From an archaeon (GTDB taxonomy: Archaea; Micrarchaeota; Micrarchaeia; Norongarragalinales; UBA97), in the NCBI GenBank assembly GCA_020057405.1, contig JAGVFW010000013.1:87144-151143 (forward strand): a DNA stretch of 64,000 bases. The letters run 5' to 3'. Position 1 is the first letter of the stretch; each line of letters opens with the position of its first letter. The notes below the pieces were generated by a model. It ran no database searches. It had not been told where the DNA came from and saw only the letters and a list, made by a program, of their open reading frames with translations. A program made the position numbers and the translations under genes. Shown here in pieces: positions 1-64,000 of the stretch.

Positions 1-5
1 TGCGG

Positions 6-692
6 ATGGAGAAAGTCACTAGAATTCCGACGCCTATCGAAATTCGCGCGATGTACGACGAATACGGCGTTCCTATGAGCATCAGGCGGCACATCGAACG
101 CGTGCGCGATGTTGGCGTGGCAATCGCCCAGAGAATGAAAACCGCGGGGACGCCGGTCAACGTGGGACTCGTAGAAGCAGGTTGCCTGATTCACGACGCG
201 TTCAAGACTGCCACCGTAAGCGAGCTTAAGGCGAACCCGGAATTTGAGCAGCTGGAGCCTACTGAAAAGGAAATCACGGCCTGGAAAAAACTCAGGGAAG
301 AGTACGGCGGGAAGATGCACGAGACGCTAGTGGCGGCGGAGAAAGTGCGGGAAAAGTATCCCGAATTCGCCAAGTTCGTCGCGAACATCGGGTCAACGGG
401 CAATCCGACGTACCTTAACCCGCCTAGCCACGCGCTTGAACTGCAGATACTCCACTATGCCGACTGGCGCGTGCAGTTTGTCAACGTCATCCCGTTTGCC
501 GAGCGGCTTGAGTACCTGCGCAAGACTTACTTGCCGCGCCATCCTGACAGGGGACAGGAGTGGTGGAACGAGATGCTCACGCACGAGTTTGAAATAGAAA
601 AGCGGTTGTTTGAGAAGCTTGACGTAACGCCAGAACAACTCAAAGACATCGTCCCGACTCGCGAATATCACGAAAGGCCGCGTAACGCTTAA
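6..692 (+). CDS. HD-domain phosphohydrolase
   Basis: The protein has 228 residues and the spaced metal ligands of the HD superfamily: H29, the H63-D64 doublet in a GCLIHDAFK context, H105 in an MHETLVAAE helix, and D153 in HYADWR. Such enzymes hydrolyse phosphomonoesters or phosphodiesters of nucleotides, but the substrate cannot be read from the sequence. The start is five bases from the window edge, so a longer N-terminus cannot be excluded. A TATA-like box and a new transcription unit follow, so it is probably not part of the secretion operon downstream. Confidence 0.75.
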   Translation: MEKVTRIPTPIEIRAMYDEYGVPMSIRRHIERVRDVGVAIAQRMKTAGTPVNVGLVEAGCLIHDAFKTATVSELKANPEFEQLEPTEKEITAWKKLREEYGGKMHETLVAAEKVREKYPEFAKFVANIGSTGNPTYLNPPSHALELQILHYADWRVQFVNVIPFAERLEYLRKTYLPRHPDRGQEWWNEMLTHEFEIEKRLFEKLDVTPEQLKDIVPTREYHERPRNA

Positions 693-697
693 AGTTA
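686..697 (+). promoter_or_regulatory. TATA-like box before the secretion cassette
   Basis: CTTAAAGTT at 688-696 would place a transcript start near 715. That is about 15 nt before the Shine-Dalgarno-like AGGAAGTGAG (731-740) of the zinc-ribbon gene at 749. It is the only promoter-like element seen before the run of closely packed genes to 6954. Confidence 0.4.
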
Positions 698-748
698 ATC
701 GAAAGTAGGCAGTCCGGTAGTGCGCCCAAAAGGAAGTGAGCGGTAGCC

Positions 749-907
749 ATGAAAGCAGAAGGACGGAAGTCGTGTGGAACGTGCGGCAGGATGCAGTTTG
801 TAAAGCAAAACCAATTGTCCCGCCGCAACGACGAGCGGATGCGCCTCACGATGTTCTTGTGCAAGTACTGCGGCGAAAGCGACGTGGTCGAGGCAGTGCC
901 GCGGTAA
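749..907 (+). CDS. 52-aa zinc-ribbon protein
   Basis: A short ATG-initiated frame encodes 52 residues with two Cys pairs, CGTC (residues 9-12) and CKYC (residues 38-41), separated by a basic middle. This is a classic single zinc ribbon. AGGAAGTGAG lies 9 nt upstream. It sits 33 nt before the pilin-like gene in the same orientation and is probably the first gene of the secretion operon. Small zinc ribbons usually contact nucleic acid or protein; no specific role is known. The composition and Shine-Dalgarno support a real gene. Confidence 0.7.
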   Translation: MKAEGRKSCGTCGRMQFVKQNQLSRRNDERMRLTMFLCKYCGESDVVEAVPR

Positions 908-940
908 AGAAACGAATCGAACAAACGAGGGTGGAAAGAA

Positions 941-1261
941 ATGAGTTTAGGTAGGAAAAGTTTGGTGGCCGTGCTACTGCTAATGGCAGTGCCTCTGGCG
1001 TTTGCGCAAACGCCCACGCCGCCGGGACAGGAAGTGGCTGGAAAGTTGTGCAGCATAGTGGATTTCGTGCAGTACATTGCCGGCGCGGTGGGTATAGTGG
1101 TCCTCGCAGTATTGGGACTCCAGTTCGTCACGGTCGGCTCCAACCCCATGAGAAGAGAGGAGCTAAAGACGCAGATGGGATTGGCGCTGATGGGCTTGTT
1201 CATCGTGCTTGTCTCGAAGTCCCTGGTTGGCCTCATACTGCCAAACGCGGCAACCTGCTAA
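941..1261 (+). CDS. VirB2/TrbC-like pilin subunit
   Basis: The 106-residue protein has a signal peptide (about 1-22, ending in AFAQ) and two hydrophobic helices (about 38-64 and 78-101) split by a short basic loop with PMRREE. This is the layout of VirB2/TrbC conjugative pilins and of the archaeal CedA1-type subunit. Cys37 and the terminal Cys106 could pair outside the cell. Location just before a VirB6-like, a PrgI-like and a VirB4-like gene supports the call more than the sequence alone. A GGTGGAAAG Shine-Dalgarno precedes the ATG. Confidence 0.7.
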   Translation: MSLGRKSLVAVLLLMAVPLAFAQTPTPPGQEVAGKLCSIVDFVQYIAGAVGIVVLAVLGLQFVTVGSNPMRREELKTQMGLALMGLFIVLVSKSLVGLILPNAATC

Positions 1262-1275
1262 AACCGGGTAAGCAC

Positions 1276-2805
1276 GTGGGATGGGTTTTGGCGGCAGCGG
1301 TACTGCTTGCAGTGGTCGGGATGGCGGCGGGGGAGAGTGTGCAAGAGATTGTCGCCGCTACAAACTTGCTTGACAACACTCGACCCGCGTTCCAGCTAGT
1401 GCAGGCGGCTAACGCCAACTTGACTTGCTGCGGCAAAGGCCCGCCAGTAGGGGCCGCCAACGCAAGCTCGCCTGCCGGAACTACGTTTGCGAAGCTCGTG
1501 GACTTTAGCCCAAGTGTTTTTGACGTGCTTTCTGGCGAGCTCGTGCTCAATCAAACTGGCAATGTCACTACCTTTGCTTCTGCGACAATACTCAAGCCGC
1601 AGTTAAGCGGGCAAGGCGACTGCAAGACAGTGAAGCTGCTTTCAACAGTAAACTCGAGCCTGACCCTAACGCAAGTGCCGCAGGGAAAAGTTCTTGCGAG
1701 AACAGGACACTTTGAGTCCCCGCAACTTGACTTTAATTCCTTTCAAAACTATTCCGCCGGTTGGCCAAGGCGAGGGCGCACGGAGCTGCCGTACGACTTG
1801 GACGGCGGGGAAGGAAAAGAAGCGCTCGGCTTGAGGCTCAACTACTCGGTTCAAGCGACTTTCACCGTAGCGCACTACAAGAACGTGCAACACCGAGTTT
1901 GTTTCATCACTTGTTTCTACTACTGGACCTGCGACTACTCAAGCCAAGAACAAAAAGCCTACCTCTTAGCTGCAGTTCAAACGCAAAACGCATCGTACTA
2001 CGCAGGAGGGCCCGGGGCCGAGTCGGTAGAAGAACTCGCAAGCGGGGGACTTACGTCAAACACGACGATTGAGATGAAGACGCCATTCGACTACGTGAAA
2101 ATCACGGCCGGCGCCGCCACTGCGAAAATCCGCACTGCCGCTTTCCCCCTTTCGTATGAGAATTCAAGTTACGAGTTCATCAGGATAAACGCAGTGCCAA
2201 CGCACGCCAGCGAGACAGTGGGTGCACGTATTTTGAGGGAGTCGAAGTTAGGCACTACAGTAAATTTGGAAGTTTGGTTTCCTGCTTCATCACAAGCGCA
2301 AGTGCTCCTGCAAACGCCATTCGCGGAGGTACGCTTGGCTGCCAGCATAAGCCGGGTTAGTGCGGAAAGACTGGCCGTCATCGCAGCGCGGAGCGGTCGG
2401 GCTGGAGAGAAAATTAACGCGACTGCTAGCGTAACTTTTGAAAACGGCTCGCCTGTTGAAGGCAGGCTGGTGAAATTCACTTTGCCGGAATCGGCTGGTT
2501 ACGACGCGATGACCAACGGCAGCGGGTTGGCCGTCGCGAGCTTTTTGATGCCTGAAGGGCAAAACGCGGTCGTGAAGGCAAGCGAATCAAACGGGGCGCG
2601 GGAGCTCGAGGCGCAAAGCACGGTTTTCGTGCAAAACTCTTCTCCTCGGCTGCTTCTCGACTACGCCCAACTGGCCTTAGCCTGCGCGATTGGATTTTGG
2701 TGCATTCTTTTCGGGCTTGGCTTGCGCCGTGAAGCGAGTCATGCACTTGGGACAGGGCTTGCTTGTGCGGCAATGCTGTTTGTCGCCTACTCGGTGGTCG
2801 GATGA
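1276..2805 (+). CDS. Secreted membrane-anchored protein of the secretion cassette
   Basis: I chose the GTG at 1276, 14 nt after the pilin stop, because it gives a clean signal peptide (GWVLAAAVLLAVVGMAAG). The 509-residue product has many N-x-S/T sites, a Cys-rich part (TCCGKG; a CFITCFYYWTC cluster), an Ig/Big-1-like beta domain near residues 375-450, and two C-terminal hydrophobic helices. It should lie outside the cell, anchored by its C-terminus. It has no recognised family. Its place between VirB2-like and VirB6-like genes suggests a pseudopilus-tip, receptor or channel accessory role. The next gene overlaps its stop by four bases (ATGA). One copy of the 14-bp repeat word lies inside (2245-2258). 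Confidence 0.65.
   Translation: MGWVLAAAVLLAVVGMAAGESVQEIVAATNLLDNTRPAFQLVQAANANLTCCGKGPPVGAANASSPAGTTFAKLVDFSPSVFDVLSGELVLNQTGNVTTFASATILKPQLSGQGDCKTVKLLSTVNSSLTLTQVPQGKVLARTGHFESPQLDFNSFQNYSAGWPRRGRTELPYDLDGGEGKEALGLRLNYSVQATFTVAHYKNVQHRVCFITCFYYWTCDYSSQEQKAYLLAAVQTQNASYYAGGPGAESVEELASGGLTSNTTIEMKTPFDYVKITAGAATAKIRTAAFPLSYENSSYEFIRINAVPTHASETVGARILRESKLGTTVNLEVWFPASSQAQVLLQTPFAEVRLAASISRVSAERLAVIAARSGRAGEKINATASVTFENGSPVEGRLVKFTLPESAGYDAMTNGSGLAVASFLMPEGQNAVVKASESNGARELEAQSTVFVQNSSPRLLLDYAQLALACAIGFWCILFGLGLRREASHALGTGLACAAMLFVAYSVVG
2245..2258 (+). repeat. 14-bp repeat word (copy 1, coding)
   Basis: AAGTTAGGCACTAC, read here in frame as K-L-G-T-T. The same word recurs exactly or nearly so at seven other places in the window. 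Confidence 0.8.
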
Positions 2806-3716
2806 AGGTATCTGCTATTGCGGTTGCTGCGCTCTTGCTAACGGGTTTTGCCAGCGCCTTTGACGGATGCCAGGACAACGGCTGCAACGATTTGCTGTGC
2901 AAGATTGCGGGATTGCCAAACGCGATTCAGTGCGCGCTGGAAACCGGGATAGCAAGCCAGCTTGAAAACGCGGTGACCGGCATTCTCTCGCGGGTCACGC
3001 AGTTTATTGTCGGAAGCCCGCCCCTTGACGGCAGTTCGACTAGGGAACTGTTTTCGCTCGTGTCGTTTTTGGTCGAACTCTTGTTCGTGCCAATCCTGAT
3101 GCTAAACGGCTTGAAGCTCACGTACTCGAGCATGTTTAGCGCGCAAGAACGCGCGGAGGCAAAAGACGAGGTAAGGCAAGTTCTCGTGGCAATGGTGCTC
3201 GTGTGGGCGGCCTACGACTTGTACGCGCTTGCAACTGACGCGACAAACGCTTTTTCCGCCGCTTTGGCCCCGAGCCAGGCGGACTGGAATAATGCAGTAA
3301 ACGCGAGTGCGGGCTTGTCCGGAATTGGGAACCTGGTTTTGCTCGGGTTAATCGTGTTTTCGCTACAGTTTTTCGCGTTTACGGCTTTCGCGAGATATAT
3401 TCTGGCTTACGTCGGGCTCTTTACGCTAGTAATCTCGATGCCGCTTGAGGCGCTTCCCGCAACTTCCGGAATTGGTAGGGCAATGCGGAACCTAGTCGTG
3501 GCAAACTTCATCGTGCAAATTCTCCAGGCACTTTTCCTCAAAATTGCGGTAACAAGCATCGCGGACTTGAACACGAGCTACACTTACAAGTTCGCTTTCA
3601 TTACGGGAGTTCTTTTGGTCGGGGCACTGGCGGGAATAGTGGTTTACGCCGCGGCCCTGCTTTCGTCAATTTCGAGGAGTCCGGCCGCTAGGATGCTTGC
3701 TTACGCGGCGAGGTGA
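2802..3716 (+). CDS. VirB6/TrbL/CedA-like polytopic membrane protein
   Basis: The ATG at 2802 overlaps the upstream stop (ATGA), indicating coupled translation. The 304-residue product has a signal-like N-terminus (1-19), a Cys-rich extracellular stretch (C23, C28, C33, C44), then about six membrane helices (roughly 84-108, 125-146, 172-198, 199-216, 229-252, 264-288). A long hydrophobic protein between the VirB2-like and VirB4-like genes is the expected position for the inner-membrane channel VirB6/TrbL or archaeal CedA. Sequence identity in this family is low, so the call rests on topology and context. Confidence 0.65.
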   Translation: MKVSAIAVAALLLTGFASAFDGCQDNGCNDLLCKIAGLPNAIQCALETGIASQLENAVTGILSRVTQFIVGSPPLDGSSTRELFSLVSFLVELLFVPILMLNGLKLTYSSMFSAQERAEAKDEVRQVLVAMVLVWAAYDLYALATDATNAFSAALAPSQADWNNAVNASAGLSGIGNLVLLGLIVFSLQFFAFTAFARYILAYVGLFTLVISMPLEALPATSGIGRAMRNLVVANFIVQILQALFLKIAVTSIADLNTSYTYKFAFITGVLLVGALAGIVVYAAALLSSISRSPAARMLAYAAR

Positions 3717-3722
3717 AAATAA

Positions 3723-4757
3723 ATGGAAGGGGAGTTTGGAAAAGGGCTGTTGTACGAAGTGCCGGAGGAACTCCGCCACGAGGAGCGGGTGCTGTGGGTG
3801 TTTTCGTTACGGCAACTGCTCATACTCCTGCCATTTGCCATCGTGGCGCTGGCTTGCTTCCTGGGACTCGAGAACCTGGACTTTAAGGCGCGGCTCGCGA
3901 TTCCGGCAATCATCTTATTTGCGGGTTATGCGCTTGCCTGCATTAAACCCGTGCAAGAGGCGGCTTGGCGCCACGTCAAGTACTTGATCACGCCTAGGCG
4001 GACAAGCTGGCGCGAGCCCCTCGCATCCGCTCACTTCGTCGGGGTTGAGGAAGTAAAAGCCAACGCGGTCTTCACTTCTGACGGCCACCTGCTTTCAGTG
4101 CTTTTGGTGACGCCCCTTGACTACAGCGTGCTTGGAGAGGACCAGAAGCACGCGCTCGTCTACGGCTACCGCTCGTTTCTAAACGCAATCTCGTTTCCAG
4201 TGCAGGTGGTGATGCGCACGACGAAAGTCAACTTGAAAGAGTATTTTGCGAAAGCCAAGGCAAAGGCCGCTAAGGCGGGTGATTCTGCGGCGCTATTGGA
4301 AATTAGCAAGTTCGAGCAGTTCGTCGAAGACTTCATCTCTTCGCGGGGAGTCAATGACCGGCTGTTTTACCTCGTAATCCCGCAGGAGAAGGGAAAAGAC
4401 CTCGAAAAGTCGTTGCGAGAGCTTGAAAACAAGACTGCCGTGTGCTGCGAAAAACTGGCGGCAATCGGCATTGCGTGCCGGAGGCTGGACGACAACTCAC
4501 TAGTCTCGCTTTACGCAAGCTTTTTCGGGGGATTCGTGGAAGCCGGAGCCGATTACCTATCGCTCTTGACTTTCCTTGACTTTGCGCAAGAGCAACGGGA
4601 AAAACTCGAGGCTGCGGGAGCGAAAATGCGGGCTAAAGCCGTTTTCATTGGAATGGAGGTCGAACAAAGTGCTGGAAAGACTGTTTGGAAGGAAAAGGGA
4701 AGAACCGAAGCTCAAGGAAAGGCTATTGCCGTACCTGCTGGCGCCCTCAAGCATTGA
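3723..4757 (+). CDS. PrgI/VirB3-like protein with TraC-N-like domain
   Basis: The 344-residue protein begins with the PrgI pattern YEVPEEL...FSLRQLL followed by two membrane helices (about 30-48 and 57-74), as in VirB3/PrgI proteins. A cytoplasmic part from about residue 105 contains VLLVTPLDYSVL and YGYRSFLNAISFPVQVV. This resembles the accessory domain that accompanies VirB4/TraC ATPases in Gram-positive-like and CPR-type systems (FLNSLDFPVQ motifs). It starts 6 nt after the VirB6-like gene. Its last 89 bases overlap the start of the VirB4 gene in another frame. Confidence 0.7.
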   Translation: MEGEFGKGLLYEVPEELRHEERVLWVFSLRQLLILLPFAIVALACFLGLENLDFKARLAIPAIILFAGYALACIKPVQEAAWRHVKYLITPRRTSWREPLASAHFVGVEEVKANAVFTSDGHLLSVLLVTPLDYSVLGEDQKHALVYGYRSFLNAISFPVQVVMRTTKVNLKEYFAKAKAKAAKAGDSAALLEISKFEQFVEDFISSRGVNDRLFYLVIPQEKGKDLEKSLRELENKTAVCCEKLAAIGIACRRLDDNSLVSLYASFFGGFVEAGADYLSLLTFLDFAQEQREKLEAAGAKMRAKAVFIGMEVEQSAGKTVWKEKGRTEAQGKAIAVPAGALKH

Positions 4758-6954
4758 AAACAAGCCAGACTACATAAAAATCGGCGAGCAGTATTGCCGC
4801 GTAATCGCAGTGCTTGGCGTCCCGCGAGTTGTGCGCGCTGGTTTTCTTAACGCGCTGATGATGCAGCAAGGCGATTTTGACGTGAGCATTCACGCTAGCC
4901 CGCGGCAAGTTGAGGACACTATAGCTGAACTAAACCACGAGCTGGTCAAGATGGCCGCGGACCTCTACTCGATGGAAAGCAGGGGCGACGTGGTGCCACC
5001 TAGCCTGAAAATGAAGTACGACGACACTATGCGCATCCTACAGCTGCTGCAAAGCGGGGAGGAAAAGCTCTTCGACTTCTCCCTCTACATCAACATTCGT
5101 GCAAAAAGCCCGGAAAAACTAGACGAGATGACCGGGAGAATGGGCGCGACCCTAGGGCAACTGGCGCTTCTTTACAAGACTATGGATTTGCAGATGCACG
5201 AAGCGCTTCCAAGCGTCCTCCCAATCGCCAGAAACCGGCTCGGCATCACCCGAAACATGACGAGCTCGGCCCTCGCAGCGTGCTTCCCCTTCACAACAAG
5301 CAACCTGCAGGTAATGGAAAACGGGATAGTAATGGGCGTAAACGACCTCACAGGCATTCCGATAATCATAGACTTGCACGCCCTCCAGAATTCAAACGCC
5401 TTGGTGCTCGGAGGCAGCGGCAGCGGAAAGAGCTTCAGCGTAAAAACCATTCTCTTGCGCTTGAGGCGCAACGGCACGCGCGTCTACGTAATAGACCCGC
5501 AAGGAGAGTACGCCAAGCTCGCCAAGAAATTTGGAAAAGGCGCGCAAGTAGTCGGATTCAACCCGCAAGACAACAACGCGATAAACCCATTTGACCTAAA
5601 CGGGCTGCGGCTAAGTGAGAAAGTCCACTCGCTGATGAGCCTATACTCCATAATTTGCGGCGAACTTTCCCCGGCCCAAAAAAGCCTGCTTGACGAAGCC
5701 ACTTACGCAATTTACGAGGAACGCGGAATAAGTGACTTTACGCAAGCGAATGAAAAAACTAGGATGCCGACCTTTCGCGACCTGCACGACTACTTCAGCA
5801 AGAAAGCAAACTCGCCGAATGACCTGATGCAGTCGCGTTCAACTGCTTTGGCGCTCTTAAACCGCGTAAAACCGTTCGCGACCGGCTCGATGAAGTGCTT
5901 CGACTCGCAGACTAGCGTAGACCTGGCGGCTGACTTCGTCGTTTTTGACGTCTCCTACTTTATCGACAAGATGCAGACGGTCGCGCCCCCCGCGATGTTC
6001 ATCGTACTCGACTTTTTACTCAACAAGATGAAGGAAGACTCACGCCAGAGAAAAGCAATAGTGGTCGACGAAGCCTGGCGCCTTTTGCGTGGCCCCAGCA
6101 TTTCGGAATACCTCCTCTTGTTCGCAAAAACAGCCAGGAAGTACAACACTTCCCTACAAATAATCACCCAAGAACTAGGCGACCTTGGCAAAAGCGAGGC
6201 CGGAGCGGCGGTTCTGGCCAACACGTCAGTAAAACTAGTGCTGAGGCAAGAACCCTCTGAAATAGAAGCCGTTGGAAATGCGCTCAAGCTAAACGCGAAC
6301 GAAAAAAACCGCCTTCTCTCGGCACAACCGGGCCACGGCGTGCTGTTCATCGAGAATTCCCGCATTCCGTACTACAGCATCCACATGCCTGAAGAAAAGG
6401 AATTCATTTCAACAAAACCAGAAGAAATGACGAGCCTAGAAAAAGAACACGCGGTCGTCAGGGCGGTTGAAGAGCAAGCGCCATTCGAGAAACTCGACTT
6501 CGAGAACGGCTTTTACAAGCGCGGCGACCTCACGCCCGGAGAGGTCATGCTATTGCTCAAAAATGGCTTTACCGTGGCGACAGCCTACGACATTCGGCTC
6601 ATGCGGCCAGTTGACTTCGTAGTAAAACCCAAGGCACCGGAAAGCGCGCAGCACACAATCTACGTGACTCAAGTCGAACGCCTAATTCGAGAACACACAT
6701 CTAACGTAAAGGTGAACGTGGGCAACGATGCCGACATCGTCTTTGTTGACAAAGACGGTAAGAAAATTGCGCTCGAAATTGAGACGGGAATGCGGCGCGA
6801 CTACCTGCTCAAAGCCAACTCCGCACACCTGCGAAAGTACGACGAGGTATACTTCCTGGTTACGAGCGTGCACTTGGTGGAAAAATACCGGAAAATAGGG
6901 AGGGTGCTGACGAGGTCGGAAGTCCAGAGGTTTGTGGAAGAGAGATTGAACTAG
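4669..6954 (+). CDS. VirB4-like secretion ATPase with nuclease-like tail
   Basis: The GTG at 4669 is preceded by a full GGAGGT eight bases upstream, so this start is preferred although it lies inside the previous gene. The 761-aa product has a VirB4 N-domain (about 25-180), Walker A GGSGSGKS (248-255), a VIDPQGEY strand (274-281), and Walker B AIVVDEAW (D467, E468) followed by sensor-like QIITQELGD. It should power substrate movement at the inner face of the channel. Residues about 655-761 are an extra domain with D689 and E703-x-E705 in ALEIETG and a following YFLVTS strand, reminiscent of PD-(D/E)xK folds, though the usual Lys is a Glu. Confidence 0.85.
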   Translation: MLERLFGRKREEPKLKERLLPYLLAPSSIENKPDYIKIGEQYCRVIAVLGVPRVVRAGFLNALMMQQGDFDVSIHASPRQVEDTIAELNHELVKMAADLYSMESRGDVVPPSLKMKYDDTMRILQLLQSGEEKLFDFSLYINIRAKSPEKLDEMTGRMGATLGQLALLYKTMDLQMHEALPSVLPIARNRLGITRNMTSSALAACFPFTTSNLQVMENGIVMGVNDLTGIPIIIDLHALQNSNALVLGGSGSGKSFSVKTILLRLRRNGTRVYVIDPQGEYAKLAKKFGKGAQVVGFNPQDNNAINPFDLNGLRLSEKVHSLMSLYSIICGELSPAQKSLLDEATYAIYEERGISDFTQANEKTRMPTFRDLHDYFSKKANSPNDLMQSRSTALALLNRVKPFATGSMKCFDSQTSVDLAADFVVFDVSYFIDKMQTVAPPAMFIVLDFLLNKMKEDSRQRKAIVVDEAWRLLRGPSISEYLLLFAKTARKYNTSLQIITQELGDLGKSEAGAAVLANTSVKLVLRQEPSEIEAVGNALKLNANEKNRLLSAQPGHGVLFIENSRIPYYSIHMPEEKEFISTKPEEMTSLEKEHAVVRAVEEQAPFEKLDFENGFYKRGDLTPGEVMLLLKNGFTVATAYDIRLMRPVDFVVKPKAPESAQHTIYVTQVERLIREHTSNVKVNVGNDADIVFVDKDGKKIALEIETGMRRDYLLKANSAHLRKYDEVYFLVTSVHLVEKYRKIGRVLTRSEVQRFVEERLN

Positions 6955-6976
6955 CCCGGAAAGGTGCTTTCGCAAG

Positions 6977-6987
6977 CAATTTAAACA
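6977..6987 (+). promoter_or_regulatory. TATA-like box of the toxin-antitoxin pair
   Basis: CAATTTAAAC centred near 6982 sits about 26 nt before the GTG at 7008. This spacing predicts a leaderless antitoxin mRNA, separate from the VirB4 operon. Confidence 0.5.
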
Positions 6988-7007
6988 CGCACTACAACTT
7001 ATTATAG

Positions 7008-7256
7008 GTGATTACAGTGGATTATACTACCATTCAAATCAGCACAAACATCCGCAATAGGCTTACTGAACTCAAAGACTCGCCCCGCCAGACTTACGAC
7101 GAGGTTCTAGAAAAGCTCATAGAACTTGTCCCGAAAGGAGATGAAGAAGGAGAATACAAACCCGCTTTCAGAGGCAGCATCCTGCGCGGACTCCTTGACG
7201 CACGACACTCGAAAACCACAGCGCTGGCAGAACTGGAGAAACAATTCGGAACGTGA
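7008..7256 (+). CDS. RelB-type antitoxin (putative)
   Basis: The 82-residue protein begins with a ribbon-helix-helix-like pattern (TTIQISTNIRNRLTELK followed by SPRQTYDEVLEKLIE), common in archaeal VapB/RelB antitoxins. The C-terminal half should wrap the toxin. It overlaps the toxin gene by four bases (GTGA) in classic antitoxin-first order. GTG at 7008 or 7017 could be the start; both fit a leaderless transcript. Confidence 0.7.
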   Translation: MITVDYTTIQISTNIRNRLTELKDSPRQTYDEVLEKLIELVPKGDEEGEYKPAFRGSILRGLLDARHSKTTALAELEKQFGT

Positions 7257-7513
7257 AACTCATGGCCTACTCCGTTCAGTTTTCGCAGGAAGCACGGGCA
7301 AACCTAGAGAAACTAGATCCACCTACGGCACGCAGAGTGATTGAAAAAATAAAGGTTGCAGCGGCAGACCCCTTTCACTATTTCAAGCGGTTAACCAACA
7401 GCGAACTCTACAAGCTTCGCGCCGGCGATTGGCGCATCCTCGCACTCATCAACCCCACAAACGATACCCTATTCATCGTCACCCTAGGTCATCGTAAGAA
7501 CATCTACGAGTAG
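7253..7513 (+). CDS. RelE/ParE-family toxin
   Basis: The 86-residue protein has the family layout: YSVQFSQEARANLEKL helix, RRVIEKI helix, LYKLRAGDWRILALI strand pair and a LGHRKNIYE end. RelE members cleave mRNA in the ribosome, whereas ParE members target gyrase; the conserved LRAGDWR and HRKxIY pattern fits RelE better. The start is GTG 7253, overlapping the antitoxin stop, or ATG 7262. Its 3' end overlaps the convergent ATPase gene by ten bases. Confidence 0.85.
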   Translation: MKLMAYSVQFSQEARANLEKLDPPTARRVIEKIKVAAADPFHYFKRLTNSELYKLRAGDWRILALINPTNDTLFIVTLGHRKNIYE

Positions 7514-9078
7514 GGCAAGCCGTCAGCCACTTCTAGTGCTTTCTCCCTCACCATCGCCGCCGACAATCCAGCGTCAACCACGCGAATTAACCTCCATCCT
7601 TTTTTGGCCAACAGCGTTTCCTTTTCTCCGTCGCGTGCTTTTTGCTTGTCCTTTGCGTGAAAGAACGCCCCATCCCACTCCACCGCAAGCTTCCTTTCAG
7701 GAAAAGTGACGTCAATCTCGAAAGGCGGTAACACCGTCCTGTCGGAAAAAACTATCTTCTCGGCCGGCAAAAGCCTGCGAAGCTCTTCATAAAACAAGCG
7801 CTGGTTGAAGGAACCGGAAATGAACGGCGCCTCGGCTTCAGCGTTCTCCTTCACGCCGTCCTCCCACAACGGCTTAACGCGCACTTTAGTCACCTCACGC
7901 TTGACACTCGTCGAGAAAAGCGCCTCGAACTGCTGAAGGGAATGCAATTCCTCCTCAACCAACCTCGCCTTGTCAGAATACTTTCCGCCGCAAAGCAAAG
8001 CAACCGCGTAAGCAGCGTCGTCAGGCTCGCGCGTCAAAAACACGGCATTAACCGCACAGTTAGCTGCAAGCGCCGGGTCAAGCGCTTTCACGCTCTGGCT
8101 TACGACAATCAAACCGAGCCGAAACTTTCGCGCTTCGCGTAATACCGTCGCGACGTACGACGGCTCTTCTTCAGTGCCAACGCAGAGCTTCTGCGCCTCA
8201 TCTACCAAAGCAAACAAAACCGGCAGGTTTTCAAGCGACTGACAGTAAGAATAGAGCTTACGCAAGAAAACCTCGGCAAAAACAGCTTGCGCGTCAGCCG
8301 ACCGCAACCCCTTAAGCTCAAAACAACAGGTCTGACCCGTGACAACCGAAAACGGAACCTGCGTTTTTGAAGAGAACACCCCGCTTAGAGAAATCATGTC
8401 GAGCCTGCGCTTCAACGAAAAGAGACTCGCGTCCGGCTTCTTCTGGCTCGACAAAAGAAAACTACAGTACGCCGACACTTCAGGAAGAGAAGGCGGCCGC
8501 CTGTTCCACGAACCCCTATCACCATCGCGAAAACCCCGCTCCTCAAACGCACCCTTGACGCATTTGGCCAAAAAATACGCTTGAATATCCCCAAGCCCTA
8601 AAACCCGCTTTAACATGGAAGAGCTTTCCGCAGATTTTTCAGCCGGCGTACAACCATCCAACTCAAAAAGCGCAAGATTGACTTTTCGAGCATCAAACAC
8701 CCGCCCCCCACACGCACGAACGACGCCAGCGTACTCCTCGTGCGGGTCAAGCACGACCACTGGCGCCCCCGCTTTCGTCAACCCATAAACCAAGCGCTTC
8801 GCCAAAGTCGACTTACCAGAACCACTCGCCCCCACAATCAAGGTGGAAGGCGCCTGCTCCTTAGAGTAGTCGACGGAATAACCCCTAAACAATAATGGAC
8901 TTACCCACGCGAAATCCGTTCGAGGCGAAGAACTCCCACGCGCATACAACCGCTTCAAGAGCCACAACCACGGAAAAGCGAAGTAAAACGCGGTTTTCGC
9001 AACGTTCGACGCAGTAAAACTACCCGTCTTGCGCAACACCCACCTAACTTTACCTATCTTGACACTAACATTTTCCAT
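7504..9078 (-). CDS. HerA-like ATPase with membrane helix and DUF559/Vsr-like nuclease domain
   Basis: I chose the ATG at 9078, preceded by GGAG. The frame is open to a TTG at 9204, but that stretch looks non-coding. The 524-aa product has one hydrophobic helix (about 28-44), Walker A GASGSGKS (83-90), VVLDPHEEY (108-116, HerA-like), Walker B ALVDEAQ (D293, E294) and a sensor LIVVSQS. Residues about 420-524 match the DUF559/Vsr endonuclease fold: D456 in EIDVTFP, E467-W-D469, then KKGWRLIRV. The combination suggests a membrane-tethered DNA translocase that also cuts DNA. It converges on the VirB4/TA unit and may be a CedB-like or defence partner. Confidence 0.8.
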   Translation of the reverse strand: MENVSVKIGKVRWVLRKTGSFTASNVAKTAFYFAFPWLWLLKRLYARGSSSPRTDFAWVSPLLFRGYSVDYSKEQAPSTLIVGASGSGKSTLAKRLVYGLTKAGAPVVVLDPHEEYAGVVRACGGRVFDARKVNLALFELDGCTPAEKSAESSSMLKRVLGLGDIQAYFLAKCVKGAFEERGFRDGDRGSWNRRPPSLPEVSAYCSFLLSSQKKPDASLFSLKRRLDMISLSGVFSSKTQVPFSVVTGQTCCFELKGLRSADAQAVFAEVFLRKLYSYCQSLENLPVLFALVDEAQKLCVGTEEEPSYVATVLREARKFRLGLIVVSQSVKALDPALAANCAVNAVFLTREPDDAAYAVALLCGGKYSDKARLVEEELHSLQQFEALFSTSVKREVTKVRVKPLWEDGVKENAEAEAPFISGSFNQRLFYEELRRLLPAEKIVFSDRTVLPPFEIDVTFPERKLAVEWDGAFFHAKDKQKARDGEKETLLAKKGWRLIRVVDAGLSAAMVREKALEVADGLPYS

Positions 9079-9196
9079 CTTTGCCAACTCCGACGCGAGC
9101 TGCAAAACTTTTTTCCGGGAAAAGCCCGCGTCAAAGCCACGGCGAAGGCGCGCCGCGAGCCTTAAACTCCTTAGCGAGCCCACAAAGGCGAAGCGA

Positions 9197-9270
9197 CCGC
9201 CCAAAGGCGGGAAGGATTTAAGAACGAGCGGCCGGCAAAGACTGGCTTAGCGGGCTTTGAAAGAAAAAAA
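9197..9270 (+). repeat. Hairpin-led 75-bp repeat, copy 1
   Basis: It starts with a perfect hairpin CCGCC-CAAA-GGCGG (9197-9210), then the conserved core GGATTTAAGAACGAGCGGCC, CAAAGACTGGCTTAGCGGGCTTT and an A-rich end. It lies between the HerA-like gene and the 9392 gene. A weak inverted copy may sit at 9146-9175 (GAGTTTAAGGCTCGCGGC on the minus strand), so the upstream 9079-9196 stretch is probably non-coding too. A TATA-like GTTTAAATT at about 9359-9367 serves the next gene. Confidence 0.75.
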
Positions 9271-9391
9271 TGCGCGTAAGATAAGGGAAGTGTTGAGTGG
9301 AATGCATTGGTTCGAGCGTCTGCCGCCGATAGAGCGCGTCCTCACTCAAGGCAAACTGGTTTAAATTGGAAAAGGGAAGCTTTCTGTAGAG

Positions 9392-9886
9392 ATGGTTAAC
9401 CGTGGTTTTGTGAAAAGGGTCAGAAAAAGGCTAAGGACTACTGCCTCGGGTTCGGTCGGGAAAAAACGCGCGCGGACAAAAGCGCAGCTAAAAAAAGACT
9501 TGATGAAAACGCTCGCGGCCGCTCCGGTTACGGGAGTGCATTTCACAAAGAGAAAAATCACTCTAAATTACATGGGCAAACGCATTACGGACGAAATCAT
9601 TATAGATCGGGAAAGGCACGTGGCCGAGTGGAGCAGGAGAAGAAAACAGATAATCCTAGACCGGAACCTTAGCGGGTTTGACAGGGAAACCTCCTTTCGC
9701 GCGCTGTGCGTACACGAAGTGGTAGAGAAGTTCGTGGCTGAAAAGTACGGCCTCCACGTGGATACCGAAGCGCACTTTGTAGCCGCAAAAAAAGAGGAAG
9801 AGTACGTGAAGGCACACGGCGGCAACTGGCGAAGCCACGAACTCATCGTTTACTGGGACTGGCACAACCTGGGCGAAAAAGGATGA
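9392..9886 (+). CDS. Hypothetical protein with HEVVEKF motif
   Basis: This 164-residue protein has a very basic N-terminus (residues 1-40 rich in Lys/Arg). A central CVHEVVEKFVAEKYG helix and a later TEAHFVAAKKEEEY carry H/E residues spaced as in zinc-dependent peptidases, but no HExxH is present. I do not recognise the family. A TATA-like box about 30 nt upstream predicts a near-leaderless mRNA. The next gene overlaps its stop (ATGA), so the two are probably co-translated. The pair is bracketed by repeat copies 1 and 2. Confidence 0.6.
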   Translation: MVNRGFVKRVRKRLRTTASGSVGKKRARTKAQLKKDLMKTLAAAPVTGVHFTKRKITLNYMGKRITDEIIIDRERHVAEWSRRRKQIILDRNLSGFDRETSFRALCVHEVVEKFVAEKYGLHVDTEAHFVAAKKEEEYVKAHGGNWRSHELIVYWDWHNLGEKG

Positions 9887-10593
9887 AGCTGGAGTTCCAC
9901 AAAATCACCTTCCGTCCCGGCGCCTACTACTGGGCATGGCTGGACGTCGACTACCTCCCCTACGCGCGGCTAGAGGAAAAAGACCTCAAAGCGCTCCCCT
10001 ACCCGGTCTACATACCGTCAATCCACCCCGACTGCCCAATCGGCACGCCCTGCACCGGACCTGACACTAAAACCAACGAACTCCACTTAACCAAAACCTT
10101 CGAAGAACTCCCCTTGCATGCCGACCTGAGAAAAGACCTACGCCGGGTAGAGAAAAAAAACGCGCAAACCATCATAATAGAAAACGAGAAAGACGCGCTA
10201 CTAAAGTCGCACAAATGGTTTCTCGAACAATTCGCAGAAGAGGAAGAAGACTTCAGACGCAGGCTGCACGTCTGGAAAAACGCAAGAACCCTAAGCGCCT
10301 ACACGAAAGACGAGCTACTAGCAGTCCACATAACCCTGCCAACAGAAAACACAGTGTACTACCTAGGCTGCTGGTGGAACAGAAACCACAAGACAAACTC
10401 GCCAGCCACCTACCTGCTCAAAAAAGACATCGAAAACGCCATCAAAAACGGCATTACCGTCTACGACCTCGGAATCGGAAGCGAACCATACAAAAAACAA
10501 TGGGGCGTAACCGAAAGAAACACCAAATACTACCTCAACATGCCAAAACCACTCGAAGAAGAACTCGTCGAAAAACAAGTAATCGAAAAATAA
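9883..10593 (+). CDS. CelD/FemAB-like acyltransferase
   Basis: The 236-residue protein ends with VYDLGIGSEPYKKQWG, the signature of the GNAT-related CelD/BioF2/FemAB group (usually DFLRGDEPYKxxW). Earlier strands VHITLPTENTVYYLGCWW and ATYLLKKDIENAIKNG match the acyl-CoA-binding core. Such enzymes transfer acyl or aminoacyl groups in envelope or polysaccharide modification; the substrate is unknown here. The coding strand is strikingly G-poor, unlike the housekeeping genes. It overlaps the preceding gene by four bases. Confidence 0.65.
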   Translation: MKLEFHKITFRPGAYYWAWLDVDYLPYARLEEKDLKALPYPVYIPSIHPDCPIGTPCTGPDTKTNELHLTKTFEELPLHADLRKDLRRVEKKNAQTIIIENEKDALLKSHKWFLEQFAEEEEDFRRRLHVWKNARTLSAYTKDELLAVHITLPTENTVYYLGCWWNRNHKTNSPATYLLKKDIENAIKNGITVYDLGIGSEPYKKQWGVTERNTKYYLNMPKPLEEELVEKQVIEK

Positions 10594-10623
10594 ACCCCAA
10601 CAACTTAACAAGCCAAAACAACC

Positions 10624-10699
10624 ACCGCAGACGGGAAGGATTTAAGAACGAGCGGCCGCCAAAGACTGGTTTAGCGGGCTTTCGAAAAGAAAAAAAACG
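10624..10699 (+). repeat. Hairpin-led 75-bp repeat, copy 2
   Basis: Same orientation as copy 1 and nearly identical from CGGGAAGGATTTAAG onward. The leading hairpin has changed but still pairs (CCG-CAGA-CGG), and the A-rich end is kept. It lies between the CelD-like gene and the methyltransferase gene. Confidence 0.75.
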
Positions 10700-10750
10700 G
10701 CTTGCAAAAGGTTCGTACGGCCGAATAAAGGAATAAAGAGTCCTGAATTT

Positions 10751-11515
10751 ATGGGAAAACCCATCCACGGAAAGTACTATTCCACCTCAGAATATCATCG
10801 GGCTTGGTTCACCGGCGAACTCTTCAAGGAAAAGCAATCATTCGGCACGTTTGCTAGGTTTCATCCCGAAATCCTAATCGACCAGATACGCGACTTGGTC
10901 AAAGACCCCAGTAAAAGCACCGTGCTCGAAATCGGCCCGGGAAACGCGCCAGTTTCCGCAGCATTGCCCTTCAAAAGACGAATATTTATTGACCGCAGCG
11001 CCAAAATTGCGACGGACCTAAAAACCCCAGCGGCCCTCATTGAAGTTACTGCGAAAAACTTAGACGCGTTTAAGGGCCATAGCTCGTTTGAAAAAATAAA
11101 GGAACGAGTGAACAAGGGCGAACCAACTTATGCCGGAATTCGTTTAGATTCAAAAAACACGCAAATCGTAGTCGGAGACGCTACCGCGCTGCCTTTTCGC
11201 AAAGACGTCATGCATGACTTGGTCGTAGTCAACGAAGTGCTCACCCACGTGAAACCCGAAGAACGAGTTAAGACATTAGAATCCATTGCCGCACTTACCG
11301 GCGCCATACTGATAGTAGACCGGAACCGACTGCCCTTAGAGCGAATATCCCATCACCCGCGTTTCACCGAGGCAAACAGGCTCGAAATGGAAAGACAAGT
11401 TGACTTTAATGAATTGAGAAAAGCCCTTCCCACCAACGAGTGGCACGTCCAAACTATCGAAGTAACCAGTGAAAAACAGGCATACACCATCCTGAAGGCC
11501 GTAAGAAGGAAATAA
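10751..11515 (+). CDS. SAM-dependent class I methyltransferase
   Basis: The 254-residue protein has motif I VLEIGPGNAP (58-67) for S-adenosylmethionine, an acidic strand-2 end (RRIFIDRS), motif II-like QIVVGDATALPF and motif III-like DLVVVNEVLTH followed by AILIVDRN. This is a complete Rossmann methyltransferase core. The substrate is not evident; the N-terminal YYSTSEYHRAWFTGELF may be a substrate cap. An AT-rich GAATAAAGGAATAAAG lies upstream. The gene sits alone between repeat copies 2 and 3. Confidence 0.8.
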   Translation: MGKPIHGKYYSTSEYHRAWFTGELFKEKQSFGTFARFHPEILIDQIRDLVKDPSKSTVLEIGPGNAPVSAALPFKRRIFIDRSAKIATDLKTPAALIEVTAKNLDAFKGHSSFEKIKERVNKGEPTYAGIRLDSKNTQIVVGDATALPFRKDVMHDLVVVNEVLTHVKPEERVKTLESIAALTGAILIVDRNRLPLERISHHPRFTEANRLEMERQVDFNELRKALPTNEWHVQTIEVTSEKQAYTILKAVRRK

Positions 11516-11525
11516 AAAAAATGAC

Positions 11526-11594
11526 TCGCCAAAGGCGGGAAGGGTTTAAGAACGAGCGGCCCGACTAAGTGGGGCAGCGAGCTTTGAAAAAAAA
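11526..11594 (+). repeat. Hairpin-led 75-bp repeat, copy 3
   Basis: Hairpin CGCC-AAA-GGCG, then GGGAAGGGTTTAAGAACGAGCGGCC and a diverged 3' half (GACTAAGTGGGGCAGCGAGCTTTG) with an A8 run. Same orientation as copies 1 and 2. Confidence 0.7.
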
Positions 11595-11639
11595 GCGCTC
11601 GCGATAAAAGAAAAATCGAGTCTGAAACTGAAAATCGTT

Positions 11640-12234
11640 TTAGTGCAGTTTCCTCATTATGTCCGTACCCACCCTGGCCCACGCGTTTTCCTTCAGTAAA
11701 CCGCTTCGCTCCAACCCATCCAGCACTTCAGGATTTGAAAAAATAGCCCCCACGGCGAAGCGCACGCAATAATGTTTCAGCCGCACGGGGCTTATCGTGC
11801 AGGAACATCACGTTGTAAAACAATATGGCGTGAGGCTGGTTTAAGGGAGTGAGGCTGAGGCCTTCTACGTTGGCGTGATGAAAAGTATACTCTATTTTTG
11901 CGTCTGAATCAAAGACATTAGAAGCTAACGCGGCTTCGCGGGCCGCAGAAAGATTGGCCTCATTAAAGTCCAAAACACTTACGCAGGCAATCTTGCCGGC
12001 CGCACGCAAGTATTTCGCAACCTCAATGTGCTCACTAGGAAAGTCGGATGACGAACCGGGCACTTCAACTAGAGTATTTCCGCGGACTAATTTAGTGTCT
12101 GACGGCCCGCCGACTCCCACAACCCAAGCACGAATGACTTTAGACCGAGATTTGGAAAACAACGAAGTAAGGGAAGAAAGCCGAGGATTCCGGTTTGGCA
12201 CGGTTAAACCAAAGGCAACAAGCTTTTCAGTCAT
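11640..12234 (-). pseudogene. Methyltransferase gene with a one-base frameshift
   Basis: From ATG 12234 the frame runs 168 codons to a stop at 11728. It has a SAM-binding-like core (WVVGVGGPSD, CVSVLDFNEANLSAA, YTFHHANVEGLS) and ends abruptly after RRGGYFFKS. Dropping one base from the A6 run at 11738-11743 (T6 on the coding strand) changes the end to GGYFSNPEVLDGLERSGLL and continues to a natural stop at 11640, giving about 197 residues with a sensible methyltransferase end. It is therefore either a recent frameshift mutation, a sequencing error or slippage. A TATA-like TTTAAAT at 12260-12266 predicts a leaderless mRNA. It faces the other methyltransferase, between repeat copies 3 and 4. Confidence 0.65.
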
Positions 12235-12303
12235 AACAAACACCTGAATCAAACACTACTTTAAATCCAGCGATAAAAAAAAAGTCAGAACCAACCAGAT
12301 AAC

Positions 12304-12341
12304 GGTTAAGCACGAGCCGACCGCCAAACGAGCTTAGCGCG
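12304..12341 (+). repeat. Degenerate repeat copy 4
   Basis: GGTTAAGCACGAGC followed by CCGCCAAA and GAGCTTAGCG follows the core of copies 1-3 with small gaps. The leading hairpin is missing. Confidence 0.55.
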
Positions 12342-12713
12342 CCAAAGCAGGAAAAAACAAACACACACAAGACTAAACCAAACAACCAAGAACCACGCCG
12401 AAACAACGCATACACAAAAACATGCTACAAAACGACACGCACGCAAAGTATTTCGACGCGAAACTACAAGAAGCGACAACAAAAAGAACCGCGCTCAAAG
12501 CACTACTAAGGAACGGATAAAACAAGCTAACTACGGCACACCACCTTTACCCCCACCGCGAAGAACGACGGGAAGACCTTACTGCAAACGCAGCCGACCC
12601 CCGCCCTGCCTTCCTTTGATCAAATAAAGCCCCCTGACGCCTCAAAACACGCCGTTCGCGGCCCAAAAACCGCCGCTTTTAACGCTTAAAAAGTCGGGCC
12701 GCCTAATAACACT
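12342..12713. other. Intergenic stretch, G-poor, with a promoter at its end
   Basis: The first 150 bases are almost free of G on the plus strand. A 32-codon frame (12422-12520) is present but has no ribosome site or recognisable product. A box GCTTAAAAAG (12684-12693) lies about 26 nt before the GTG at 12714 and is a likely TATA element. Nothing else could be identified. Confidence 0.5.
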
Positions 12714-13064
12714 GTGATTCCGGACGTAGTCGAACGCATTGCCGCCGAAGTAAGCCTAGTCCTAAGCGTCATCGTCCTGATTTTCTGGGGCGCATACTCG
12801 CTCATCATAAGCCAACAACTAAAGCAAGGGACCGCCAGGAAGGACTGGAAAATTTCGATGGTATTCTACGGCGGCATCATGCTTTTGGTGTCCTCAACCA
12901 TCCTGATGGGCGCCAGCATGCTCTACAACACGCGCGAAGGAGAACAGCTCTCGACAATCCTAAACAGCATCTCGATGCTCATCTTCATCTACGGCTTCTA
13001 CCTGCGCATGCAAAGCGTGCTGCCCGAAGACGGCATACTGCAACCTCACAAGAAAAAACGCTAA
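12714..13064 (+). CDS. Small three-helix membrane protein
   Basis: This 116-residue protein has three hydrophobic segments (about 12-34, 46-69 and 81-98) and a basic cytosolic C-terminus (PHKKKR). A TATA-like box 26 nt before the GTG start predicts a leaderless transcript. It converges on sufU with an 18-nt gap. I do not recognise the family, and nothing nearby fixes its role. Confidence 0.65.
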   Translation: MIPDVVERIAAEVSLVLSVIVLIFWGAYSLIISQQLKQGTARKDWKISMVFYGGIMLLVSSTILMGASMLYNTREGEQLSTILNSISMLIFIYGFYLRMQSVLPEDGILQPHKKKR

Positions 13065-13082
13065 GAGACGCACAATCGGCTA

Positions 13083-13487
13083 CTAACCGAACTCGCCTTC
13101 CTTTTCGAGCAACTTTTGCCCCAGGTGCGAATAGACTGCGAGCTTGAGTACCTTTAGCGGGAGGAGTGCGCACTTTGCCCGAACGGCCGAAATAGGAACG
13201 CCAAGAAGCGAGTAGGCAAAGTCCTTGTCGAGGAGACGGAGTTCGTCGAGCGATTTTCCAATGCAGGCTTCGCACAGCATGTCGGCCGAAGCAGTCGAAA
13301 TCGCGCAACCAACGCCAGTAAACGACGCGTCCACCACCCTACCATCAGGCCCCAACTGCACGAAAAGCGTAAAATCATCCCCGCACACGGGATTGACGTC
13401 ATGCGCTCGCAGTGCCGCCGACGCCAGCTCGCGCCTAAAACGCGGCGAACGATAGCGGTCCAGCACGTTCTCGGAATACATATCCAT
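13083..13487 (-). CDS. sufU: SufU/IscU-type Fe-S scaffold
   Basis: The 134-residue protein has the three cluster-ligating cysteines of the NifU-N family: C35 in NPVCGD, C61 in GVGCAIS and C106 in AKCALLPL, with an Asp at the usual place after the first. It receives sulfur from SufS and holds nascent Fe-S clusters or relays sulfur. It is the last gene of the SUF operon and starts 1 nt after the 47-aa membrane gene. Confidence 0.9.
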   Translation of the reverse strand: MDMYSENVLDRYRSPRFRRELASAALRAHDVNPVCGDDFTLFVQLGPDGRVVDASFTGVGCAISTASADMLCEACIGKSLDELRLLDKDFAYSLLGVPISAVRAKCALLPLKVLKLAVYSHLGQKLLEKEGEFG

Positions 13488-13488
13488 T

Positions 13489-13632
13489 TTAGATCATGCC
13501 ATGGAAAATTGCGTGAAGAACCGCGCCAAGCACAAAAATAATGCCGCCAATCAAGTAATCGCCAGTAAGCAAGGCAAACAAAAGCCCACCACCCATCAGC
13601 ACATCATCTACCCAGTCTAACTGCTCAATCAT
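13489..13632 (-). CDS. 47-aa membrane protein inside the SUF operon
   Basis: ATG 13632 overlaps the sufS stop (ATGA), and the TAA ends one base before the sufU ATG, so the frame exactly fills the gap between two translated genes. The product has an acidic N-terminus (EQLDWVDDV) and one or two hydrophobic stretches (LMGGGLLFALLTGDYLIGGIIFVLGAVLHAIF, given here only as a hydrophobic region of about 30 residues with internal Gly). No family is recognised. It may anchor the scaffold or desulfurase to the membrane, or sense something there. Confidence 0.65.
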   Translation of the reverse strand: MIEQLDWVDDVLMGGGLLFALLTGDYLIGGIIFVLGAVLHAIFHGMI

Positions 13633-14870
13633 AGCCCGCCACTCCCAAAAACCCTCTTCACTTTCTTTAACGAGGCAATAAAGTAATCAACCTCATCCAA
13701 AGAATTGTAAACATAAGGCGACGCCCGCGCAGTAGCCGCAACTCCAAGCGCCCGCATCAAAGGCATTGCACAATGATGCCCCGACCGAATCGCGACCCCC
13801 TCGCCATCCAAAACCGAGGCAACATCGTGACCGTGAACGCCAGGCAAGTTAAAGGAAACCACGCCAGCCCGCTCGTGCACATCACTCGGGCCAAAAACAA
13901 CTGCGCCAAGCGAGTCAAGCGACTCGAGCATCAAGGCTAGAAGCTGCTTCTCGTGCTCGCGCACCGCGCCAAGCCCGCCAATTTCAGACAAGTAGTCAAG
14001 GGCAACCCCAAAAGCAATCGCGTCACCGACATTCCCAGTACCGGCCTCAAACTTTAGCGGCGGCTCGACAAAAGTGGAGGACTCAAAACTAACTTCGCGA
14101 ATCATCTCCCCACCGTAGTTAAACGGACGCATCGAATCAAGCAACTCGCGCTTGCCCCAAAGCACCCCGACGCCCATTGGCCCAAGCATCTTGTGCGAAC
14201 TAAATGCCAGAAAATCACAGCCGAGAGAAGAAACGTCAACAGGCAAGTGCGGCGCGCTTTGCGCAGCGTCCACCACAACAAGCGCACCGGCTTCGTGCGC
14301 GCGCCGGCTAATCGCCGCAACGTCATTAATCGTGCCAAGAACATTCGAAGCGTGCGTAACCGACACGAGCTTCGCACACGAAAGAAGAGAATCAAGCGAC
14401 GCGAGGTCAAGACGGCCTTCCGGAGTAATCGGAATAAAGCGCAACACTGCACCAGTCTGGCCCGCGACGAACTGCCACGGCACGATATTGCTATGGTGCT
14501 CCATCTGCGACAAGACGATGACATCGCCCTTGCGCAGGTTGGCCAAAGCCCACGAGTAGGCAATCAAGTTAAGCGATTCGGTCGTACCGCGGGTAAACAC
14601 CGTCTCGCGCGCAGACGCGCCAATGAAAGCCGCAGCCTTCTTGCGCGCCGACTCATACGCATCCGTCGCCTCTGCAGAGAGCGCATGCAGCCCGCGGTGA
14701 GCGTTGGCGTTATAGCTACGGTAGTAATCCGAAAGCGCCTCAATCACTTGCACGGGTTTTTGAGTTGTCGCGGCATTATCTAGGTAAACGAGGGACTTGC
14801 CGTTAGGCAGCTTGCGCGAAAGAATCGGAAAATCTGCGCGAACGCGCGGCACGTCAATCAAGCCAACCAC
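13629..14870 (-). CDS. sufS: Cysteine desulfurase SufS
   Basis: This 413-residue, PLP-dependent class V enzyme removes sulfur from cysteine as a persulfide. Visible features are EHHSN (H125/H126 over the PLP ring), DAAQS (D201), SSHK with the Schiff-base Lys227, and RSGHHCAMP with catalytic Cys367 in the short SufS-type loop. The GTG at 14870 overlaps sufD by 13 bases; TTG 14861 is an alternative. Confidence 0.93.
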   Translation of the reverse strand: MVGLIDVPRVRADFPILSRKLPNGKSLVYLDNAATTQKPVQVIEALSDYYRSYNANAHRGLHALSAEATDAYESARKKAAAFIGASARETVFTRGTTESLNLIAYSWALANLRKGDVIVLSQMEHHSNIVPWQFVAGQTGAVLRFIPITPEGRLDLASLDSLLSCAKLVSVTHASNVLGTINDVAAISRRAHEAGALVVVDAAQSAPHLPVDVSSLGCDFLAFSSHKMLGPMGVGVLWGKRELLDSMRPFNYGGEMIREVSFESSTFVEPPLKFEAGTGNVGDAIAFGVALDYLSEIGGLGAVREHEKQLLALMLESLDSLGAVVFGPSDVHERAGVVSFNLPGVHGHDVASVLDGEGVAIRSGHHCAMPLMRALGVAATARASPYVYNSLDEVDYFIASLKKVKRVFGSGGL

Positions 14871-15958
14871 TTCCTCGCGATTTCAGCCTCAATCGGCGCC
14901 AATGCCTGCGCAACACCCGCGCGCTCGGCAACCGACTCAAGAAAAGAAGAGGCGAGCGTCTTTTTCGCCTCGGGCTTAGGAATACCGCGGCTCGCCAGGT
15001 AAAAAAGAGAATCATCATCGGCGTGCGTGACCGACGAAGAGTGCGTCGCGCGCACGTCCGCCTCCTCAATCTCAAGAGTCGGCATCGCGTCAGCCCGCGC
15101 GCCCGGATTTAGCAGAAGCGCGTTTTGCGAAAGATAGGCGTCAGCATGCTTAGCGCCCTTGTCAATGCGAATGTTACCCCAAAAAACCGCGCGGCCGGAA
15201 TCACGCAACACCGCGCGCATCACCGAACTCCCCTTGGTTAAAACCGCGCGGTGGTGCAGGTTGCTCGCCAAGTCAAAGTGCTGGGTGCCCGAAGCGAAAG
15301 CCAGGGAATTGTCGCGAGACGAGCTGCCCGCGCCCTCAAGCACCGCCTCAGAAAGCGACTTGCAAAGCGAAGCGCCAAAAACGGCAGTAAGAGAAGTGAC
15401 TGACGCGCCGGGACCGGCGAAAAAGCGGCGCTGAGAAAGGGAAATCGCGGCAGGAGCTGACGCGAGCAAAGTCGAGTAGTGAAGAACCGCGTTTTCTCCA
15501 AGAAAAACCTCGGACGAGACTACGTGACTAGAGTTGAGCCGGTTTTCCTCAAGCACGCGAACCGCTGCGCCAACGCCAATGGAATAGAGCGTGAAGAACG
15601 TCGAAAGCTTGGCGCCGTCGCTTGAGGCGGGATAAGACAAGCGAATGGTGGCGGTCGCACCTGCGGGAACAACAACCAGAGAACCCGCAGCCGTCGCCTT
15701 GGCTAGCTCAAAGTATTTCGCAGACGACGCCGACATGGGCTGCGCCAAAAGCTTCTCAAGCAATGGCGCGGCGCGCGCGTCCGAAAGAGGCAAAACCTCG
15801 CAGCCATCTGCTTCAAGAGCCGCGCCCTGAACCGCCGAAAGCTTTAGGACGTCAAGCCCTGTGCGCGAAAGGTCGGTGTAATGGTTCTTCTCAAGCGCAG
15901 CGGCTACACTAGAGGAAAGAAAGCGCTTGCGCGCCGAGGAAAGAAAATCGCCGGCCAT
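14858..15958 (-). CDS. sufD: SufD Fe-S assembly subunit
   Basis: The 366-residue beta-helix protein has the SufB/SufD core: LEGAGSSSRDNSLAF, FDLASNLHHRA, KGSSVMRAVL, ADAYLSQNALLLNPGARADAMPTLEIEEADVRATHSSSV (conserved block near residues 265-305) and LFYLASRGI. It forms the SufBC2D scaffold with SufB and SufC. The 5-nt gap after sufB indicates one transcript. The N-terminus is less conserved, as usual for SufD. Confidence 0.9.
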   Translation of the reverse strand: MAGDFLSSARKRFLSSSVAAALEKNHYTDLSRTGLDVLKLSAVQGAALEADGCEVLPLSDARAAPLLEKLLAQPMSASSAKYFELAKATAAGSLVVVPAGATATIRLSYPASSDGAKLSTFFTLYSIGVGAAVRVLEENRLNSSHVVSSEVFLGENAVLHYSTLLASAPAAISLSQRRFFAGPGASVTSLTAVFGASLCKSLSEAVLEGAGSSSRDNSLAFASGTQHFDLASNLHHRAVLTKGSSVMRAVLRDSGRAVFWGNIRIDKGAKHADAYLSQNALLLNPGARADAMPTLEIEEADVRATHSSSVTHADDDSLFYLASRGIPKPEAKKTLASSFLESVAERAGVAQALAPIEAEIARKWLA

Positions 15959-15963
15959 GGAAA

Positions 15964-17370
15964 TCAGCCCACCGACCCGGACATGTCAAGCTCGACTAGC
16001 CGGTTTAACTCGATTGCGTACTCCATGGGCAGGCGCTTGCTGAAGTCCTCGATAAAGCCAAGGACTATGAGGGCGAGCGCCTCGCTTTCGGTAAGCCCGC
16101 GGCTCATAAGATAGTAAAGTTGCTCCTCGCCAATCTTGCCAACAGTCGCCTCGTGGCCGACACTGACCTGCTCTTCCTCAACTTCCATATACGGATACGT
16201 GTCACTGCGCGAAATCTCGTCAAGCAAAAGCGCGTCACACCGCACGCTCGACTTAACTCCGGTGCAGCCCTTCGCAACTTTAAGCAGGCCACGGTAGCTC
16301 GTGCGGCCGCCATCTTTTGAAACTGACTTCGAGGTAATAACCGAGGTCGTCCTAGGCGCTAGGTGAATGACTTTGCCGCCCGAATCCTGCTGCTGCCCCT
16401 TGCCCGCATAAGCAAGCGAAAGAATCTCCGCCCGCGCACCCTCGCCCATCAAGTAAATCGACGGATACTTCATCGTCACGCGGCTGCCGATATTGCAGTC
16501 AAGCCAAAAAACGTCCGAATTCGCGTAAGCAAACGCCCTCTTCGTCACGAGATTGTAGACATTGTTCGACCAATTCTGGATAGTGGTGTACTGCACCTTA
16601 GAACCAGGCAGGGCGACTATCTCGACAACTGCAGAATGGAGCGACGCGGCCGAGTAAACCGGCGCCGAACACCCTTCAACGTAATGCACTGAACTCCCTT
16701 CTTCCGCGATTATCAGCGTGCGCTCAAACTGCCCGACATTGGAGGCGTTGATGCGGAAGTACGCCTGCAGCGGCAAGTCCACACGCACGCCCTTCGGAAC
16801 GTAAACAAAACTGCCGCCAGACCAAACAGCAGTGTTAAGCGCCGAGAACTTGTTGTCCCGATAGGGAATAATCTTTCCGAAGTACTTGCGCACAAGTTCC
16901 GGATGCGTCTGCACCGCCGTCTCTACGTCACTGAAGATGACCCCCTTCGCCTCAAGGTCGGCGCGAAGAGAATGGTAAATATTTTCAGACTCGAACTGAG
17001 CGCCAACGCCGGCAAGAAACTTCTGCTCCGCCTCAGGGATGCCGAGCTTCTCAAATGTCTTCTTGTACTCGTCGGGAACCATATCCCAAGTCTTGGCATT
17101 GTGCACATCAGTCGGGTTCACATAATAGTGGAGGTCGTCAAAGTCGATGCCGCTTAAGTCCGCCCCCCAAGTAGGCATCGCCCGCTTGTTGAAGTGGTCA
17201 AGCGCCTCAAGCCGCATCGCAAGCATCCACTCCGGCTCGTGCTTCTGCGCCGAAATCGTGCGCACTAACTCTTCCGACAGGCCCTTTTCGGACTTGAAAG
17301 CATAGCCTTTCTCCGACGAATGGAAATCGAACTGCCTATAGTCGAACTCGAGGCGCATAGGCGCTTGCAT
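15964..17370 (-). CDS. sufB: SufB Fe-S scaffold subunit
   Basis: The 468-residue protein begins with a region typical of SufB (EPEWMLAMRLEALDHF, LSGIDFDDLHYY) and contains SSVHYVEGCSAP, VQYTTIQNWSNNVYNLVTKR and KGCTGVKSSVRCDALLLD. The last carries the conserved Cys implicated in cluster assembly. SufB, SufD and SufC form the ATP-driven scaffold complex. The gene starts 1 nt after the sufC stop. Confidence 0.95.
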   Translation of the reverse strand: MQAPMRLEFDYRQFDFHSSEKGYAFKSEKGLSEELVRTISAQKHEPEWMLAMRLEALDHFNKRAMPTWGADLSGIDFDDLHYYVNPTDVHNAKTWDMVPDEYKKTFEKLGIPEAEQKFLAGVGAQFESENIYHSLRADLEAKGVIFSDVETAVQTHPELVRKYFGKIIPYRDNKFSALNTAVWSGGSFVYVPKGVRVDLPLQAYFRINASNVGQFERTLIIAEEGSSVHYVEGCSAPVYSAASLHSAVVEIVALPGSKVQYTTIQNWSNNVYNLVTKRAFAYANSDVFWLDCNIGSRVTMKYPSIYLMGEGARAEILSLAYAGKGQQQDSGGKVIHLAPRTTSVITSKSVSKDGGRTSYRGLLKVAKGCTGVKSSVRCDALLLDEISRSDTYPYMEVEEEQVSVGHEATVGKIGEEQLYYLMSRGLTESEALALIVLGFIEDFSKRLPMEYAIELNRLVELDMSGSVG

Positions 17371-17371
17371 T

Positions 17372-18217
17372 TTAGCCGCCCCCTACCGACGGAACGCGGT
17401 CCGCCTTTTCCTTGTTCAACTTGATGAGCGAAGTATAGAACTCGTCCTTCCCGACGCCCTTTTCCTCGACTCGCGGAGAAAGCTTGGCGAGCGCCTCATA
17501 TCCCTCGGCCTCAATTTCACTCGCGAGCTCCGGCCCCCCACTCTTCACAATGCGGCCATCAAGCATGACGTGAACGAAATCAGGCTCGATGAACTCTAGA
17601 ACGCGCTTGTAGTGAGTCATTAGAATGACCGCGCCGTTATTCTCGCGCTGCCAGCGATTGACTTCGGCCGAGGCCGTCTTGACTGAATCAACGTCAAGAC
17701 CCGAATCGATTTCGTCAAGAAGCGCGAGTGACGGGCGAAGCAAGTTTAGCTGAAGCACTTCCGACCGTTTCTTCTCCCCACCAGACAGGCCGCGGTTGAC
17801 GTCGCGATCCTCAAAGTCGGCAGGCAAATGCAAGTCCGCCGCGCGGGACGCGACCGTCTTTCGGAATTCAAGCACAGTCGGCTTCTCCCCGCGAACCGCC
17901 TCGACCGCGCGCTTAAGAAAAGTGTGGAATTTTAGGCCCTGAATCTCAATGGGATGCTGAAACGCGATGAAGACGCCCTTTCGCGCACGCTCATCTGGAG
18001 AGAGGGAAAGCAATTCCTCGCCCTTAAAGAGAAGCTGGCCAGTGGTAACGACTGCCACGGGACTCCCCGCAAGAACGTTGCCAAGCGTGCTCTTCCCGCT
18101 GCCGTTGGGGCCCATAATCGCATGCACTTCCCCCGCGTTGACCGAGAGGGTAATGCCCTTGAGAATGGACTTGCCGCCGATGCTGGCGTGAAGGTCCTTG
18201 ATTTCAAGCAAAGCCAT
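17372..18217 (-). CDS. sufC: SufC ATPase
   Basis: The 281-residue ABC-type ATPase has Walker A GPNGSGKS (36-43), Q-loop AFQHP, signature LSGGEKKR (144-151) and Walker B LALLDEIDSGLD (164-175), followed by ILMTHY. It energises the SufBC2D complex. ATG 18217 (MALLEIKDLHAS) is preferred over the upstream in-frame TTG. It follows the regulator gene by six bases. Confidence 0.95.
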   Translation of the reverse strand: MALLEIKDLHASIGGKSILKGITLSVNAGEVHAIMGPNGSGKSTLGNVLAGSPVAVVTTGQLLFKGEELLSLSPDERARKGVFIAFQHPIEIQGLKFHTFLKRAVEAVRGEKPTVLEFRKTVASRAADLHLPADFEDRDVNRGLSGGEKKRSEVLQLNLLRPSLALLDEIDSGLDVDSVKTASAEVNRWQRENNGAVILMTHYKRVLEFIEPDFVHVMLDGRIVKSGGPELASEIEAEGYEALAKLSPRVEEKGVGKDEFYTSLIKLNKEKADRVPSVGGG

Positions 18218-18223
18218 TTTCAA

Positions 18224-18595
18224 TCACTTTACGTCACAATCCGCGTTGAGGCGGATGGACCCCTGGCGCAACGGCGCTTCATCCATGCCCCCGGCGCGAA
18301 GCTCGCGGCAGCACGTACACACAGTAGAAGAGGAAACCAAGTCAATTGGCTTCCGATCTGCAATGCCATCAGCAGCAACCCGCGCAGCCTCAATAACCGA
18401 AGGCAACGAAATGGCCCCCTTCACATCCGCACCGTACTTGCCAGCAAGATACTTGCTAACCGCCGCCTGCGTAAGGCCAAGCGCCCCGGCTATTTCCATT
18501 TGCGAAAAGCCGTACTTTTCCGAAAGAATGCGGGCTGTTCGGGCCTTGACGGCCGGAACAAAACGCTTAAGCGTAACCTCACAAGGAAATATCAT
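18224..18595 (-). CDS. HTH regulator of the SUF operon with five cysteines
   Basis: The 123-residue protein has an HTH (FSQMEIAGALGLTQAAVSKYL, residues 30-50, XRE-like) and a C-terminal part with C93-x-C95-C96 and C120; C5 is near the N-terminus. It resembles archaeal COG2522-type regulators. As the first gene of the suf operon, with cysteines able to bind an Fe-S cluster or metal, it is a good candidate for sensing cluster status and autoregulating. A strong ribosome site GGGAGGGTGA precedes the ATG. The metal binding is inferred. Confidence 0.75.
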   Translation of the reverse strand: MIFPCEVTLKRFVPAVKARTARILSEKYGFSQMEIAGALGLTQAAVSKYLAGKYGADVKGAISLPSVIEAARVAADGIADRKPIDLVSSSTVCTCCRELRAGGMDEAPLRQGSIRLNADCDVK

Positions 18596-18637
18596 GCTTT
18601 CACCCTCCCATCTAACTAGTAGAATAAGGGCGGACGA

Positions 18638-18655
18638 GCCTTATAATTATTACTG
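18638..18655. promoter_or_regulatory. Divergent promoter: suf operon / ThiF-like gene
   Basis: CCTTATAATTATTACTG is an AT-rich core that reads as a TATA element on both strands. It lies about 23 nt before the ThiF-like GTG at 18668 (leaderless) and about 45 nt before the regulator ATG, which has its own Shine-Dalgarno. One site could therefore control both directions. Confidence 0.5.
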
Positions 18656-18667
18656 AGTTATAGGTCG

Positions 18668-19594
18668 GTGGGCTTGCAGGCAACTATCATCGGGGCAGGA
18701 AGGACAGGCAGCAGAATAGCTGCCGCACTGGCAAAAACCAGCCTGACGCTGACGATAATCGACCGCGACTGCCTGGAAGAAAGCGACCTGACCGACAGCC
18801 CCGTTTACGGCCGCGCCGACTTGGGCAAAATGAAGGCCGAGGCGCTCGCAAAACACGTTGGCGCATACGGAACTCCGATTTGCGAACACTTGTGCGCACA
18901 AAACATCGACGAACTGCTTGAAGGCACCCGAATCGTGCTTGACGCTACCGACAACTGGCACGCCCGCGCGCTAGTCAACGAATGGTGCTGGAAAACCAAA
19001 ACCCCATGGATCTACTCGGGCGCCCTGGCCGCAAAAGCCATGGCTAGCGCCATCACCCCACCCCAAAAACCATGCTGGCTTTGTTGGAATGCGATTGAAC
19101 CCACCCAAGTGCTAAGCTGCAGCACGAGCGGCATCGACGGACGCGCGGCAGACGCGGCCGCGCAAAAGGCGGTCGAACAAGCGCAAGCGATTGCGCAAGA
19201 AAAACGGCCAGAGCTGGCGGGAAAACTGTTTTTCGCCGATGTCGGAAAAAAAGTGGAGACGCAAACCCCCCTTGTCGCAAACCCGGAATGCCCGGTCTGC
19301 GCAAAGGGCAAGCTTCCGCTGCTTAACGGAACGGAAACGGCGCAACTCGTGTGTGGAAGCGGGCAATGGCTCTTTCTGAATGTGGGCCTGAAGGAAAAAG
19401 TTAGGCACTACACCGTACAAGCGCTCGCGGCGAAACTTGGCCGCGGGGCAACGGCAATTGAAAGCGTGGTGCAAATAACGCGGGAAAAAGCAAGCGCCAT
19501 CGTTTTTCCCGGCGGACGCGCCACAATAAGGGCAAAGGACGAGCCTGCCGCACGCAAGCTCAACGACGAGATTGCCGAGCGCCTCTCCGCGTAA
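18668..19594 (+). CDS. ThiF/MoeB/E1-like adenylyltransferase
   Basis: The 308-residue protein has nucleotide-binding GAGRTG (10-14 region), ID-R-D (31-34) and DATDN (92-96) motifs of E1-like enzymes. Two Cys pairs, C136/C139 and C208/C211, bind the structural zinc. C151 in SCSTSG is a candidate for the thioester or persulfide step. It would activate a ubiquitin-like sulfur carrier (ThiS/MoaD/SAMP type). Divergent pairing with the suf operon fits a role in sulfur transfer. A 14-bp repeat word lies in the coding sequence (19398-19411). Confidence 0.85.
   Translation: MGLQATIIGAGRTGSRIAAALAKTSLTLTIIDRDCLEESDLTDSPVYGRADLGKMKAEALAKHVGAYGTPICEHLCAQNIDELLEGTRIVLDATDNWHARALVNEWCWKTKTPWIYSGALAAKAMASAITPPQKPCWLCWNAIEPTQVLSCSTSGIDGRAADAAAQKAVEQAQAIAQEKRPELAGKLFFADVGKKVETQTPLVANPECPVCAKGKLPLLNGTETAQLVCGSGQWLFLNVGLKEKVRHYTVQALAAKLGRGATAIESVVQITREKASAIVFPGGRATIRAKDEPAARKLNDEIAERLSA
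19398..19411 (+). repeat. 14-bp repeat word (copy 2, coding)
   Basis: AAGTTAGGCACTAC within a 19-base match GGAAAAAGTTAGGCACTAC (19393-19411) that is identical to both copies at 22.4 kb. Here it is read as K-V-R-H-Y, a different frame from copy 1. Confidence 0.8.
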
Positions 19595-19641
19595 GCGGCC
19601 GCGATTGCCTTTAATACTTTTCAGGCACCTAATTCTTGCGC

Positions 19642-19752
19642 GCAGGGTTGGCGGAACGGCTACGCATCCGACTGCAGACTCTTGAAAAACCGGCAAATGG
19701 TTTGGCAAGCGGCGTAAATCGGATTAAGCGAGTTCAACTCTCGCACCCTGCT
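19642..19752 (+). tRNA. tRNA-Cys (GCA), with intron
   Basis: The acceptor stem GCAGGGT pairs with ACCCTGC, and the discriminator is T, as required for tRNA-Cys. The D arm is GCG...CGC, the anticodon stem TCCGA/TCGGA, the loop CT-GCA-GA (anticodon 19674-19676), and the T arm GCGAG-TTCAACT-CTCGC. About 40 bases (19678-19717) interrupt the loop after position 37, the usual archaeal site. CCA is not encoded. A TATA-like CTTTAATAC lies at 19609-19617. Confidence 0.9.
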
Positions 19753-19753
19753 C

Positions 19754-20545
19754 TCACTTCTTCACTAACCTGCGGCGCACGCGACCAACAAGCGAAAACA
19801 CCTCATCACTGCCGGCGTCAACGAGGTCCGGCCGACGAAGGACTAGATACGCCATGCCGACTAGCGCCCCAAACAAGTGAACCGCCACGTCAGACACCGC
19901 CCCCGCCTCACGTAAAACCCCCGAGTCAATCAACGCGCGCTGCTCGACGACAGCGCGAAGCGAATTGTTCGCCGCCGCGGCCTCAACCGACTTGTTATCC
20001 AACACTAGCTGGGTTACCTGCGCCGAAAGATTCGCCTGCTGAGTCTCAAGTCCCGTCCGCTGCACTGAGACGCCCGCGTCAACGGCTGGAAAGACCACAA
20101 ACTGCACCAAGAGCGGAAGCGCAAGCAAAAGAACAACCGCCAACTTCGGCCGCGCAAGGGCCGAAGCACCAATGAGCCCGGCGACCCCGCCACTGGCACC
20201 CGCAAGCGCAATCGACGGGTTAAGTAAGGAAAAACCGATGCTTGCGGCAACACCAGAAAGGAAAAACACGGCCAAAACCGCGCCCACGCCTGCAGAGTAC
20301 TCAAGCACCGCGGCGAAAAGTACTAAAGGCACAAGATTGCCAAGCAAGTGCCTCGTGCCAAGATGCGCAAACAAGTGAAGCACGAGATTTGCGGCAGGAT
20401 TAGAGGAATAGAACGAAAGCGATAAGAGCTCGCCCTGTGGAATGAAAAGCCGCCCCCCACTAAAGTGCAGGTAAACTAAGACTATGGCCGCGGCAAGCGC
20501 GATTGTCGCTACGGGAAACCGCTTCACTAAAAGAGTTGAACGCAA
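19754..20545 (-). CDS. Rhomboid intramembrane serine protease
   Basis: The protein cleaves membrane substrates with a Ser-His dyad. S118 is in GASGG, H223 in VAVHLFGALVG, and H66/N70 (HLLGN) would form the oxyanion site. About six membrane helices are visible. Residues about 155-215, between the fifth and sixth helices, form an unusually long hydrophilic loop with coiled-coil character. The TTG at 20545 gives 263 residues; GTG 20527 may be the true start, since a box ATTTTATTT precedes it at leaderless spacing. Its 3' end abuts tRNA-Cys. Confidence 0.88.
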   Translation of the reverse strand: MRSTLLVKRFPVATIALAAAIVLVYLHFSGGRLFIPQGELLSLSFYSSNPAANLVLHLFAHLGTRHLLGNLVPLVLFAAVLEYSAGVGAVLAVFFLSGVAASIGFSLLNPSIALAGASGGVAGLIGASALARPKLAVVLLLALPLLVQFVVFPAVDAGVSVQRTGLETQQANLSAQVTQLVLDNKSVEAAAANNSLRAVVEQRALIDSGVLREAGAVSDVAVHLFGALVGMAYLVLRRPDLVDAGSDEVFSLVGRVRRRLVKK

Positions 20546-20804
20546 GGAAATAAAATGAGGGCAGACTGCAAGCTAAGAGCAGTAAAAGAACCGGCCGCGG
20601 AGAGAATTAGGCACTTTTCAGTGCGGGTGCGACCAGTTCAACCCACCTTCACAGAATCCGCAGAATCATTACGGAAAGGATGTTAAAAAGGGTTGCGCAC
20701 CACTGGGGGCGGGTGAAAAAAAGAGCGTTTTGAAGAACCTTTTGAGGAGCGGGAAGCGAGCCGCCATCGGGGCGGGGGTCTCACAGCGACGAAAAAAGGT
20801 TCAG
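20546..20804. other. Intergenic region without an identified gene
   Basis: About 260 bases separate the rhomboid start from the tRNA-Lys 3' end. It contains purine-rich runs and a partial TTAGGCACT match to the 14-bp word (near 20610). The only short frame (20555-20686) lacks any translation signal. I see nothing else. Confidence 0.4.
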
Positions 20805-20923
20805 CGGGCGCGGAGGGATTCGGACCCTCGGCCTGCCGCACTTAGCTCACTAGCTGCTAAAACAACGCTCACTAGGGTCGCTGTTAAGAGCCGGCCGCTC
20901 TAACCAAACTGAGCTACGCGCCC
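20805..20923 (-). tRNA. tRNA-Lys (CTT), with intron
   Basis: Read on the minus strand: acceptor GGGCGCG/CGCGCCC with discriminator G, D arm GCTCAGTTTGGTTAGAGC, anticodon-loop start CTCTTA (anticodon CTT, 20886-20888) and T arm GAGGG-TCCGAAT-CCCTC. About 45 extra bases follow the anticodon. The 3' anticodon stem (GCGGC) pairs four of five positions with GCCGG, so one G-G mismatch remains or the intron borders differ slightly. The intron contains CTAGTGAGC twice. CCA is not encoded. Confidence 0.85.
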
Positions 20924-20928
20924 AAACT

Positions 20929-20961
20929 GAATAATAAACTGTGGTGAGCGTAGTTTTAATA
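20929..20961. promoter_or_regulatory. Divergent promoters of tRNA-Lys and trm56
   Basis: AATAATAAACT (20929-20939) lies about 27 nt before the trm56 ATG. On the opposite strand ATATTAAAAC (20950-20961) lies about 30 nt before the tRNA 5' end. The two TATA-like boxes interleave, so the promoters probably compete. Confidence 0.45.
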
Positions 20962-21482
20962 TGATTACTGTACTGAGGCTCGGCCACCGCGCAGGCCGGG
21001 ACGTCCGAATTACCACCCACTGCGCCCTAGTCAGCCGCGCCCTCGGCGCCGGCGAATGCGCAATCGCCGGGGACGCGTGCGAAGAAATCGTCGACAGCGT
21101 CGCAAAAGTCGTTGCCGCCTGGGGCGGCAACTTTGCCGCACGCTCTGAAAAAAACTGGCGAAAGTACTTGCGCAACTTCAAGGGCGTCAAAGTGCACCTC
21201 ACGATGTACGGAATGCCCGTTCAGGAAAAAATAGCGGCTGTGCGCAAGGCCGCGCGCGGGCACGACCTCCTCGTCGTCATCGGAGCCGAGCACGTGCCGG
21301 GTGAAGTCTACGGCGAATGCGACTACAACATCGCGGTAACCAACCAGCCGCACAGCGAAGTCGCCGCCCTCGCCATTTTCTTGCACGAACTTGGTGTGGG
21401 AAAGGAACTGGACGCGAAATTTGCAGGCGCGCGAGTGAAAATAACGCCGAGCGAGCGGGGCAAAAACATAGAGAAGAAATAA
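20961..21482 (+). CDS. trm56: tRNA (cytidine(56)-2'-O)-methyltransferase
   Basis: The 173-residue protein opens with VLRLGHRAGRDVRITTHCALVSRALGA, the hallmark of archaeal Trm56 (length 27, quoted as VLRLGHR...RITTH). It has a SPOUT-type knot region (LLVVIGAEHVPGEVYGECDYNIAVTNQPHSEVAALA region, residues 104-140). It methylates the ribose of C56 in the tRNA T loop using SAM and is specific to archaea. The ATG fits a leaderless transcript. Its neighbours are tRNA genes and TFE. Confidence 0.93.
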   Translation: MITVLRLGHRAGRDVRITTHCALVSRALGAGECAIAGDACEEIVDSVAKVVAAWGGNFAARSEKNWRKYLRNFKGVKVHLTMYGMPVQEKIAAVRKAARGHDLLVVIGAEHVPGEVYGECDYNIAVTNQPHSEVAALAIFLHELGVGKELDAKFAGARVKITPSERGKNIEKK

Positions 21483-21544
21483 ATACTGGCGGCGTATGGG
21501 TATTAACGTCCCAACACTTCCCGCGAAAAAGGTCGTAACAATCC

Positions 21545-22069
21545 ATGCCTAAAAAAACCGCTTCTGACCACGTCTTTGAAGGATTCGTAAAAGACGTCGC
21601 AGGCGCGCCTGGACTCAAGGTTGTAAAGGGCCTGGGTAAGGAAGGCGGGACCGACGAGAAAATAGAACTGGCAAGCGGCCTCAAGCTGGCAGTAGTGCGC
21701 TCGCTGCTAAACCAGCTCAACTACCACGGCATCGTAGAATACACCCGCGAGAAGAACATGCAGAGCGGCTGGTTCACATACACGTGGAGAGTCAACAAGA
21801 GCCGCGCGATGCAGAACTTTCTTGTGAAGAAAAAAGTTGAGTACGAAGCACTAAGAAAACAAATCAACGCACAAGGCGAAGGCGCAGTCATCTACAACTG
21901 CCCTAAGGGCTGCGGCCGCGTGGCATTTGACAAGGCAATGGACACGCAATTCGCCTGCGGAAGCTGCAGCACCAAACTCAAGTTCGTCGAAGGCAGTAAA
22001 GAACTACGCGAACTCGAAACCCGCATCTCCGCGCTTGAGACCATCCTCGGGAAGCCCAACGTATTTTAA
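21545..22069 (+). CDS. tfe: Transcription factor E (TFE alpha)
   Basis: The 174-residue protein has an N-terminal winged helix (about 10-95, LNYHGIVEYTREKN wing) and a zinc ribbon with C119, C123, C138 and C141, followed by a C-terminal helix. This is the TFE/TFIIE-alpha layout. TFE helps TBP-TFB open promoters and stabilises the RNA polymerase clamp. The first Cys spacing is CPKGC rather than CxxC, as in many TFEs. A TATA-like AAATAAATA lies at 21478-21486, inside the trm56 end. Confidence 0.92.
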   Translation: MPKKTASDHVFEGFVKDVAGAPGLKVVKGLGKEGGTDEKIELASGLKLAVVRSLLNQLNYHGIVEYTREKNMQSGWFTYTWRVNKSRAMQNFLVKKKVEYEALRKQINAQGEGAVIYNCPKGCGRVAFDKAMDTQFACGSCSTKLKFVEGSKELRELETRISALETILGKPNVF

Positions 22070-22107
22070 GCAGACCTCTGCGAAATAGTAATAACGACTG
22101 CTTCTAA

Positions 22108-22182
22108 AGCGGGGTAGGGTAGCCAGGAGTGCCCGCTGGGCTCATAACCCGGAGACCACAGGTTCAAATCCTGTCCCCGCTA
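22108..22182 (+). tRNA. Initiator tRNA-Met (CAT)
   Basis: The 75-nt gene is intronless. A1-U72 closes the acceptor stem (AGCGGGG...CCCCGCT), the anticodon stem has three G-C pairs (GGG/CCC) around CTCATAA, and the T loop TTCAAAT is standard. These are archaeal initiator features. The anticodon is at 22143-22145 and CCA is not encoded. The last three bases overlap, on the other strand, the stop codon of the 61-aa gene. Confidence 0.95.
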
Positions 22183-22365
22183 CCTACTTTTCTTCCGCTT
22201 AGCTTGGGGCTTGGTCCGTTTCTTGCGCGCGAAAACTTTGGCTGGCGGCTGCTGGCTTCCGAAGTACCTGAGCACTTTTTGCATCACACGGCCATTGACG
22301 CGCTTGCTCTCGACTAAGTAGTAGTAGAGGTTGCCCTTGATTTTCTTGCTGCGCACGAATGCCAT
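22180..22365 (-). CDS. 61-aa basic protein, transposase-N-terminus-like
   Basis: The sequence begins with SKKIKGNLYYYLVESKRVNGRVMQ and resembles the small N-terminal beta-strand module of IS1634-type transposases (KxxxGxxYYYLVESxR). Stand-alone versions are common in archaea; a basic tail (KKRTKPQAKRKKSR) follows. It probably binds nucleic acid, and a derived domestic function is inferred. One repeat word lies immediately 5' of the ATG. Confidence 0.6.
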   Translation of the reverse strand: MAFVRSKKIKGNLYYYLVESKRVNGRVMQKVLRYFGSQQPPAKVFARKKRTKPQAKRKKSR

Positions 22366-22370
22366 GGAAA

Positions 22371-22423
22371 AAGTTAGGCACTACAGGAATAAAAAGCGCT
22401 CGCTGGAAAAAGTTAGGCACTAC
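22371..22423 (+). repeat. 14-bp repeat word, copies 3 and 4 (intergenic pair)
   Basis: AAGTTAGGCACTAC at 22371-22384 and 22410-22423, each within the same 19-base GGAAAAAGTTAGGCACTAC. They lie between two minus-strand genes; read on that strand each ends in CTAACTTTTTCC, so they could also act as T-rich terminators. Confidence 0.8.
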
Positions 22424-22425
22424 GC

Positions 22426-22746
22426 TTACTTCTTCATGTACCGATAGCGCATCGCGGTGTAGGGCTTGGGCGCTTCGGGCTGGACTTCGGCTTCCGGCTC
22501 CTCGATAGTTGGCGCTTCGGAGACGATGATGATTTTCTCGGCCGCCTTGACGTTTTTGTAGAGTATTGTCTTTTCCCTGAAGAGCTTGGCGGCATCAAGT
22601 TTGTTCGACGCGTGAATCGGCTCTAGGGACAGTCGCGAGACTTCGCCCTTCTGCAAGTCGATGATGGCATCCTGTACCGTGCCGATTTTTTTTGCGCCGC
22701 CAGCCGTGTAAACAGCCATACCGATGAGTTCAGAAACCCGTTTCAT
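22426..22746 (-). CDS. PRC-barrel domain protein
   Basis: The protein has about 106 residues from ATG 22746 (MKRVSELIGMAVYTAGGAKK). The N-terminal beta barrel (IGTVQDAIIDLQKGEVSRLSLEP, KTILYKNVKAAEKIIIV) is the PRC-barrel fold also found in RimM and in archaeal CdpB proteins. The tail is rich in Glu, Pro and Ala. An archaeal cell-division or RNA-maturation role is possible but not shown. It lies 21 nt after the next gene upstream, probably in one transcript. Confidence 0.75.
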   Translation of the reverse strand: MKRVSELIGMAVYTAGGAKKIGTVQDAIIDLQKGEVSRLSLEPIHASNKLDAAKLFREKTILYKNVKAAEKIIIVSEAPTIEEPEAEVQPEAPKPYTAMRYRYMKK

Positions 22747-22767
22747 TACTATAACCAACCCCTTGCT

Positions 22768-23184
22768 TTAGTCAACCCTAATCGTCAAGCGCTTGAGCGC
22801 AGCGTTCTTCACATGAGAATAGTCGCGATCATGTTGTATGGCCTTGATTACCGCGAGGTAGCTGCCCGCGTCCGTCCGCTGGGTAGCCCAAACAGACACC
22901 TTAAAGTGGCGCTTCTCGCCCGCCTTTAGCTGGCCGAGTCGAATCTCGCGCGTCTGTGAAATGGCACTGCGATCAACACCGAGGCCCTTGGCCAACGCGA
23001 CGGTAATTGAAGTGAATTCGTTGTTGGCCGCCTGGTCGCCGGTAAAGTTCTCGAGGTCGATCTCCAAGTCCAAGTAGTCGTTGACGTTGGCCTTCAAGCT
23101 ATATGGATGAAGCTCGCAGGCGAGGCCAAACACTGCAGCGTCGCGCGGCTTTTCGCCGCCTCCAAGAAAATCAAAAACACCCAT
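22768..23184 (-). CDS. Hypothetical beta-sandwich protein
   Basis: This 138-residue protein has no signal peptide. Alternating strands (YSLKANVNDYLDLEIDLENFTG, GEKRHFKVSVWATQ, GSYLAVIKAIQHD) resemble an immunoglobulin/CARDB-like fold, but it appears cytosolic. I do not recognise a family. It likely forms an operon with the PRC-barrel gene that follows. Confidence 0.55.
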   Translation of the reverse strand: MGVFDFLGGGEKPRDAAVFGLACELHPYSLKANVNDYLDLEIDLENFTGDQAANNEFTSITVALAKGLGVDRSAISQTREIRLGQLKAGEKRHFKVSVWATQRTDAGSYLAVIKAIQHDRDYSHVKNAALKRLTIRVD

Positions 23185-23260
23185 GGGTTAGAAGCACCTT
23201 ACTAAGGACAAGCAATTGCGAGGAGTTATTTTAACCTATTGGAGGGAGGGGCGCGAAGGC

Positions 23261-23704
23261 CTAGGGAGTTGGGGCATTCACCCAGCCTTCCCACCAGTTC
23301 GCGTACTCCCGCAGCGCCTGGCTGAAGGCCCCGTCAAGCGAATACCGCCCATCGGCACCTTTTTTCACCAAACCCGATCGCTCTAGCGACAAGCAAAGCA
23401 GGTAAAGTGTCCCTTTGGGGGCCGAGAGCTCGCCAACAAGCGCGGCAAAAGACTTTGGCTCCTGCTTCAGGGCCTCCAAGAGCTTGAGCATCAGCCCTTT
23501 TCTGGAGGGAGAAAAAGCGAAGGAATTGGTGATGAAGTTATAGATGGTAAACTGCGACTTGCCCAACCGCCCTACGTCCTCAGTGCTAACGCGGAAGTAG
23601 GCGAAGGCCGTGCCCTTCTGGCGCGCGTAATGCAGCTTGGTCGCGCCAGTGCGCTTAGTCGACCCGGTTCCCGGAGGCACACCCCCCTCACTTCCACTAT
23701 TCAA
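23261..23704 (-). CDS. Winged-helix protein (putative regulator)
   Basis: The 147-residue protein has a C-terminal winged helix (MLKLLEALKQEPKSFAALVGELSAPKGTLYLLCLSLERSGLV..., residues about 78-125). The TTG start has GGAAGTGA nine bases upstream; GTG 23680 is an alternative. It is divergent from eno, and the shared near-palindromic CTACTTAAATAG lies between them, so it could regulate that operon. This is inferred from position only. Confidence 0.55.
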   Translation of the reverse strand: MNSGSEGGVPPGTGSTKRTGATKLHYARQKGTAFAYFRVSTEDVGRLGKSQFTIYNFITNSFAFSPSRKGLMLKLLEALKQEPKSFAALVGELSAPKGTLYLLCLSLERSGLVKKGADGRYSLDGAFSQALREYANWWEGWVNAPTP

Positions 23705-23762
23705 GGTTTTTCACTTCCCCGGGCGCGCAAACGCCGGTTTTAGTCATTCTCACTCGGTGCGA

Positions 23763-23775
23763 CTACTTAAATAGT
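23763..23775. promoter_or_regulatory. TATA element of the eno-apgM operon
   Basis: CTACTTAAATAG is almost a palindrome centred near 23769, 27 nt before ATG 23796. It predicts a leaderless eno mRNA and may also fire towards the winged-helix gene. Confidence 0.55.
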
Positions 23776-23795
23776 TGCCTGCAATAAAGTCGATT

Positions 23796-25115
23796 ATGGC
23801 CGCGGGGTGGGAAACCGGCGCCGATTTAATTGTCGGGGTACGGGCTATCGAAGTCCTTGACTCTAGGGGTAACCCCACAGTCGAGGTGCATGTTGCCGCA
23901 AAACGCGGTAAGGGAGCCGCAATCGCACCCTCAGGAGCGTCAACGGGCATTTTTGAGGCAGTCGAACTACGGGACGGGGGCAAGCGCTATGGTGGTAAAG
24001 GCGTTGCGACCGCCGTTTCTAACGTCAACAAGATAATCGGCCCGAAACTAGTCGGCATGCACGCAACCGACCAAGTGGGGCTTGACTCGCTAATGCGCAA
24101 ACTAGATGGCACTGACGACAAACACAAACTTGGAGCCAACGCCATTGTCGCTACAAGCATGGCCTGCGCAAAGGCCGCCGCTTCCTGCCTGGGCCTAAAG
24201 ACTCACGAATACTTGGGCGCAAGAAAGCGAGTAGTGATACCCGTACCCTTTTGCAATGTAATCAATGGAGGCAAGCACGCGGCCAACGGACTCGCTTTCC
24301 AAGAGTATATGGTTGCGCCTATCGGCGCCAAGCGTTTTTCTGAGGCAATGGAAGCGACCTGTAGCATTTACCACACACTAGGTAAGAAACTGCAAGCCAA
24401 GCACGGGCCGGGTTCAACCAACGTAGGCGACGAAGGCGGTTACGCGCCGCCCTTCGCAACCGTCGCGGAGCCGTTGGCTTTTTTGGAAGAAGTTGTCGAA
24501 GAAACTGGCTGGAAAGGAAAGGTATTTTTCGCACTTGATTTAGCAGCATCATCGTTTTTTGAGAACGGAAAATATTTGGTCGATGGTAAGAAACTAACCC
24601 CCGGCGAGCTGGCGGATGTGCTTTCCGGCTTGTGCAAAGAGTATCCGATAATATCCATTGAAGACCCGTTTGAAGAAAATGCGTTTGGTGATTTTGCGAG
24701 CTTTACAAAAAAACACCCAAAAATACAGGTGGTTGGTGACGATTTGCTCGTGACAAACACCACTCGCATTAAAACCGCACTCGAACAAGGTGCTTGCAAT
24801 GCCCTTTTACTCAAACCAAACCAAGCCGGTTCTCTTTCTGAAGCAGTGGCAGCAGTTGAAACCGCTTACGAAAACGGCTGGGGCGTCATGGCATCTCACC
24901 GTTCAGGAGACAGCGAAGATGTGTTCATCGCCAGCCTCGCGGTGGGCCTGGGTATAGGCCAGCTAAAGAGTGGCGCGCCAGCCAGGGGCGAACGCACAAG
25001 CAAATACAATAACCTGCTTAGAATTGAATCTTTTTCCGAAGGGAGTGTTGAGTACGCGGGCAAAAATTTCAGGCGACCAGTTACCAGTGTCCCAAAATTA
25101 TGGCGCGGTGAATAA
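23796..25115 (+). CDS. eno: Enolase
   Basis: Enolase interconverts 2-phosphoglycerate and phosphoenolpyruvate. The 439-residue protein has the family marks: EVLDSRGNPTVEV, ASTG, GKHA, FALDLAASS, SIEDPFEENAF, VGDDLLVTN, LLLKPNQAGS, SHRSGDSED and KSGAPARGERTSKYN. ATG 23796 fits the TATA box, whereas an upstream in-frame start would precede the predicted transcript. The phosphoglycerate mutase gene begins 1 nt after its stop. Confidence 0.97.
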   Translation: MAAGWETGADLIVGVRAIEVLDSRGNPTVEVHVAAKRGKGAAIAPSGASTGIFEAVELRDGGKRYGGKGVATAVSNVNKIIGPKLVGMHATDQVGLDSLMRKLDGTDDKHKLGANAIVATSMACAKAAASCLGLKTHEYLGARKRVVIPVPFCNVINGGKHAANGLAFQEYMVAPIGAKRFSEAMEATCSIYHTLGKKLQAKHGPGSTNVGDEGGYAPPFATVAEPLAFLEEVVEETGWKGKVFFALDLAASSFFENGKYLVDGKKLTPGELADVLSGLCKEYPIISIEDPFEENAFGDFASFTKKHPKIQVVGDDLLVTNTTRIKTALEQGACNALLLKPNQAGSLSEAVAAVETAYENGWGVMASHRSGDSEDVFIASLAVGLGIGQLKSGAPARGERTSKYNNLLRIESFSEGSVEYAGKNFRRPVTSVPKLWRGE

Positions 25116-25116
25116 G

Positions 25117-26352
25117 GTGGTTGGCTCAAAAATCGTTTTGATTGTGCTTGATGGGTTAGGTGACCGGCCGGTTGCGCAACTAAATAACTTAACTCCACTT
25201 GAAGCTGCCCGAACGCCTAATTTTGATTATATGGTTGATAGGGGGATTACGGGTATTGTTGACACAATTGCGCCCGGAGTCCGGCCTGGAAGCGACACTT
25301 CACACATGGCCCTGCTAGGTTACGACCCGAAAACACAGTACACCGGCCGCGGTCCCATAGAAGCCGCGGGGGTAGGGCTAAAACTAAGGGCCGGCGACTT
25401 AGCTTTCAGAGCCAATTTTGCCACCCTGGACAAACAAAGCCAAATAATAGACCGCCGGGCCGGCCGCATTACGGATGTAAGTGGATTTGAAACGGCACTC
25501 AATTCAATAAAACTAAAAAACATTCAAATGACTTTCCGAGCAGGAACTGCACACCGCGGCGCTTTGGTCTTAAGGCCAGATAAAACCATACATCTCAGCG
25601 ACAAGATAAGCAGCAACGACCCCAAGGCCGAAAACGTGCGGGTGAAAGATGTCGCGCCCCTCGATTCAAGCAAAGAGGCAAAGGTAACTGCTCAAATTGT
25701 AAACGATTTTCTAACTCAAGCGAGAACAATTTTGGAGAACCACCCGCTAAACAAAAACCGGGTAAAACAAAAACTACTTTCCGCAAACAGCCTTTTGGTG
25801 CGGGGGCCTGGTTTCACCCCGGTACTCGTCCCCTTTGAAACCAAGCACGGGTTGAAGGGGGCTTGCGTTGCCGGCGCGGCGATGTACAAGGGCGTTTCAA
25901 CGCTTGTTGGACTTGACGTAATTCCTGTAAAGGGCGCGACTGGGAAAGTTGATACTAATGTCGAGGCAAAAACCACTGCAGTGCTGCAAGCCCTTGAAAA
26001 GTACGATTTCGTCTTCATGCACGTCAAGGCAACAGATTCACTAGCCGAAGATGGTGATGCAGCAGGAAAAACGGCATTTATAGAAAAAATAGACGCCGCG
26101 CTGCCAAAGCTCGTAGCCCGGGAAGATACGGTTATTGTAGTGACTGCAGACCACACAACTTCAAGCGAACTAAAACGACACACCGGCGACCCCGTTCCCA
26201 TCTTGTTCTACGGGCCGGGTGTACGGCGTGATGCAGTGCGGAAATTCGGGGAACGCGAATGCGCCAAAGGCGATGTCGGCAGGATACGCGGCCTTGACGT
26301 AATGAGCGAGGCAATCAACTTAGCCGGGCGCGCGCCAATGTACGGCACTTAA
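25117..26352 (+). CDS. apgM: Cofactor-independent phosphoglycerate mutase (archaeal ApgM)
   Basis: The 411-residue enzyme converts 3- to 2-phosphoglycerate, the step before enolase. It is in the alkaline-phosphatase superfamily: metal site DGLGDRP, catalytic Ser in [28 protein letters not shown], and [20 protein letters not shown] near the C-terminus. GTG 25117 follows the enolase stop by one base, with GGTGA inside the enolase end as ribosome site, so translation is probably coupled. The final residues RAPMYGT are typical. Confidence 0.95.
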
Positions 26353-26371
26353 CTCCTTTCTTTTTTTGCCC
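26353..26371 (+). terminator. T-rich terminator after apgM
   Basis: CTCCTTTCTTTTTTTG directly follows the apgM stop. T-runs are the usual archaeal termination signal. The rest of the gap to 26515 shows no gene. Confidence 0.5.
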
Positions 26372-26515
26372 AAATGGCCGTCAGGGGCAACAGCCAGTTT
26401 GGCCGATTAGTGGAAGTGAGGGGGGAGTCGGGCAATTTATGGGCGCACCCCACCCAAACAATGCCCGATTACCAGAACTGCGGGGCGGGTCAAACTTCCT
26501 TCTCATCCCGAATCA

Positions 26516-26896
26516 TCAGAGTATGACAAAGGAAATGGGTTTGCCCTTCGAGCTGAAAGCCGCAGTCATGCCCACGGAGTAGGGTGGGCCGGAAGCAATC
26601 AAGTGCGCGCGGCCGTAACGGCCGAACAGGTGCAGGTCCGCAGACGACGGTCGCGCCGGGCTGTTGGGGTGCGAGTGGAACGTTCCAACGATGCCTGCCG
26701 AAAGCGGGACGTTAACCGAGTCAAACCACACGCTAGAGGAATTGGCTTCCGAAAGCGGCGCGAGATAGAGTTTTTCGACAATCACGTCCTCGCCATCGTA
26801 GCGGCCGGGAAACAGGCCGAGAAACTCGTTCGGGTAGCTGTTGGCCGCGCCAAGCAGGCAACTTTCAAAAACATCGCGCGGGAGCAGGAGTCGCAT
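26516..26896 (-). CDS. JAMM/MPN+ zinc protease
   Basis: The 126-residue protein has the JAMM signature: E24 in NEFLGLFPG, then H74-x-H76 with S84 and D87 (HSHPNSPARPSSAD), matching HxHx7Sx2D. Members remove ubiquitin-like tags, for example archaeal desampylases, or process sulfur-carrier precursors. A ThiF-like E1 enzyme is 7 kb away and could belong to the same conjugation or sulfur-transfer pathway; that is inferred. ATG 26896 is preferred over GTG 26905. Confidence 0.85.
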   Translation of the reverse strand: MRLLLPRDVFESCLLGAANSYPNEFLGLFPGRYDGEDVIVEKLYLAPLSEANSSSVWFDSVNVPLSAGIVGTFHSHPNSPARPSSADLHLFGRYGRAHLIASGPPYSVGMTAAFSSKGKPISFVIL

Positions 26897-26910
26897 CAAA
26901 ATCACTCTTT

Positions 26911-26924
26911 GTAGTGCCTAACTT
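26911..26924 (-). repeat. 14-bp repeat word (copy 5)
   Basis: AAGTTAGGCACTAC on the minus strand (plus strand GTAGTGCCTAACTT), 15 nt upstream of the JAMM gene. Confidence 0.8.
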
Positions 26925-27010
26925 TCCTTCCTCATCCACGGGCGCCCGGTTTCTGTCACTGCGGTTCCCCCTTACTGTTATTAAGTTGCTTGCCTACATA
27001 TACTTTCATA

Positions 27011-27361
27011 ATGACTGTATTTTCCTGCAGCAATTGCGCCTTTCGTTTCGAGGGCGACGCGCCCAAGGCGTGCCCGCGCTGTGCAAGTATTGACATTACT
27101 GAATTCCGCCAGACGCGTCACGAGCGTGGAGGCGTAACTATCGTCCGCGAGGAACGCCCGGCGCCCGAAGGCACGGACGGGAAGCCCCACAAACTAATGC
27201 ACTACCGTGAGGGCAAGGCGGGCTGGCAGGACTTCCACAATCAACAGTCGACCGCGTGCCCCAACTGTGGGGGCACCGAATTCGACCGAGACGCCAAACG
27301 CAAGGAAAAAGTCTGCCGCAAGTGCGGCGAAGTCATGCCCCTCCCGCGCAGGTACGCGTAG
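27011..27361 (+). CDS. Double zinc-ribbon protein
   Basis: The 116-residue protein has an N-terminal ribbon with C6/C9 and C21/C24 and a C-terminal TFIIB-like ribbon (CPNC...CRKC). The middle is charged and contains HxxHxHY-like residues. Such proteins are often RNA- or DNA-binding; its role is unknown. An AT-rich TTATTAAGTTG is about 30 nt upstream of the ATG, consistent with a leaderless mRNA. Confidence 0.7.
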   Translation: MTVFSCSNCAFRFEGDAPKACPRCASIDITEFRQTRHERGGVTIVREERPAPEGTDGKPHKLMHYREGKAGWQDFHNQQSTACPNCGGTEFDRDAKRKEKVCRKCGEVMPLPRRYA

Positions 27362-27391
27362 CTTTAGCTTCTTTTCTTCCTGTGCACTAAA

Positions 27392-28810
27392 TTAGTATTG
27401 CTGGCGCGAGCGGTAGTACTGGTAGGAAAGCGCGCCCGCCACTGCGACTAGGAGTGCAAATCCAATCAACTCGGCAGTCGAGACGCCGGGAATCTGCTGC
27501 GAGAGCGACGCGGGCGAACTCGCTTGCTTGTCAAGGGCATCGCGTTCGGCGACAAGCCGCGCCGTGACGTTCTGGAAATCAGCGCGCGAGGCGTTTCCGT
27601 TGATGCGCAGGTTCTGCTCGAGCACTATAAAGTCGGTTTCAAGTCGCGTTACGCGGTCGGCAATTTGCTGCGCGTTGTTAGGGTCCGAGTTCGCAAGTGC
27701 CCGTCCCGCCGGTTCCTCGATGGCAGACAGCGCCCTTGTGGCGGTACGGTAGTCCCCAAGCACGGCCCCCGCAGCGCTAATCCGGCCAATCGCGTGCGCG
27801 TACGCTTTCGAAAACTCACGAGTCTTTGTGATTGCGTCGTCGTACGTAGTCGCGTCAGAGCTGGCAAGCGTGCGTAGGTTTTCCTCGTCCGAGAATGAAA
27901 AGAGCGAGCGAGCGCCGCGAACGGAAGTAAATTCGCTGTTGAATTCAGAGGCGCTCGTGCTATACTCGTCAAGGCGGGAAATCGCCCACGTGGAGTAGTA
28001 GGGGGCGGCCCCGCGCGTTAGCGTCGCCGCGACCTTGGCGCGAATCGCATCCTTGCCCGCGGTCGTATCGGCGTCAATGTAGGCTCCTGCGATGTCGCTC
28101 ATCCTGTCAAGGTCCGCCGACCCAAGGGTACAGCGGTTTAGCCGGCCGTTAGTGGCAAACGGGGGGTACGCAACCATGTGCAAGTGCTGGGTGGTAAAGA
28201 GCCCATACCCGGCCTTGGCTTTTCCAAGCGCCGTTGCCGCTGCTCCCGCGGCAGTCGCGTCGCCAGTCTCAAGCGCGCGGCCTGCAGCTTCCAAGTCGCT
28301 TGCGGCGAGGGTCATTTCAGCAAGGCCGGCGTCAATCCCGGCCTTGGCTTCGACAATGGAGAAACTGATGATGCCCCGCCACAAGCCGGTGCCCCAAAGG
28401 TAGCCGCAGCGGAACTTGTAGTAGCTGGTTTCCATGCAGTTGGACCCGGCGCCGGAGGCAAAATCGTCGTAAACTTGCCGGCACACGGCAACTCCGTTCC
28501 CCAAAGCAGTCGCCCGCGCACTGAATTCCTTGGCTTCTGCGGGGGAAATCGCCAGCCGCACGTCGCTTAGGGCCTCAACCGCTTCGTCGGGTGAGAGCGG
28601 CCCGCCCGTGACGTTATCCAAAAGCACGAGTGAACCCACCGAGCCCTTCACGACGACCGCCCAACCATCGGCGTAGTGCACAGTTGGTGAGTCAACCACG
28701 TCCTCGTTAGGCAGCAAAAACGCCCTTGCGTCATCCGCTGGAGACGCCCAAGCTAGGGGCGCAAACAGGGCGGTCCACGCAAGCAAAAGTAAGGCGGCAA
28801 ATCGGCGCAT
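27392..28810 (-). CDS. Secreted protein with C-terminal membrane anchor
   Basis: The 472-residue protein has a signal peptide (residues 1-22, ending AWAS), a mostly helical extracellular domain with six scattered Cys, and a C-terminal helix (STAELIGFALLVAVAGALSYQYY) followed by a short basic tail. It is a type I membrane protein with the bulk outside. I do not recognise a family. The 41330 gene has the same general plan. Confidence 0.65.
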   Translation of the reverse strand: MRRFAALLLLAWTALFAPLAWASPADDARAFLLPNEDVVDSPTVHYADGWAVVVKGSVGSLVLLDNVTGGPLSPDEAVEALSDVRLAISPAEAKEFSARATALGNGVAVCRQVYDDFASGAGSNCMETSYYKFRCGYLWGTGLWRGIISFSIVEAKAGIDAGLAEMTLAASDLEAAGRALETGDATAAGAAATALGKAKAGYGLFTTQHLHMVAYPPFATNGRLNRCTLGSADLDRMSDIAGAYIDADTTAGKDAIRAKVAATLTRGAAPYYSTWAISRLDEYSTSASEFNSEFTSVRGARSLFSFSDEENLRTLASSDATTYDDAITKTREFSKAYAHAIGRISAAGAVLGDYRTATRALSAIEEPAGRALANSDPNNAQQIADRVTRLETDFIVLEQNLRINGNASRADFQNVTARLVAERDALDKQASSPASLSQQIPGVSTAELIGFALLVAVAGALSYQYYRSRQQY

Positions 28811-28935
28811 TGCACCAACCTCACTCTACGCGCGCTTTTAATTCTATACGGCAAGGGGGCCGCAATTACTGGGGTTAAAAGCAGCCCTGCGGGCAAAAGC
28901 AACCTTAAATGTATTACCTTGCGGTACATGTTGTT

Positions 28936-29646
28936 ATGGGAAAAAAAGAGGGCCTAGACCTAGTTTGGTCGGGCGCGACATCGGGTGCTTACGCAGCGTG
29001 CTTTGGTAAGTGGCGAAAGGTGACCGAAGTCTATGGCATGCTCTACGGCAAGGAAGGTCAAGCCTACAATACCGGCCGCGTGTCTGTAGCAATCAAGCAG
29101 CTGGCCAAGGCGGGGTTTCTCAAGGCCGCCAAGCACCCCAGCACAACCTGGCGGCTCTACACTTCGACACTTGAGCCCCTCTTCACCGAAGCGGAGCTTT
29201 ACGGCGTCGAATTCGACGACAAGCAAAAGCAATTCATTGAAGCTTACCTTGGATGCGCTGCCGGAAAGCCCATTGGCGCGCTTATAACTCCCCGAATTGC
29301 CTTTGTCAAGAAAGCGCCCTTCCCTGCAATGGAGCGGATGCGCGCCGAACTCTCGGCCCTCGTGTCGCTTGCCCTAGTCCACTTGTTTTTCAAGCAGCTA
29401 GAGGGCTATAAAATCCAGGCCTACGTCGAAGCACTATCCGAAACCCTTGGGAAGGAAGGCAAGGACGTAAAGCCGCTAAGTGCGTCTCCCGCAAGCGACG
29501 TGGCCGCCCGCCTTGCCCTGGAGGCCAAGGAAGAGCTGGCCAAGGCCGGGGGCAAGCCCGAGGGAACCGCCCTTTTCCGCCTCATCAAGTACCTTTACCC
29601 CGGCGCCTACGTCGAGCTCCTAGAGCTTGGCCGCCAGGCGGTTTGA
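28936..29646 (+). CDS. Winged-helix-like hypothetical protein
   Basis: The protein has 236 residues from ATG 28936, placed 27 nt after CCTTAAATG (leaderless). Residues 30-85 (WRKVTEVYGMLYG, SVAIKQLAKAGFLKAAK, TWRLYTSTLEP) look like a winged helix. The rest is helical and soluble. It may be a transcriptional regulator, but the family is not recognised. Confidence 0.55.
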   Translation: MGKKEGLDLVWSGATSGAYAACFGKWRKVTEVYGMLYGKEGQAYNTGRVSVAIKQLAKAGFLKAAKHPSTTWRLYTSTLEPLFTEAELYGVEFDDKQKQFIEAYLGCAAGKPIGALITPRIAFVKKAPFPAMERMRAELSALVSLALVHLFFKQLEGYKIQAYVEALSETLGKEGKDVKPLSASPASDVAARLALEAKEELAKAGGKPEGTALFRLIKYLYPGAYVELLELGRQAV

Positions 29647-29713
29647 AAAAGCTTATTACCCAGTTCCGACCCAATAAGTAGTGCTAGTTTTCGTGTTTAG
29701 TGAGGTAAAATAG

Positions 29714-30202
29714 ATGATGAACCAAGGCGGCGTCAGGCCGCTTAACAAGCGTTGGCTGACTTCATTTAGGAAGGAAAAGAAACTCGAAGACTACCTCCTA
29801 GTGGGCGAGCCGCTCGTCCAGTGGCTGACGCAAAAAGGCGAGTGGCGCAAGCTTCTAGTCCGCTGCACCGCAATCGAGTGCCTCGCAGTGTTCAAGCACG
29901 CGCGCCTCAAGCGGAGGCTCAACGTCGTCATCCGCGGCAAGGGCGGAGAGTTCAACAACTTCACCGAATCGCTAGGCGAGCTTGTCTTCCTTACCGACCG
30001 CCTCGGCGCTGCCGACTACGCGGCACTGGCGTTTCCCGTCAGCATGAAGACGCTCATCGTCAGCCAGGCGCAGAACATGCCCGCGAACTGGAAGAAACTC
30101 GGCAAGACTTTTAACGCAACTCACGTCTTCTTCGTCTCCGAAACCCAGCCCACCGCGGTTGAGGAAATCTCGTGGGACGGCGTCCTCAAGCAAAAAGTCT
30201 GA
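29714..30202 (+). CDS. Conserved hypothetical protein
   Basis: The 162-residue soluble alpha/beta protein has GEPLVQWLTQKGEWRKLLVRCTAIE and a hydrophobic core YAALAFPVSMKTLIVSQ. GAGGT lies 8 nt before the ATG. It ends 5 nt before the MBL-fold hydrolase gene, so the two are probably co-transcribed. No function can be assigned. Confidence 0.55.
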   Translation: MMNQGGVRPLNKRWLTSFRKEKKLEDYLLVGEPLVQWLTQKGEWRKLLVRCTAIECLAVFKHARLKRRLNVVIRGKGGEFNNFTESLGELVFLTDRLGAADYAALAFPVSMKTLIVSQAQNMPANWKKLGKTFNATHVFFVSETQPTAVEEISWDGVLKQKV

Positions 30203-30207
30203 AGTTC

Positions 30208-30870
30208 ATGGACTCGCTTAAAGTCCGCGACGCCAAGATAACGTGGCTCGGTCACGCGACCTTCACCGTTGACTGGCAAGGGGGCCGCGCGTGCTTCGAT
30301 CCCTTTCTATTGCCCCCCTCTGCCCCAAAGGCAGCTTGCGACCTCGTGCTTGTCACGCACGAGCACTTCGACCACTGCAACCCAGAAAAGCTGGCGCGCG
30401 TTAGCAACGCGAGCACGACCGTAGTTTGCGGGCCCAACTGCGCAGCCAAATTCTCGCAACTGAACCTGAAGACAACCGAGCTTACCGCGGGCCAGTCGGC
30501 AACCGTAGCCGGAGTGAAAATCATAGCAGTGCCCGCCTACAACGTGGCAAAGCCGTTCCATCCCCGCGGCCTCGGTGTTGGATTCGTCGCCGACTTTGGT
30601 GGGGTGAAAATCTACCATGCCGGTGACACCGACCACATTCCGGAAATGAAATCATTTGCGGCAATGAAAATAGACGTGGCGCTCTTGCCAATCGGCGGTC
30701 ACTACACTATGGACTCGGAGGAAGCCGCCCGCGCCGCAAACGACATTGCCCCCGCTTTCGTCGTGCCAATGCACTACGGCACGATGCCCGAAATCAAGGG
30801 CGATGTCAAGGCATTCGCTGCCCTTGTCGAAAAGAAAACAAAAGTAGTGGAGCTAGAGCCGCTAAAGTAA
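30208..30870 (+). CDS. UPF0173-type metallo-beta-lactamase-fold hydrolase
   Basis: The 220-residue protein begins ITWLGHATF and contains the binuclear metal motif T-H51-E-H53-F-D55-H56, then YHAGDTD (D140) and MHYGTMPE. This is the short, stand-alone MBL hydrolase family annotated as UPF0173/ulaG-like. The substrate is unknown. ATG 30208 is five bases after the upstream stop. Confidence 0.85.
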   Translation: MDSLKVRDAKITWLGHATFTVDWQGGRACFDPFLLPPSAPKAACDLVLVTHEHFDHCNPEKLARVSNASTTVVCGPNCAAKFSQLNLKTTELTAGQSATVAGVKIIAVPAYNVAKPFHPRGLGVGFVADFGGVKIYHAGDTDHIPEMKSFAAMKIDVALLPIGGHYTMDSEEAARAANDIAPAFVVPMHYGTMPEIKGDVKAFAALVEKKTKVVELEPLK

Positions 30871-30898
30871 AAACCGCGGGAAACGAAGGCCCGCGGCC

Positions 30899-31357
30899 TT
30901 AGCGCTTTCGTTTAAGCTTCTTTTTCACGCTCTTCTTGGCCGCGTGCTTTCTCACACGGGCCTTGAGGCGCGCCTCAGCTTTGGAACCCGTCAGCTTCAC
31001 GGGCTTTCTCCGGCCCGCGGCCCCCCGTTTTGCAGCGTGCTTTACCGAACCTGTCACGCGCTCGATTGCCTCAATCAAGCGGCCGATGAGGTTCCCTCGC
31101 GTAGGTTCCCTGTCGACTGGCGTCATGTCGCGCCCGTGGTGCTTTGGCTGCGCCCCGTGGCTGGCTGTGATTCGCTTCCCGCACTTACGGCACACGAATT
31201 CGAGTGTGGCCCCGCGCCTGTCACCGACCGTGGCGGCAGTGTTCTCGCCCCCATCGTCATCGTATTCCTTAGGGTTCATGCGCTCGTCGAGGTCATCCGC
31301 CTCGTGCACCTCGCGCGCCTCTTCTTCAGCAATAGCTTCCTTCAAGTCCCGTGCCAT
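30899..31357 (-). CDS. Basic zinc-binding hypothetical protein
   Basis: The 152-residue protein has an acidic N-terminal half (EEAREVHEADDLDERMN), one CRKC...H...HH zinc-like motif (residues 56-75) and a very basic tail (KAEARLKARVRKHAAKKSVKKK...). Charge separation suggests nucleic-acid or ribosome binding. AGGTGATG precedes the ATG. No family is recognised. Confidence 0.55.
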   Translation of the reverse strand: MARDLKEAIAEEEAREVHEADDLDERMNPKEYDDDGGENTAATVGDRRGATLEFVCRKCGKRITASHGAQPKHHGRDMTPVDREPTRGNLIGRLIEAIERVTGSVKHAAKRGAAGRRKPVKLTGSKAEARLKARVRKHAAKKSVKKKLKRKR

Positions 31358-31414
31358 TTCTCATCACCTGCTTATGTTATAGTGCAACGTAGTGGTGAAA
31401 TAAAAAAGAGAAGC

Positions 31415-31458
31415 AAGGGCGGAAAACAAAAAGAAGAAGGAATTGGGGCGTTTGCCCC
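31415..31458 (-). terminator. Hairpin-T-rich terminator after the SWIB-like gene
   Basis: On the minus strand GGGGC-AAAC-GCCCC (31445-31458) is followed by a T-rich run to about 31415. It begins ten bases after the stop of the small gene. Confidence 0.5.
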
Positions 31459-31468
31459 GTTTCCGAAC

Positions 31469-31630
31469 TTAGGGCTTCTTCATCAAGTTCTTGCGCTTTA
31501 CGAATGCCCAGAGCTTCTTGGTCATTTCGCTTGGCGCGATTGGACTCGTGCCGAAGACTTCGCCGACTGTAGTGTCCTTGACACTTGCGAAGCCGACGGT
31601 AATGCCGCCGAATGGTTTCTTAACTACCAT
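31469..31630 (-). CDS. 53-aa SWIB-like mini-protein
   Basis: The ATG at 31630 follows AGGTGATG and gives 53 residues. The second half, IAPSEMTKKLWAFVKRKNLMKK, resembles the core helix of SWIB/MDM2 domains (xxPxExxKKLWxYIKxxNL). The first half (MVVKKPFGGITVGFASVKD) is a basic strand region. It may be a small chromatin-associated protein. It has its own terminator. The similarity is short, so the call is tentative. Confidence 0.55.
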   Translation of the reverse strand: MVVKKPFGGITVGFASVKDTTVGEVFGTSPIAPSEMTKKLWAFVKRKNLMKKP

Positions 31631-31751
31631 TTACATCACCTATTTTTTAATTGGATCCCGTCGAAGCAACGCGCGTCGCCCCTTCCCCGGAAAACCAAAA
31701 TCCTTACCCCCCCTCCCTTTAAATAGGTAGTGTTTTTCTCCCTCGCAAAAA

Positions 31752-31763
31752 ACAGTTTAAACA
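31752..31763 (+). promoter_or_regulatory. TATA element of PEP carboxylase gene
   Basis: CAGTTTAAACAC centred near 31758 is 28 nt before ATG 31786, predicting a leaderless message. A second box CTTTAAATAGG (31719-31729) may serve the minus-strand SWIB-like gene. Confidence 0.5.
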
Positions 31764-31785
31764 CTTTGCCCGCGTAACGCATTTC

Positions 31786-33303
31786 ATGCCCCGGCGCATA
31801 CCTGCGACAATGGCAACCCAGCATCCCGACAACGCCGCGGCGCCCGCGTGGCTTGCCGCAAGCGATGGCTTCATCGACACGCGCCACGAAATCGAGGAGT
31901 GCCACCGTTCGTTTGCCGAGTTAGGCTGCACGGAATACATGTGGGACTGGGAAGGCAAGCACGTCGACGAGGCCGTAATCGAGCGTCTGCTTGAAAAGCA
32001 CCATGCCTTCTTTTCACGCCACCAGCTTGGCAAAGACCTTTTCCTGACTTACCGGCTGCCAAACGTCTGGGTCGAGAAGGGCTACCGCATCGCAAGGGCC
32101 TTTGCTTCAATCATCAGCGCCAATGACGTGGCCCGCGAGGTAAAACTCCAATGCCCGCCTGTCTTCGAATGCATTTTGCCCCTGACGACTACTGGCGCTC
32201 AGCCTTACCTCGTGCGCCGCCAGTACGCCGCCATCGCAAAAGCCTTTGGCGGCGAGGAAATCTCAAAAGCGTTTGCACTAGAGAAAGTCGGCCCCGCCGA
32301 CGTCCGCGTCATTCCGCTCATCGAGCATCCCGATAACCTGATTGGGGCAGACGAGATCCTCTCCGACTACGCCAAGGCCTGCGAGCAAGCGCACTTTCCA
32401 CTCGATTACCTGCGCGTGTTCATTGCCCGAAGCGACCCCGCGCTCAACATGGGCCTATCTTCGGCTGTAATCGCCTCAAAGGCGGCGCTTTCCCGCTGCG
32501 CCGAGTTTGAAGAAGAGTCGGGCATTCCAGTCCACCCGATGATCGGCGTCGGTTGCCTGCCTTTCCGCGGCGGTCTCTCGCCGGAAACGGCAACCGCGTT
32601 TGCGAAAATGCACGAAGGAACGCACACTTACTCCATCCAGTCGGCCTTCCGCTACGATTATCCCCAAGCGCAAGTCAAAAAGGCAATTCGGGTGCTAAAC
32701 GGCCGTCGGCGCAGCCGCTCGCCTGACAGTTTCGACTACCGAAAGCTAGCCAAGCTCTCCAACATCTTCAGCAAGCACTACCAGCACGTCATCGCGGGTG
32801 CGGCAACCACCATCAACAAGGCCGCGGCGTTCACTCCCGGCCGCCGCGAGCGCAAGCTGCACATAGGCCTCTTCGGTTATTCGCGCAAAGTCGGTACAAA
32901 TGCCCTCCCGCGCGCAATAGGCTTTACTTGCGCCGCATATTCGCTTGGCGTTCCCCCCGAACTTTTCGGAACCGGCCGAGGCATTGCCGAGGCAAGGAAG
33001 GCGGGGTTGGGCGAGGAGCTCGAGGCATTCTGGCCGCTTTTGCACTCCAACATCCGCTCGGCAGGCTACTACCTCAACAAGGAGAACCTCGCGATGCTTT
33101 CAGCCGGCAATTCCGCGTGGAAGGGAGTCCAGCAGGACGTGCGGTTCCTTGAGGAGTTCATCGGCGAGCCGCTCGGCCCCCTTGACGAAGACCACTTCGT
33201 CCACCGAAACCTCACGAGCAACATCCTGCTGCTATTGCGCAAGGGCCGCGACTGCAAGGAAGACGTCGTGAGAGCGGCCAAAGTCAGAAGAAGCGTCGGA
33301 TAG
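31786..33303 (+). CDS. ppcA: Archaeal-type PEP carboxylase
   Basis: The 505-residue enzyme carboxylates phosphoenolpyruvate to oxaloacetate. The N-terminal ATMATQHPDNA motif and short length are diagnostic of the archaeal family. Other blocks are FLTYRLPN, ECILPLTTTG, RVFIARSDPALNMG, GVGCLPFRGGLSP, GTHTYSIQSAFRYDYP, and LHIGLFGYSRKVG. It takes PEP from the eno pathway encoded 7 kb away. It is followed by three copies of the 14-bp word. Confidence 0.95.
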   Translation: MPRRIPATMATQHPDNAAAPAWLAASDGFIDTRHEIEECHRSFAELGCTEYMWDWEGKHVDEAVIERLLEKHHAFFSRHQLGKDLFLTYRLPNVWVEKGYRIARAFASIISANDVAREVKLQCPPVFECILPLTTTGAQPYLVRRQYAAIAKAFGGEEISKAFALEKVGPADVRVIPLIEHPDNLIGADEILSDYAKACEQAHFPLDYLRVFIARSDPALNMGLSSAVIASKAALSRCAEFEEESGIPVHPMIGVGCLPFRGGLSPETATAFAKMHEGTHTYSIQSAFRYDYPQAQVKKAIRVLNGRRRSRSPDSFDYRKLAKLSNIFSKHYQHVIAGAATTINKAAAFTPGRRERKLHIGLFGYSRKVGTNALPRAIGFTCAAYSLGVPPELFGTGRGIAEARKAGLGEELEAFWPLLHSNIRSAGYYLNKENLAMLSAGNSAWKGVQQDVRFLEEFIGEPLGPLDEDHFVHRNLTSNILLLLRKGRDCKEDVVRAAKVRRSVG

Positions 33304-33328
33304 CGTGTTCCGCCTGCCGTTTTTGTTT

Positions 33329-33410
33329 GTAGTGCCTAACTTGGCGTGCGCTGATTGGCCTGTAGTGCCTAACTGTGTTAGCCGGGCTTGCCGTTTGTAG
33401 TGCCTAACTT
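33329..33410 (-). repeat. 14-bp repeat word, three tandem copies (6-8)
   Basis: On the plus strand GTAGTGCCTAACTT occurs at 33329-33342 and 33397-33410, with a 13-base copy at 33362-33374. Starts are 33 and 35 bases apart. They fill the gap between the convergent ppcA and MinD genes and could act as terminators there. Confidence 0.8.
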
Positions 33411-33420
33411 TATTTGGCCC

Positions 33421-34356
33421 TTAGCGGTCAAATCCCATCATTTCGTCAAACCGCTCGTCCGCGCCCTTTAGACCGCGCCAGAGTTTTTCGTGGAACTTTA
33501 GTTTTTTTGGCGTTTCCTCGAACTCTCCGCACACTTTGGCAGCCAAGTCGATTAGTTCCTTGCCCGCGGGGCTCTTTGGCTTTGAGATTACGACGGGGAT
33601 TTCCGCGGCAAGGCTGCGGTGCACTTCGACGTCGGTGGGCACTTTGGAAATCACCTTTAGCTGTGATAGCTTCTCGACTTCGTCGACCGACATCTGGTGT
33701 TCCTTTCCGTCAAACATGTTTAGCACGATGCCCAGGTGCACCTTGTCTTCGCCTTGCAGGGCCTGCCGGTAGCGCACGATGTCGATTACCGATGGCATGG
33801 TTGGTATTGAGACGTAAAGGAGCTTTTCGGCAGCGAACAGGGTGGCAAACGCTTCCCGTCCCAGGCCCGGGCCGGCGTCAAGCACGACGTAGTCATATGA
33901 GAGTGCGAGCTGCTTGGCGATTTTCTTGATTTGGGAAACGTCGACGGCCTGGATGTTGGTCGCCTTCATTGACGCCGGCAGCACGGTCATGCCGCTTGGC
34001 TCGTGCTTGTATAGCGCTTCGGTGAGCTTGGCTTTCCCGCGCAGCACGTCGTTTAGCGTGTGCGGCGCGTAATGCATGCCGAGGGCCACACCTAGGTGCG
34101 ACGTGCCGATGTTGCAGTCAATGACGACTACTTTTTTTCCAAACTCGTGCGCGAGGGCAGCGGCGAGGTTGATTGACACCGTAGTTTTGCCTACCCCGCC
34201 CTTGCCGGAGACTACGCCGATGAGTTCGCCCGGAGGCCTGGGCCCGGTTTTCTTCCCTTCTTTTTTTTCCTCTAGCGTCTTTTTTTCCTCTGGGGGTTTG
34301 GCATTTTTTCTCTCTTCCGCCTTCTTATCTTCTTTTCCGCTTTCCTTTGCGCCCAT
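33421..34356 (-). CDS. MinD/ParA-family ATPase
   Basis: The 311-residue protein has an N-terminal Lys/Glu/Pro-rich segment (1-42) and a deviant Walker A GKGGVGKTT (51-59), then VVIDCNIGTSHLGVALG, YDYVVLDAGPG (switch region) and LGIVLNMFDGK. MinD-like ATPases position division, flagellar or surface machinery; the last region (GEFEETPKKLKFHEKLWR) replaces the usual amphipathic end. It lies 13 nt after the 2037-aa surface protein gene and may help localise that protein. Confidence 0.88.
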   Translation of the reverse strand: MGAKESGKEDKKAEERKNAKPPEEKKTLEEKKEGKKTGPRPPGELIGVVSGKGGVGKTTVSINLAAALAHEFGKKVVVIDCNIGTSHLGVALGMHYAPHTLNDVLRGKAKLTEALYKHEPSGMTVLPASMKATNIQAVDVSQIKKIAKQLALSYDYVVLDAGPGLGREAFATLFAAEKLLYVSIPTMPSVIDIVRYRQALQGEDKVHLGIVLNMFDGKEHQMSVDEVEKLSQLKVISKVPTDVEVHRSLAAEIPVVISKPKSPAGKELIDLAAKVCGEFEETPKKLKFHEKLWRGLKGADERFDEMMGFDR

Positions 34357-34369
34357 TTAGTTCACGGCA

Positions 34370-37300
34370 TTACTTTTGTTGGTTTAGTAGGTCCCGCACT
34401 TTCTTTAGCCGCGCGTCATTGCGCCTGCGCAGCTCGTCGTATGCCGCGCGTGATATTGAGCCTTGGCGCAGCTCTTCCTCGAGGAGGCTTATTGCGCGGG
34501 AAATGCGTTCCTCTTCCTCTTGGAGGTCTTCCTTCGACTTGACTGAGACGACCTCAACCACTTTTTCCGTCGTCTTGGCGGCTTGTGGCAGCGCCCTCTC
34601 TATTTGCTGGCGCCGCCTGTAGATGTAAATGCCCGCGGCGGTGGCCAGTATTGTAAAGCCGATTATCGCAAGCACGGTAAGCGGGGCGATGCCTTGCTCT
34701 GCGCTTGGCGCCTGGAAGCCTGCCGCAATCAAAAGTCCGGCTGCCTTTGAGACAAGCACTTCCGCAATGCGCACGTTGCCAAGCGCGTCATCGACGAGGC
34801 CGTCCTGCAGGCCGGACTTTGCAAGTTCGGTGTAGTTCTTGGCTTCCTCAAGCGTCTTCCACACTGCGTCAACGTTCTTGCCCAAAAGCTGCGCGCTGCG
34901 CGCGTCTTTAGTAATCTGCGCTATCTTTTCGTCAAGCCGCCGGACCTCGTACTCTATGAGTGCGGCCCGCGATTCGAAGATCGCTATCTGCGAGGTTTTG
35001 TCGGCTTTCTTCTCGTCTGCGAGGGCGATGAAGCGGATTGGCCGCACGCCTGCCGGTGCGGAGAAGGGCACGCTGATGTGTACTAGGAAGTCCTCCTGGT
35101 CGCCGCTAGCGAGCACGTTGAGTTTAGCGGGCTGGACTTCGACCCAGCTTGATGGAATGCCGGAAACGACGAGCTGCAGGTTGTGGAGTGCCATGAGCCC
35201 GGTGTTGCGTACCGTGACTTTCGGGAACTTCGTGTCTCCCTTCTCGACCAAAATCTCGTTGGGATAGTCTATTATCTCGATTGCCGAGTAGGGTGGCGGC
35301 GTGGCAACCGGCAGGAGGATTCCTGGCGTTGGAGTCACTACTTCTCCACCTCCCCCTCCGCCCCCGCCTACGCTGCCGCTAGAGGTGGCGGCCCTGACTT
35401 GGAAGCTCTTCTCGCCTTCAAGGGGCGGCTTTTGCAGGTCGTAAGTGACGCGCACGTGCACCGTGTACGGGCCAAGGGGCTGGTTGCTGAAGATAAACGC
35501 GCTTCTTGGAAAAGTTTTTAGCCCTTGTGACGGCACGAACAAGAGTTCGCTTGCCGAGAACCATGTGCGGGTGCCGTCTGAAACCCAATAGTCGACGGTC
35601 ACGTCCTGTGACACGTCTCCCATGTTCTGCAGCGTGAGCGTAAAGTCGAGGTACTGGCCGGGCGAGACTTCGGGGTTCGGAATTGCGATGATTACGTCGA
35701 ACGGGCCGCCCGATGAAACGCGGAAGTCCTTGTTCGTTATAGTGCTGCGGTTGTTGGCAGTCGCGTTTAGCATCGCAGTATACCCGCCGATTGCGGTGTT
35801 TGAGGGCATGGTGTAGCTAAAGAGGTAGAGGCCGGTGTCCCGATGGGTGAAGTTGGGTAAAAACACGGTGAGATAGATGTTGCGGTCATTATCCAAGATT
35901 GTCAGGTTCATTGCAGTCGCGTCAATGGGCCCCCCTTGCGAGTCCGTCAACGCAATCGCGAAGGTCATCGTGTTGTCCGGATACCACACTACGTCTGTCT
36001 CAAGTTCGGCGTGCAGGCTCGCGCTGATTGTGAACAGGTCGAACGCTTTTGTAAACGCGCTGCCATAAGTCGCGTTCACTTGCGCGAAGTAATTGCCCGT
36101 AGGTGTGTTTTGGGAAAGCGTGTAGGAATAGCTGTAGACGCCGGTGGACACGATGGTCAGGGCGCTCGTTTGTACGCTAAAGAGCGTCTGCCCGCCTGTG
36201 CTGTACGCCGTTAGGTTAAGTGAGTCAGCCGGCACGAACGTGCCGTTTGCGGCCTTCACCGTAATTAAGAAAGTCGCGTTGTCCCCCGGGCTCCATACTT
36301 CGATGGTGTTGACGTCGGCAACCACGCCGCTTGACCCACTCGAGCCGTTTACGACTTGGAAGCTATAGTTCTTTGATTCGACAAATGTGGTGTTGGAGAC
36401 TGTGTCGTAGTAGCTTACGTTTGCAGACAAGGTGAACGTTCCGGGCGCCTGATCGTTTGATATCGTAAATTGTGGCAGCGGCTCGATTGGCGAGTTTGCG
36501 CTTACGTAGTTTTGTATGAATATGACGACCGAGTTGTTGTTCCGCACAGAAATGGTCACATTCGACGGAGCGAGTGGTTCGCGTCCAGTGCCCCTTGCGG
36601 CAAAGTAAATGGATGCCACCTCGCCGACGCTGTAGGTATCCTTTAGCGTGAAGAGGTCCGAGCTAAGGTTTGCAAAAATCGTGAAGTTGGCGGCCGCCGA
36701 GCCGTTTGACCCCACGTTGTCAAGGCTGAGTGCAAGGGCGGTGTAAGTGCCGCTAAGCTGGGTTCCGGAGTAGTTGCCGTACCACCTGCTGACATTCGTC
36801 GGCCCACCCGTCACGATGTCGACAAACGACAGGTTAATCACGACGACCGTGCCGTTCGGCATTGTGATGTTCGCCACGGCATTCGCGATTCCTACGAGGT
36901 TGTCGTCACTCACGTTCAATCCGATAGTGACGTTGTTGCCCGCCTGCGTGAAGTTCGGGACTACCGTGACGTTGCTTGTGATGCTGCTAAAGGTAGTAAG
37001 GGCCACGACGACGGTCCTAGTGTTCGGCGTGCCTGCTGGCGTGGTGTTGATTACATAGGTCGAGTTGCGGTTGATTTTAGGCACGCCGCTCACGTTGTAG
37101 GTAAAGGCCAGGTCAAACGAAGTCTGCTTGTCGAGGCTGAATGTGGCGTTAGTGGCGTTGGTGAAGTTGACGCCAGCTGGAGTTACTGTGAAGTTGATTT
37201 GCGTGTTGCCCGTGTTGTTGATTTGCACGACGCAGGCAACGCCGATGTCTGGTGATTCGAACTTTACGCATTCGGTTTGGTTCAGTATCCACGTGAGGTT

Positions 37301-40300
37301 GGCCGGCACCGTAATCGAGAGCGAGAGGTTGCGGTTGCCGCCTTGCGAGCTGTTGATGTAGATTGAGCCGTTATACGTGCCGGCATCAAAGGCGTAAGGC
37401 ACGGTGGCATTCACCGCCACAAGCGCGGTCGAAGCGCCGGCCAGGTTGGTGACGTTGCCGAAAAGCTCGACTAAAAACGGAATGCCGCTGATTTCGTAGG
37501 TGATGTTGGTCAAGTTGCCGCTGCCGTCCGAGCGGAGGGTGAAGTTGGTGACTGTTGTGGTGTACCCGCTTGGCGCATTGCCCGTCAGGTTGGCTTCGGT
37601 CGTGTTTAAGCGGAAGTTGGCAGTGACGTTGGCGATTATTTCGGTAGTGTTGGTGCGATTGCCAATCTGTTGGTCAAGCCAAGTGGCGGTTGCGTTGACC
37701 GTGTAGTTCCCCTCGGTCGTGCTGTTTGCGATGGTTACGTTAAGCGTCCTCACGCACGAAGTGCCGATGGCGATGTTCCCGCAAGTGTACGCGGTTGCGT
37801 TGACCGTCCACAGCGGGGGCAATTGGAACGTGAGATTGGCGGCATAGGCGGTTACGTTCCCGTCGTTAGTCGCGTTTATCAAAAGCGTGAAGGTAGGGTT
37901 GTCGTACGTAGTGACGTTGTCGACCCGCACGTAAGTTGGCGTCACCTCGACGCTTACGTTCGTCCCGCTCACTATAACCTGTACTGGGAGCGACGCGTTG
38001 ACTCCGCTTGCCGTGCTTACGTTAAGGACGCCGTCGTAAGTTCCAGTCGGGAAGCCTGCGGGCACGGTGACGTTGACCGACACGGTGACGATTACGGTTG
38101 GTCCGATTGACGAGAAGTTGGCGGGCGTGAAGTTGAATGTGAACTGCGTGAAGTTGGTGGTGCTAAAGGTCACGTTAAGGAGAAAATCGTTGCCGGTAGC
38201 ATTCACCGTGAAGTTTCCGATAAACCTCGTAGAGCCGGGCGGGATGAACCCGCTTAAGCCGGCGGTGGAAACGGCAATCTGCGGGTTTGAAGTAACGTTG
38301 ACGGTCATGTTGGTGGCGTTGTAGCCCACCGAGCCGTTGGCTTCGCCCCAGGACGCGTTGAATGTGAGGAAGTAAAGCCCGGGACTGGTGTTTGCCGGCA
38401 CGGTGACGTTGAATGCAGAGAGGCAGTGTCCCGTGATGTTGATATTCCCGCACGAGACGATCGTGGCGTTTGCGCTCCAGCCCGCAGGCAAGAGCAGGCT
38501 GACGTTAGCCGCCCGCGCGGAGGCAAACCCGTCGTTGCTGAGGTTGACTGCGGCCACGAAACTAGCGCTGTAAACTTGGCTGATGTTGTAGACCGTGTCG
38601 TTGGCGGGGGTGGCGTTAATGGCGAGGGTGGTCGTGGGTGCCTCGCTACTAAACAAATCGCTTGCCGTGCCGTTGTTGTCAAAGCGGGCGGCGCTGCACG
38701 TGAGGTTAAATATGCTTGGCGAGTTCCCGGCCCCGAAAGTCACGAGGTAAGTGCCGTTTAGGTAGTCTGTGACGTTGCTTGGCGCAACCATAGTCCCGTT
38801 GAAGATGCACGATACGTTTGAGGACGGGATGTAGTCGTCCAGCCTGTAGTTTCGTACGACGACCGTCGCGTTTACTTGCCTGCCGGTAAGGCCGAGCGGG
38901 TTTAGCACGACGACTGCCAGGTTGTAGAGGGCAGTCACGTTGAAGAGAGTTGAGTTGGCGCTGACTAGTATGCTCGTGCCGTTAAACACCCGCACCGTCA
39001 GGTTCCAGATTCCTACGGCGGACGCGTTGGCGAGGGTGAAGTTATTCGTGAACACGCGGTCGCTTGCGGTAATGTCGCCGTGGCTGCCGTCGTCGTAGAG
39101 CGTGAAGTTGAAGTCATCGCTTGCGTCAAGGGGCGTGCCGTTGTCGACAGTCGCGTTTGCGCTTGTGGCAAGCGCATAGGTGTCGTTGGTTACGTTTGCC
39201 AGCACAACCACGATTTCCCCGCGGTTGAATATCGAGTAGTTTACTCGCGCCAGTACGGTCGCGTTCCAAGCGTCGGTTCCCGAGACTACGATGTCCTTTT
39301 GTTGACCTAGTGCCAAGCTTAGGTCCTGCAGGTTATTCACATTCGAGCCCGTGTCGTTGAACACCTCAACTGCCTCATCGTAGATGCTGCCCCCTGCCGG
39401 GATTGTCGAAGTATTCAAGTTGATGCCGGCTATGCCAAGGCCGTTGTCGAAAGCTGCGCTGAAGTTGGCGATGAAGGACTGGTTGACCTGCAGGATGCTG
39501 GCTTCCCGGTTTCCGAACTCGTCAGTCCCCCATACCCATGGCGCGGGAGCGCTGTAGTTGACGTCATATTGATAGGTGGATCCAAATGCCTGCAGTATGC
39601 CCAGGGCAAGGGCAGTCGCGTTGGTAGAGCTGCGCACAATCGCCGCTCCTGCCGTGTTTGAGTAGTTCTGCGTCACGCGCACCCATGTGAGGTTCTCGTA
39701 AAAGTAATAGCGCTTGACGAGGAAACCCTGGCCGGTCTTTCTGTCGGGGTCGTTGTAGTAGGTTTCGTTCACCCGCTGCTCGACCACCATCCTGACTGGC
39801 CCACTGTAGACTAAGGTGGCGTTGTTCCTAAAGTCAAACGAGAAATTGTGCGTGCCGTTAGAGTACTTCTGGAATTCGATTGTTCGGGCCGTCGGGTCGG
39901 GTTCGTCAATCGCGAAGAACTGCCCGCCCGTAGCGCCCTGCACGCGGTAGAGGCCGGACGAGTTCTCGCCCCGAGACGTGTCAACGTAAAAGCGCATGAG
40001 CGTGTTGTTTACGTTAAACTCGTCCGAGTAGTTGACGTAAGCCAGGTTCGACGAGTAGCTCACGGTGGGCTTAATCCCCGTGCGGTTTGAGTCAAAGTAG
40101 ACGAAGAACCTGCGCAGCGTGTTGGCCTGCGTGCTTCCGTTCATTTGGAACGAAAGAGTGCCAACTGCGTTGCCTGCGTCGGCATAACCCGAAGCCCGGT
40201 CAAACTGGAACGGCACTTGCCACAACCGCCTGCCGGCAGCGTTGTATTCGAGCACGCGCACGGACAGGTTGTCGAAAGTGTCGTTGTCGCTCTTCTGGGC

Positions 40301-40483
40301 AAGCAGTTGCGTGAAGTTTAAGTCAAGTTCGACTGGCCAGTAGTCGCGCATTACTGGCGCCGCAGTGACTGAAACAGAAAGCCGGTAGTGCCACGAGGCG
40401 TTGTACCAATCGTCAACTGCGCTTGCGCTTGAAGCGAGCGCGAAAAGCGCGATTATTGCCACTAGCAGCACGCGATTCCTCAT
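34370..40483 (-). CDS. 2037-aa Ig-repeat surface protein with cytoplasmic tail
   Basis: It has a signal peptide (1-22, ASSASA), an N-terminal domain starting with WYNASWHYRLSV, then many NEW3/CARDB-like Ig repeats (LPAGWSANATIVSCGNI type) full of N-x-S/T sites. A Gly8 linker with TPTPGI (about 1735-1755) precedes two more beta domains, a helical stalk, one TM helix (APLTVLAIIGFTILATAAGIYIY) and an about 85-residue cytosolic tail with a SHOCT-like motif (LEEELRQGSISRAAYDELRRR). It is a type I protein, probably S-layer or contact related. ATGA overlap links it to the upstream wHTH gene. Confidence 0.8.
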   Translation of the reverse strand: MRNRVLLVAIIALFALASSASAVDDWYNASWHYRLSVSVTAAPVMRDYWPVELDLNFTQLLAQKSDNDTFDNLSVRVLEYNAAGRRLWQVPFQFDRASGYADAGNAVGTLSFQMNGSTQANTLRRFFVYFDSNRTGIKPTVSYSSNLAYVNYSDEFNVNNTLMRFYVDTSRGENSSGLYRVQGATGGQFFAIDEPDPTARTIEFQKYSNGTHNFSFDFRNNATLVYSGPVRMVVEQRVNETYYNDPDRKTGQGFLVKRYYFYENLTWVRVTQNYSNTAGAAIVRSSTNATALALGILQAFGSTYQYDVNYSAPAPWVWGTDEFGNREASILQVNQSFIANFSAAFDNGLGIAGINLNTSTIPAGGSIYDEAVEVFNDTGSNVNNLQDLSLALGQQKDIVVSGTDAWNATVLARVNYSIFNRGEIVVVLANVTNDTYALATSANATVDNGTPLDASDDFNFTLYDDGSHGDITASDRVFTNNFTLANASAVGIWNLTVRVFNGTSILVSANSTLFNVTALYNLAVVVLNPLGLTGRQVNATVVVRNYRLDDYIPSSNVSCIFNGTMVAPSNVTDYLNGTYLVTFGAGNSPSIFNLTCSAARFDNNGTASDLFSSEAPTTTLAINATPANDTVYNISQVYSASFVAAVNLSNDGFASARAANVSLLLPAGWSANATIVSCGNINITGHCLSAFNVTVPANTSPGLYFLTFNASWGEANGSVGYNATNMTVNVTSNPQIAVSTAGLSGFIPPGSTRFIGNFTVNATGNDFLLNVTFSTTNFTQFTFNFTPANFSSIGPTVIVTVSVNVTVPAGFPTGTYDGVLNVSTASGVNASLPVQVIVSGTNVSVEVTPTYVRVDNVTTYDNPTFTLLINATNDGNVTAYAANLTFQLPPLWTVNATAYTCGNIAIGTSCVRTLNVTIANSTTEGNYTVNATATWLDQQIGNRTNTTEIIANVTANFRLNTTEANLTGNAPSGYTTTVTNFTLRSDGSGNLTNITYEISGIPFLVELFGNVTNLAGASTALVAVNATVPYAFDAGTYNGSIYINSSQGGNRNLSLSITVPANLTWILNQTECVKFESPDIGVACVVQINNTGNTQINFTVTPAGVNFTNATNATFSLDKQTSFDLAFTYNVSGVPKINRNSTYVINTTPAGTPNTRTVVVALTTFSSITSNVTVVPNFTQAGNNVTIGLNVSDDNLVGIANAVANITMPNGTVVVINLSFVDIVTGGPTNVSRWYGNYSGTQLSGTYTALALSLDNVGSNGSAAANFTIFANLSSDLFTLKDTYSVGEVASIYFAARGTGREPLAPSNVTISVRNNNSVVIFIQNYVSANSPIEPLPQFTISNDQAPGTFTLSANVSYYDTVSNTTFVESKNYSFQVVNGSSGSSGVVADVNTIEVWSPGDNATFLITVKAANGTFVPADSLNLTAYSTGGQTLFSVQTSALTIVSTGVYSYSYTLSQNTPTGNYFAQVNATYGSAFTKAFDLFTISASLHAELETDVVWYPDNTMTFAIALTDSQGGPIDATAMNLTILDNDRNIYLTVFLPNFTHRDTGLYLFSYTMPSNTAIGGYTAMLNATANNRSTITNKDFRVSSGGPFDVIIAIPNPEVSPGQYLDFTLTLQNMGDVSQDVTVDYWVSDGTRTWFSASELLFVPSQGLKTFPRSAFIFSNQPLGPYTVHVRVTYDLQKPPLEGEKSFQVRAATSSGSVGGGGGGGGEVVTPTPGILLPVATPPPYSAIEIIDYPNEILVEKGDTKFPKVTVRNTGLMALHNLQLVVSGIPSSWVEVQPAKLNVLASGDQEDFLVHISVPFSAPAGVRPIRFIALADEKKADKTSQIAIFESRAALIEYEVRRLDEKIAQITKDARSAQLLGKNVDAVWKTLEEAKNYTELAKSGLQDGLVDDALGNVRIAEVLVSKAAGLLIAAGFQAPSAEQGIAPLTVLAIIGFTILATAAGIYIYRRRQQIERALPQAAKTTEKVVEVVSVKSKEDLQEEEERISRAISLLEEELRQGSISRAAYDELRRRNDARLKKVRDLLNQQK

Positions 40484-40830
40484 TTCTTTTCTCCGTTCGA
40501 ATGGTACCTAAACGACCCGCGGTTCCCCTGATGGCCGAGTATGCCCGTCTTTAGAAACGACTTGTAAAGCGCAGGATAAAGCGAAGTGCCCCTATAGTTT
40601 ACGCTGCGGCTGTGAAGTTCCGACTTTATTTCCGCAAGCGAGCGGGGTTTTTCAAAGAAGCCGGACGACAGCAGGGACTCAAGCGCAGCCTTAAGCGAGC
40701 CGCGTGGTGCTGGGGGGGCCGAATCAAAGTCAAGCTGTTTAATTGCAACCGAGACTGCCTCGGGCGAGCCCTCAAGCTCAACAGAGCCGCTTGACAGGTG
40801 TACCTTTGCGCGGACAATTAAGTCACTCAA
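40480..40830 (-). CDS. Winged-helix-like protein before the surface gene
   Basis: I prefer the TTG at 40830 (SDLIVRAKVHLSSGSVELEG), 116 residues, because an AT-rich CCTAATATTACTA lies about 25 nt upstream. A basic C-terminal half (FFEKPRSLAEIKSELHSRSVNYRGTSLYPALYK) looks like a winged helix. The N-terminal strands (VHLSSGSVELEGSPEAV) resemble a small archaeal domain found with such helices. Coupled translation with the 2037-aa protein suggests it regulates or accompanies it. Confidence 0.55.
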   Translation of the reverse strand: MSDLIVRAKVHLSSGSVELEGSPEAVSVAIKQLDFDSAPPAPRGSLKAALESLLSSGFFEKPRSLAEIKSELHSRSVNYRGTSLYPALYKSFLKTGILGHQGNRGSFRYHSNGEKK

Positions 40831-41096
40831 GCAGTTCGCAACCCCGATTAGTAATATTAGGGAATATGTTAGCAATATGTCTTTGTCGCGCTGTTCGGAA
40901 TTGCTGTCCGCCTCTTTTCATACTAGGGGAACGGCTTTTGCTTTTTAAAGCTTTTTGCTGGCGTGTTCCTGCAGAAAATTCTAGACATAATGACATATTG
41001 CGTCTTTAGGGAGGGGGGTGATAGCCAGCTGGCGCCACTCGCAACCACTTGCTTTTATTTCACCCTCCGCCATAATCGCATTCGGTGCATCGTGCC

Positions 41097-41312
41097 ATGG
41101 GCTTGTTTGACGGACTTTTGAAAATGGCTTCCAGTACCTTTTCCTACAGGGACAAGAAGGGCCGCGTGTGGTTCCTGCACGAGAAAATGTCGCGAAGCGG
41201 CGTGATGCTGCATTACTTTTCCAAAGACCAACAGGACGGCGTCGCCATGCCTGATGGCTTTTTCGTCATCGAGAGCGAAAAGACAGGCCTTCCCGTGCTC
41301 AAAAGAATGTGA
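41097..41312 (+). CDS. 71-aa conserved archaeal hypothetical protein
   Basis: MGLFDGLLKMASSTFSYRDKK then a short beta module with LPVLKR ending. The second half (YFSKDQQDGVAMPDGFFVIESEKTGLPVLKR) follows a pattern of small archaeal proteins with a D-G-x-x-x-x-E-x-x-x-TGLPxLK signature. GTG 41085 may start four codons earlier, at leaderless distance from CTTTTATTTC. The function is unknown. The next gene begins 17 nt downstream. Confidence 0.6.
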   Translation: MGLFDGLLKMASSTFSYRDKKGRVWFLHEKMSRSGVMLHYFSKDQQDGVAMPDGFFVIESEKTGLPVLKRM

Positions 41313-41329
41313 GTGTGCATCAAAGCCCC

Positions 41330-42370
41330 ATGCGTCTTTCCCCAGCCCTTCTCGTACTTCTTGCGCTCGTCTGCATTGCGCGGGCGGCAAGCCCGCTTGA
41401 CGAAGCTTCGTTTTACGCATACCCGGACGAAAAACCAAGCATCGTACCCCTGCCGTTCAACAACACTCTTTACTACCTCGTCATTTCAAACAACTCGCCT
41501 GTAGCACTCTTCTTTCCCAACGGCACGTCATTCGTCAGGGTCACCGACTACGACGTGCTAAGCGCAGTGTTTGCGTCAAACGCGTCAGTCATCCAAGCCG
41601 CAACAAACTACTCTGCACAAGCGGCCGCCGACTACGCCATCCGCCAGACCGACCGCGCACAGTACGCCTTTAAGCGACAAGCGCGTTTCCTGCGGGAAAC
41701 CAAGCTAAAGTCCCTAGCCGACAGTTGGGCAAACGTCTCCCGCGACTATTCCGTCCCCCGCAACCTCAAATTGCCAGTGATGGACACCTACCTTCAAACC
41801 ATGAAGGAAACGCTTGACGCAATAGCCGCGTCAAAGACGCTTGAGGCCTCCCAGCGATACGCCGCACAGTTCGACATCTACTACGGCCAGGCAATTGCCC
41901 TCTACCGCGCCTACCTCGCCGTCCTGCCAGACTACCGCAAAAGCGCAGTCTCGCTAATCAACGCCACACAATCAATAGACGCCGCGCTAAAACGCGGCGT
42001 GATAAGCGCGACTGAAGCCGAAGCCGCCCGCCGCGACAAGCTTTCCATCGAGGCCGACCTCGTCGGGGCCGAAAACCAGATGATAAACGGCAAGCCCTTC
42101 TTTACCGACACGCCCGAACTGCTCGCCAGCATTTCTGCAAACGCCACGCGCATAACCGCGCTAAACAAACGCAAGCGAACCGACAACACCGGGCTCTACG
42201 TTGCCGCCATCCTAGCGTTCGTCTGCATCGCCGCAATCGCTTACTTCTTCCGCACCCGCATTGCAGAATTCCTCTCGGGCCAAAAAGAGGAAGTGACGGG
42301 GGAGTTCTCAGAAAAAATCGGCAAGCTCATGAACAAGCTCTCCAAAGTCGAGCAAGAAGGGGAAAAGTAA
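41330..42370 (+). CDS. Secreted protein with C-terminal membrane anchor
   Basis: It has 346 residues from ATG 41330, which gives a clean signal peptide (MRLSPALLVLLALVCIARAA). The extracellular part is helical (AQYAFKRQARFLRE, YLQTMKETLDAI) with a few N-x-S/T sites. A TM helix (GLYVAAILAFVCIAAIAYFF) and a 45-residue cytosolic tail follow. It resembles the 27392 gene in layout. No family is recognised. Confidence 0.65.
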   Translation: MRLSPALLVLLALVCIARAASPLDEASFYAYPDEKPSIVPLPFNNTLYYLVISNNSPVALFFPNGTSFVRVTDYDVLSAVFASNASVIQAATNYSAQAAADYAIRQTDRAQYAFKRQARFLRETKLKSLADSWANVSRDYSVPRNLKLPVMDTYLQTMKETLDAIAASKTLEASQRYAAQFDIYYGQAIALYRAYLAVLPDYRKSAVSLINATQSIDAALKRGVISATEAEAARRDKLSIEADLVGAENQMINGKPFFTDTPELLASISANATRITALNKRKRTDNTGLYVAAILAFVCIAAIAYFFRTRIAEFLSGQKEEVTGEFSEKIGKLMNKLSKVEQEGEK

Positions 42371-42397
42371 TTGCCCGGGCGTGTTGCACTAGCCGGA

Positions 42398-42664
42398 CTA
42401 TTCCTGCAGCTGCTGCCATAACCCGCGTTTTTTGAGCAACAACTCGCGCGCAACCGACTGTAGCACGGTGCTAAACCGCAGGGCCTCGTCGGGGCTCATG
42501 CGGAATCCCACGTTCCCGACGCTGTTGTTGAGCCTAACCGTGAGCAACCCGTCCCTTGGAAAGCCTTTCACCATTTGCGGGCCCTCGCTTTCCAACCCCA
42601 GGCTTGAGCGGTGCGTCTCGCCCTTGTCGTCCTTGTACCAGTGGACGATTTCGTCCTCAATCAT
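42398..42664 (-). CDS. 88-aa conserved hypothetical protein
   Basis: The small soluble protein has MIEDEIVHWYKDDKG, LLTVRLNNSVGNVGFRMSPDEALRF and a helical end. It is divergent from the asparaginase-like gene and convergent with the 41330 gene. The domain is not recognised, and only the open frame and codon pattern support it. Confidence 0.5.
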   Translation of the reverse strand: MIEDEIVHWYKDDKGETHRSSLGLESEGPQMVKGFPRDGLLTVRLNNSVGNVGFRMSPDEALRFSTVLQSVARELLLKKRGLWQQLQE

Positions 42665-42796
42665 CGCATTCCAATCTCCCTGTCGTGCCGTTTCCCCATC
42701 TTTTGGCCTGACCCGCTTTCTTCACAACAACAAAACCGCCCCCGATTAATAGCCGCTTTCGCCAGTGGCTTGCCGGGGTTGCCGGGGCCTCCGCGG

Positions 42797-42807
42797 CCTT
42801 TAAATTC
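42797..42807 (+). promoter_or_regulatory. TATA element of the asparaginase-like gene
   Basis: CTTTAAATT (42798-42806) is 31 nt before ATG 42833, giving a leaderless or near-leaderless message. Confidence 0.5.
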
Positions 42808-42832
42808 CCGCCCGAAAACAGTTTTGTTGCAT

Positions 42833-44410
42833 ATGTTCCGCAACCCGCTCCGCCGTCTTTCCAACCTGTTTGCGCGTTCAAAGGGCGACCGGATGCAAAT
42901 CCCGCAGGCAAAGCCGCCACTCAAGGACAACCCCGAGGCCGGCCAATCCCCTCCGCCCAATGCGAAGCAGAAAATAGTCATCATCAGTGCAGGCGGCACG
43001 CCACTTCAGGAAGTTACTCATGGCGTGCTTAGTAGCCGGCCATTTGACGCTGACGTCAAACGCCACAAGCAGCTAACTAAATTAGTGCGAAAACTTCGGG
43101 AAGGCCCGAAGCGGCAAACTGCAGGGGCGGAACTTGCCGAAATTGAGAAAGAACTTGCACCATTCCGCGTCAGTCTGGAAGAAAAGCTGGCCCCCATCCT
43201 CGACCCCCTGCGCAAGCAATACGATTTTGAAATCATCGACTTGTTCCGGGCGGAGGGCGACGAGTTCCGCGGAGGCGTCGACTCGAATGAGATGGACATG
43301 GCGCGCACGAAAAAACTCGCCGAGACAATAGTGCATTACCAAAACGACGATTCTGTAAGCGGCATAGTCGGCATTCACGGCACTGACACCATGCCGGAAA
43401 CGCTGATGGAACTAGAGTACGCGATAAAAAACCTCAAAAAGCCAAACGTCCTTACCGGCGCGCAATACCCCATGTTTGACGATCCCCGGTTTGCAAATCC
43501 CGATCCCCAAAATTCCAAGCCTTCAAACCCGTTCAAAGCGTTTGAGAAGAATCTCAAGCGGTCGATAACGCTGGCCGCTGCGGATAATTTCAACCGCAAC
43601 GCAATATGCTTTGGCTACGCGACCGGGGATACGAACCGCAACTACGTCATAGGCGCGCGCAACGCGGAGAAGGAGAGCGCCGAGTCACAGAATGCGTTTT
43701 TGCATCCCGATGCAACTATTTATGGCCGCGTTGCCGTCAAGCACGGCTTCACTCTTGGAAACGACCCGTATGAGCGGGAGAATCCTATTCTCATGAGGCA
43801 GCTGGCTCAGTGGGTGAAGTTAGAGCCCAATTACGACGCGCCAACCACGCTGGACTTCAAGTTCGCAGGCGGAGTCAAAAAGCGCGACATATACAAGCAG
43901 CACGTCGACCTCCCAATTTTCGCCAGGGGGTTAGTCCTCGGCCTTCGGCCAAAGGGCAACGCGCCGGCGGAAGTGGCGCGTCGGCTGAAATGGCGGTCGC
44001 GCTTCTACCCTCTCATCGCAACTTCGCATACCAAGGGCAAAGTCAGCCTCATCGGCATGTCTCCCGAAGGCAGCCATTTTTCCTACGACGCCGGAAGCGG
44101 GGTCCTGGCGGCAGGCGCGCTTCCCTCAGGTGGGCACACTCCCCTCTCTGCCCTAAAGCGCCTGTCCTACATCCTCGCACACAACCAACAAATCAAGTCT
44201 TTTGCGAAGCGCTCGAAGCTCAAGTACCGTTCCCTGCGGGACGCGCTTTACCTCTCCGGCGGCCAGTTCGACAACGACGAGATAAAGCGGGCCCACGCAG
44301 AAGCCCTCAAGCTGCCCATAACCGAGCAAGACCTGCTAGTGCACATCCCCTTCGAACAGGCCCTTTCCATCATTGCGAAGCGCCTTCGCAGCCCGCGGCT
44401 GAAAATCTAG
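42833..44410 (+). CDS. Divergent asparaginase-like protein
   Basis: The 525-residue protein has the two asparaginase signatures: AGGTPLQEV (53-61, first catalytic Thr) and GIHGTDTMPETLMELE (180-195, Thr-Asp). VLTGAQYP also matches type I/II asparaginases. It is longer than usual, with a Lys/Glu-rich insertion (about 70-125) between the two active-site loops and an extended C-terminus. It could be a GatD-like or amidohydrolase paralog. The usual second GGT context is altered, so activity is uncertain. Confidence 0.75.
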   Translation: MFRNPLRRLSNLFARSKGDRMQIPQAKPPLKDNPEAGQSPPPNAKQKIVIISAGGTPLQEVTHGVLSSRPFDADVKRHKQLTKLVRKLREGPKRQTAGAELAEIEKELAPFRVSLEEKLAPILDPLRKQYDFEIIDLFRAEGDEFRGGVDSNEMDMARTKKLAETIVHYQNDDSVSGIVGIHGTDTMPETLMELEYAIKNLKKPNVLTGAQYPMFDDPRFANPDPQNSKPSNPFKAFEKNLKRSITLAAADNFNRNAICFGYATGDTNRNYVIGARNAEKESAESQNAFLHPDATIYGRVAVKHGFTLGNDPYERENPILMRQLAQWVKLEPNYDAPTTLDFKFAGGVKKRDIYKQHVDLPIFARGLVLGLRPKGNAPAEVARRLKWRSRFYPLIATSHTKGKVSLIGMSPEGSHFSYDAGSGVLAAGALPSGGHTPLSALKRLSYILAHNQQIKSFAKRSKLKYRSLRDALYLSGGQFDNDEIKRAHAEALKLPITEQDLLVHIPFEQALSIIAKRLRSPRLKI

Positions 44411-44459
44411 ATTTCCCTTTGCCTTTTCGAAGCGGTTTTAAACGCTGTTAGCGTAATGA

Positions 44460-44795
44460 ATGCACAGTCAGTGGGTGGGGCAAATGTTGGGGGTTAACGA
44501 GGTTGTCAGGTTCGGCGCGCTAGCCGCGCTATTTGCCTTCGCGTTTCTGCTCTTCCTAGCCTACCGCCAGCAAAAGGAGGCTCTCGCCCGCCTTCGCGAC
44601 GTGAAAGTCAGGCTCGATCGCCTCTCGACGCTCGTCGAGGCGCTAGGGGAGGAAAAAAAGGTAATCGCCGGCCAGATTGACAAGAAAGTCGAGCGCCACT
44701 CGCTCTCGGCAATCCTCGAGCAGACTGTTGACGCCCTTTACACTGCAATGCCGAAGCCCGAAGTTGCGGTAGTCCGCGCCCGGCAAAAAAGATGA
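44460..44795 (+). CDS. Membrane-anchored coiled-coil protein
   Basis: The 111-residue protein has one TM helix (about 18-36) and a cytosolic helical part (ALARLRDVKVRLDRLSTLVEAL). The start may instead be ATG 44484, which has GGGTGGGG before it. It is co-oriented with the next gene, which has the same plan, 6 nt downstream. The pair may form a heteromeric membrane coiled coil. Confidence 0.55.
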   Translation: MHSQWVGQMLGVNEVVRFGALAALFAFAFLLFLAYRQQKEALARLRDVKVRLDRLSTLVEALGEEKKVIAGQIDKKVERHSLSAILEQTVDALYTAMPKPEVAVVRARQKR

Positions 44796-44801
44796 TAAAA
44801 A

Positions 44802-45086
44802 ATGGCTGAAGAACTTAGCGCAGAAGCGCTCATTTTCCTCGTCGTCTTCCTAATCGCTACTTTCTGGGTCGTGCGCCTCTTCATGAAACTAAACCGCGAA
44901 GTGCGCGAAAAGACCGACAAGATAACCGAGAAGATGAACGAGCTCGAGCGCGAGTACGTCGGCATCAAGCCCGAGCTGGCGGAATTGCGTGCCATGCTTG
45001 ACGCCCGCGTCGACTACTCGTTTCTCGAAAAGAAGCTCCACGAGCTAGTCGTCATGGTAATGGACAGAACGAAGTCAAGGCGCTAG
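44802..45086 (+). CDS. Membrane-anchored coiled-coil protein
   Basis: The 94-residue protein has an N-terminal TM helix (ALIFLVVFLIATFWVVRLF) followed by a charged coiled coil (KLNREVREKTDKITEKMNELE). It is probably translated with the preceding gene. No domain is recognised. Confidence 0.55.
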   Translation: MAEELSAEALIFLVVFLIATFWVVRLFMKLNREVREKTDKITEKMNELEREYVGIKPELAELRAMLDARVDYSFLEKKLHELVVMVMDRTKSRR

Positions 45087-45115
45087 TTTTTTCCTGCGGA
45101 TTTAAAGCGCCCCCT

Positions 45116-46669
45116 TCACTTCTTGTTTCCCCTGAACCGTTTCTCGATGCCGGCGGCGATTTTGTCGACTTCCTCGCCGATGCCCTTGGCGATAGATGCC
45201 CCTTCCTTTTCGCCCTTGCCTATCTTTCTAGAGTAGTGCCCTATTGCGATTGCAACTATTGCTGCGATGAGCAGGAGCAGCAGGTTGATCCAAATCGTCA
45301 TCCATAAAAGCTGGAAGCTGACTGGGGCCGAGTCTTTCGAGATACCTTCGTAGACGTCGGCAAAGACGTTTGCAGTGAGCGTATAAGTGCCCTGCGAGGG
45401 CGGGTTGGGCCACAAGAGCTGCACCGTCCGAGCTTCTCCAGCCGGGACATTCATGACGTCGCTTGGCCGAAGCACTGCTACCGCCTGGTTTTGCGAGTCA
45501 ATCACGCGCACGACGAGGTTAAGTGGGATTTCGATGTTGCCGTTGTTGCGCACCGTTGCCTTGATTGTTACCGGCGGGGCGGGCTTCGGAGTTCGCAACT
45601 GGTCGGCGAGGTCAAAAATGACTGCGTGGCCCGTGCTTGTTCCGAACAAGTCTGCGTAGTCGGGGTAAATGTCCTCCACTTCGAAAGTGTAGTTTGGCAA
45701 CGGCGCCTGGTATCCGCGCAGCACGTTTAGCAGGTCTTCGCGCACGAAGGACGCCCCCGCGTTGGGCTTTATTTTCGTGAGCTTGACGATGAAGCGCACG
45801 CCGGCCGCGGTCTTTAGCACTTCGCCCGCGTTTATCACGCTCTGCCCAACCCCGACGACCACTTCCTGGTGCGTCTGGTTTAAGAGTGTGGCAAGCTGGG
45901 CGAGTGAATAGACGCTGACTTCGGGCACGACGTAGACGGGGTACTCGTGCGAGTAAAGCAGCGTGTTTTCAAGCACCTCGCCGGTTGTCACCAGGCTTTG
46001 CGAGCCCGGCGGCTTTATCTTGAAAGCGAATTCGTTGACCTTTCGAGTTGTCTCGAACTCGTCGCGGCCCCTGATGAAAGTCACGTCGAGGTCGGCTAAC
46101 TGCCTCATGCGCGTTTCCTCGATGTTGCCAACGACGATGACCCGCCTGACGCCAACCTGCCTCATCGCATCGATGACGTCCTGCTTGGGGCCTAAAGTTC
46201 CTTCGCTTGGCACCATCGCGGCTCCAAGCGTGCGTGCGAGGTAAGTCGAGGAGATTGCGTCGAGGGCAAAGTCGTCGCGCGTTATTATGACTGTCTTCGG
46301 CCTCATTTTCTGAAGCAAGAGTATTGCCAGGTCATGGTGGTCGACGTATGGTGCGGCCTTGACGCTCAGGCCAACCGAGCGCAGGCTTATCGTAAGGGCA
46401 GGCAGTTCGCTCGTCCGCTTGTAGTAGAGGAGCGCTTCGCTCACGCGCAGGCCGTAGACTTCTTGGACGAGCGTGCGCAAGTCCTCGTTTCCAAGGATGT
46501 ACTTGAACTTGTAGCCTTCAGCATACGAGTACTGGGCCGCAATCACCGCGTCCTGCCAGGCCGGGGAGTTGAGCACGACTACGGCCGTAGCAGTGTTGGC
46601 AGTCTGGGCCGAGGCGAAGCTAGCTGCAGTAATCAAGAGGAACAAAAATGCAAAGGCACGCCGTATCAC
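45116..46669 (-). CDS. Secreted CWB2-like wall-binding protein with TM anchor
   Basis: The 517-residue protein has a signal peptide (1-22) and two or three CWB2-like alpha/beta repeats (AVVVLNSPAWQDAVIAAQYS, VIDAMRQVGVRRVIVVGN), which bind cell-wall polymers in bacterial S-layer proteins. A beta domain (PPVTIKATVRNNGNIEIPL) and a C-terminal TM helix (WINLLLLLIAAIVAIAIGHY) with a basic tail follow. It is a candidate for anchoring to surface glycan. GTG 46669 follows the upstream stop by three bases. Confidence 0.7.
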   Translation of the reverse strand: MIRRAFAFLFLLITAASFASAQTANTATAVVVLNSPAWQDAVIAAQYSYAEGYKFKYILGNEDLRTLVQEVYGLRVSEALLYYKRTSELPALTISLRSVGLSVKAAPYVDHHDLAILLLQKMRPKTVIITRDDFALDAISSTYLARTLGAAMVPSEGTLGPKQDVIDAMRQVGVRRVIVVGNIEETRMRQLADLDVTFIRGRDEFETTRKVNEFAFKIKPPGSQSLVTTGEVLENTLLYSHEYPVYVVPEVSVYSLAQLATLLNQTHQEVVVGVGQSVINAGEVLKTAAGVRFIVKLTKIKPNAGASFVREDLLNVLRGYQAPLPNYTFEVEDIYPDYADLFGTSTGHAVIFDLADQLRTPKPAPPVTIKATVRNNGNIEIPLNLVVRVIDSQNQAVAVLRPSDVMNVPAGEARTVQLLWPNPPSQGTYTLTANVFADVYEGISKDSAPVSFQLLWMTIWINLLLLLIAAIVAIAIGHYSRKIGKGEKEGASIAKGIGEEVDKIAAGIEKRFRGNKK

Positions 46670-46672
46670 ACC

Positions 46673-49600
46673 CTATCCTGCCTCCAAATAAGTGTCCAAT
46701 CGTCCAAGCGCACCCGGAAAAACGATTTCGTAGTCAGCCACGGTGCCGGTATAGTCCATGGCGTTATAGTTGACATTCGCGCAGAATATAATGCTGTCGC
46801 CACCCGTGTACGTTCCGCTGTTGTCCTGGTCGGAATACAGCGATCCAATGAACGAATTGTTGTCACTTGAGTTCATCACATTCACATTCGCCAGCCGACA
46901 CGTGTTGCGCAAAGTCGCGTTGTAGTTCCACGCGAGCTTGTCCTGCGAGCGCACCAAATTTAGGAACGTGTCCATCGCCGGCATGTCGTCCGCCAGTGAC
47001 GCCGTTCGCAGCCTTGACCACGTGATTGGGCTGCCGCTTCGGGTGATGTAGATTGTCGCGTTTTTAATCCTGCCTGCCGGGGGTTTGATGAACGCGCTGT
47101 TGCCGCTGCCGTTAAGTTGCATGAAAACCTGGCCCCGGTATGCCGTGTAGTTTTCAGTCCCCCCGACAGGATTGAGCGTGTAGTTGATAAACGCTAGGGC
47201 CGAGGCGTTCATGTTCCCCTCGGTGTCGGTGACGTAATACCGCCAGCGCAGGGAACTGTAGCCCGACAAGTTGACGAACTTCGTGACGTTGCTCCAGTTG
47301 GCGTTGCCAGTAAAGTCAACTGCCGAATCGTTGACGAGCACGCCGCTGCCGTTGTCAAACTCGAAGATGTAGGACTCGAACTGCACGTTATCAGTCCAAT
47401 AAGCGCTGAAAGTGATGTTAGTCGCCGCCCGCCTGCCGCTTGTGGTGTTACCCGACCAGTTCGGCGGTTCCGTGTCGTTTGACACAACTATCCAGACCGT
47501 CTGGCTGAAGTTTACCGTCGCGTTCGTGCTATTCACCAGGCTGTTGGTAGCGTTTGCGGTGAAGTTGTGCGGCGTGTAAGTGTTGTTGAACGTGTTGTTG
47601 CCGATAACTTGCGTGACTTCAACCCACGGCGTCACGCCGTCAACATCAGTCACCAGGTTTTTCCACATGGGGTTGGTGAAAGAACCCGTAGTGTTCGTTA
47701 TGTTGACGAGCGCGTTCGAGATTGCCGTATTGTTTTCCCAAGTGACATTGACGCGCACGAACCACTTGACTGTGAAGTTGTTGGACCACCCGGCACTCCA
47801 TCCGACTGCAGTGAGATTGAATGTCGTGTTGACGATTGTGACGTTTGAGTCGCCCTTCAAAAACACGTCGGCGTAGTTGGTGTCGCAGCCGTTGTTGCAC
47901 GAGTGCATGACGCTCTGGGTAAGTGCGTTGTCGGCAGACGCGGTAGAGTTATAGCCTGCGGAGAATGAGTCGAAAGTCGTGTTTGTGAAGTTGTGCATGT
48001 TGCTTCCGTAGAGGTAGGCCGCGTAGGCACGCGTGAAGCCGGCGGTCGGCAAAAAGCTCGCGTTGAGCACGACGTGCGTGAAAGTGCCGTTTGAGGTGTT
48101 AAGCAAGGTCAGGGCGTTTGCAAGCCTGCCGTTTGTGAAGATGGCGCTTGAGGACACGCTTAGGCCGAAGCTGTAGAGTGCGTAAATGCCGCTTGCGTTC
48201 GTGTCGTTGGTCGCAATTTCGCTGTCAATGACGGTAATGTTGCTTGACCGAAGCAGGTAGATGCCGCTTGCATTCGTGCTGTTTGTAAGTATTGTCGTTG
48301 AATCGATGAATAGGTTTGTCGAGTCCGTCGCGTTGATGCCGTCGGCGTTCGTGCCGTTTGTGATGAACGTGCAAAGAGTCGCGTTGAACCTATCGACGTT
48401 GAGGAGCGACACTGCGTCGGAGTTCGTGCGGTTGGTGCGGATCGTCACGCCAATGAGCGTGATGTTGTTGGCGTTGACCACGCGCAGGCCGTGCGAGCGC
48501 GTGCCATTTGTGGTAATGGTGGTGTTGATGATGGTGACATTGATGCTGTTGCTAATGCCCGTGCCGTTTAAGTAAATCGCGGGCGAGTCGATGAGCGCAA
48601 CGCCCGACTGTCCGATGCGGCAGCCCCGGATGGTGATGTTCTCGAGGCCGACTGTGCTGTAGTTGATTCCCACTCCGGCCGAAGTAGTGGCGTAGGTGAT
48701 GTTGTAGCCCTCGCAGTCAAGTGTGATGTTGCTGTGGGTAAACGTGATGCAGTTGATTGTTGCCGAAATGCTCTTGTTTAGGGTGTAAAGCGAGTTGAAC
48801 CCTTCCTCGGCGCCGGTGTAGGGCAGCCCGCCGCAGCGGTTTATCGCATGGGGGTCTGCTGCGATGAATGTGTTGATTTGCGTTGCATTCATGTTGCCTT
48901 GCGTGTCGTTGGCGTAGACGCGCCAGCGCACGACGCTGCCGATGGCCGGAAGGATTTTGGTGACGTTGGTCTGGTTTCGCTTGTCGTAGAAGTTGACGAG
49001 CGAATCGTTCACCATCGTGCCGCTGCCGTCGTCGTACTCAAAGACGTACCCCCACAACTGGTTTTCATCCTGCCAGTCTACCATGAAGAGCGCCGCTTCG
49101 CCGGCTCTCGTGGTGTTGGTGTAGTTGCGCGTGTAGTTGGGCGTGAGCAGGTCGCCGTGGAATGAGAGGTTGGCGATGGTGAAGTTGCCCATAAACCGGG
49201 GTGTGCTTCCGTCCTCGTACCACATTTTTACCCTGCCGATTGCGCTTGTCTGTAGCTGTATGATTACTGCCAAGCGGCTTCCGGTGGGCAGGAACTTGGA
49301 GGTTACCACGCCGAATGTGAGTTGTCTTGCGATGCAGGCTGCGGTTGTAGTGACGTTGAAGTAGGCCGTCTGGCCGATTTTCGTCATGGATCCGGTATAA
49401 GTGCTGTAGTTGTAGAGCCAGGCGCGCGCGCCGTTGCTTCCCGCGGCTGCCGTGACGTTGAGGCAAACGAAGACGCCTGCAGTGCCGCTCATGTTGCGCA
49501 TTTGACTTGAGTTAACTGGGTCTTCGTAGAACGTGAAGTTTACTATGTTGTTGCTGACTTCGTCGTGCGCAAGTGTCTTTGCCGGTAAGCTCGTCTGGTT

Positions 49601-49732
49601 CATCGTGTAGAATGAGGCAGTGTCGTTGATTGTCACGAGTGTGGTGCTGTTTCTGAGAAACAGCGTGGCGGCGTTGACATTCGGCACTGTAACGACGATA
49701 AGCAGTAGGAGCAGAAACAGCCTTCCCTTCAC
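46673..49732 (-). CDS. Secreted beta-helix surface protein
   Basis: The 1019-residue protein has a signal peptide (LFLLLLLIVVTVPNVNA). Residues about 290-620 are a right-handed parallel beta-helix (PbH1/NosD-like: CEGYNITYATTSAGVG, ENITIRGCRIG, NSTNASGIYLLRSSNITVIDS), flanked by Ig-like domains with FEYDDGSGTMVNDS motifs repeated twice. There are dozens of N-x-S/T sites. No C-terminal TM is visible. Beta-helices often bind or cut polysaccharide. It is in one transcription unit with the CWB2-like gene. Confidence 0.75.
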   Translation of the reverse strand: MKGRLFLLLLLIVVTVPNVNAATLFLRNSTTLVTINDTASFYTMNQTSLPAKTLAHDEVSNNIVNFTFYEDPVNSSQMRNMSGTAGVFVCLNVTAAAGSNGARAWLYNYSTYTGSMTKIGQTAYFNVTTTAACIARQLTFGVVTSKFLPTGSRLAVIIQLQTSAIGRVKMWYEDGSTPRFMGNFTIANLSFHGDLLTPNYTRNYTNTTRAGEAALFMVDWQDENQLWGYVFEYDDGSGTMVNDSLVNFYDKRNQTNVTKILPAIGSVVRWRVYANDTQGNMNATQINTFIAADPHAINRCGGLPYTGAEEGFNSLYTLNKSISATINCITFTHSNITLDCEGYNITYATTSAGVGINYSTVGLENITIRGCRIGQSGVALIDSPAIYLNGTGISNSINVTIINTTITTNGTRSHGLRVVNANNITLIGVTIRTNRTNSDAVSLLNVDRFNATLCTFITNGTNADGINATDSTNLFIDSTTILTNSTNASGIYLLRSSNITVIDSEIATNDTNASGIYALYSFGLSVSSSAIFTNGRLANALTLLNTSNGTFTHVVLNASFLPTAGFTRAYAAYLYGSNMHNFTNTTFDSFSAGYNSTASADNALTQSVMHSCNNGCDTNYADVFLKGDSNVTIVNTTFNLTAVGWSAGWSNNFTVKWFVRVNVTWENNTAISNALVNITNTTGSFTNPMWKNLVTDVDGVTPWVEVTQVIGNNTFNNTYTPHNFTANATNSLVNSTNATVNFSQTVWIVVSNDTEPPNWSGNTTSGRRAATNITFSAYWTDNVQFESYIFEFDNGSGVLVNDSAVDFTGNANWSNVTKFVNLSGYSSLRWRYYVTDTEGNMNASALAFINYTLNPVGGTENYTAYRGQVFMQLNGSGNSAFIKPPAGRIKNATIYITRSGSPITWSRLRTASLADDMPAMDTFLNLVRSQDKLAWNYNATLRNTCRLANVNVMNSSDNNSFIGSLYSDQDNSGTYTGGDSIIFCANVNYNAMDYTGTVADYEIVFPGALGRLDTYLEAG

Positions 49733-49757
49733 GCACTAGGGTAGGTTGGATGGTCTT

Positions 49758-52700
49758 TTATTTTCGGCGCTTTGGCGCTGCCTTTGCTGGCGTGGGCTTG
49801 CCTTTCGCCGCGGCTGGTTTTTGGGCATTTGGCGTTGCTTTGGCTGGCGTGGGCGTTAAAACCGCCTGTTTTGGCGGAGTTATTTTCTTTGCCGGAGCCG
49901 CCTTTGGAGCGGCTGTAGGCACTCGAGCTTTGGCCGCGGCGGCTTTTGGCCAAGGCCTGCTTTTCGTCCGCGTTGCGGCGGGCGTCTTTGGTTTTTGAAC
50001 CGCAATTTTTGCCGGCGTTTTTTCTCGCCCGGCCTGTTCTTCAAGCTCTTCCTTTACTGTTGCGGCGCTTGTTTTGAGTTTCTTGAGGTCGGCCCGCAGC
50101 CGGTCTAGCAGTACTGTAACGTCAACTTCCTCCTTGGGATTCACCTGCGCTTGTTCCGCCGCGGGCGCGGCCTTGGTTTTTGCCTCCGCTTTTGCGTCTT
50201 GCGCTTCCTTTACCTTCTCTTGCCTGGCGGCTTTTCTTGCCGCAGCCTCGCGTGCTTTTCGTTCAGCCGGTGTAAGCTCGTCCATGATGCCTGAGATGAT
50301 GTCCGCAACGCCCGAGTTCTTGAGATTATGGGTGTGCGCGTCGAGTTCTGGCTGCGGGATTGAGGCCAAGTCGATTTCCGGCTCTGAAACGGTTGGTTCG
50401 GCGGGTGCGGTTTTCGTGCCCATGTACATCCTGCGGCGGCTGGGCGCTTGTGGGACTGGCTGTTCTGCCGCTGCGGGCACTTGAGCTGCAGCCGCGGCTT
50501 TTTCCATTGGCGTTTGGACGCCTATAGCTCCGGGCGCGGGTTTGGCTGGCGTTTCGTCGGGTACTCCTTCGACGACCGGCTGGACTTGCGGCGCTTCGGC
50601 CTCCTCTTTCTTTGGAGCCGTCGCCGTTACCGCCTTGGGCCGTGCTTTGGAGATTGCAGTTGAAACGCGGTTTACCATGCTTGAGAAGGCTGAAGTGACT
50701 TTGGCCGCCGGGGCTGGGTGTGCGGCCTCGACGTTCTCCTGCGCTACTTTGAGCCTCTGGGTCACGACCGCGACGGCCTTCTTTTCCTCGTCGTCGGTCA
50801 TCGGAGATTTTTCAATCGGCACTTGCGCTTGGGCAACAACTGCAGCCGCTGGCGTCTGTGGCGCGTCGGCTTCCGGCATTGGCGCGTGCTCTTCCTCTTG
50901 CTCAACAACAGGCACCGGCGCCTTTGACCGTACTGCGGCCCTGACTTTGGCGACCACGCTAGCGGCTGAAGCGGGCTTCCCGATAGTCATTGGTTCTGCT
51001 TGGGGTTCCTGCGTTTCCTCGTCTCGCGGCGCCTCTTCCTGCACTACCCTTGCCGTGCTCTGACCAATTGAGGTTGCCTTTAGCGTGTCTCGGTCCTCGG
51101 TTTGGGTTACTTCAGCCAGCCGGCGCGAGATTTCCTGCTCGAGTTCTCGCATTTTCCTGAAGTTCGTCTCGCGGATTTTCTTGTAGTCAACTTCGCTGAT
51201 GGTCTTGTCGAGGTATTCCTCCTCGGTTTCGGCCAAAATGAGCTTGACGCTGTTGATTTTCTTTCGCAGTTCCTTTACGGGCTCTGGCAAGTCGCGGCCT
51301 TGTTGCGCGAGGATGATTTTCGCGTTGAATTCCTTTAGCGACTGCTTGAGGTCTTCAATCTCGTGGCTGGCGGTCTTGGAATCCTCTTTAGTCGAGAACT
51401 CGCCTAGCTTGGCGTTTAGCGACTCGACCATCGTCACAAGTTCCTTGACGCTCTCGGCAAGCAAGTCTTGTCTGCCGCGGTAAGTGCCGAAGTCCTGCAG
51501 GCGGCGGTTTAGCTCGACGAATTCAGTGCTTAAGTCCTCGTTTAGCCGCTCGGCCTTGCCAAGCATGCTCTCCATGCGGCCGGTCTTTACCGCGACGTCC
51601 TTGTTTACTTCTGAAATGTTGCGCAGGCTGCCGATGCTCTCTAGAAGCGACCTGACTGCCGAAACGCCGTGGGCAAGGTCTTGGACCATTCCCTCGAGCT
51701 TTTCGACCCGCAAGGCCATTTGCTCGGACTCGCCGTCGCGCTTCTCAAGTTCCTTCATGTACTTTTGGGGCTCGATGCTCTTGACGAGGTCGGTGAATTG
51801 CTCGGTGGTCGCTTCCTGTTTCTTTATCGCGCCGTCAACCGAAAACACCATCGAGCGGATTTCGCCCACGTTCTCCATAATCGTGCTGACCCGCTCGTAG
51901 AGGCCTTCGCGCATCTCGCCAAGAGCATCAACGCGCGTCTTTAGCTTCTCAAGCTCGATCTCAAGCTTGGCGCTTGAGGCGCCTCCCGTTGCAGTCGAGG
52001 CGGCTTCAGTGCCCGTCGCTTGCGAGAACCCCGAGGTAGGCTGCGCGGATTGTTGTTGCGCTTGCTGTTGTGGAGCATGGTGCGTCACCGTCTCGGCCGC
52101 CTGGCTTATAGCCCCCCTTAGCCTGCCGATGATGTCGTCGGGGTTGGACGCGGCGGCAGGTGCAGTGTCAGCAATTGGCGTCGGCATCTTGGGCTTGTCC
52201 TTCTCGTCGCCCATTGCCGCCTTTTCAGCAGGAGTTAGGGGCATCGCTTCGGCCGAAAACCCGCGGGCGCTGCCTGCCGTGGCATAGGCCGTGTCGCGCG
52301 AGCTAACTGGTCCTCCGCCACTAGCCTGCGAGTATGACGTGTCATCCGCACCAGGCGATAGCCGCAGCCGCGAGATGATGTCACGCGCTTCGCGCATTGA
52401 ACTGTCGTCGATTACGGGTGCCCGCGGTGAGGGGGGCGTGTATTGCTTGCCGTAGGCGCTCTCGTCGTCGTGGTAGCCTTCTACCCACGGCCCATTGCTT
52501 TGTCCTTGCGCTTCGTCCCCTCCTTCGCCCTCGGCGGAGTCAGCGTATTCGCCAGTGCTAAAGTCGGTCTCGTCAGTGTAAGTGCGGTTTGAGGGAAGTT
52601 CGTAGTTGCGTAGCCTGCCGCCTGCCGGTCTCGCCTCTTCGTCAGCGTACCTGGCTCCACGCCGTGGCGCCTCGTCGTAGTCCCTGCCTTCGTCCCTTGC

Positions 52701-53405
52701 CGTGCTCCTTGGCCGCGGTGAGTCAACGCCGCGGGTCGCGCGCCCGGGCGTGCGGTAGTCTTCCCCCCCTCCGTATGCGCGCTCGTCGTCACTTGCATGC
52801 CGTGAACCGCCCAAGTCGCCTGCCCTGGCGTCGGTAAATTGCGTTTCGTTAATCAGTTGGGTGATTCTATCGAGCTTGCGGCCGTTCTCCTTTCGTAGCT
52901 CGAGATAAGTTGCTTGCGTGATGCTGCCTTCGTTAAAGCCCTCTTCGAGAACCTCTAGCATTGCCTCAACGTTCCTCTTCGCCTCGACTAGTGACGCGCG
53001 TTCTTTTGCAATGCGCGCAATCTGGTCTTTTCGCGTCGCTCGCGGCCTGTCGACCCGCTCGACGAAGTTCTCGACCACTTCCTCGGGGCCCATGGCGTCG
53101 TACTCGCCGTCCCAGTCGTAGCCTTCCTCCTCGTACTTGTCAAGAATTCGCTTGTAGTCGTCTAGGCGGCCGAACTTCTTGACGTGCGCGAGTTTCTTGA
53201 GCGCCTCGCCCTTGACTTCGTAGTAAGTGTCGTCGCTAATCCCACTTTGCTTGTGGCTGTGTTCAATGAACTTTAGGAGCGCGACAATGCCGCGGTTCAT
53301 TGAGTCAAAGTCCGGCCGGTGTCTCGCCAAGCCTTCCAAGTCGCGGCTGGGGCGGTCTACGCGCCGGCGTACGACGCGGATGTCTGGGTCTTGCGGTTGC
53401 GGCAT
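49758..53405 (-). CDS. 1215-aa cytoplasmic coiled-coil scaffold protein
   Basis: It has no signal peptide or TM helix. An N-terminal helical domain carries a SHOCT-like motif (EGFNEGSITQATYLELRKEN, about 160-190). A disordered Asp/Arg/Gly-rich region, long coiled coils (about 500-720), a second SHOCT-like motif (KTISEVDYKKIRETNFRKM) and a Pro/Ala/Lys-rich tail (KPAAAKGKPTPAK) follow. The motif resembles the cytosolic tail of the 2037-aa surface protein, so it may be a scaffold beneath the membrane. GTAAAATTATC lies about 25 nt upstream of the ATG. Confidence 0.7.
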   Translation of the reverse strand: MPQPQDPDIRVVRRRVDRPSRDLEGLARHRPDFDSMNRGIVALLKFIEHSHKQSGISDDTYYEVKGEALKKLAHVKKFGRLDDYKRILDKYEEEGYDWDGEYDAMGPEEVVENFVERVDRPRATRKDQIARIAKERASLVEAKRNVEAMLEVLEEGFNEGSITQATYLELRKENGRKLDRITQLINETQFTDARAGDLGGSRHASDDERAYGGGEDYRTPGRATRGVDSPRPRSTARDEGRDYDEAPRRGARYADEEARPAGGRLRNYELPSNRTYTDETDFSTGEYADSAEGEGGDEAQGQSNGPWVEGYHDDESAYGKQYTPPSPRAPVIDDSSMREARDIISRLRLSPGADDTSYSQASGGGPVSSRDTAYATAGSARGFSAEAMPLTPAEKAAMGDEKDKPKMPTPIADTAPAAASNPDDIIGRLRGAISQAAETVTHHAPQQQAQQQSAQPTSGFSQATGTEAASTATGGASSAKLEIELEKLKTRVDALGEMREGLYERVSTIMENVGEIRSMVFSVDGAIKKQEATTEQFTDLVKSIEPQKYMKELEKRDGESEQMALRVEKLEGMVQDLAHGVSAVRSLLESIGSLRNISEVNKDVAVKTGRMESMLGKAERLNEDLSTEFVELNRRLQDFGTYRGRQDLLAESVKELVTMVESLNAKLGEFSTKEDSKTASHEIEDLKQSLKEFNAKIILAQQGRDLPEPVKELRKKINSVKLILAETEEEYLDKTISEVDYKKIRETNFRKMRELEQEISRRLAEVTQTEDRDTLKATSIGQSTARVVQEEAPRDEETQEPQAEPMTIGKPASAASVVAKVRAAVRSKAPVPVVEQEEEHAPMPEADAPQTPAAAVVAQAQVPIEKSPMTDDEEKKAVAVVTQRLKVAQENVEAAHPAPAAKVTSAFSSMVNRVSTAISKARPKAVTATAPKKEEAEAPQVQPVVEGVPDETPAKPAPGAIGVQTPMEKAAAAAQVPAAAEQPVPQAPSRRRMYMGTKTAPAEPTVSEPEIDLASIPQPELDAHTHNLKNSGVADIISGIMDELTPAERKAREAAARKAARQEKVKEAQDAKAEAKTKAAPAAEQAQVNPKEEVDVTVLLDRLRADLKKLKTSAATVKEELEEQAGREKTPAKIAVQKPKTPAATRTKSRPWPKAAAAKARVPTAAPKAAPAKKITPPKQAVLTPTPAKATPNAQKPAAAKGKPTPAKAAPKRRK

Positions 53406-53475
53406 GCCTATCTTCCTACCCCCGATAATTTTACTACGCCTGTGTTTAAAACGGCGATTCTTCCCCTATTCGGGC

Positions 53476-54252
53476 TCAGTCTATCCATTTCACTCTTCCA
53501 ACAAGTTTCTCTAGAAGTTGTGGGTCGGACCGCCGTTTTTCCAATAGTCTGTTTAGGTAATCCCGGGCGTGGAAAACGGCCTTGGCGGTTCTCACGTTTT
53601 GGCTCGTTTGGCTATAGTCCGCGTTTTTCCCGTTGTGAATAAGATCGGGCGGCAGCCACTTGCTTCTCTTAACCCCGCCAAGATAGGGCTGTCGGCTGGC
53701 GACAATCAAGAGTCGCGTAGCATCTTCTGGTTCGAAATTCCTTGCCGTGCCCGCAAGATTGAGGCCTAGCCAATGCATGTATCCGGCGTGTTGTTCGGCT
53801 GAGAAATCGTGGGCTTGGGGTCTAGCTAGTTGGTCAATGCCCAACAGTTGGAGGAGTCTAACCGCGTCAACCCGGTTATCTCTTCCGGCTACAGCGAGTT
53901 CCAGCCACCGTATCGCTTCGACAAACACGGCTCCGGCGCTTAGGTGCGTCTGCATCTGTGAGGGGCCCAAGCCTTTTTTTTCACCTAATTTTTCCCGTAC
54001 GTGATTCATCACGACGTGCAGAGCCTCGTGGCTGATCGTTTCTTCACTAGCGTCCGGGCTTAGTCTAATGGCGTAGTCAAGCAAATCGTAAGTCGGTATT
54101 CCGCTTGCCTGCCCGACGCCGCTTTTTTCCGCAACAACGAGCCGATATTTTGGCAAGCTCTTCACGCGCAGGACGGATGCCCACTCGGCTAAGTGGTGGT
54201 TGATGCGCTTGCGCAGCCTTTCCCGGTGGTCTTCCCGCTCTGCTTTTCTCAT
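53476..54252 (-). CDS. HExxH zinc metalloprotease-like protein
   Basis: The 258-residue protein has a HExxH motif in ETISHEALHVVMNH (residues about 75-88) and a later acidic helix (FVEAIRWLELAV) that could give the third zinc ligand (gluzincin type). There is no signal peptide, so it acts inside the cell. It lies between the giant ATPase gene and the scaffold gene, 22 nt after the former. Its target is unknown. Confidence 0.65.
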   Translation of the reverse strand: MRKAEREDHRERLRKRINHHLAEWASVLRVKSLPKYRLVVAEKSGVGQASGIPTYDLLDYAIRLSPDASEETISHEALHVVMNHVREKLGEKKGLGPSQMQTHLSAGAVFVEAIRWLELAVAGRDNRVDAVRLLQLLGIDQLARPQAHDFSAEQHAGYMHWLGLNLAGTARNFEPEDATRLLIVASRQPYLGGVKRSKWLPPDLIHNGKNADYSQTSQNVRTAKAVFHARDYLNRLLEKRRSDPQLLEKLVGRVKWID

Positions 54253-54274
54253 TCGCGTTTCGCTCTTGTTTGCC

Positions 54275-57200
54275 CTAGCCGCCGAGGCCCTTGAGCCGGG
54301 CGTTGAGCGAGTCGATGTAGCTTTGCGCCATGCGCAGGCTGCCCTGCTTCATCTTGTCGCCGGCAATCTTGAGCTCGAGCTCCAGGTCGTAAGTGTCCCT
54401 GCCGCCTGCCTTGAGTGCGGCAATGCGCTTGGCCGTCTCGTCAATCTGCATTTGCACTGCGTCAAGGGCATCCAATTCGGCGTCTGTGAGAGCAAACGTG
54501 CTGTGCTTGAGTGCCCTGAAGCTGACGAACCATGGCTTGCCGTCGTTGTACTCTGGGTTCTGGAAGAGGCCCGAGCCGATGGTGAGTTTGGTGACGCGGT
54601 TGGCGTAGTCGCTGCCGTACTTGGTCTTGACGCGGCCGATGTCTCCCTCGTACTTGGTGCGCAGCTGGATTTCATTGCTGATGTTGGCCCGAATCGCGCC
54701 CTTGAAGTCGAGGAGCACTTGGGAAATGAGGAACAAGCCGATGCCCCACTTGCGGAATTCGCGGAAGCCGCGCTCTAGGGAGACGTAGCCGCCCTTGCCG
54801 CCGTACTTTGGCAACAACCTGTGGACTTCATCGAAGATGAGGAGGACCCGCAGGTTCTTGCTTTCAGGCGGCCTTGAGGCGAAGATGTTCTCGACGCTCT
54901 TTCGCACGAACCCGTCAATCAAGTCGTTGGGCAGCTTGTTCATCACGAAGACCGTGATTTCGCCGGGCTTCATGTGGTCAAAGATGTTCACGCCAACGCT
55001 TGGGTCCTTGATGAGGATGATGTTGGTCTTGTAGCTTCGCGCGGCCTCGGGTTTCATGCCAAAGTTTCGGTAGAGCGCAAGCATTTGCGCGTCGGTCTGT
55101 GGCCTGATGAAGCCAGTCCACTGGGCCGTCGGGTCGAACACTATGACCGGCAGGTTGCGTTCAAGCAGTTCTTCGGTGATGACTTGTGCCGAGACTGACT
55201 TACCTGAACCAGTACCGCCTGCCGCGATGCTGTGCATCTGCAGCTTGTTTAAGTCAACATAGGCCGTGATGTCGGTTTCCGCAATCCTGCCGACGGGAAT
55301 GGCGTTGGGGCCGGGCTGAGGCAGTTTCTTGAAGTCAAGCGGGAAGATGTAGCGCGCCGCCTGCCTCTTGCCTGTCATGTAGCCGCGGTAGACGCGCCTG
55401 CCGACAAGCGTTGCAACTATGAGCAGGAGTATGATGTAGGTGAAGATGCTCGAGGTGATGCCGCCGATGACTAAACCGACTAGCGATGGTGAGGTCAGCT
55501 CGAAGTCGTCAACGGCCTTTGAGTTCCTTCCGCCAGAGTAGGTGATGATTGCCTCAAGCACGTACTTGTCTGCGGGAACGTCTTCGGGAATCGGGATTGC
55601 AACGACGCGCGTAACTATGTCGCGCACTGCGACCGTGTCTGACGTGGTGAGGATGGCCGCGTCTTCGCCGACGGTCTTGACGTTTAGCGTAAGCTGGCCG
55701 TCGGTCACTTCAGAAACTTCGCCGATGTTCACTATAGTGACTTCGCCGCGAAGCGTGTTGCCGGGTTGCATGACCTTGCTTAGCACTTTGAGCCTGACTT
55801 CGAGGATGGGTTCCGGCGCGCGGACTATCTTGACCGTAATCGGCCTGCGGTGCACGACGCCGTCGACAGTGATGATGATGGTGCCCTGGTACGTGCCTGG
55901 CAGCGAGTTTTCAGTGCTGATGATGTTGACTACAACCCCGCCGACGCTGTTGGGGCCCAAGGTAACCGACGGGGAGTCGAAACTAATGAAGTCCGCTGCA
56001 TCGCCTTCTACCCTCGCCGTAGCCGTTGTCGTCCTGCCGAGGTTGTTCGTCACCGAAATCGAGTACTTGACGCTCTCGCCGGGCTTGATGGTGACAAAGA
56101 TGATGTTGGCTTCAACCTGTGATGGTGGTGCCGAGATGTTGGCTTGTCCGCTGCCAGCCTGTCCCGTGCCAGCTCCTCCGCCCGCTCCTGGCGTTGGCGA
56201 GCCTTCACCACCGCTTCCGCCTCCTCCGCCACCGCCTCCTCCTCCGCCACTGCCTCCTCCGCTTCCGTTGCCAGTGCCGTTACCGGTGCCGTTGCCGACG
56301 TTTCCGCAGTCGGCGTTGCACACTGAAGCGCCTTCGCCGTGGTTTGATTCGCAGATGCCGTCGCCGCAAATGAATTGCGCAAGCGCGTAGGCCGGCTTAA
56401 GCAAGGTTGTGCGTTCGACCATGATGTTCTGGCTTGAGACGAGTACTGAGTTGTTGCTGCGCACCCAGCTGTTGTTGTCGCACCCGACTGTTGGCGTGTA
56501 GTTGGCGCACGAGTAGATGCCAAGGTTTGATTCTGAAAAGCCGGTGTAGCCCGTGTAGTTCAGCGAGACGTTGGCATTTCCGTAGGTAAGCTGGTTTGCT
56601 AGGTAAAGGCCCTTGATTGCACCCGCTCCGATGCGCACTGCCGGGATGTTGCCAAAGAGAACCGGGTTGTAGACACTAGCGGTAATCGGGACCGATATCA
56701 GCAACAGGCGGTCTGAAGTGAGGTTGAACGACAGTCGGTTGTAAGTGTCGCCGTAGACGGTCTTGTTGTAAGTGCCGTTTGACAGTGTAGCGAACTCGAA
56801 CGGGTGGGCGCCAAGGCTGTCGAAGAAGTCAAACACTATCGGCAGGGCCGAACTGCCGCCGGTCTCCTGGTCAGTAGAAACGCCGTGGAAGAGGAACGCG
56901 TTTCCGACTACGAACGTACCGCTTGCCGTGCCGCAATTGGCGCTGGCATCGCAGGCCCGCGCGTCAATGGTGTACGTTCCGGTTGTCGTGGTGTTGGTCA
57001 GGTTAAGCGCGTAGTGGTAGATGTCCCCAGCCCGGCCAAGGTAGGTGAGGGACTGGGCCTGCACCATGCCGCCTGGATAGGTGATGTTGAGCGTGACGTT
57101 CGCGTTGTTGATGATGCCGCCGTCAGTGACGTTGAGTGTGATTTGCTGGACCGTGCCCGCTGCAATTATCGCAGTGAAGTTAATTCCTAGCACCGGGGCG

Positions 57201-60200
57201 GCATTGTCAATGTAGGCAACCGCGCGTTGTTCAATGTCATAAGCCGTGAGGCTGCGGTTTAAGTCGTATGCCGTGACGTTAAGGTCGTAGGTCTTGCCCG
57301 CCGCTATCGAGGGCGCGGTGACGTTAATCAGCCACAAGCCAAGAACGTCGGAGTAGTTGATTGCGGTGAAGTTGGTAACCGGGTTTGACGTGCCGTCGGC
57401 GTCAAGGCTTACGTTGAAGGCCACGCTCGAGTTAATCGCGAGGGCCTCGTAGCTTACGTTGACGAGCAACTGCAGCGTGTCACCCGAGCTGACGTTGGTG
57501 TAAGGCTGCGCTTCGGTCGGCTGCGTGATGTTGACGAGCAGCGGCTCAAGGGTGATGTTGACTGCGGTGTTGACATCGGACGGAATCGCACTCGTGTTCC
57601 TCGTCGTGATGTTGCCCAAAAGCTCGAGGTGGTTGTTCGAGAAGGGCGTGTTGTAGGTGACTAACACTGCCGTGCTTGCGCCCGGGCTAAGGCTAAGGTA
57701 GGTCGTGTTGAATGTGACGTAGGGCGCGATTGCACCCTGGGCGAGCACGGTGAATTCGCCGTAAATGTTTCCGGTGTTGGTGACAAGCAGCGTAGTGAGC
57801 GTGCCGTTGGTGCTTTGCACTGCAACCGTGCTCACGCTTGTCGGCGTCTGGCTCCAGCTTAGGTTGGATGGCACTGTCACCTCGATGGTGAGCGAGTCGT
57901 TGGTGCCGTTAGCGCTCGTTGCCGTCAGGGTGCCCGTATATAGCGCGGGCGGCTGCGCGGCCGGTACCGTTACCGACACGTTTATCGCAGCCGCCGCGCC
58001 TGGGGCAAGGAAGGATACGCTTGAGATGTTGAGGTTGACTGTGAAGCTTGTGCACACGGCGCCCGACGCGCAGGTTAAGGCGACGTTGAAGAGCGGCGAG
58101 TTGCCAGTCGAGTTTAGCACCGCGACCTTGCTTGAGGTTCCGGCAGCCGAGATGGTGTAGGCGAGGGTCTTGGGCGTGAAGTTGGCGATTGCCGAGGCAG
58201 CCACCCTAATTGTGAAGGATGTGGTGTTGATGCTGGTGGTGTCATCAAGGTTAGTCCAGTTTGAGGTTGCGTTGAACTGGTAGTCTCCGGCAGCGGTGCC
58301 AGCGGGCAGGGATATGAGCACGGTGGTGTTATACGTGCTTTCTGCCGACGTGTTCTTGAGAAGCGCGCCGATTATGGTGAAGTTGGGCGCCAGGCTGCCG
58401 GTAGCGATAGTCAGGTTGAGCGTCGTGTTTTGCGTACGTGAGAAGCCCGAGTTGTTTGCAAACACTATTACTGCGACAGCCGCACCAGCGCTCCTGCTGA
58501 CGTTGTAGACGTTGATGATGTTGCCCGTGTAGTTGGTTGACGTCGTGACGTTGGTGGTCGCGGATGCCGTGCGATTGAACGCCTCGGTGCAGTTGATGTT
58601 GCCGACCGTGTCGTTCGCGCACAGCTGCACCGCGTAGGCGCCGCCGACGTTCGTCGAGTAGTTGGTGCCGTAAAGGCCTCCCCCTAACGCGGTCAGGTAA
58701 GAGATTATGCTCGTCGAATTCGGCATGGTGATGTTTGTCCAGGCAAAGTCGACTGCGAAGTTGTCGGTGATATTCGCGCTTATCGAGAGGTTTTCGTAGA
58801 TTATCTCGAAGACCTGCGGGGTGACGTTGATGTTCTTAAACTGCGGCGGCGTGTCGGTGACGTTTAGGTGAACCGTCGTGAAGTTCTGCGTTACCGTGTC
58901 GTTGAACATTGTTATCGTGATGTCGTAGATTCCGGGAGGCTGTATGCCGGGTATGACGTAGCTGACGTTGACCGTGATGGACGCCTGCTTGTCAATGTCT
59001 GCGGCGTAGAGGGTAAGGTCATTTAGCCGCAGGAGGTTTGGCCCGTCCTGGCTCACTAGCAGGCCGAGCTTGATGTTGCCCGTGTTGTTGATTACGAGGG
59101 TGCCGATTGTGCCACTGCCGCCAATGGGCACGGTGACGTTGCCAAACGTCGTGGGCGAGCGCACGAAGTGCTTGTCAACGGACACTGTGAGGTTCATCAC
59201 AAGCGAGTCGGTGCCGTCGTTGGTAGAGTTCGCTTGCAGGCTAGTCCAGTAGAAGCCCGGCGCCTGGCCGGCGGGCACGGTGATTGTCAGGTTGACTGTG
59301 AAGTTCGTGCCGGCCTGAACAAGGCCCTGGAAGTTCGGGTTGATGGTGAGGATGCAGCCCGAGCAGCTTGTGGCCAAGTCGCCACCTTGGGTGAACACGT
59401 GGACGCCCTGCAGTGCGGCATTGCCCTTGGAGAGAACCACGATTGTGCCAATGTTGGTAGTCACGCCATGCGGCGTGTTGGCGTTGAGCGCAGTTTCCAC
59501 AATGTCAAGCACGGGGTTTGACGCAACTATGATGAGGGTGGTGTTCTGCGTGAAGTTGTTCGTCAGGTCGGGGTTGCGCCAGGTGACGTTGTAGGTTATG
59601 GTGATGAGCTTGGGTGGGGTTGCAGCCTCGACAGTCACGAGCACGTTTCTCACGCACGAAACGTTGGGCCGCACGATGCCGCAGCTGATGCTCGTCTGGT
59701 TGTAGGTGATTTCGTTGTTCGAGTCGTCCGTCAGGTTGATGCTGGTGACGTATGATGGCGCGGGGCCGGTGTTGGTGAAGTTGATTGTGACGTTAAACGT
59801 GAAGTTGTCGGTCTGCGTGATGCCGGAGGCAGTTATCTGCGTCACCGATACGGGTACCCTGCCGGTCGTCTTGCCGTCGACCTGGAATGTGCCTGCAAAC
59901 GTGGTGTTGAGGTTCCTTTCGGGCGGCAGGTCGATGGCAAAGAGCGTCACGAGGTAGGTGCCGTCAATGGCCGGTACGTAAGTGACGTTGTAGGTGGAGT
60001 TGTCGATAGTAGTGAGCGTGAGGTTTATTGCAGTGCCATTTGGCATCGTGACCGTCGCGTAGGCGCTTGAGATGCCGTTGTCGTCGGTGATATTCGCGCT
60101 GATTACCGTGATGTTGAGGTTGGCTTCAAGGCTCGCGTTTGGCAGGATGCTTACGCTGTAGAATTGCGGCGGGTTCTGGTCTTGGACCGTCACCGTGACT

Positions 60201-63200
60201 ATTGAGGCGTTGGTGCCCGCGCTGTAGAACTTGGGCACGTCGTCGCCGATTCCGCACGCTATCGTGAGCGCGCCCTTTTGGCCGGGCGTGAAGTTGGCGA
60301 CCGCGTAGCCCGTTGAGTTTGTGGTGACGTTGGCAAACAACACCGAGCCGGGGGTGTAGTTGTAGTAGAAGCTGATGTTGTAGTCAGGCACGTTTGCCCC
60401 GCTTTCGCTGTCGAGGACAGTGCAGGTTACGTTGAACTCCTGCGGGTAGGGGAGTGTGGCGCCGTCTGTGGGTGAGTTGACGAGCACGTTGGCGACACCG
60501 CTAACTGTGATGATGACTGACTTGTTGCCGTCGTCGTAGTACGGCAGGCTGGTCCGAAGCGTGTAGTTGCGGAAGCCGGTGGTCTGCGTCGTTAGCGGGA
60601 AGGTCGCGCTGATGCCGGTTGCAATCAGTTGCGTCTCGTTGTACCAGTCAAACTGCGGGTTGACTGAGTAGTTGTTGTTCTCGTCACTCAAGTTTGCCGA
60701 GAAGAGCACGGAGCCGGCCTTGCTGTAGAAGCTGCCGTTAAGGGGCGAGGTGATGTTGGCCAGAAGCTTGCCGAACACGTTGAGGCTCGTCGTGTTGGTC
60801 GACGCGTTTTCATTCGAGTTTCTAGTGGCATTCACGCTGAAGTTGTAGTTGCCGGGCATCGCGTCGTCGGGTGGGTTGATGAGGACGTAGCAGCTGCCGA
60901 TTGCGTTTGTGGTGCAGTTTGCCACAAAGCCGCTTTCGTTGTAGAAGCGCACGTCGGCACCAGCCGCCGTGCCGATTGCGGCGTCAAGCACGCGCACGGT
61001 GATGTTTGCTGTAAACGGCGAGAACGAATCGTTGCGGTAGATGGTCTGGTTCACCGTGACGAACTGGTCAATCACGAGCTGCCTTGCGAGCCGCACGTTG
61101 ATGCGCTTTTCAAAGTCCGACGTGTTGTAGTTGAGGCCGTCTGCGGTGCTGATGTTGCAGCTTATCGAATAGTTCGCGGGAAGGTCGATAGCCGTGTTCC
61201 AAATCCAGTTGGCCTCGCCGCTTCCGTCTGTTGTGGTGCTTGACTGTAGCGTGTCGTTCTTGTAGAAGTTAACCGCATAGCCGCTAAGCGGGGCGAACGT
61301 GTCGTTGTCGTAAACCGCGCAGGTAACGGTAAGCAACTGGCCTGCGGTCGCGTCAGTGTTGTTGGCGGGCGAGATGCGCGTGACGTTGGCCCAGCCGTAG
61401 ACGACAATCGAAGTCAGGTTCGTGCCGTTATCGTAGAACTGCTTGCTTGCGTTTGCAGTCACATTCGTCGTCCCAAGGGTGTAGCGGCTGGTGAGCGTCC
61501 AGTTGGTGAGGTTGCCTGAACCGACTGTCCTGCGGCTGGCGTTATACCATGTGATTGTCGCATCGCTGATTACCGCGGCGCAGTCGTCATTCGCCGTCAT
61601 GTTTAGCAGGAACGGCTTGTTGCGGTTGGCGACCTTGCCCGGAGTGGGTGAAGTGACGTTTGCAAAGAGCTGGCCGACTACCGTCAGGCTGGTGGCCGAC
61701 CCGTTCACCGGCTTGTAGCAGCTGTCGGTAGTGCCGCCAGTCCACTGGCGCACGCCCACTGAAGTTGCGCACGTAGGGTCGTGGTCAATCGAGCAGTAGC
61801 CGTTTGAAGACGAGCAGGTCGGCGAGAGCGTGTAAGTCGAACCGCTTTCGGTAATCCACACTGTTCCCGCAGTGCCGTTGGGATAGACCCCGAGGTCGGA
61901 GTCGAAAATCCGCGTGCTCAGGAACGCGTTACTCGTGCCCGTCCTTCTGATCGTCGAGTTGCTGCTAGCGTTGAAAATCGTCACGTCGTCGGGCTCAAGG
62001 GTGAAGTTGAGCCACGAGGAGTTGTACGTGTAGGACAAGTTGAGGTAGTCTGTCGAGACGTTGCCGCCCATCGCGCCTACCGCGAGGAAGTAGATGCGCG
62101 TGTCGTTGACGTACCGGCTGATGTTGCCGGAAAACACGTTCGTCAGGACTTGTGACGATGCCGACGTGTGGTTGGCGAATCCCTGCCAGGCGGTTGCGTT
62201 GTTGTCCCAGATAAACAGCGAGTCGCTGGAGGTTGTCGCATTCTTGCCAAAGCCCTTGTACCACACTGTGAAGTTGAGTGTCTGGAACTGGTCGCCGGCG
62301 ACACGGAAACTGAATTTCTGCGTCGGCCAGTTGGCGCCAGAGGCATTCGTGACGGCAAGAGTGCCCTCGTCTGCAGATACATCCGAGTAGTTGTTGGTTG
62401 CCGCCTGGGCGCCGGAGCCGAACTCGGCTTCGGCAGTGATGTTGTTGGCCGCGGGCGGGAACGCGGCGGTTGTCGAGTATGTGGCGTTGTGCAGGGCCGT
62501 CGGGAACACTATTGAGGCGAAGTCATAGGTTGCCGTGGTGGCCGTGGCCACGGCCGGCACTTCGGCCCCGTAGCCGAAGAAGTCTGTTGTGTTGAACTTG
62601 AAGTAGTTGACTCCCTGCTCGTCGCACTGGAACCGGTGTGCGAACTCGTATTGTTTGTTCTGCACGCCGCTGCCTGCGACGACCGTGTTGTTCATCAGGT
62701 GCCAGTCGAGCCCGTCCCGGCTCTTCCAAAGCGTGAGGTTGTTCTGGTTGAGGTCGGGGTCGTTGATGGTCACGCGGAACAGGTAGGATTCGCCCCAGCC
62801 GCCGAAGAAGTGGTTAACGCTCTGCAGGCTGAGTGCGGGCGCCGCGCCGATGAAGAACGCGTTTTCCTTGCGCGTGAAGTTGGTTGCATAGAACGGGCGC
62901 GAAGTGTTGAACGTGACGTTATAGTAGCCTATGGTCGTTACACTCTGCCAGCTGCAGTTGTACCAGCCGTTGCCAATCGTGTTGTTGGTGCAGAAGAACG
63001 AGTTGGCGCCCGTGCGCTGGTTAAACGCGGGGGTAGCGTCAGTCACGGTGGTGTTTGTCGTTGCAGAGCAGTCGTCATCGAGGTAGCCGAGCAGCGGGAC
63101 TATCGAGTTGCGCAAGTAGCCTTCCCCGTTTGGCGCGGTCAGGCTCGGCTGCAAGTCGCCCCAAATCTGAACAGTCAGGTTAGTCGAGTTCACATCCTTG

Positions 63201-64000
63201 TAGCAGGTGTTCCTGTCGGTGCCGCCAAACCACTTCTGCAGCCCTACCTTGTAGTTGCAGCTTGGGTCAAAGTCGAAGATTATGTTACCTGAGTCGTTCG
63301 TCTGCAGGCCTTGGCTCTGGCGCACATCGGTGCCGTTGATGGTCGTCCAGATTGTGGCATTCCATCCGAGGCTAAGCGGCGTGCTCCTATCGTAGTCGGT
63401 GGCGAGTAGTACGAGCTCTCCACTCGTCGTGCCGTTTCGGTAAATTACTGAATTGTTTCCGCTAAAGTGCGTGATGTTGATGTCATCTGCTTCGATGGTG
63501 AAGTTCAAGGCCGTCGTGTTTGTCGCGTACGTGCGGTTGTCGGTCGCGGTGAACGAGAATTCCCACGCGCCAAGGTCCGAACAGCTATATCCGCCAAACG
63601 GTCCGCGCGTGCTTAGCACCACGGTAGTGTTTGAGGGATTGTCGATGAACGTATTGTTGGCTTCGTTCCAGGCGGCGTTACCAAACGCCCTTACGTAGAG
63701 TGTGATGGTGATGTTGTCCGCGTCAAGGTCGCTCAAGTTAACCGAGAATGGGAATTCCTCTCCCCAGCCAGCGACAGGCTTGAGTGCCGTTGCGTTTGAC
63801 AGGGCCGGCCGCGTTTCGACGAAGAGCGCGTTGCCCTGGGTCGTAGTGACGTTGTTGTGGAATGCCTTTGACGCGTTCATGGTGAAGTTGTGCCACTTGG
63901 CATCCATGTCGGTCGTGTTGCGGTCGCAGGCAAAGAGGCCGCCTCCGAAGTTGACGGGCGGGTAGCAGGTCTGGTTAAGGTACGTAAAGACGTTGGTGAT
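54275..64000 (-). CDS. Giant Ig-repeat surface protein fused to a HerA/VirB4-type ATPase (5' end outside window)
   Basis: The frame is open to the window edge: 31 codons precede the first ATG at 63907, so at least 3241 residues are present and the start is missing. Most is extracellular: dozens of N-x-S/T sites, NEW3/CARDB-like Ig repeats, a CGDGICESNHGEG motif and a Gly-rich linker (about 56110-56300). One TM helix (ITSSIFTYIILLLIVATLV, about 55400-55475) precedes an about 375-residue cytosolic ATPase: Walker A GGTGSGKS at 55196-55219, VIVFDPTAQW, Walker B LLIFDEVHR near 54820-54840, and FLISQVLLDF. The ATPase is HerA/VirB4-like. It should couple outside contact to an inside motor, which is inferred. 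Confidence 0.85.
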   Translation of the reverse strand: MTNVFTYLNQTCYPPVNFGGGLFACDRNTTDMDAKWHNFTMNASKAFHNNVTTTQGNALFVETRPALSNATALKPVAGWGEEFPFSVNLSDLDADNITITLYVRAFGNAAWNEANNTFIDNPSNTTVVLSTRGPFGGYSCSDLGAWEFSFTATDNRTYATNTTALNFTIEADDINITHFSGNNSVIYRNGTTSGELVLLATDYDRSTPLSLGWNATIWTTINGTDVRQSQGLQTNDSGNIIFDFDPSCNYKVGLQKWFGGTDRNTCYKDVNSTNLTVQIWGDLQPSLTAPNGEGYLRNSIVPLLGYLDDDCSATTNTTVTDATPAFNQRTGANSFFCTNNTIGNGWYNCSWQSVTTIGYYNVTFNTSRPFYATNFTRKENAFFIGAAPALSLQSVNHFFGGWGESYLFRVTINDPDLNQNNLTLWKSRDGLDWHLMNNTVVAGSGVQNKQYEFAHRFQCDEQGVNYFKFNTTDFFGYGAEVPAVATATTATYDFASIVFPTALHNATYSTTAAFPPAANNITAEAEFGSGAQAATNNYSDVSADEGTLAVTNASGANWPTQKFSFRVAGDQFQTLNFTVWYKGFGKNATTSSDSLFIWDNNATAWQGFANHTSASSQVLTNVFSGNISRYVNDTRIYFLAVGAMGGNVSTDYLNLSYTYNSSWLNFTLEPDDVTIFNASSNSTIRRTGTSNAFLSTRIFDSDLGVYPNGTAGTVWITESGSTYTLSPTCSSSNGYCSIDHDPTCATSVGVRQWTGGTTDSCYKPVNGSATSLTVVGQLFANVTSPTPGKVANRNKPFLLNMTANDDCAAVISDATITWYNASRRTVGSGNLTNWTLTSRYTLGTTNVTANASKQFYDNGTNLTSIVVYGWANVTRISPANNTDATAGQLLTVTCAVYDNDTFAPLSGYAVNFYKNDTLQSSTTTDGSGEANWIWNTAIDLPANYSISCNISTADGLNYNTSDFEKRINVRLARQLVIDQFVTVNQTIYRNDSFSPFTANITVRVLDAAIGTAAGADVRFYNESGFVANCTTNAIGSCYVLINPPDDAMPGNYNFSVNATRNSNENASTNTTSLNVFGKLLANITSPLNGSFYSKAGSVLFSANLSDENNNYSVNPQFDWYNETQLIATGISATFPLTTQTTGFRNYTLRTSLPYYDDGNKSVIITVSGVANVLVNSPTDGATLPYPQEFNVTCTVLDSESGANVPDYNISFYYNYTPGSVLFANVTTNSTGYAVANFTPGQKGALTIACGIGDDVPKFYSAGTNASIVTVTVQDQNPPQFYSVSILPNASLEANLNITVISANITDDNGISSAYATVTMPNGTAINLTLTTIDNSTYNVTYVPAIDGTYLVTLFAIDLPPERNLNTTFAGTFQVDGKTTGRVPVSVTQITASGITQTDNFTFNVTINFTNTGPAPSYVTSINLTDDSNNEITYNQTSISCGIVRPNVSCVRNVLVTVEAATPPKLITITYNVTWRNPDLTNNFTQNTTLIIVASNPVLDIVETALNANTPHGVTTNIGTIVVLSKGNAALQGVHVFTQGGDLATSCSGCILTINPNFQGLVQAGTNFTVNLTITVPAGQAPGFYWTSLQANSTNDGTDSLVMNLTVSVDKHFVRSPTTFGNVTVPIGGSGTIGTLVINNTGNIKLGLLVSQDGPNLLRLNDLTLYAADIDKQASITVNVSYVIPGIQPPGIYDITITMFNDTVTQNFTTVHLNVTDTPPQFKNINVTPQVFEIIYENLSISANITDNFAVDFAWTNITMPNSTSIISYLTALGGGLYGTNYSTNVGGAYAVQLCANDTVGNINCTEAFNRTASATTNVTTSTNYTGNIINVYNVSRSAGAAVAVIVFANNSGFSRTQNTTLNLTIATGSLAPNFTIIGALLKNTSAESTYNTTVLISLPAGTAAGDYQFNATSNWTNLDDTTSINTTSFTIRVAASAIANFTPKTLAYTISAAGTSSKVAVLNSTGNSPLFNVALTCASGAVCTSFTVNLNISSVSFLAPGAAAAINVSVTVPAAQPPALYTGTLTATSANGTNDSLTIEVTVPSNLSWSQTPTSVSTVAVQSTNGTLTTLLVTNTGNIYGEFTVLAQGAIAPYVTFNTTYLSLSPGASTAVLVTYNTPFSNNHLELLGNITTRNTSAIPSDVNTAVNITLEPLLVNITQPTEAQPYTNVSSGDTLQLLVNVSYEALAINSSVAFNVSLDADGTSNPVTNFTAINYSDVLGLWLINVTAPSIAAGKTYDLNVTAYDLNRSLTAYDIEQRAVAYIDNAAPVLGINFTAIIAAGTVQQITLNVTDGGIINNANVTLNITYPGGMVQAQSLTYLGRAGDIYHYALNLTNTTTTGTYTIDARACDASANCGTASGTFVVGNAFLFHGVSTDQETGGSSALPIVFDFFDSLGAHPFEFATLSNGTYNKTVYGDTYNRLSFNLTSDRLLLISVPITASVYNPVLFGNIPAVRIGAGAIKGLYLANQLTYGNANVSLNYTGYTGFSESNLGIYSCANYTPTVGCDNNSWVRSNNSVLVSSQNIMVERTTLLKPAYALAQFICGDGICESNHGEGASVCNADCGNVGNGTGNGTGNGSGGGSGGGGGGGGGGGSGGEGSPTPGAGGGAGTGQAGSGQANISAPPSQVEANIIFVTIKPGESVKYSISVTNNLGRTTTATARVEGDAADFISFDSPSVTLGPNSVGGVVVNIISTENSLPGTYQGTIIITVDGVVHRRPITVKIVRAPEPILEVRLKVLSKVMQPGNTLRGEVTIVNIGEVSEVTDGQLTLNVKTVGEDAAILTTSDTVAVRDIVTRVVAIPIPEDVPADKYVLEAIITYSGGRNSKAVDDFELTSPSLVGLVIGGITSSIFTYIILLLIVATLVGRRVYRGYMTGKRQAARYIFPLDFKKLPQPGPNAIPVGRIAETDITAYVDLNKLQMHSIAAGGTGSGKSVSAQVITEELLERNLPVIVFDPTAQWTGFIRPQTDAQMLALYRNFGMKPEAARSYKTNIILIKDPSVGVNIFDHMKPGEITVFVMNKLPNDLIDGFVRKSVENIFASRPPESKNLRVLLIFDEVHRLLPKYGGKGGYVSLERGFREFRKWGIGLFLISQVLLDFKGAIRANISNEIQLRTKYEGDIGRVKTKYGSDYANRVTKLTIGSGLFQNPEYNDGKPWFVSFRALKHSTFALTDAELDALDAVQMQIDETAKRIAALKAGGRDTYDLELELKIAGDKMKQGSLRMAQSYIDSLNARLKGLGG

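Follow-up and report, generated by a model that had tools for sequence, protein, structure and literature searches.

A SPEARE-type giant surface protein with a HerA-like motor and candidate partner genes in a micrarchaeon

Gene A (54275–64000) encodes a SPEARE-type giant surface protein, in which an extracellular Ig-repeat stalk, one transmembrane (TM) helix and a HerA-like ATPase are joined in a single chain. It lies in the window, the whole 64-kb stretch of DNA analysed here (bases 87144–151143 of a 151,710-bp contig, from a 1.22-Mb genome), where all features described are on the minus strand unless stated. The organism belongs to the Micrarchaeota, which bears out the suspected DPANN origin. 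The stalk-TM-ATPase layout, already known from nanohaloarchaea, proves to be widespread, and its companions are three partner genes (B, C and D), not a type IV secretion ATPase; the window carries all four genes of this module. We read gene A as a ring motor anchored in the membrane, whose long glycosylated stalk serves contact-dependent attachment and the transfer of macromolecules, and assign this reading a probability of about one half.

The original prediction had proposed both the fusion in one chain and its novelty. The fusion stands. The novelty does not, since giants with this layout were published as SPEARE in 2019 (Hamm 2019, PMC6642349) and again in 2023 (Reva 2023, PMC10266531). 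The former reported the conserved intracellular part also in Woese-, Aenigm- and Micrarchaeota and Altiarchaeales (PMC6642349), and the latter described a Sec signal, Ig repeats, a TM and a cytosol-facing VirB4/TraG-like ATPase (PMC10266531). Known members measure 5,998 aa (Nha. antarcticus), 9,409 aa (SVXNc_0300) and 8,880 aa (BNXNv_0298) (PMC6642349, PMC10266531). Going by these published descriptions, we liken gene A to the named SPEARE proteins: it is giant and mostly extracellular, with Ig repeats, adhesion-type domains and a sequon excess, and has one C-terminal-proximal TM, beyond which a conserved VirB4/TraG/HerA-like ATPase, with helices at its end, lies in the cytoplasm. A Laminin-G or protease-like domain has been claimed for some members, the protease claim being disputed (PMC10266531); any such regions of the window protein would fall past the contig end. 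Unlike the SPEARE proteins of Nanohaloarchaeota, the window giant is micrarchaeal, has no adjoining VirB4 and is accompanied by genes B, C and D. This member, the partner genes, the exclusion of VirB4 as a general partner, and how large and widespread the family is appear not to have been described in openly accessible literature.

The stalk, the membrane helix and the motor

Gene A is a single frame, stop-free over 3,241 codons inside the window, and runs on without a stop up to the contig edge for a total of 3,430 codons (L001). The 5' end lies off the contig, which breaks off within an array of ~320-aa all-beta units. The predicted length of at least 3241 residues was right as to the frame, which is supported by end-to-end homology with relatives, but covers only the C-terminal portion of the protein. 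One array unit (62948–63907, residues 1–320 of P0001) was modelled by AlphaFold2 as all-beta with a pLDDT of 94.6 and matches tandem Ig-fold proteins in Foldseek; beside it, one more Ig-like unit extends past the window edge. A conserved juxtamembrane part follows (55463–62020, residues ~630–2815), with collinear matches of 1,000–1,550 bits across ~2,200 aa in many relatives. Within the stalk lie a Gly/Ser-rich linker (56212–56297), recognised as a tandem repeat and from its translation, and weak Pfam matches to MG2 and filamin. The ectodomain holds 173 N-x-S/T sequons, against 61 ± 7 in composition shuffles, and the ATPase part holds one, in keeping with the N-glycosylation-rich Ig-repeat stalk that had been predicted.

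The single TM helix (55358–55447, residues 2821–2850, model residues 41–70) is supported by the AlphaFold2 helix, hydropathy and the positive-inside rule. The 25 residues preceding it contain no Lys or Arg and the 30 following it contain six, from which we place the C-terminus in the cytoplasm. Read from sequence features, the predicted topology with the motor inside and the stalk outside is well supported.

The ATPase core (54518–55303) is assigned to DUF87/HerA by profile (Pfam, residues 2870–2927, E 8.9e-12) and by fold. It contains a Walker A motif (GGTGSGKS, 55196–55219), a Walker B motif (LLIFDE, 54827–54844) and a sensor (ISQ), so the complete P-loop motor foreseen from the letters alone is present. 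Alignment of 74 family members (A1) shows that columns K123, D246, E247, Q283, R269 and R272 are invariant, comprising the Walker A Lys, the Walker B Asp-Glu, the sensor Gln and the REFRKWG motif. Behind the core is a C-terminal helical bundle (54287–54484; AlphaFold2 helices 362–387, 393–407 and 411–427). The model of TM plus ATPase (pLDDT 93.5, pTM 0.85) has archaeal HerA as its top PDB fold (4d2i, E 6.6e-15), alongside SIR2-HerA complexes, with TcpA and VirB4 ranking lower; searched by sequence against the PDB, the family profile returned HerA-type proteins only. The NCBIfam CedD and HerA models match 73 of the 74 members and VirB4_CagE matches one, weakly, all of them far below cut-off. 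The motor is therefore HerA-like rather than VirB4, although VirB4 and TraG share the wide FtsK-HerA superfamily of pumps.

With the helicase/translocase HerA (Sulfolobus HerA 4d2i and relatives) the motor shares the core fold, both Walker motifs, the sensor Gln and the Arg-rich motif, but the AlphaFold2 model has no N-terminal HAS barrel; TM helix and Walker A are separated only by a short beta hairpin. The TM and the giant stalk take the place of the barrel and fix the motor to the membrane. CedD and CedB, which are part of a crenarchaeal DNA import system, are likewise HerA-like membrane-linked ATPases, but lack a giant stalk.

Relatives and distribution

Scanning genome contigs with the gene A ATPase returned 289 relatives, the best 80 of which are 48–69% identical. 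In at least 69 of these 80 loci, a hydropathy test places a TM helix at the same position, ~65–90 residues ahead of the match, and the frame runs upstream from it into a sequon-rich region, often past the 10-kb flank. Most of the remaining loci are contig-cut or fall marginally below the TM threshold. Because the stalk-TM-ATPase frame recurs in so many independent loci, and in long contigs, gene A is neither a frameshift nor a misjoin.

Frames of many relatives end at contig edges, as that of gene A does. Those running stop to stop within long contigs have 10,846 (Hydrothermarchaeum), 11,249, 11,262, 12,056 (Jingweiarchaeum) and 12,373 residues (Micrarchaeota). Their order is an N-terminal hydrophobic anchor, a head, an array of ~20–26 units of 310–320 residues each, the conserved juxtamembrane part (~2,200 residues), the TM and the ATPase. 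An N-terminal signal or membrane anchor is present in four complete relatives; the window frame is without its 5' end. The window protein carries the last array units, and their best matches are the same-position units of relatives, counted from the C-terminal end. From these matching end units and the lengths of the complete frames, we infer a whole protein of probably ~10–12 thousand residues. Among L113–L118, G085 and G064 share positional orthology over their first nine repeat units, and the last units are positional orthologs in all giants; in the middle of the array, units seem to have been expanded about three at a time. In two complete giants (L115 and L117/L118, in G013 and G085), the open frame ahead of the first TM includes an AbrB-like (G013) or winged-helix-like (G085) stretch, so that some giants may place both termini in the cytoplasm, the N-terminal one binding DNA.

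The motor was found in 24 of the 34 sampled genomes of a Nanohalarchaeota class (NAR1_1133 and SVXNc_0300 not being among the proteins reached), in 46 of 115 Aenigmatarchaeota and in 5 of 146 genomes of the window's own phylum, to judge by its relatives G010/L004 the Micrarchaeota. It also occurs outside DPANN in Hydrothermarchaeum, with a 2.2-Mb genome, which counts against the transfer model. In the motor tree, the window and L004 group together inside an Aenigmatarchaeota-rich clade (98/90), and most groups are split, a pattern that would fit interphylum transfer or old paralogs. A short woesearchaeal-type branch (L049, L051, L053, L058, L059, L063, L065, L066, L078 and L082) has TM-ATPases of ~1,150–1,400 aa with an ectodomain of ~600 aa, which likewise counts against transfer; these carry an extra C-terminal ~200–400 aa, with DUF5752 repeats in L053. 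Members binned as Halanaerobiaceae and as Heimdallarchaeota (L055; L052, L013) group with sequences from Aenigmatarchaeota and probably come from stray contigs.

Partner genes

Gene B (P0003, 49758–53405) encodes a 1,215-aa cytoplasmic coiled coil with short helical-hairpin modules, and is tied to the giant by both linkage and co-occurrence. Its homologs comprise 68 neighbouring frames. In 64 of the 80 best loci one lies downstream of the motor gene, no more than 1.6 kb away, and most sampled Nanohalarchaeota loci have one directly downstream of the motor. Among 115 Aenigmatarchaeota genomes, P0003-like genes (E<1e-30) occur in 40 of the 46 with the motor and 3 of the 69 without (Fisher 6e-21). 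Gene C (P0006, 34370–40483) encodes a second surface protein of 2,037 aa, with NEW3/MG2 domains (Pfam), a TM and a tail bearing the same short helical-hairpin module as the P0003 family. Homologs of P0006 adjoin the giant in ~30 loci, eleven near-complete ones being 29–34% identical to it, and P0006-like genes occur in 29 of the 46 motor-bearing and 6 of the 69 other Aenigmatarchaeota (7e-10). Both p-values are inflated by shared ancestry and come from incomplete genomes; same-order linkage points the same way. Lastly, gene D (33421–34356), which starts 14 bp past gene C, encodes a MinD/ParA-like ATPase by Pfam, and in 19 loci a member of its family is found no farther than 10 kb from the giant. 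We found no earlier description of these partner genes in openly accessible literature.

Other proteins in the window were not counted as partners. None of P0002, P0004 and P0005 has a homolog beside another giant in the neighbourhoods of the relatives' loci, so we rejected them as module members and treat them as insertions between A, B and C. A 258-aa protein inserted between A and B (53476–54252) has an HEALH motif like that of zinc metalloproteases and no Pfam match; between B and C (45116–49732) are two further secreted or surface proteins, P0004, which is sequon-rich, and P0005, with CARDB and a TM. Farther away, P0008 (7504–9204) is a further HerA-like ATPase that ends in an endonuclease-like (REase-like) domain of the MTES_1575/DUF559 type, and matches the giants only weakly.

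Attachment, transfer and the alternatives

The original prediction had suggested contact-dependent transfer or adhesion, and a contact-dependent role for the giant is reasonable. From its anatomy, topology, intact motor and conserved company, we infer a ring, contact with a partner, a cargo and a direction as follows. HerA-type cores would assemble into a ring beneath the membrane, bringing several stalks together around a single pore; these glycosylated stalks would bridge to a partner cell, and ATP hydrolysis would drive a polymer, either protein or nucleic acid, across the junction. The gene B product may assemble or gate the motor, the gene C product may be a second outward subunit, and the gene D product may position the complex, the whole conduit working without a VirB4-type secretion machine. 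For this model speak the fusion with its fixed TM, the catalytic invariance, the HerA fold, the topology, the conserved stalk, the partners and the absence of VirB4. A SPEARE-type protein is known to be expressed (PMC6642349), and a nanohaloarchaeon-Haloferax culture showed bridges measuring up to 11 nm, along with host DNA that bore methylation of the symbiont type (PMC11001535). We would go only tentatively as far as a self-contained archaeal cell-to-cell conduit unrelated to type IV secretion, kept together as a module and exchanged between phyla. In it, stalk and translocase in one ~12,000-residue chain would work with three companions: a coiled-coil protein as adaptor, a second surface subunit of 2,000 residues and a MinD-like ATPase as positioner.

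The main warning against transfer comes from Nha. antarcticus, where the cytoplasmic and extracellular parts of the protein were in different gel fractions, via processing or bead beating; stalk and motor may thus separate. In this one species the observation favours an adhesin whose HerA-like domain serves stalk assembly, clustering, force sensing or controlled release, with no cargo crossing the membrane. An Ig-repeat stalk is typical of adhesins, and the giants' neighbourhoods contain no conserved multi-TM channel protein, which counts for an adhesin and against transfer. However, the catalytic motifs are fully conserved (n=74), the motor belongs to a superfamily of DNA and protein pumps, and cell-cell transfer has been reported in one system (PMC11001535). 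We consider a pure adhesin rather unlikely.

It is improbable that the motor instead imports nucleic acid, taken from a partner cell or from the environment, to supply DPANN cells that are poor in nucleotides. HerA, CedD and CedB are indeed the nearest named profiles, but the matches lie far below the equivalog cut-offs. The sole reported transfer runs from symbiont to host (PMC11001535). No Ced gene of the crenarchaeal import system (PMC9905601) is among the giants' conserved neighbours.

Reva 2023 assigned the SPEARE type to type IV secretion because a VirB4/TraG-family gene lies next door, directly downstream of SVXNc_0300 and BNXNv_0298 (PMC10266531), and proposed for nanohaloarchaea that the giant works with this separate ATPase. 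The window, too, has a VirB4-like gene, but it lies 47 kb from the giant. Moreover, strong TraG P-loop matches are found in none of the 115 Aenigmatarchaeota, although 46 have the motor, and motor-bearing genomes show no enrichment for them (7 of 50, compared with 15 of 146 genomes of the window's phylum; p 0.45). At several of the Nanohalarchaeota loci covered, which did not include that of SVXNc_0299, the adjacent second ATPase is a paralog of the same TM-HerA family. Together with the profile difference noted above, this makes a type IV secretion role highly improbable; by linkage and co-occurrence, VirB4/TraG is excluded as a general partner of the giants. The VirB4-like gene belongs to a separate type IV secretion-like locus on the plus strand (1048–6954), with a T4SS-pilin-like gene (2763–3716), a PrgI-like gene (3723–4757) and the VirB4/TraG ATPase itself (4576–6954, PF19044, E 1.4e-29).

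That an assembly artefact or missed frameshift joined a surface protein to an unrelated ATPase has practically no chance, for although the contig ends within gene A, the relatives show an identical junction and spacing across many independent assemblies and frames of 10,846–12,373 aa inside long contigs.

SPEARE-type proteins are a leading candidate for the exchange of material between DPANN archaea and their partner cells, and their published type IV secretion reading rests on a neighbouring VirB4 gene. Partner conservation over ~80 loci, the exclusion of VirB4 as a general partner and complete frames of up to 12,373 residues turn a vague candidate into a defined module, one testable in cultured nanohaloarchaeon-host systems.
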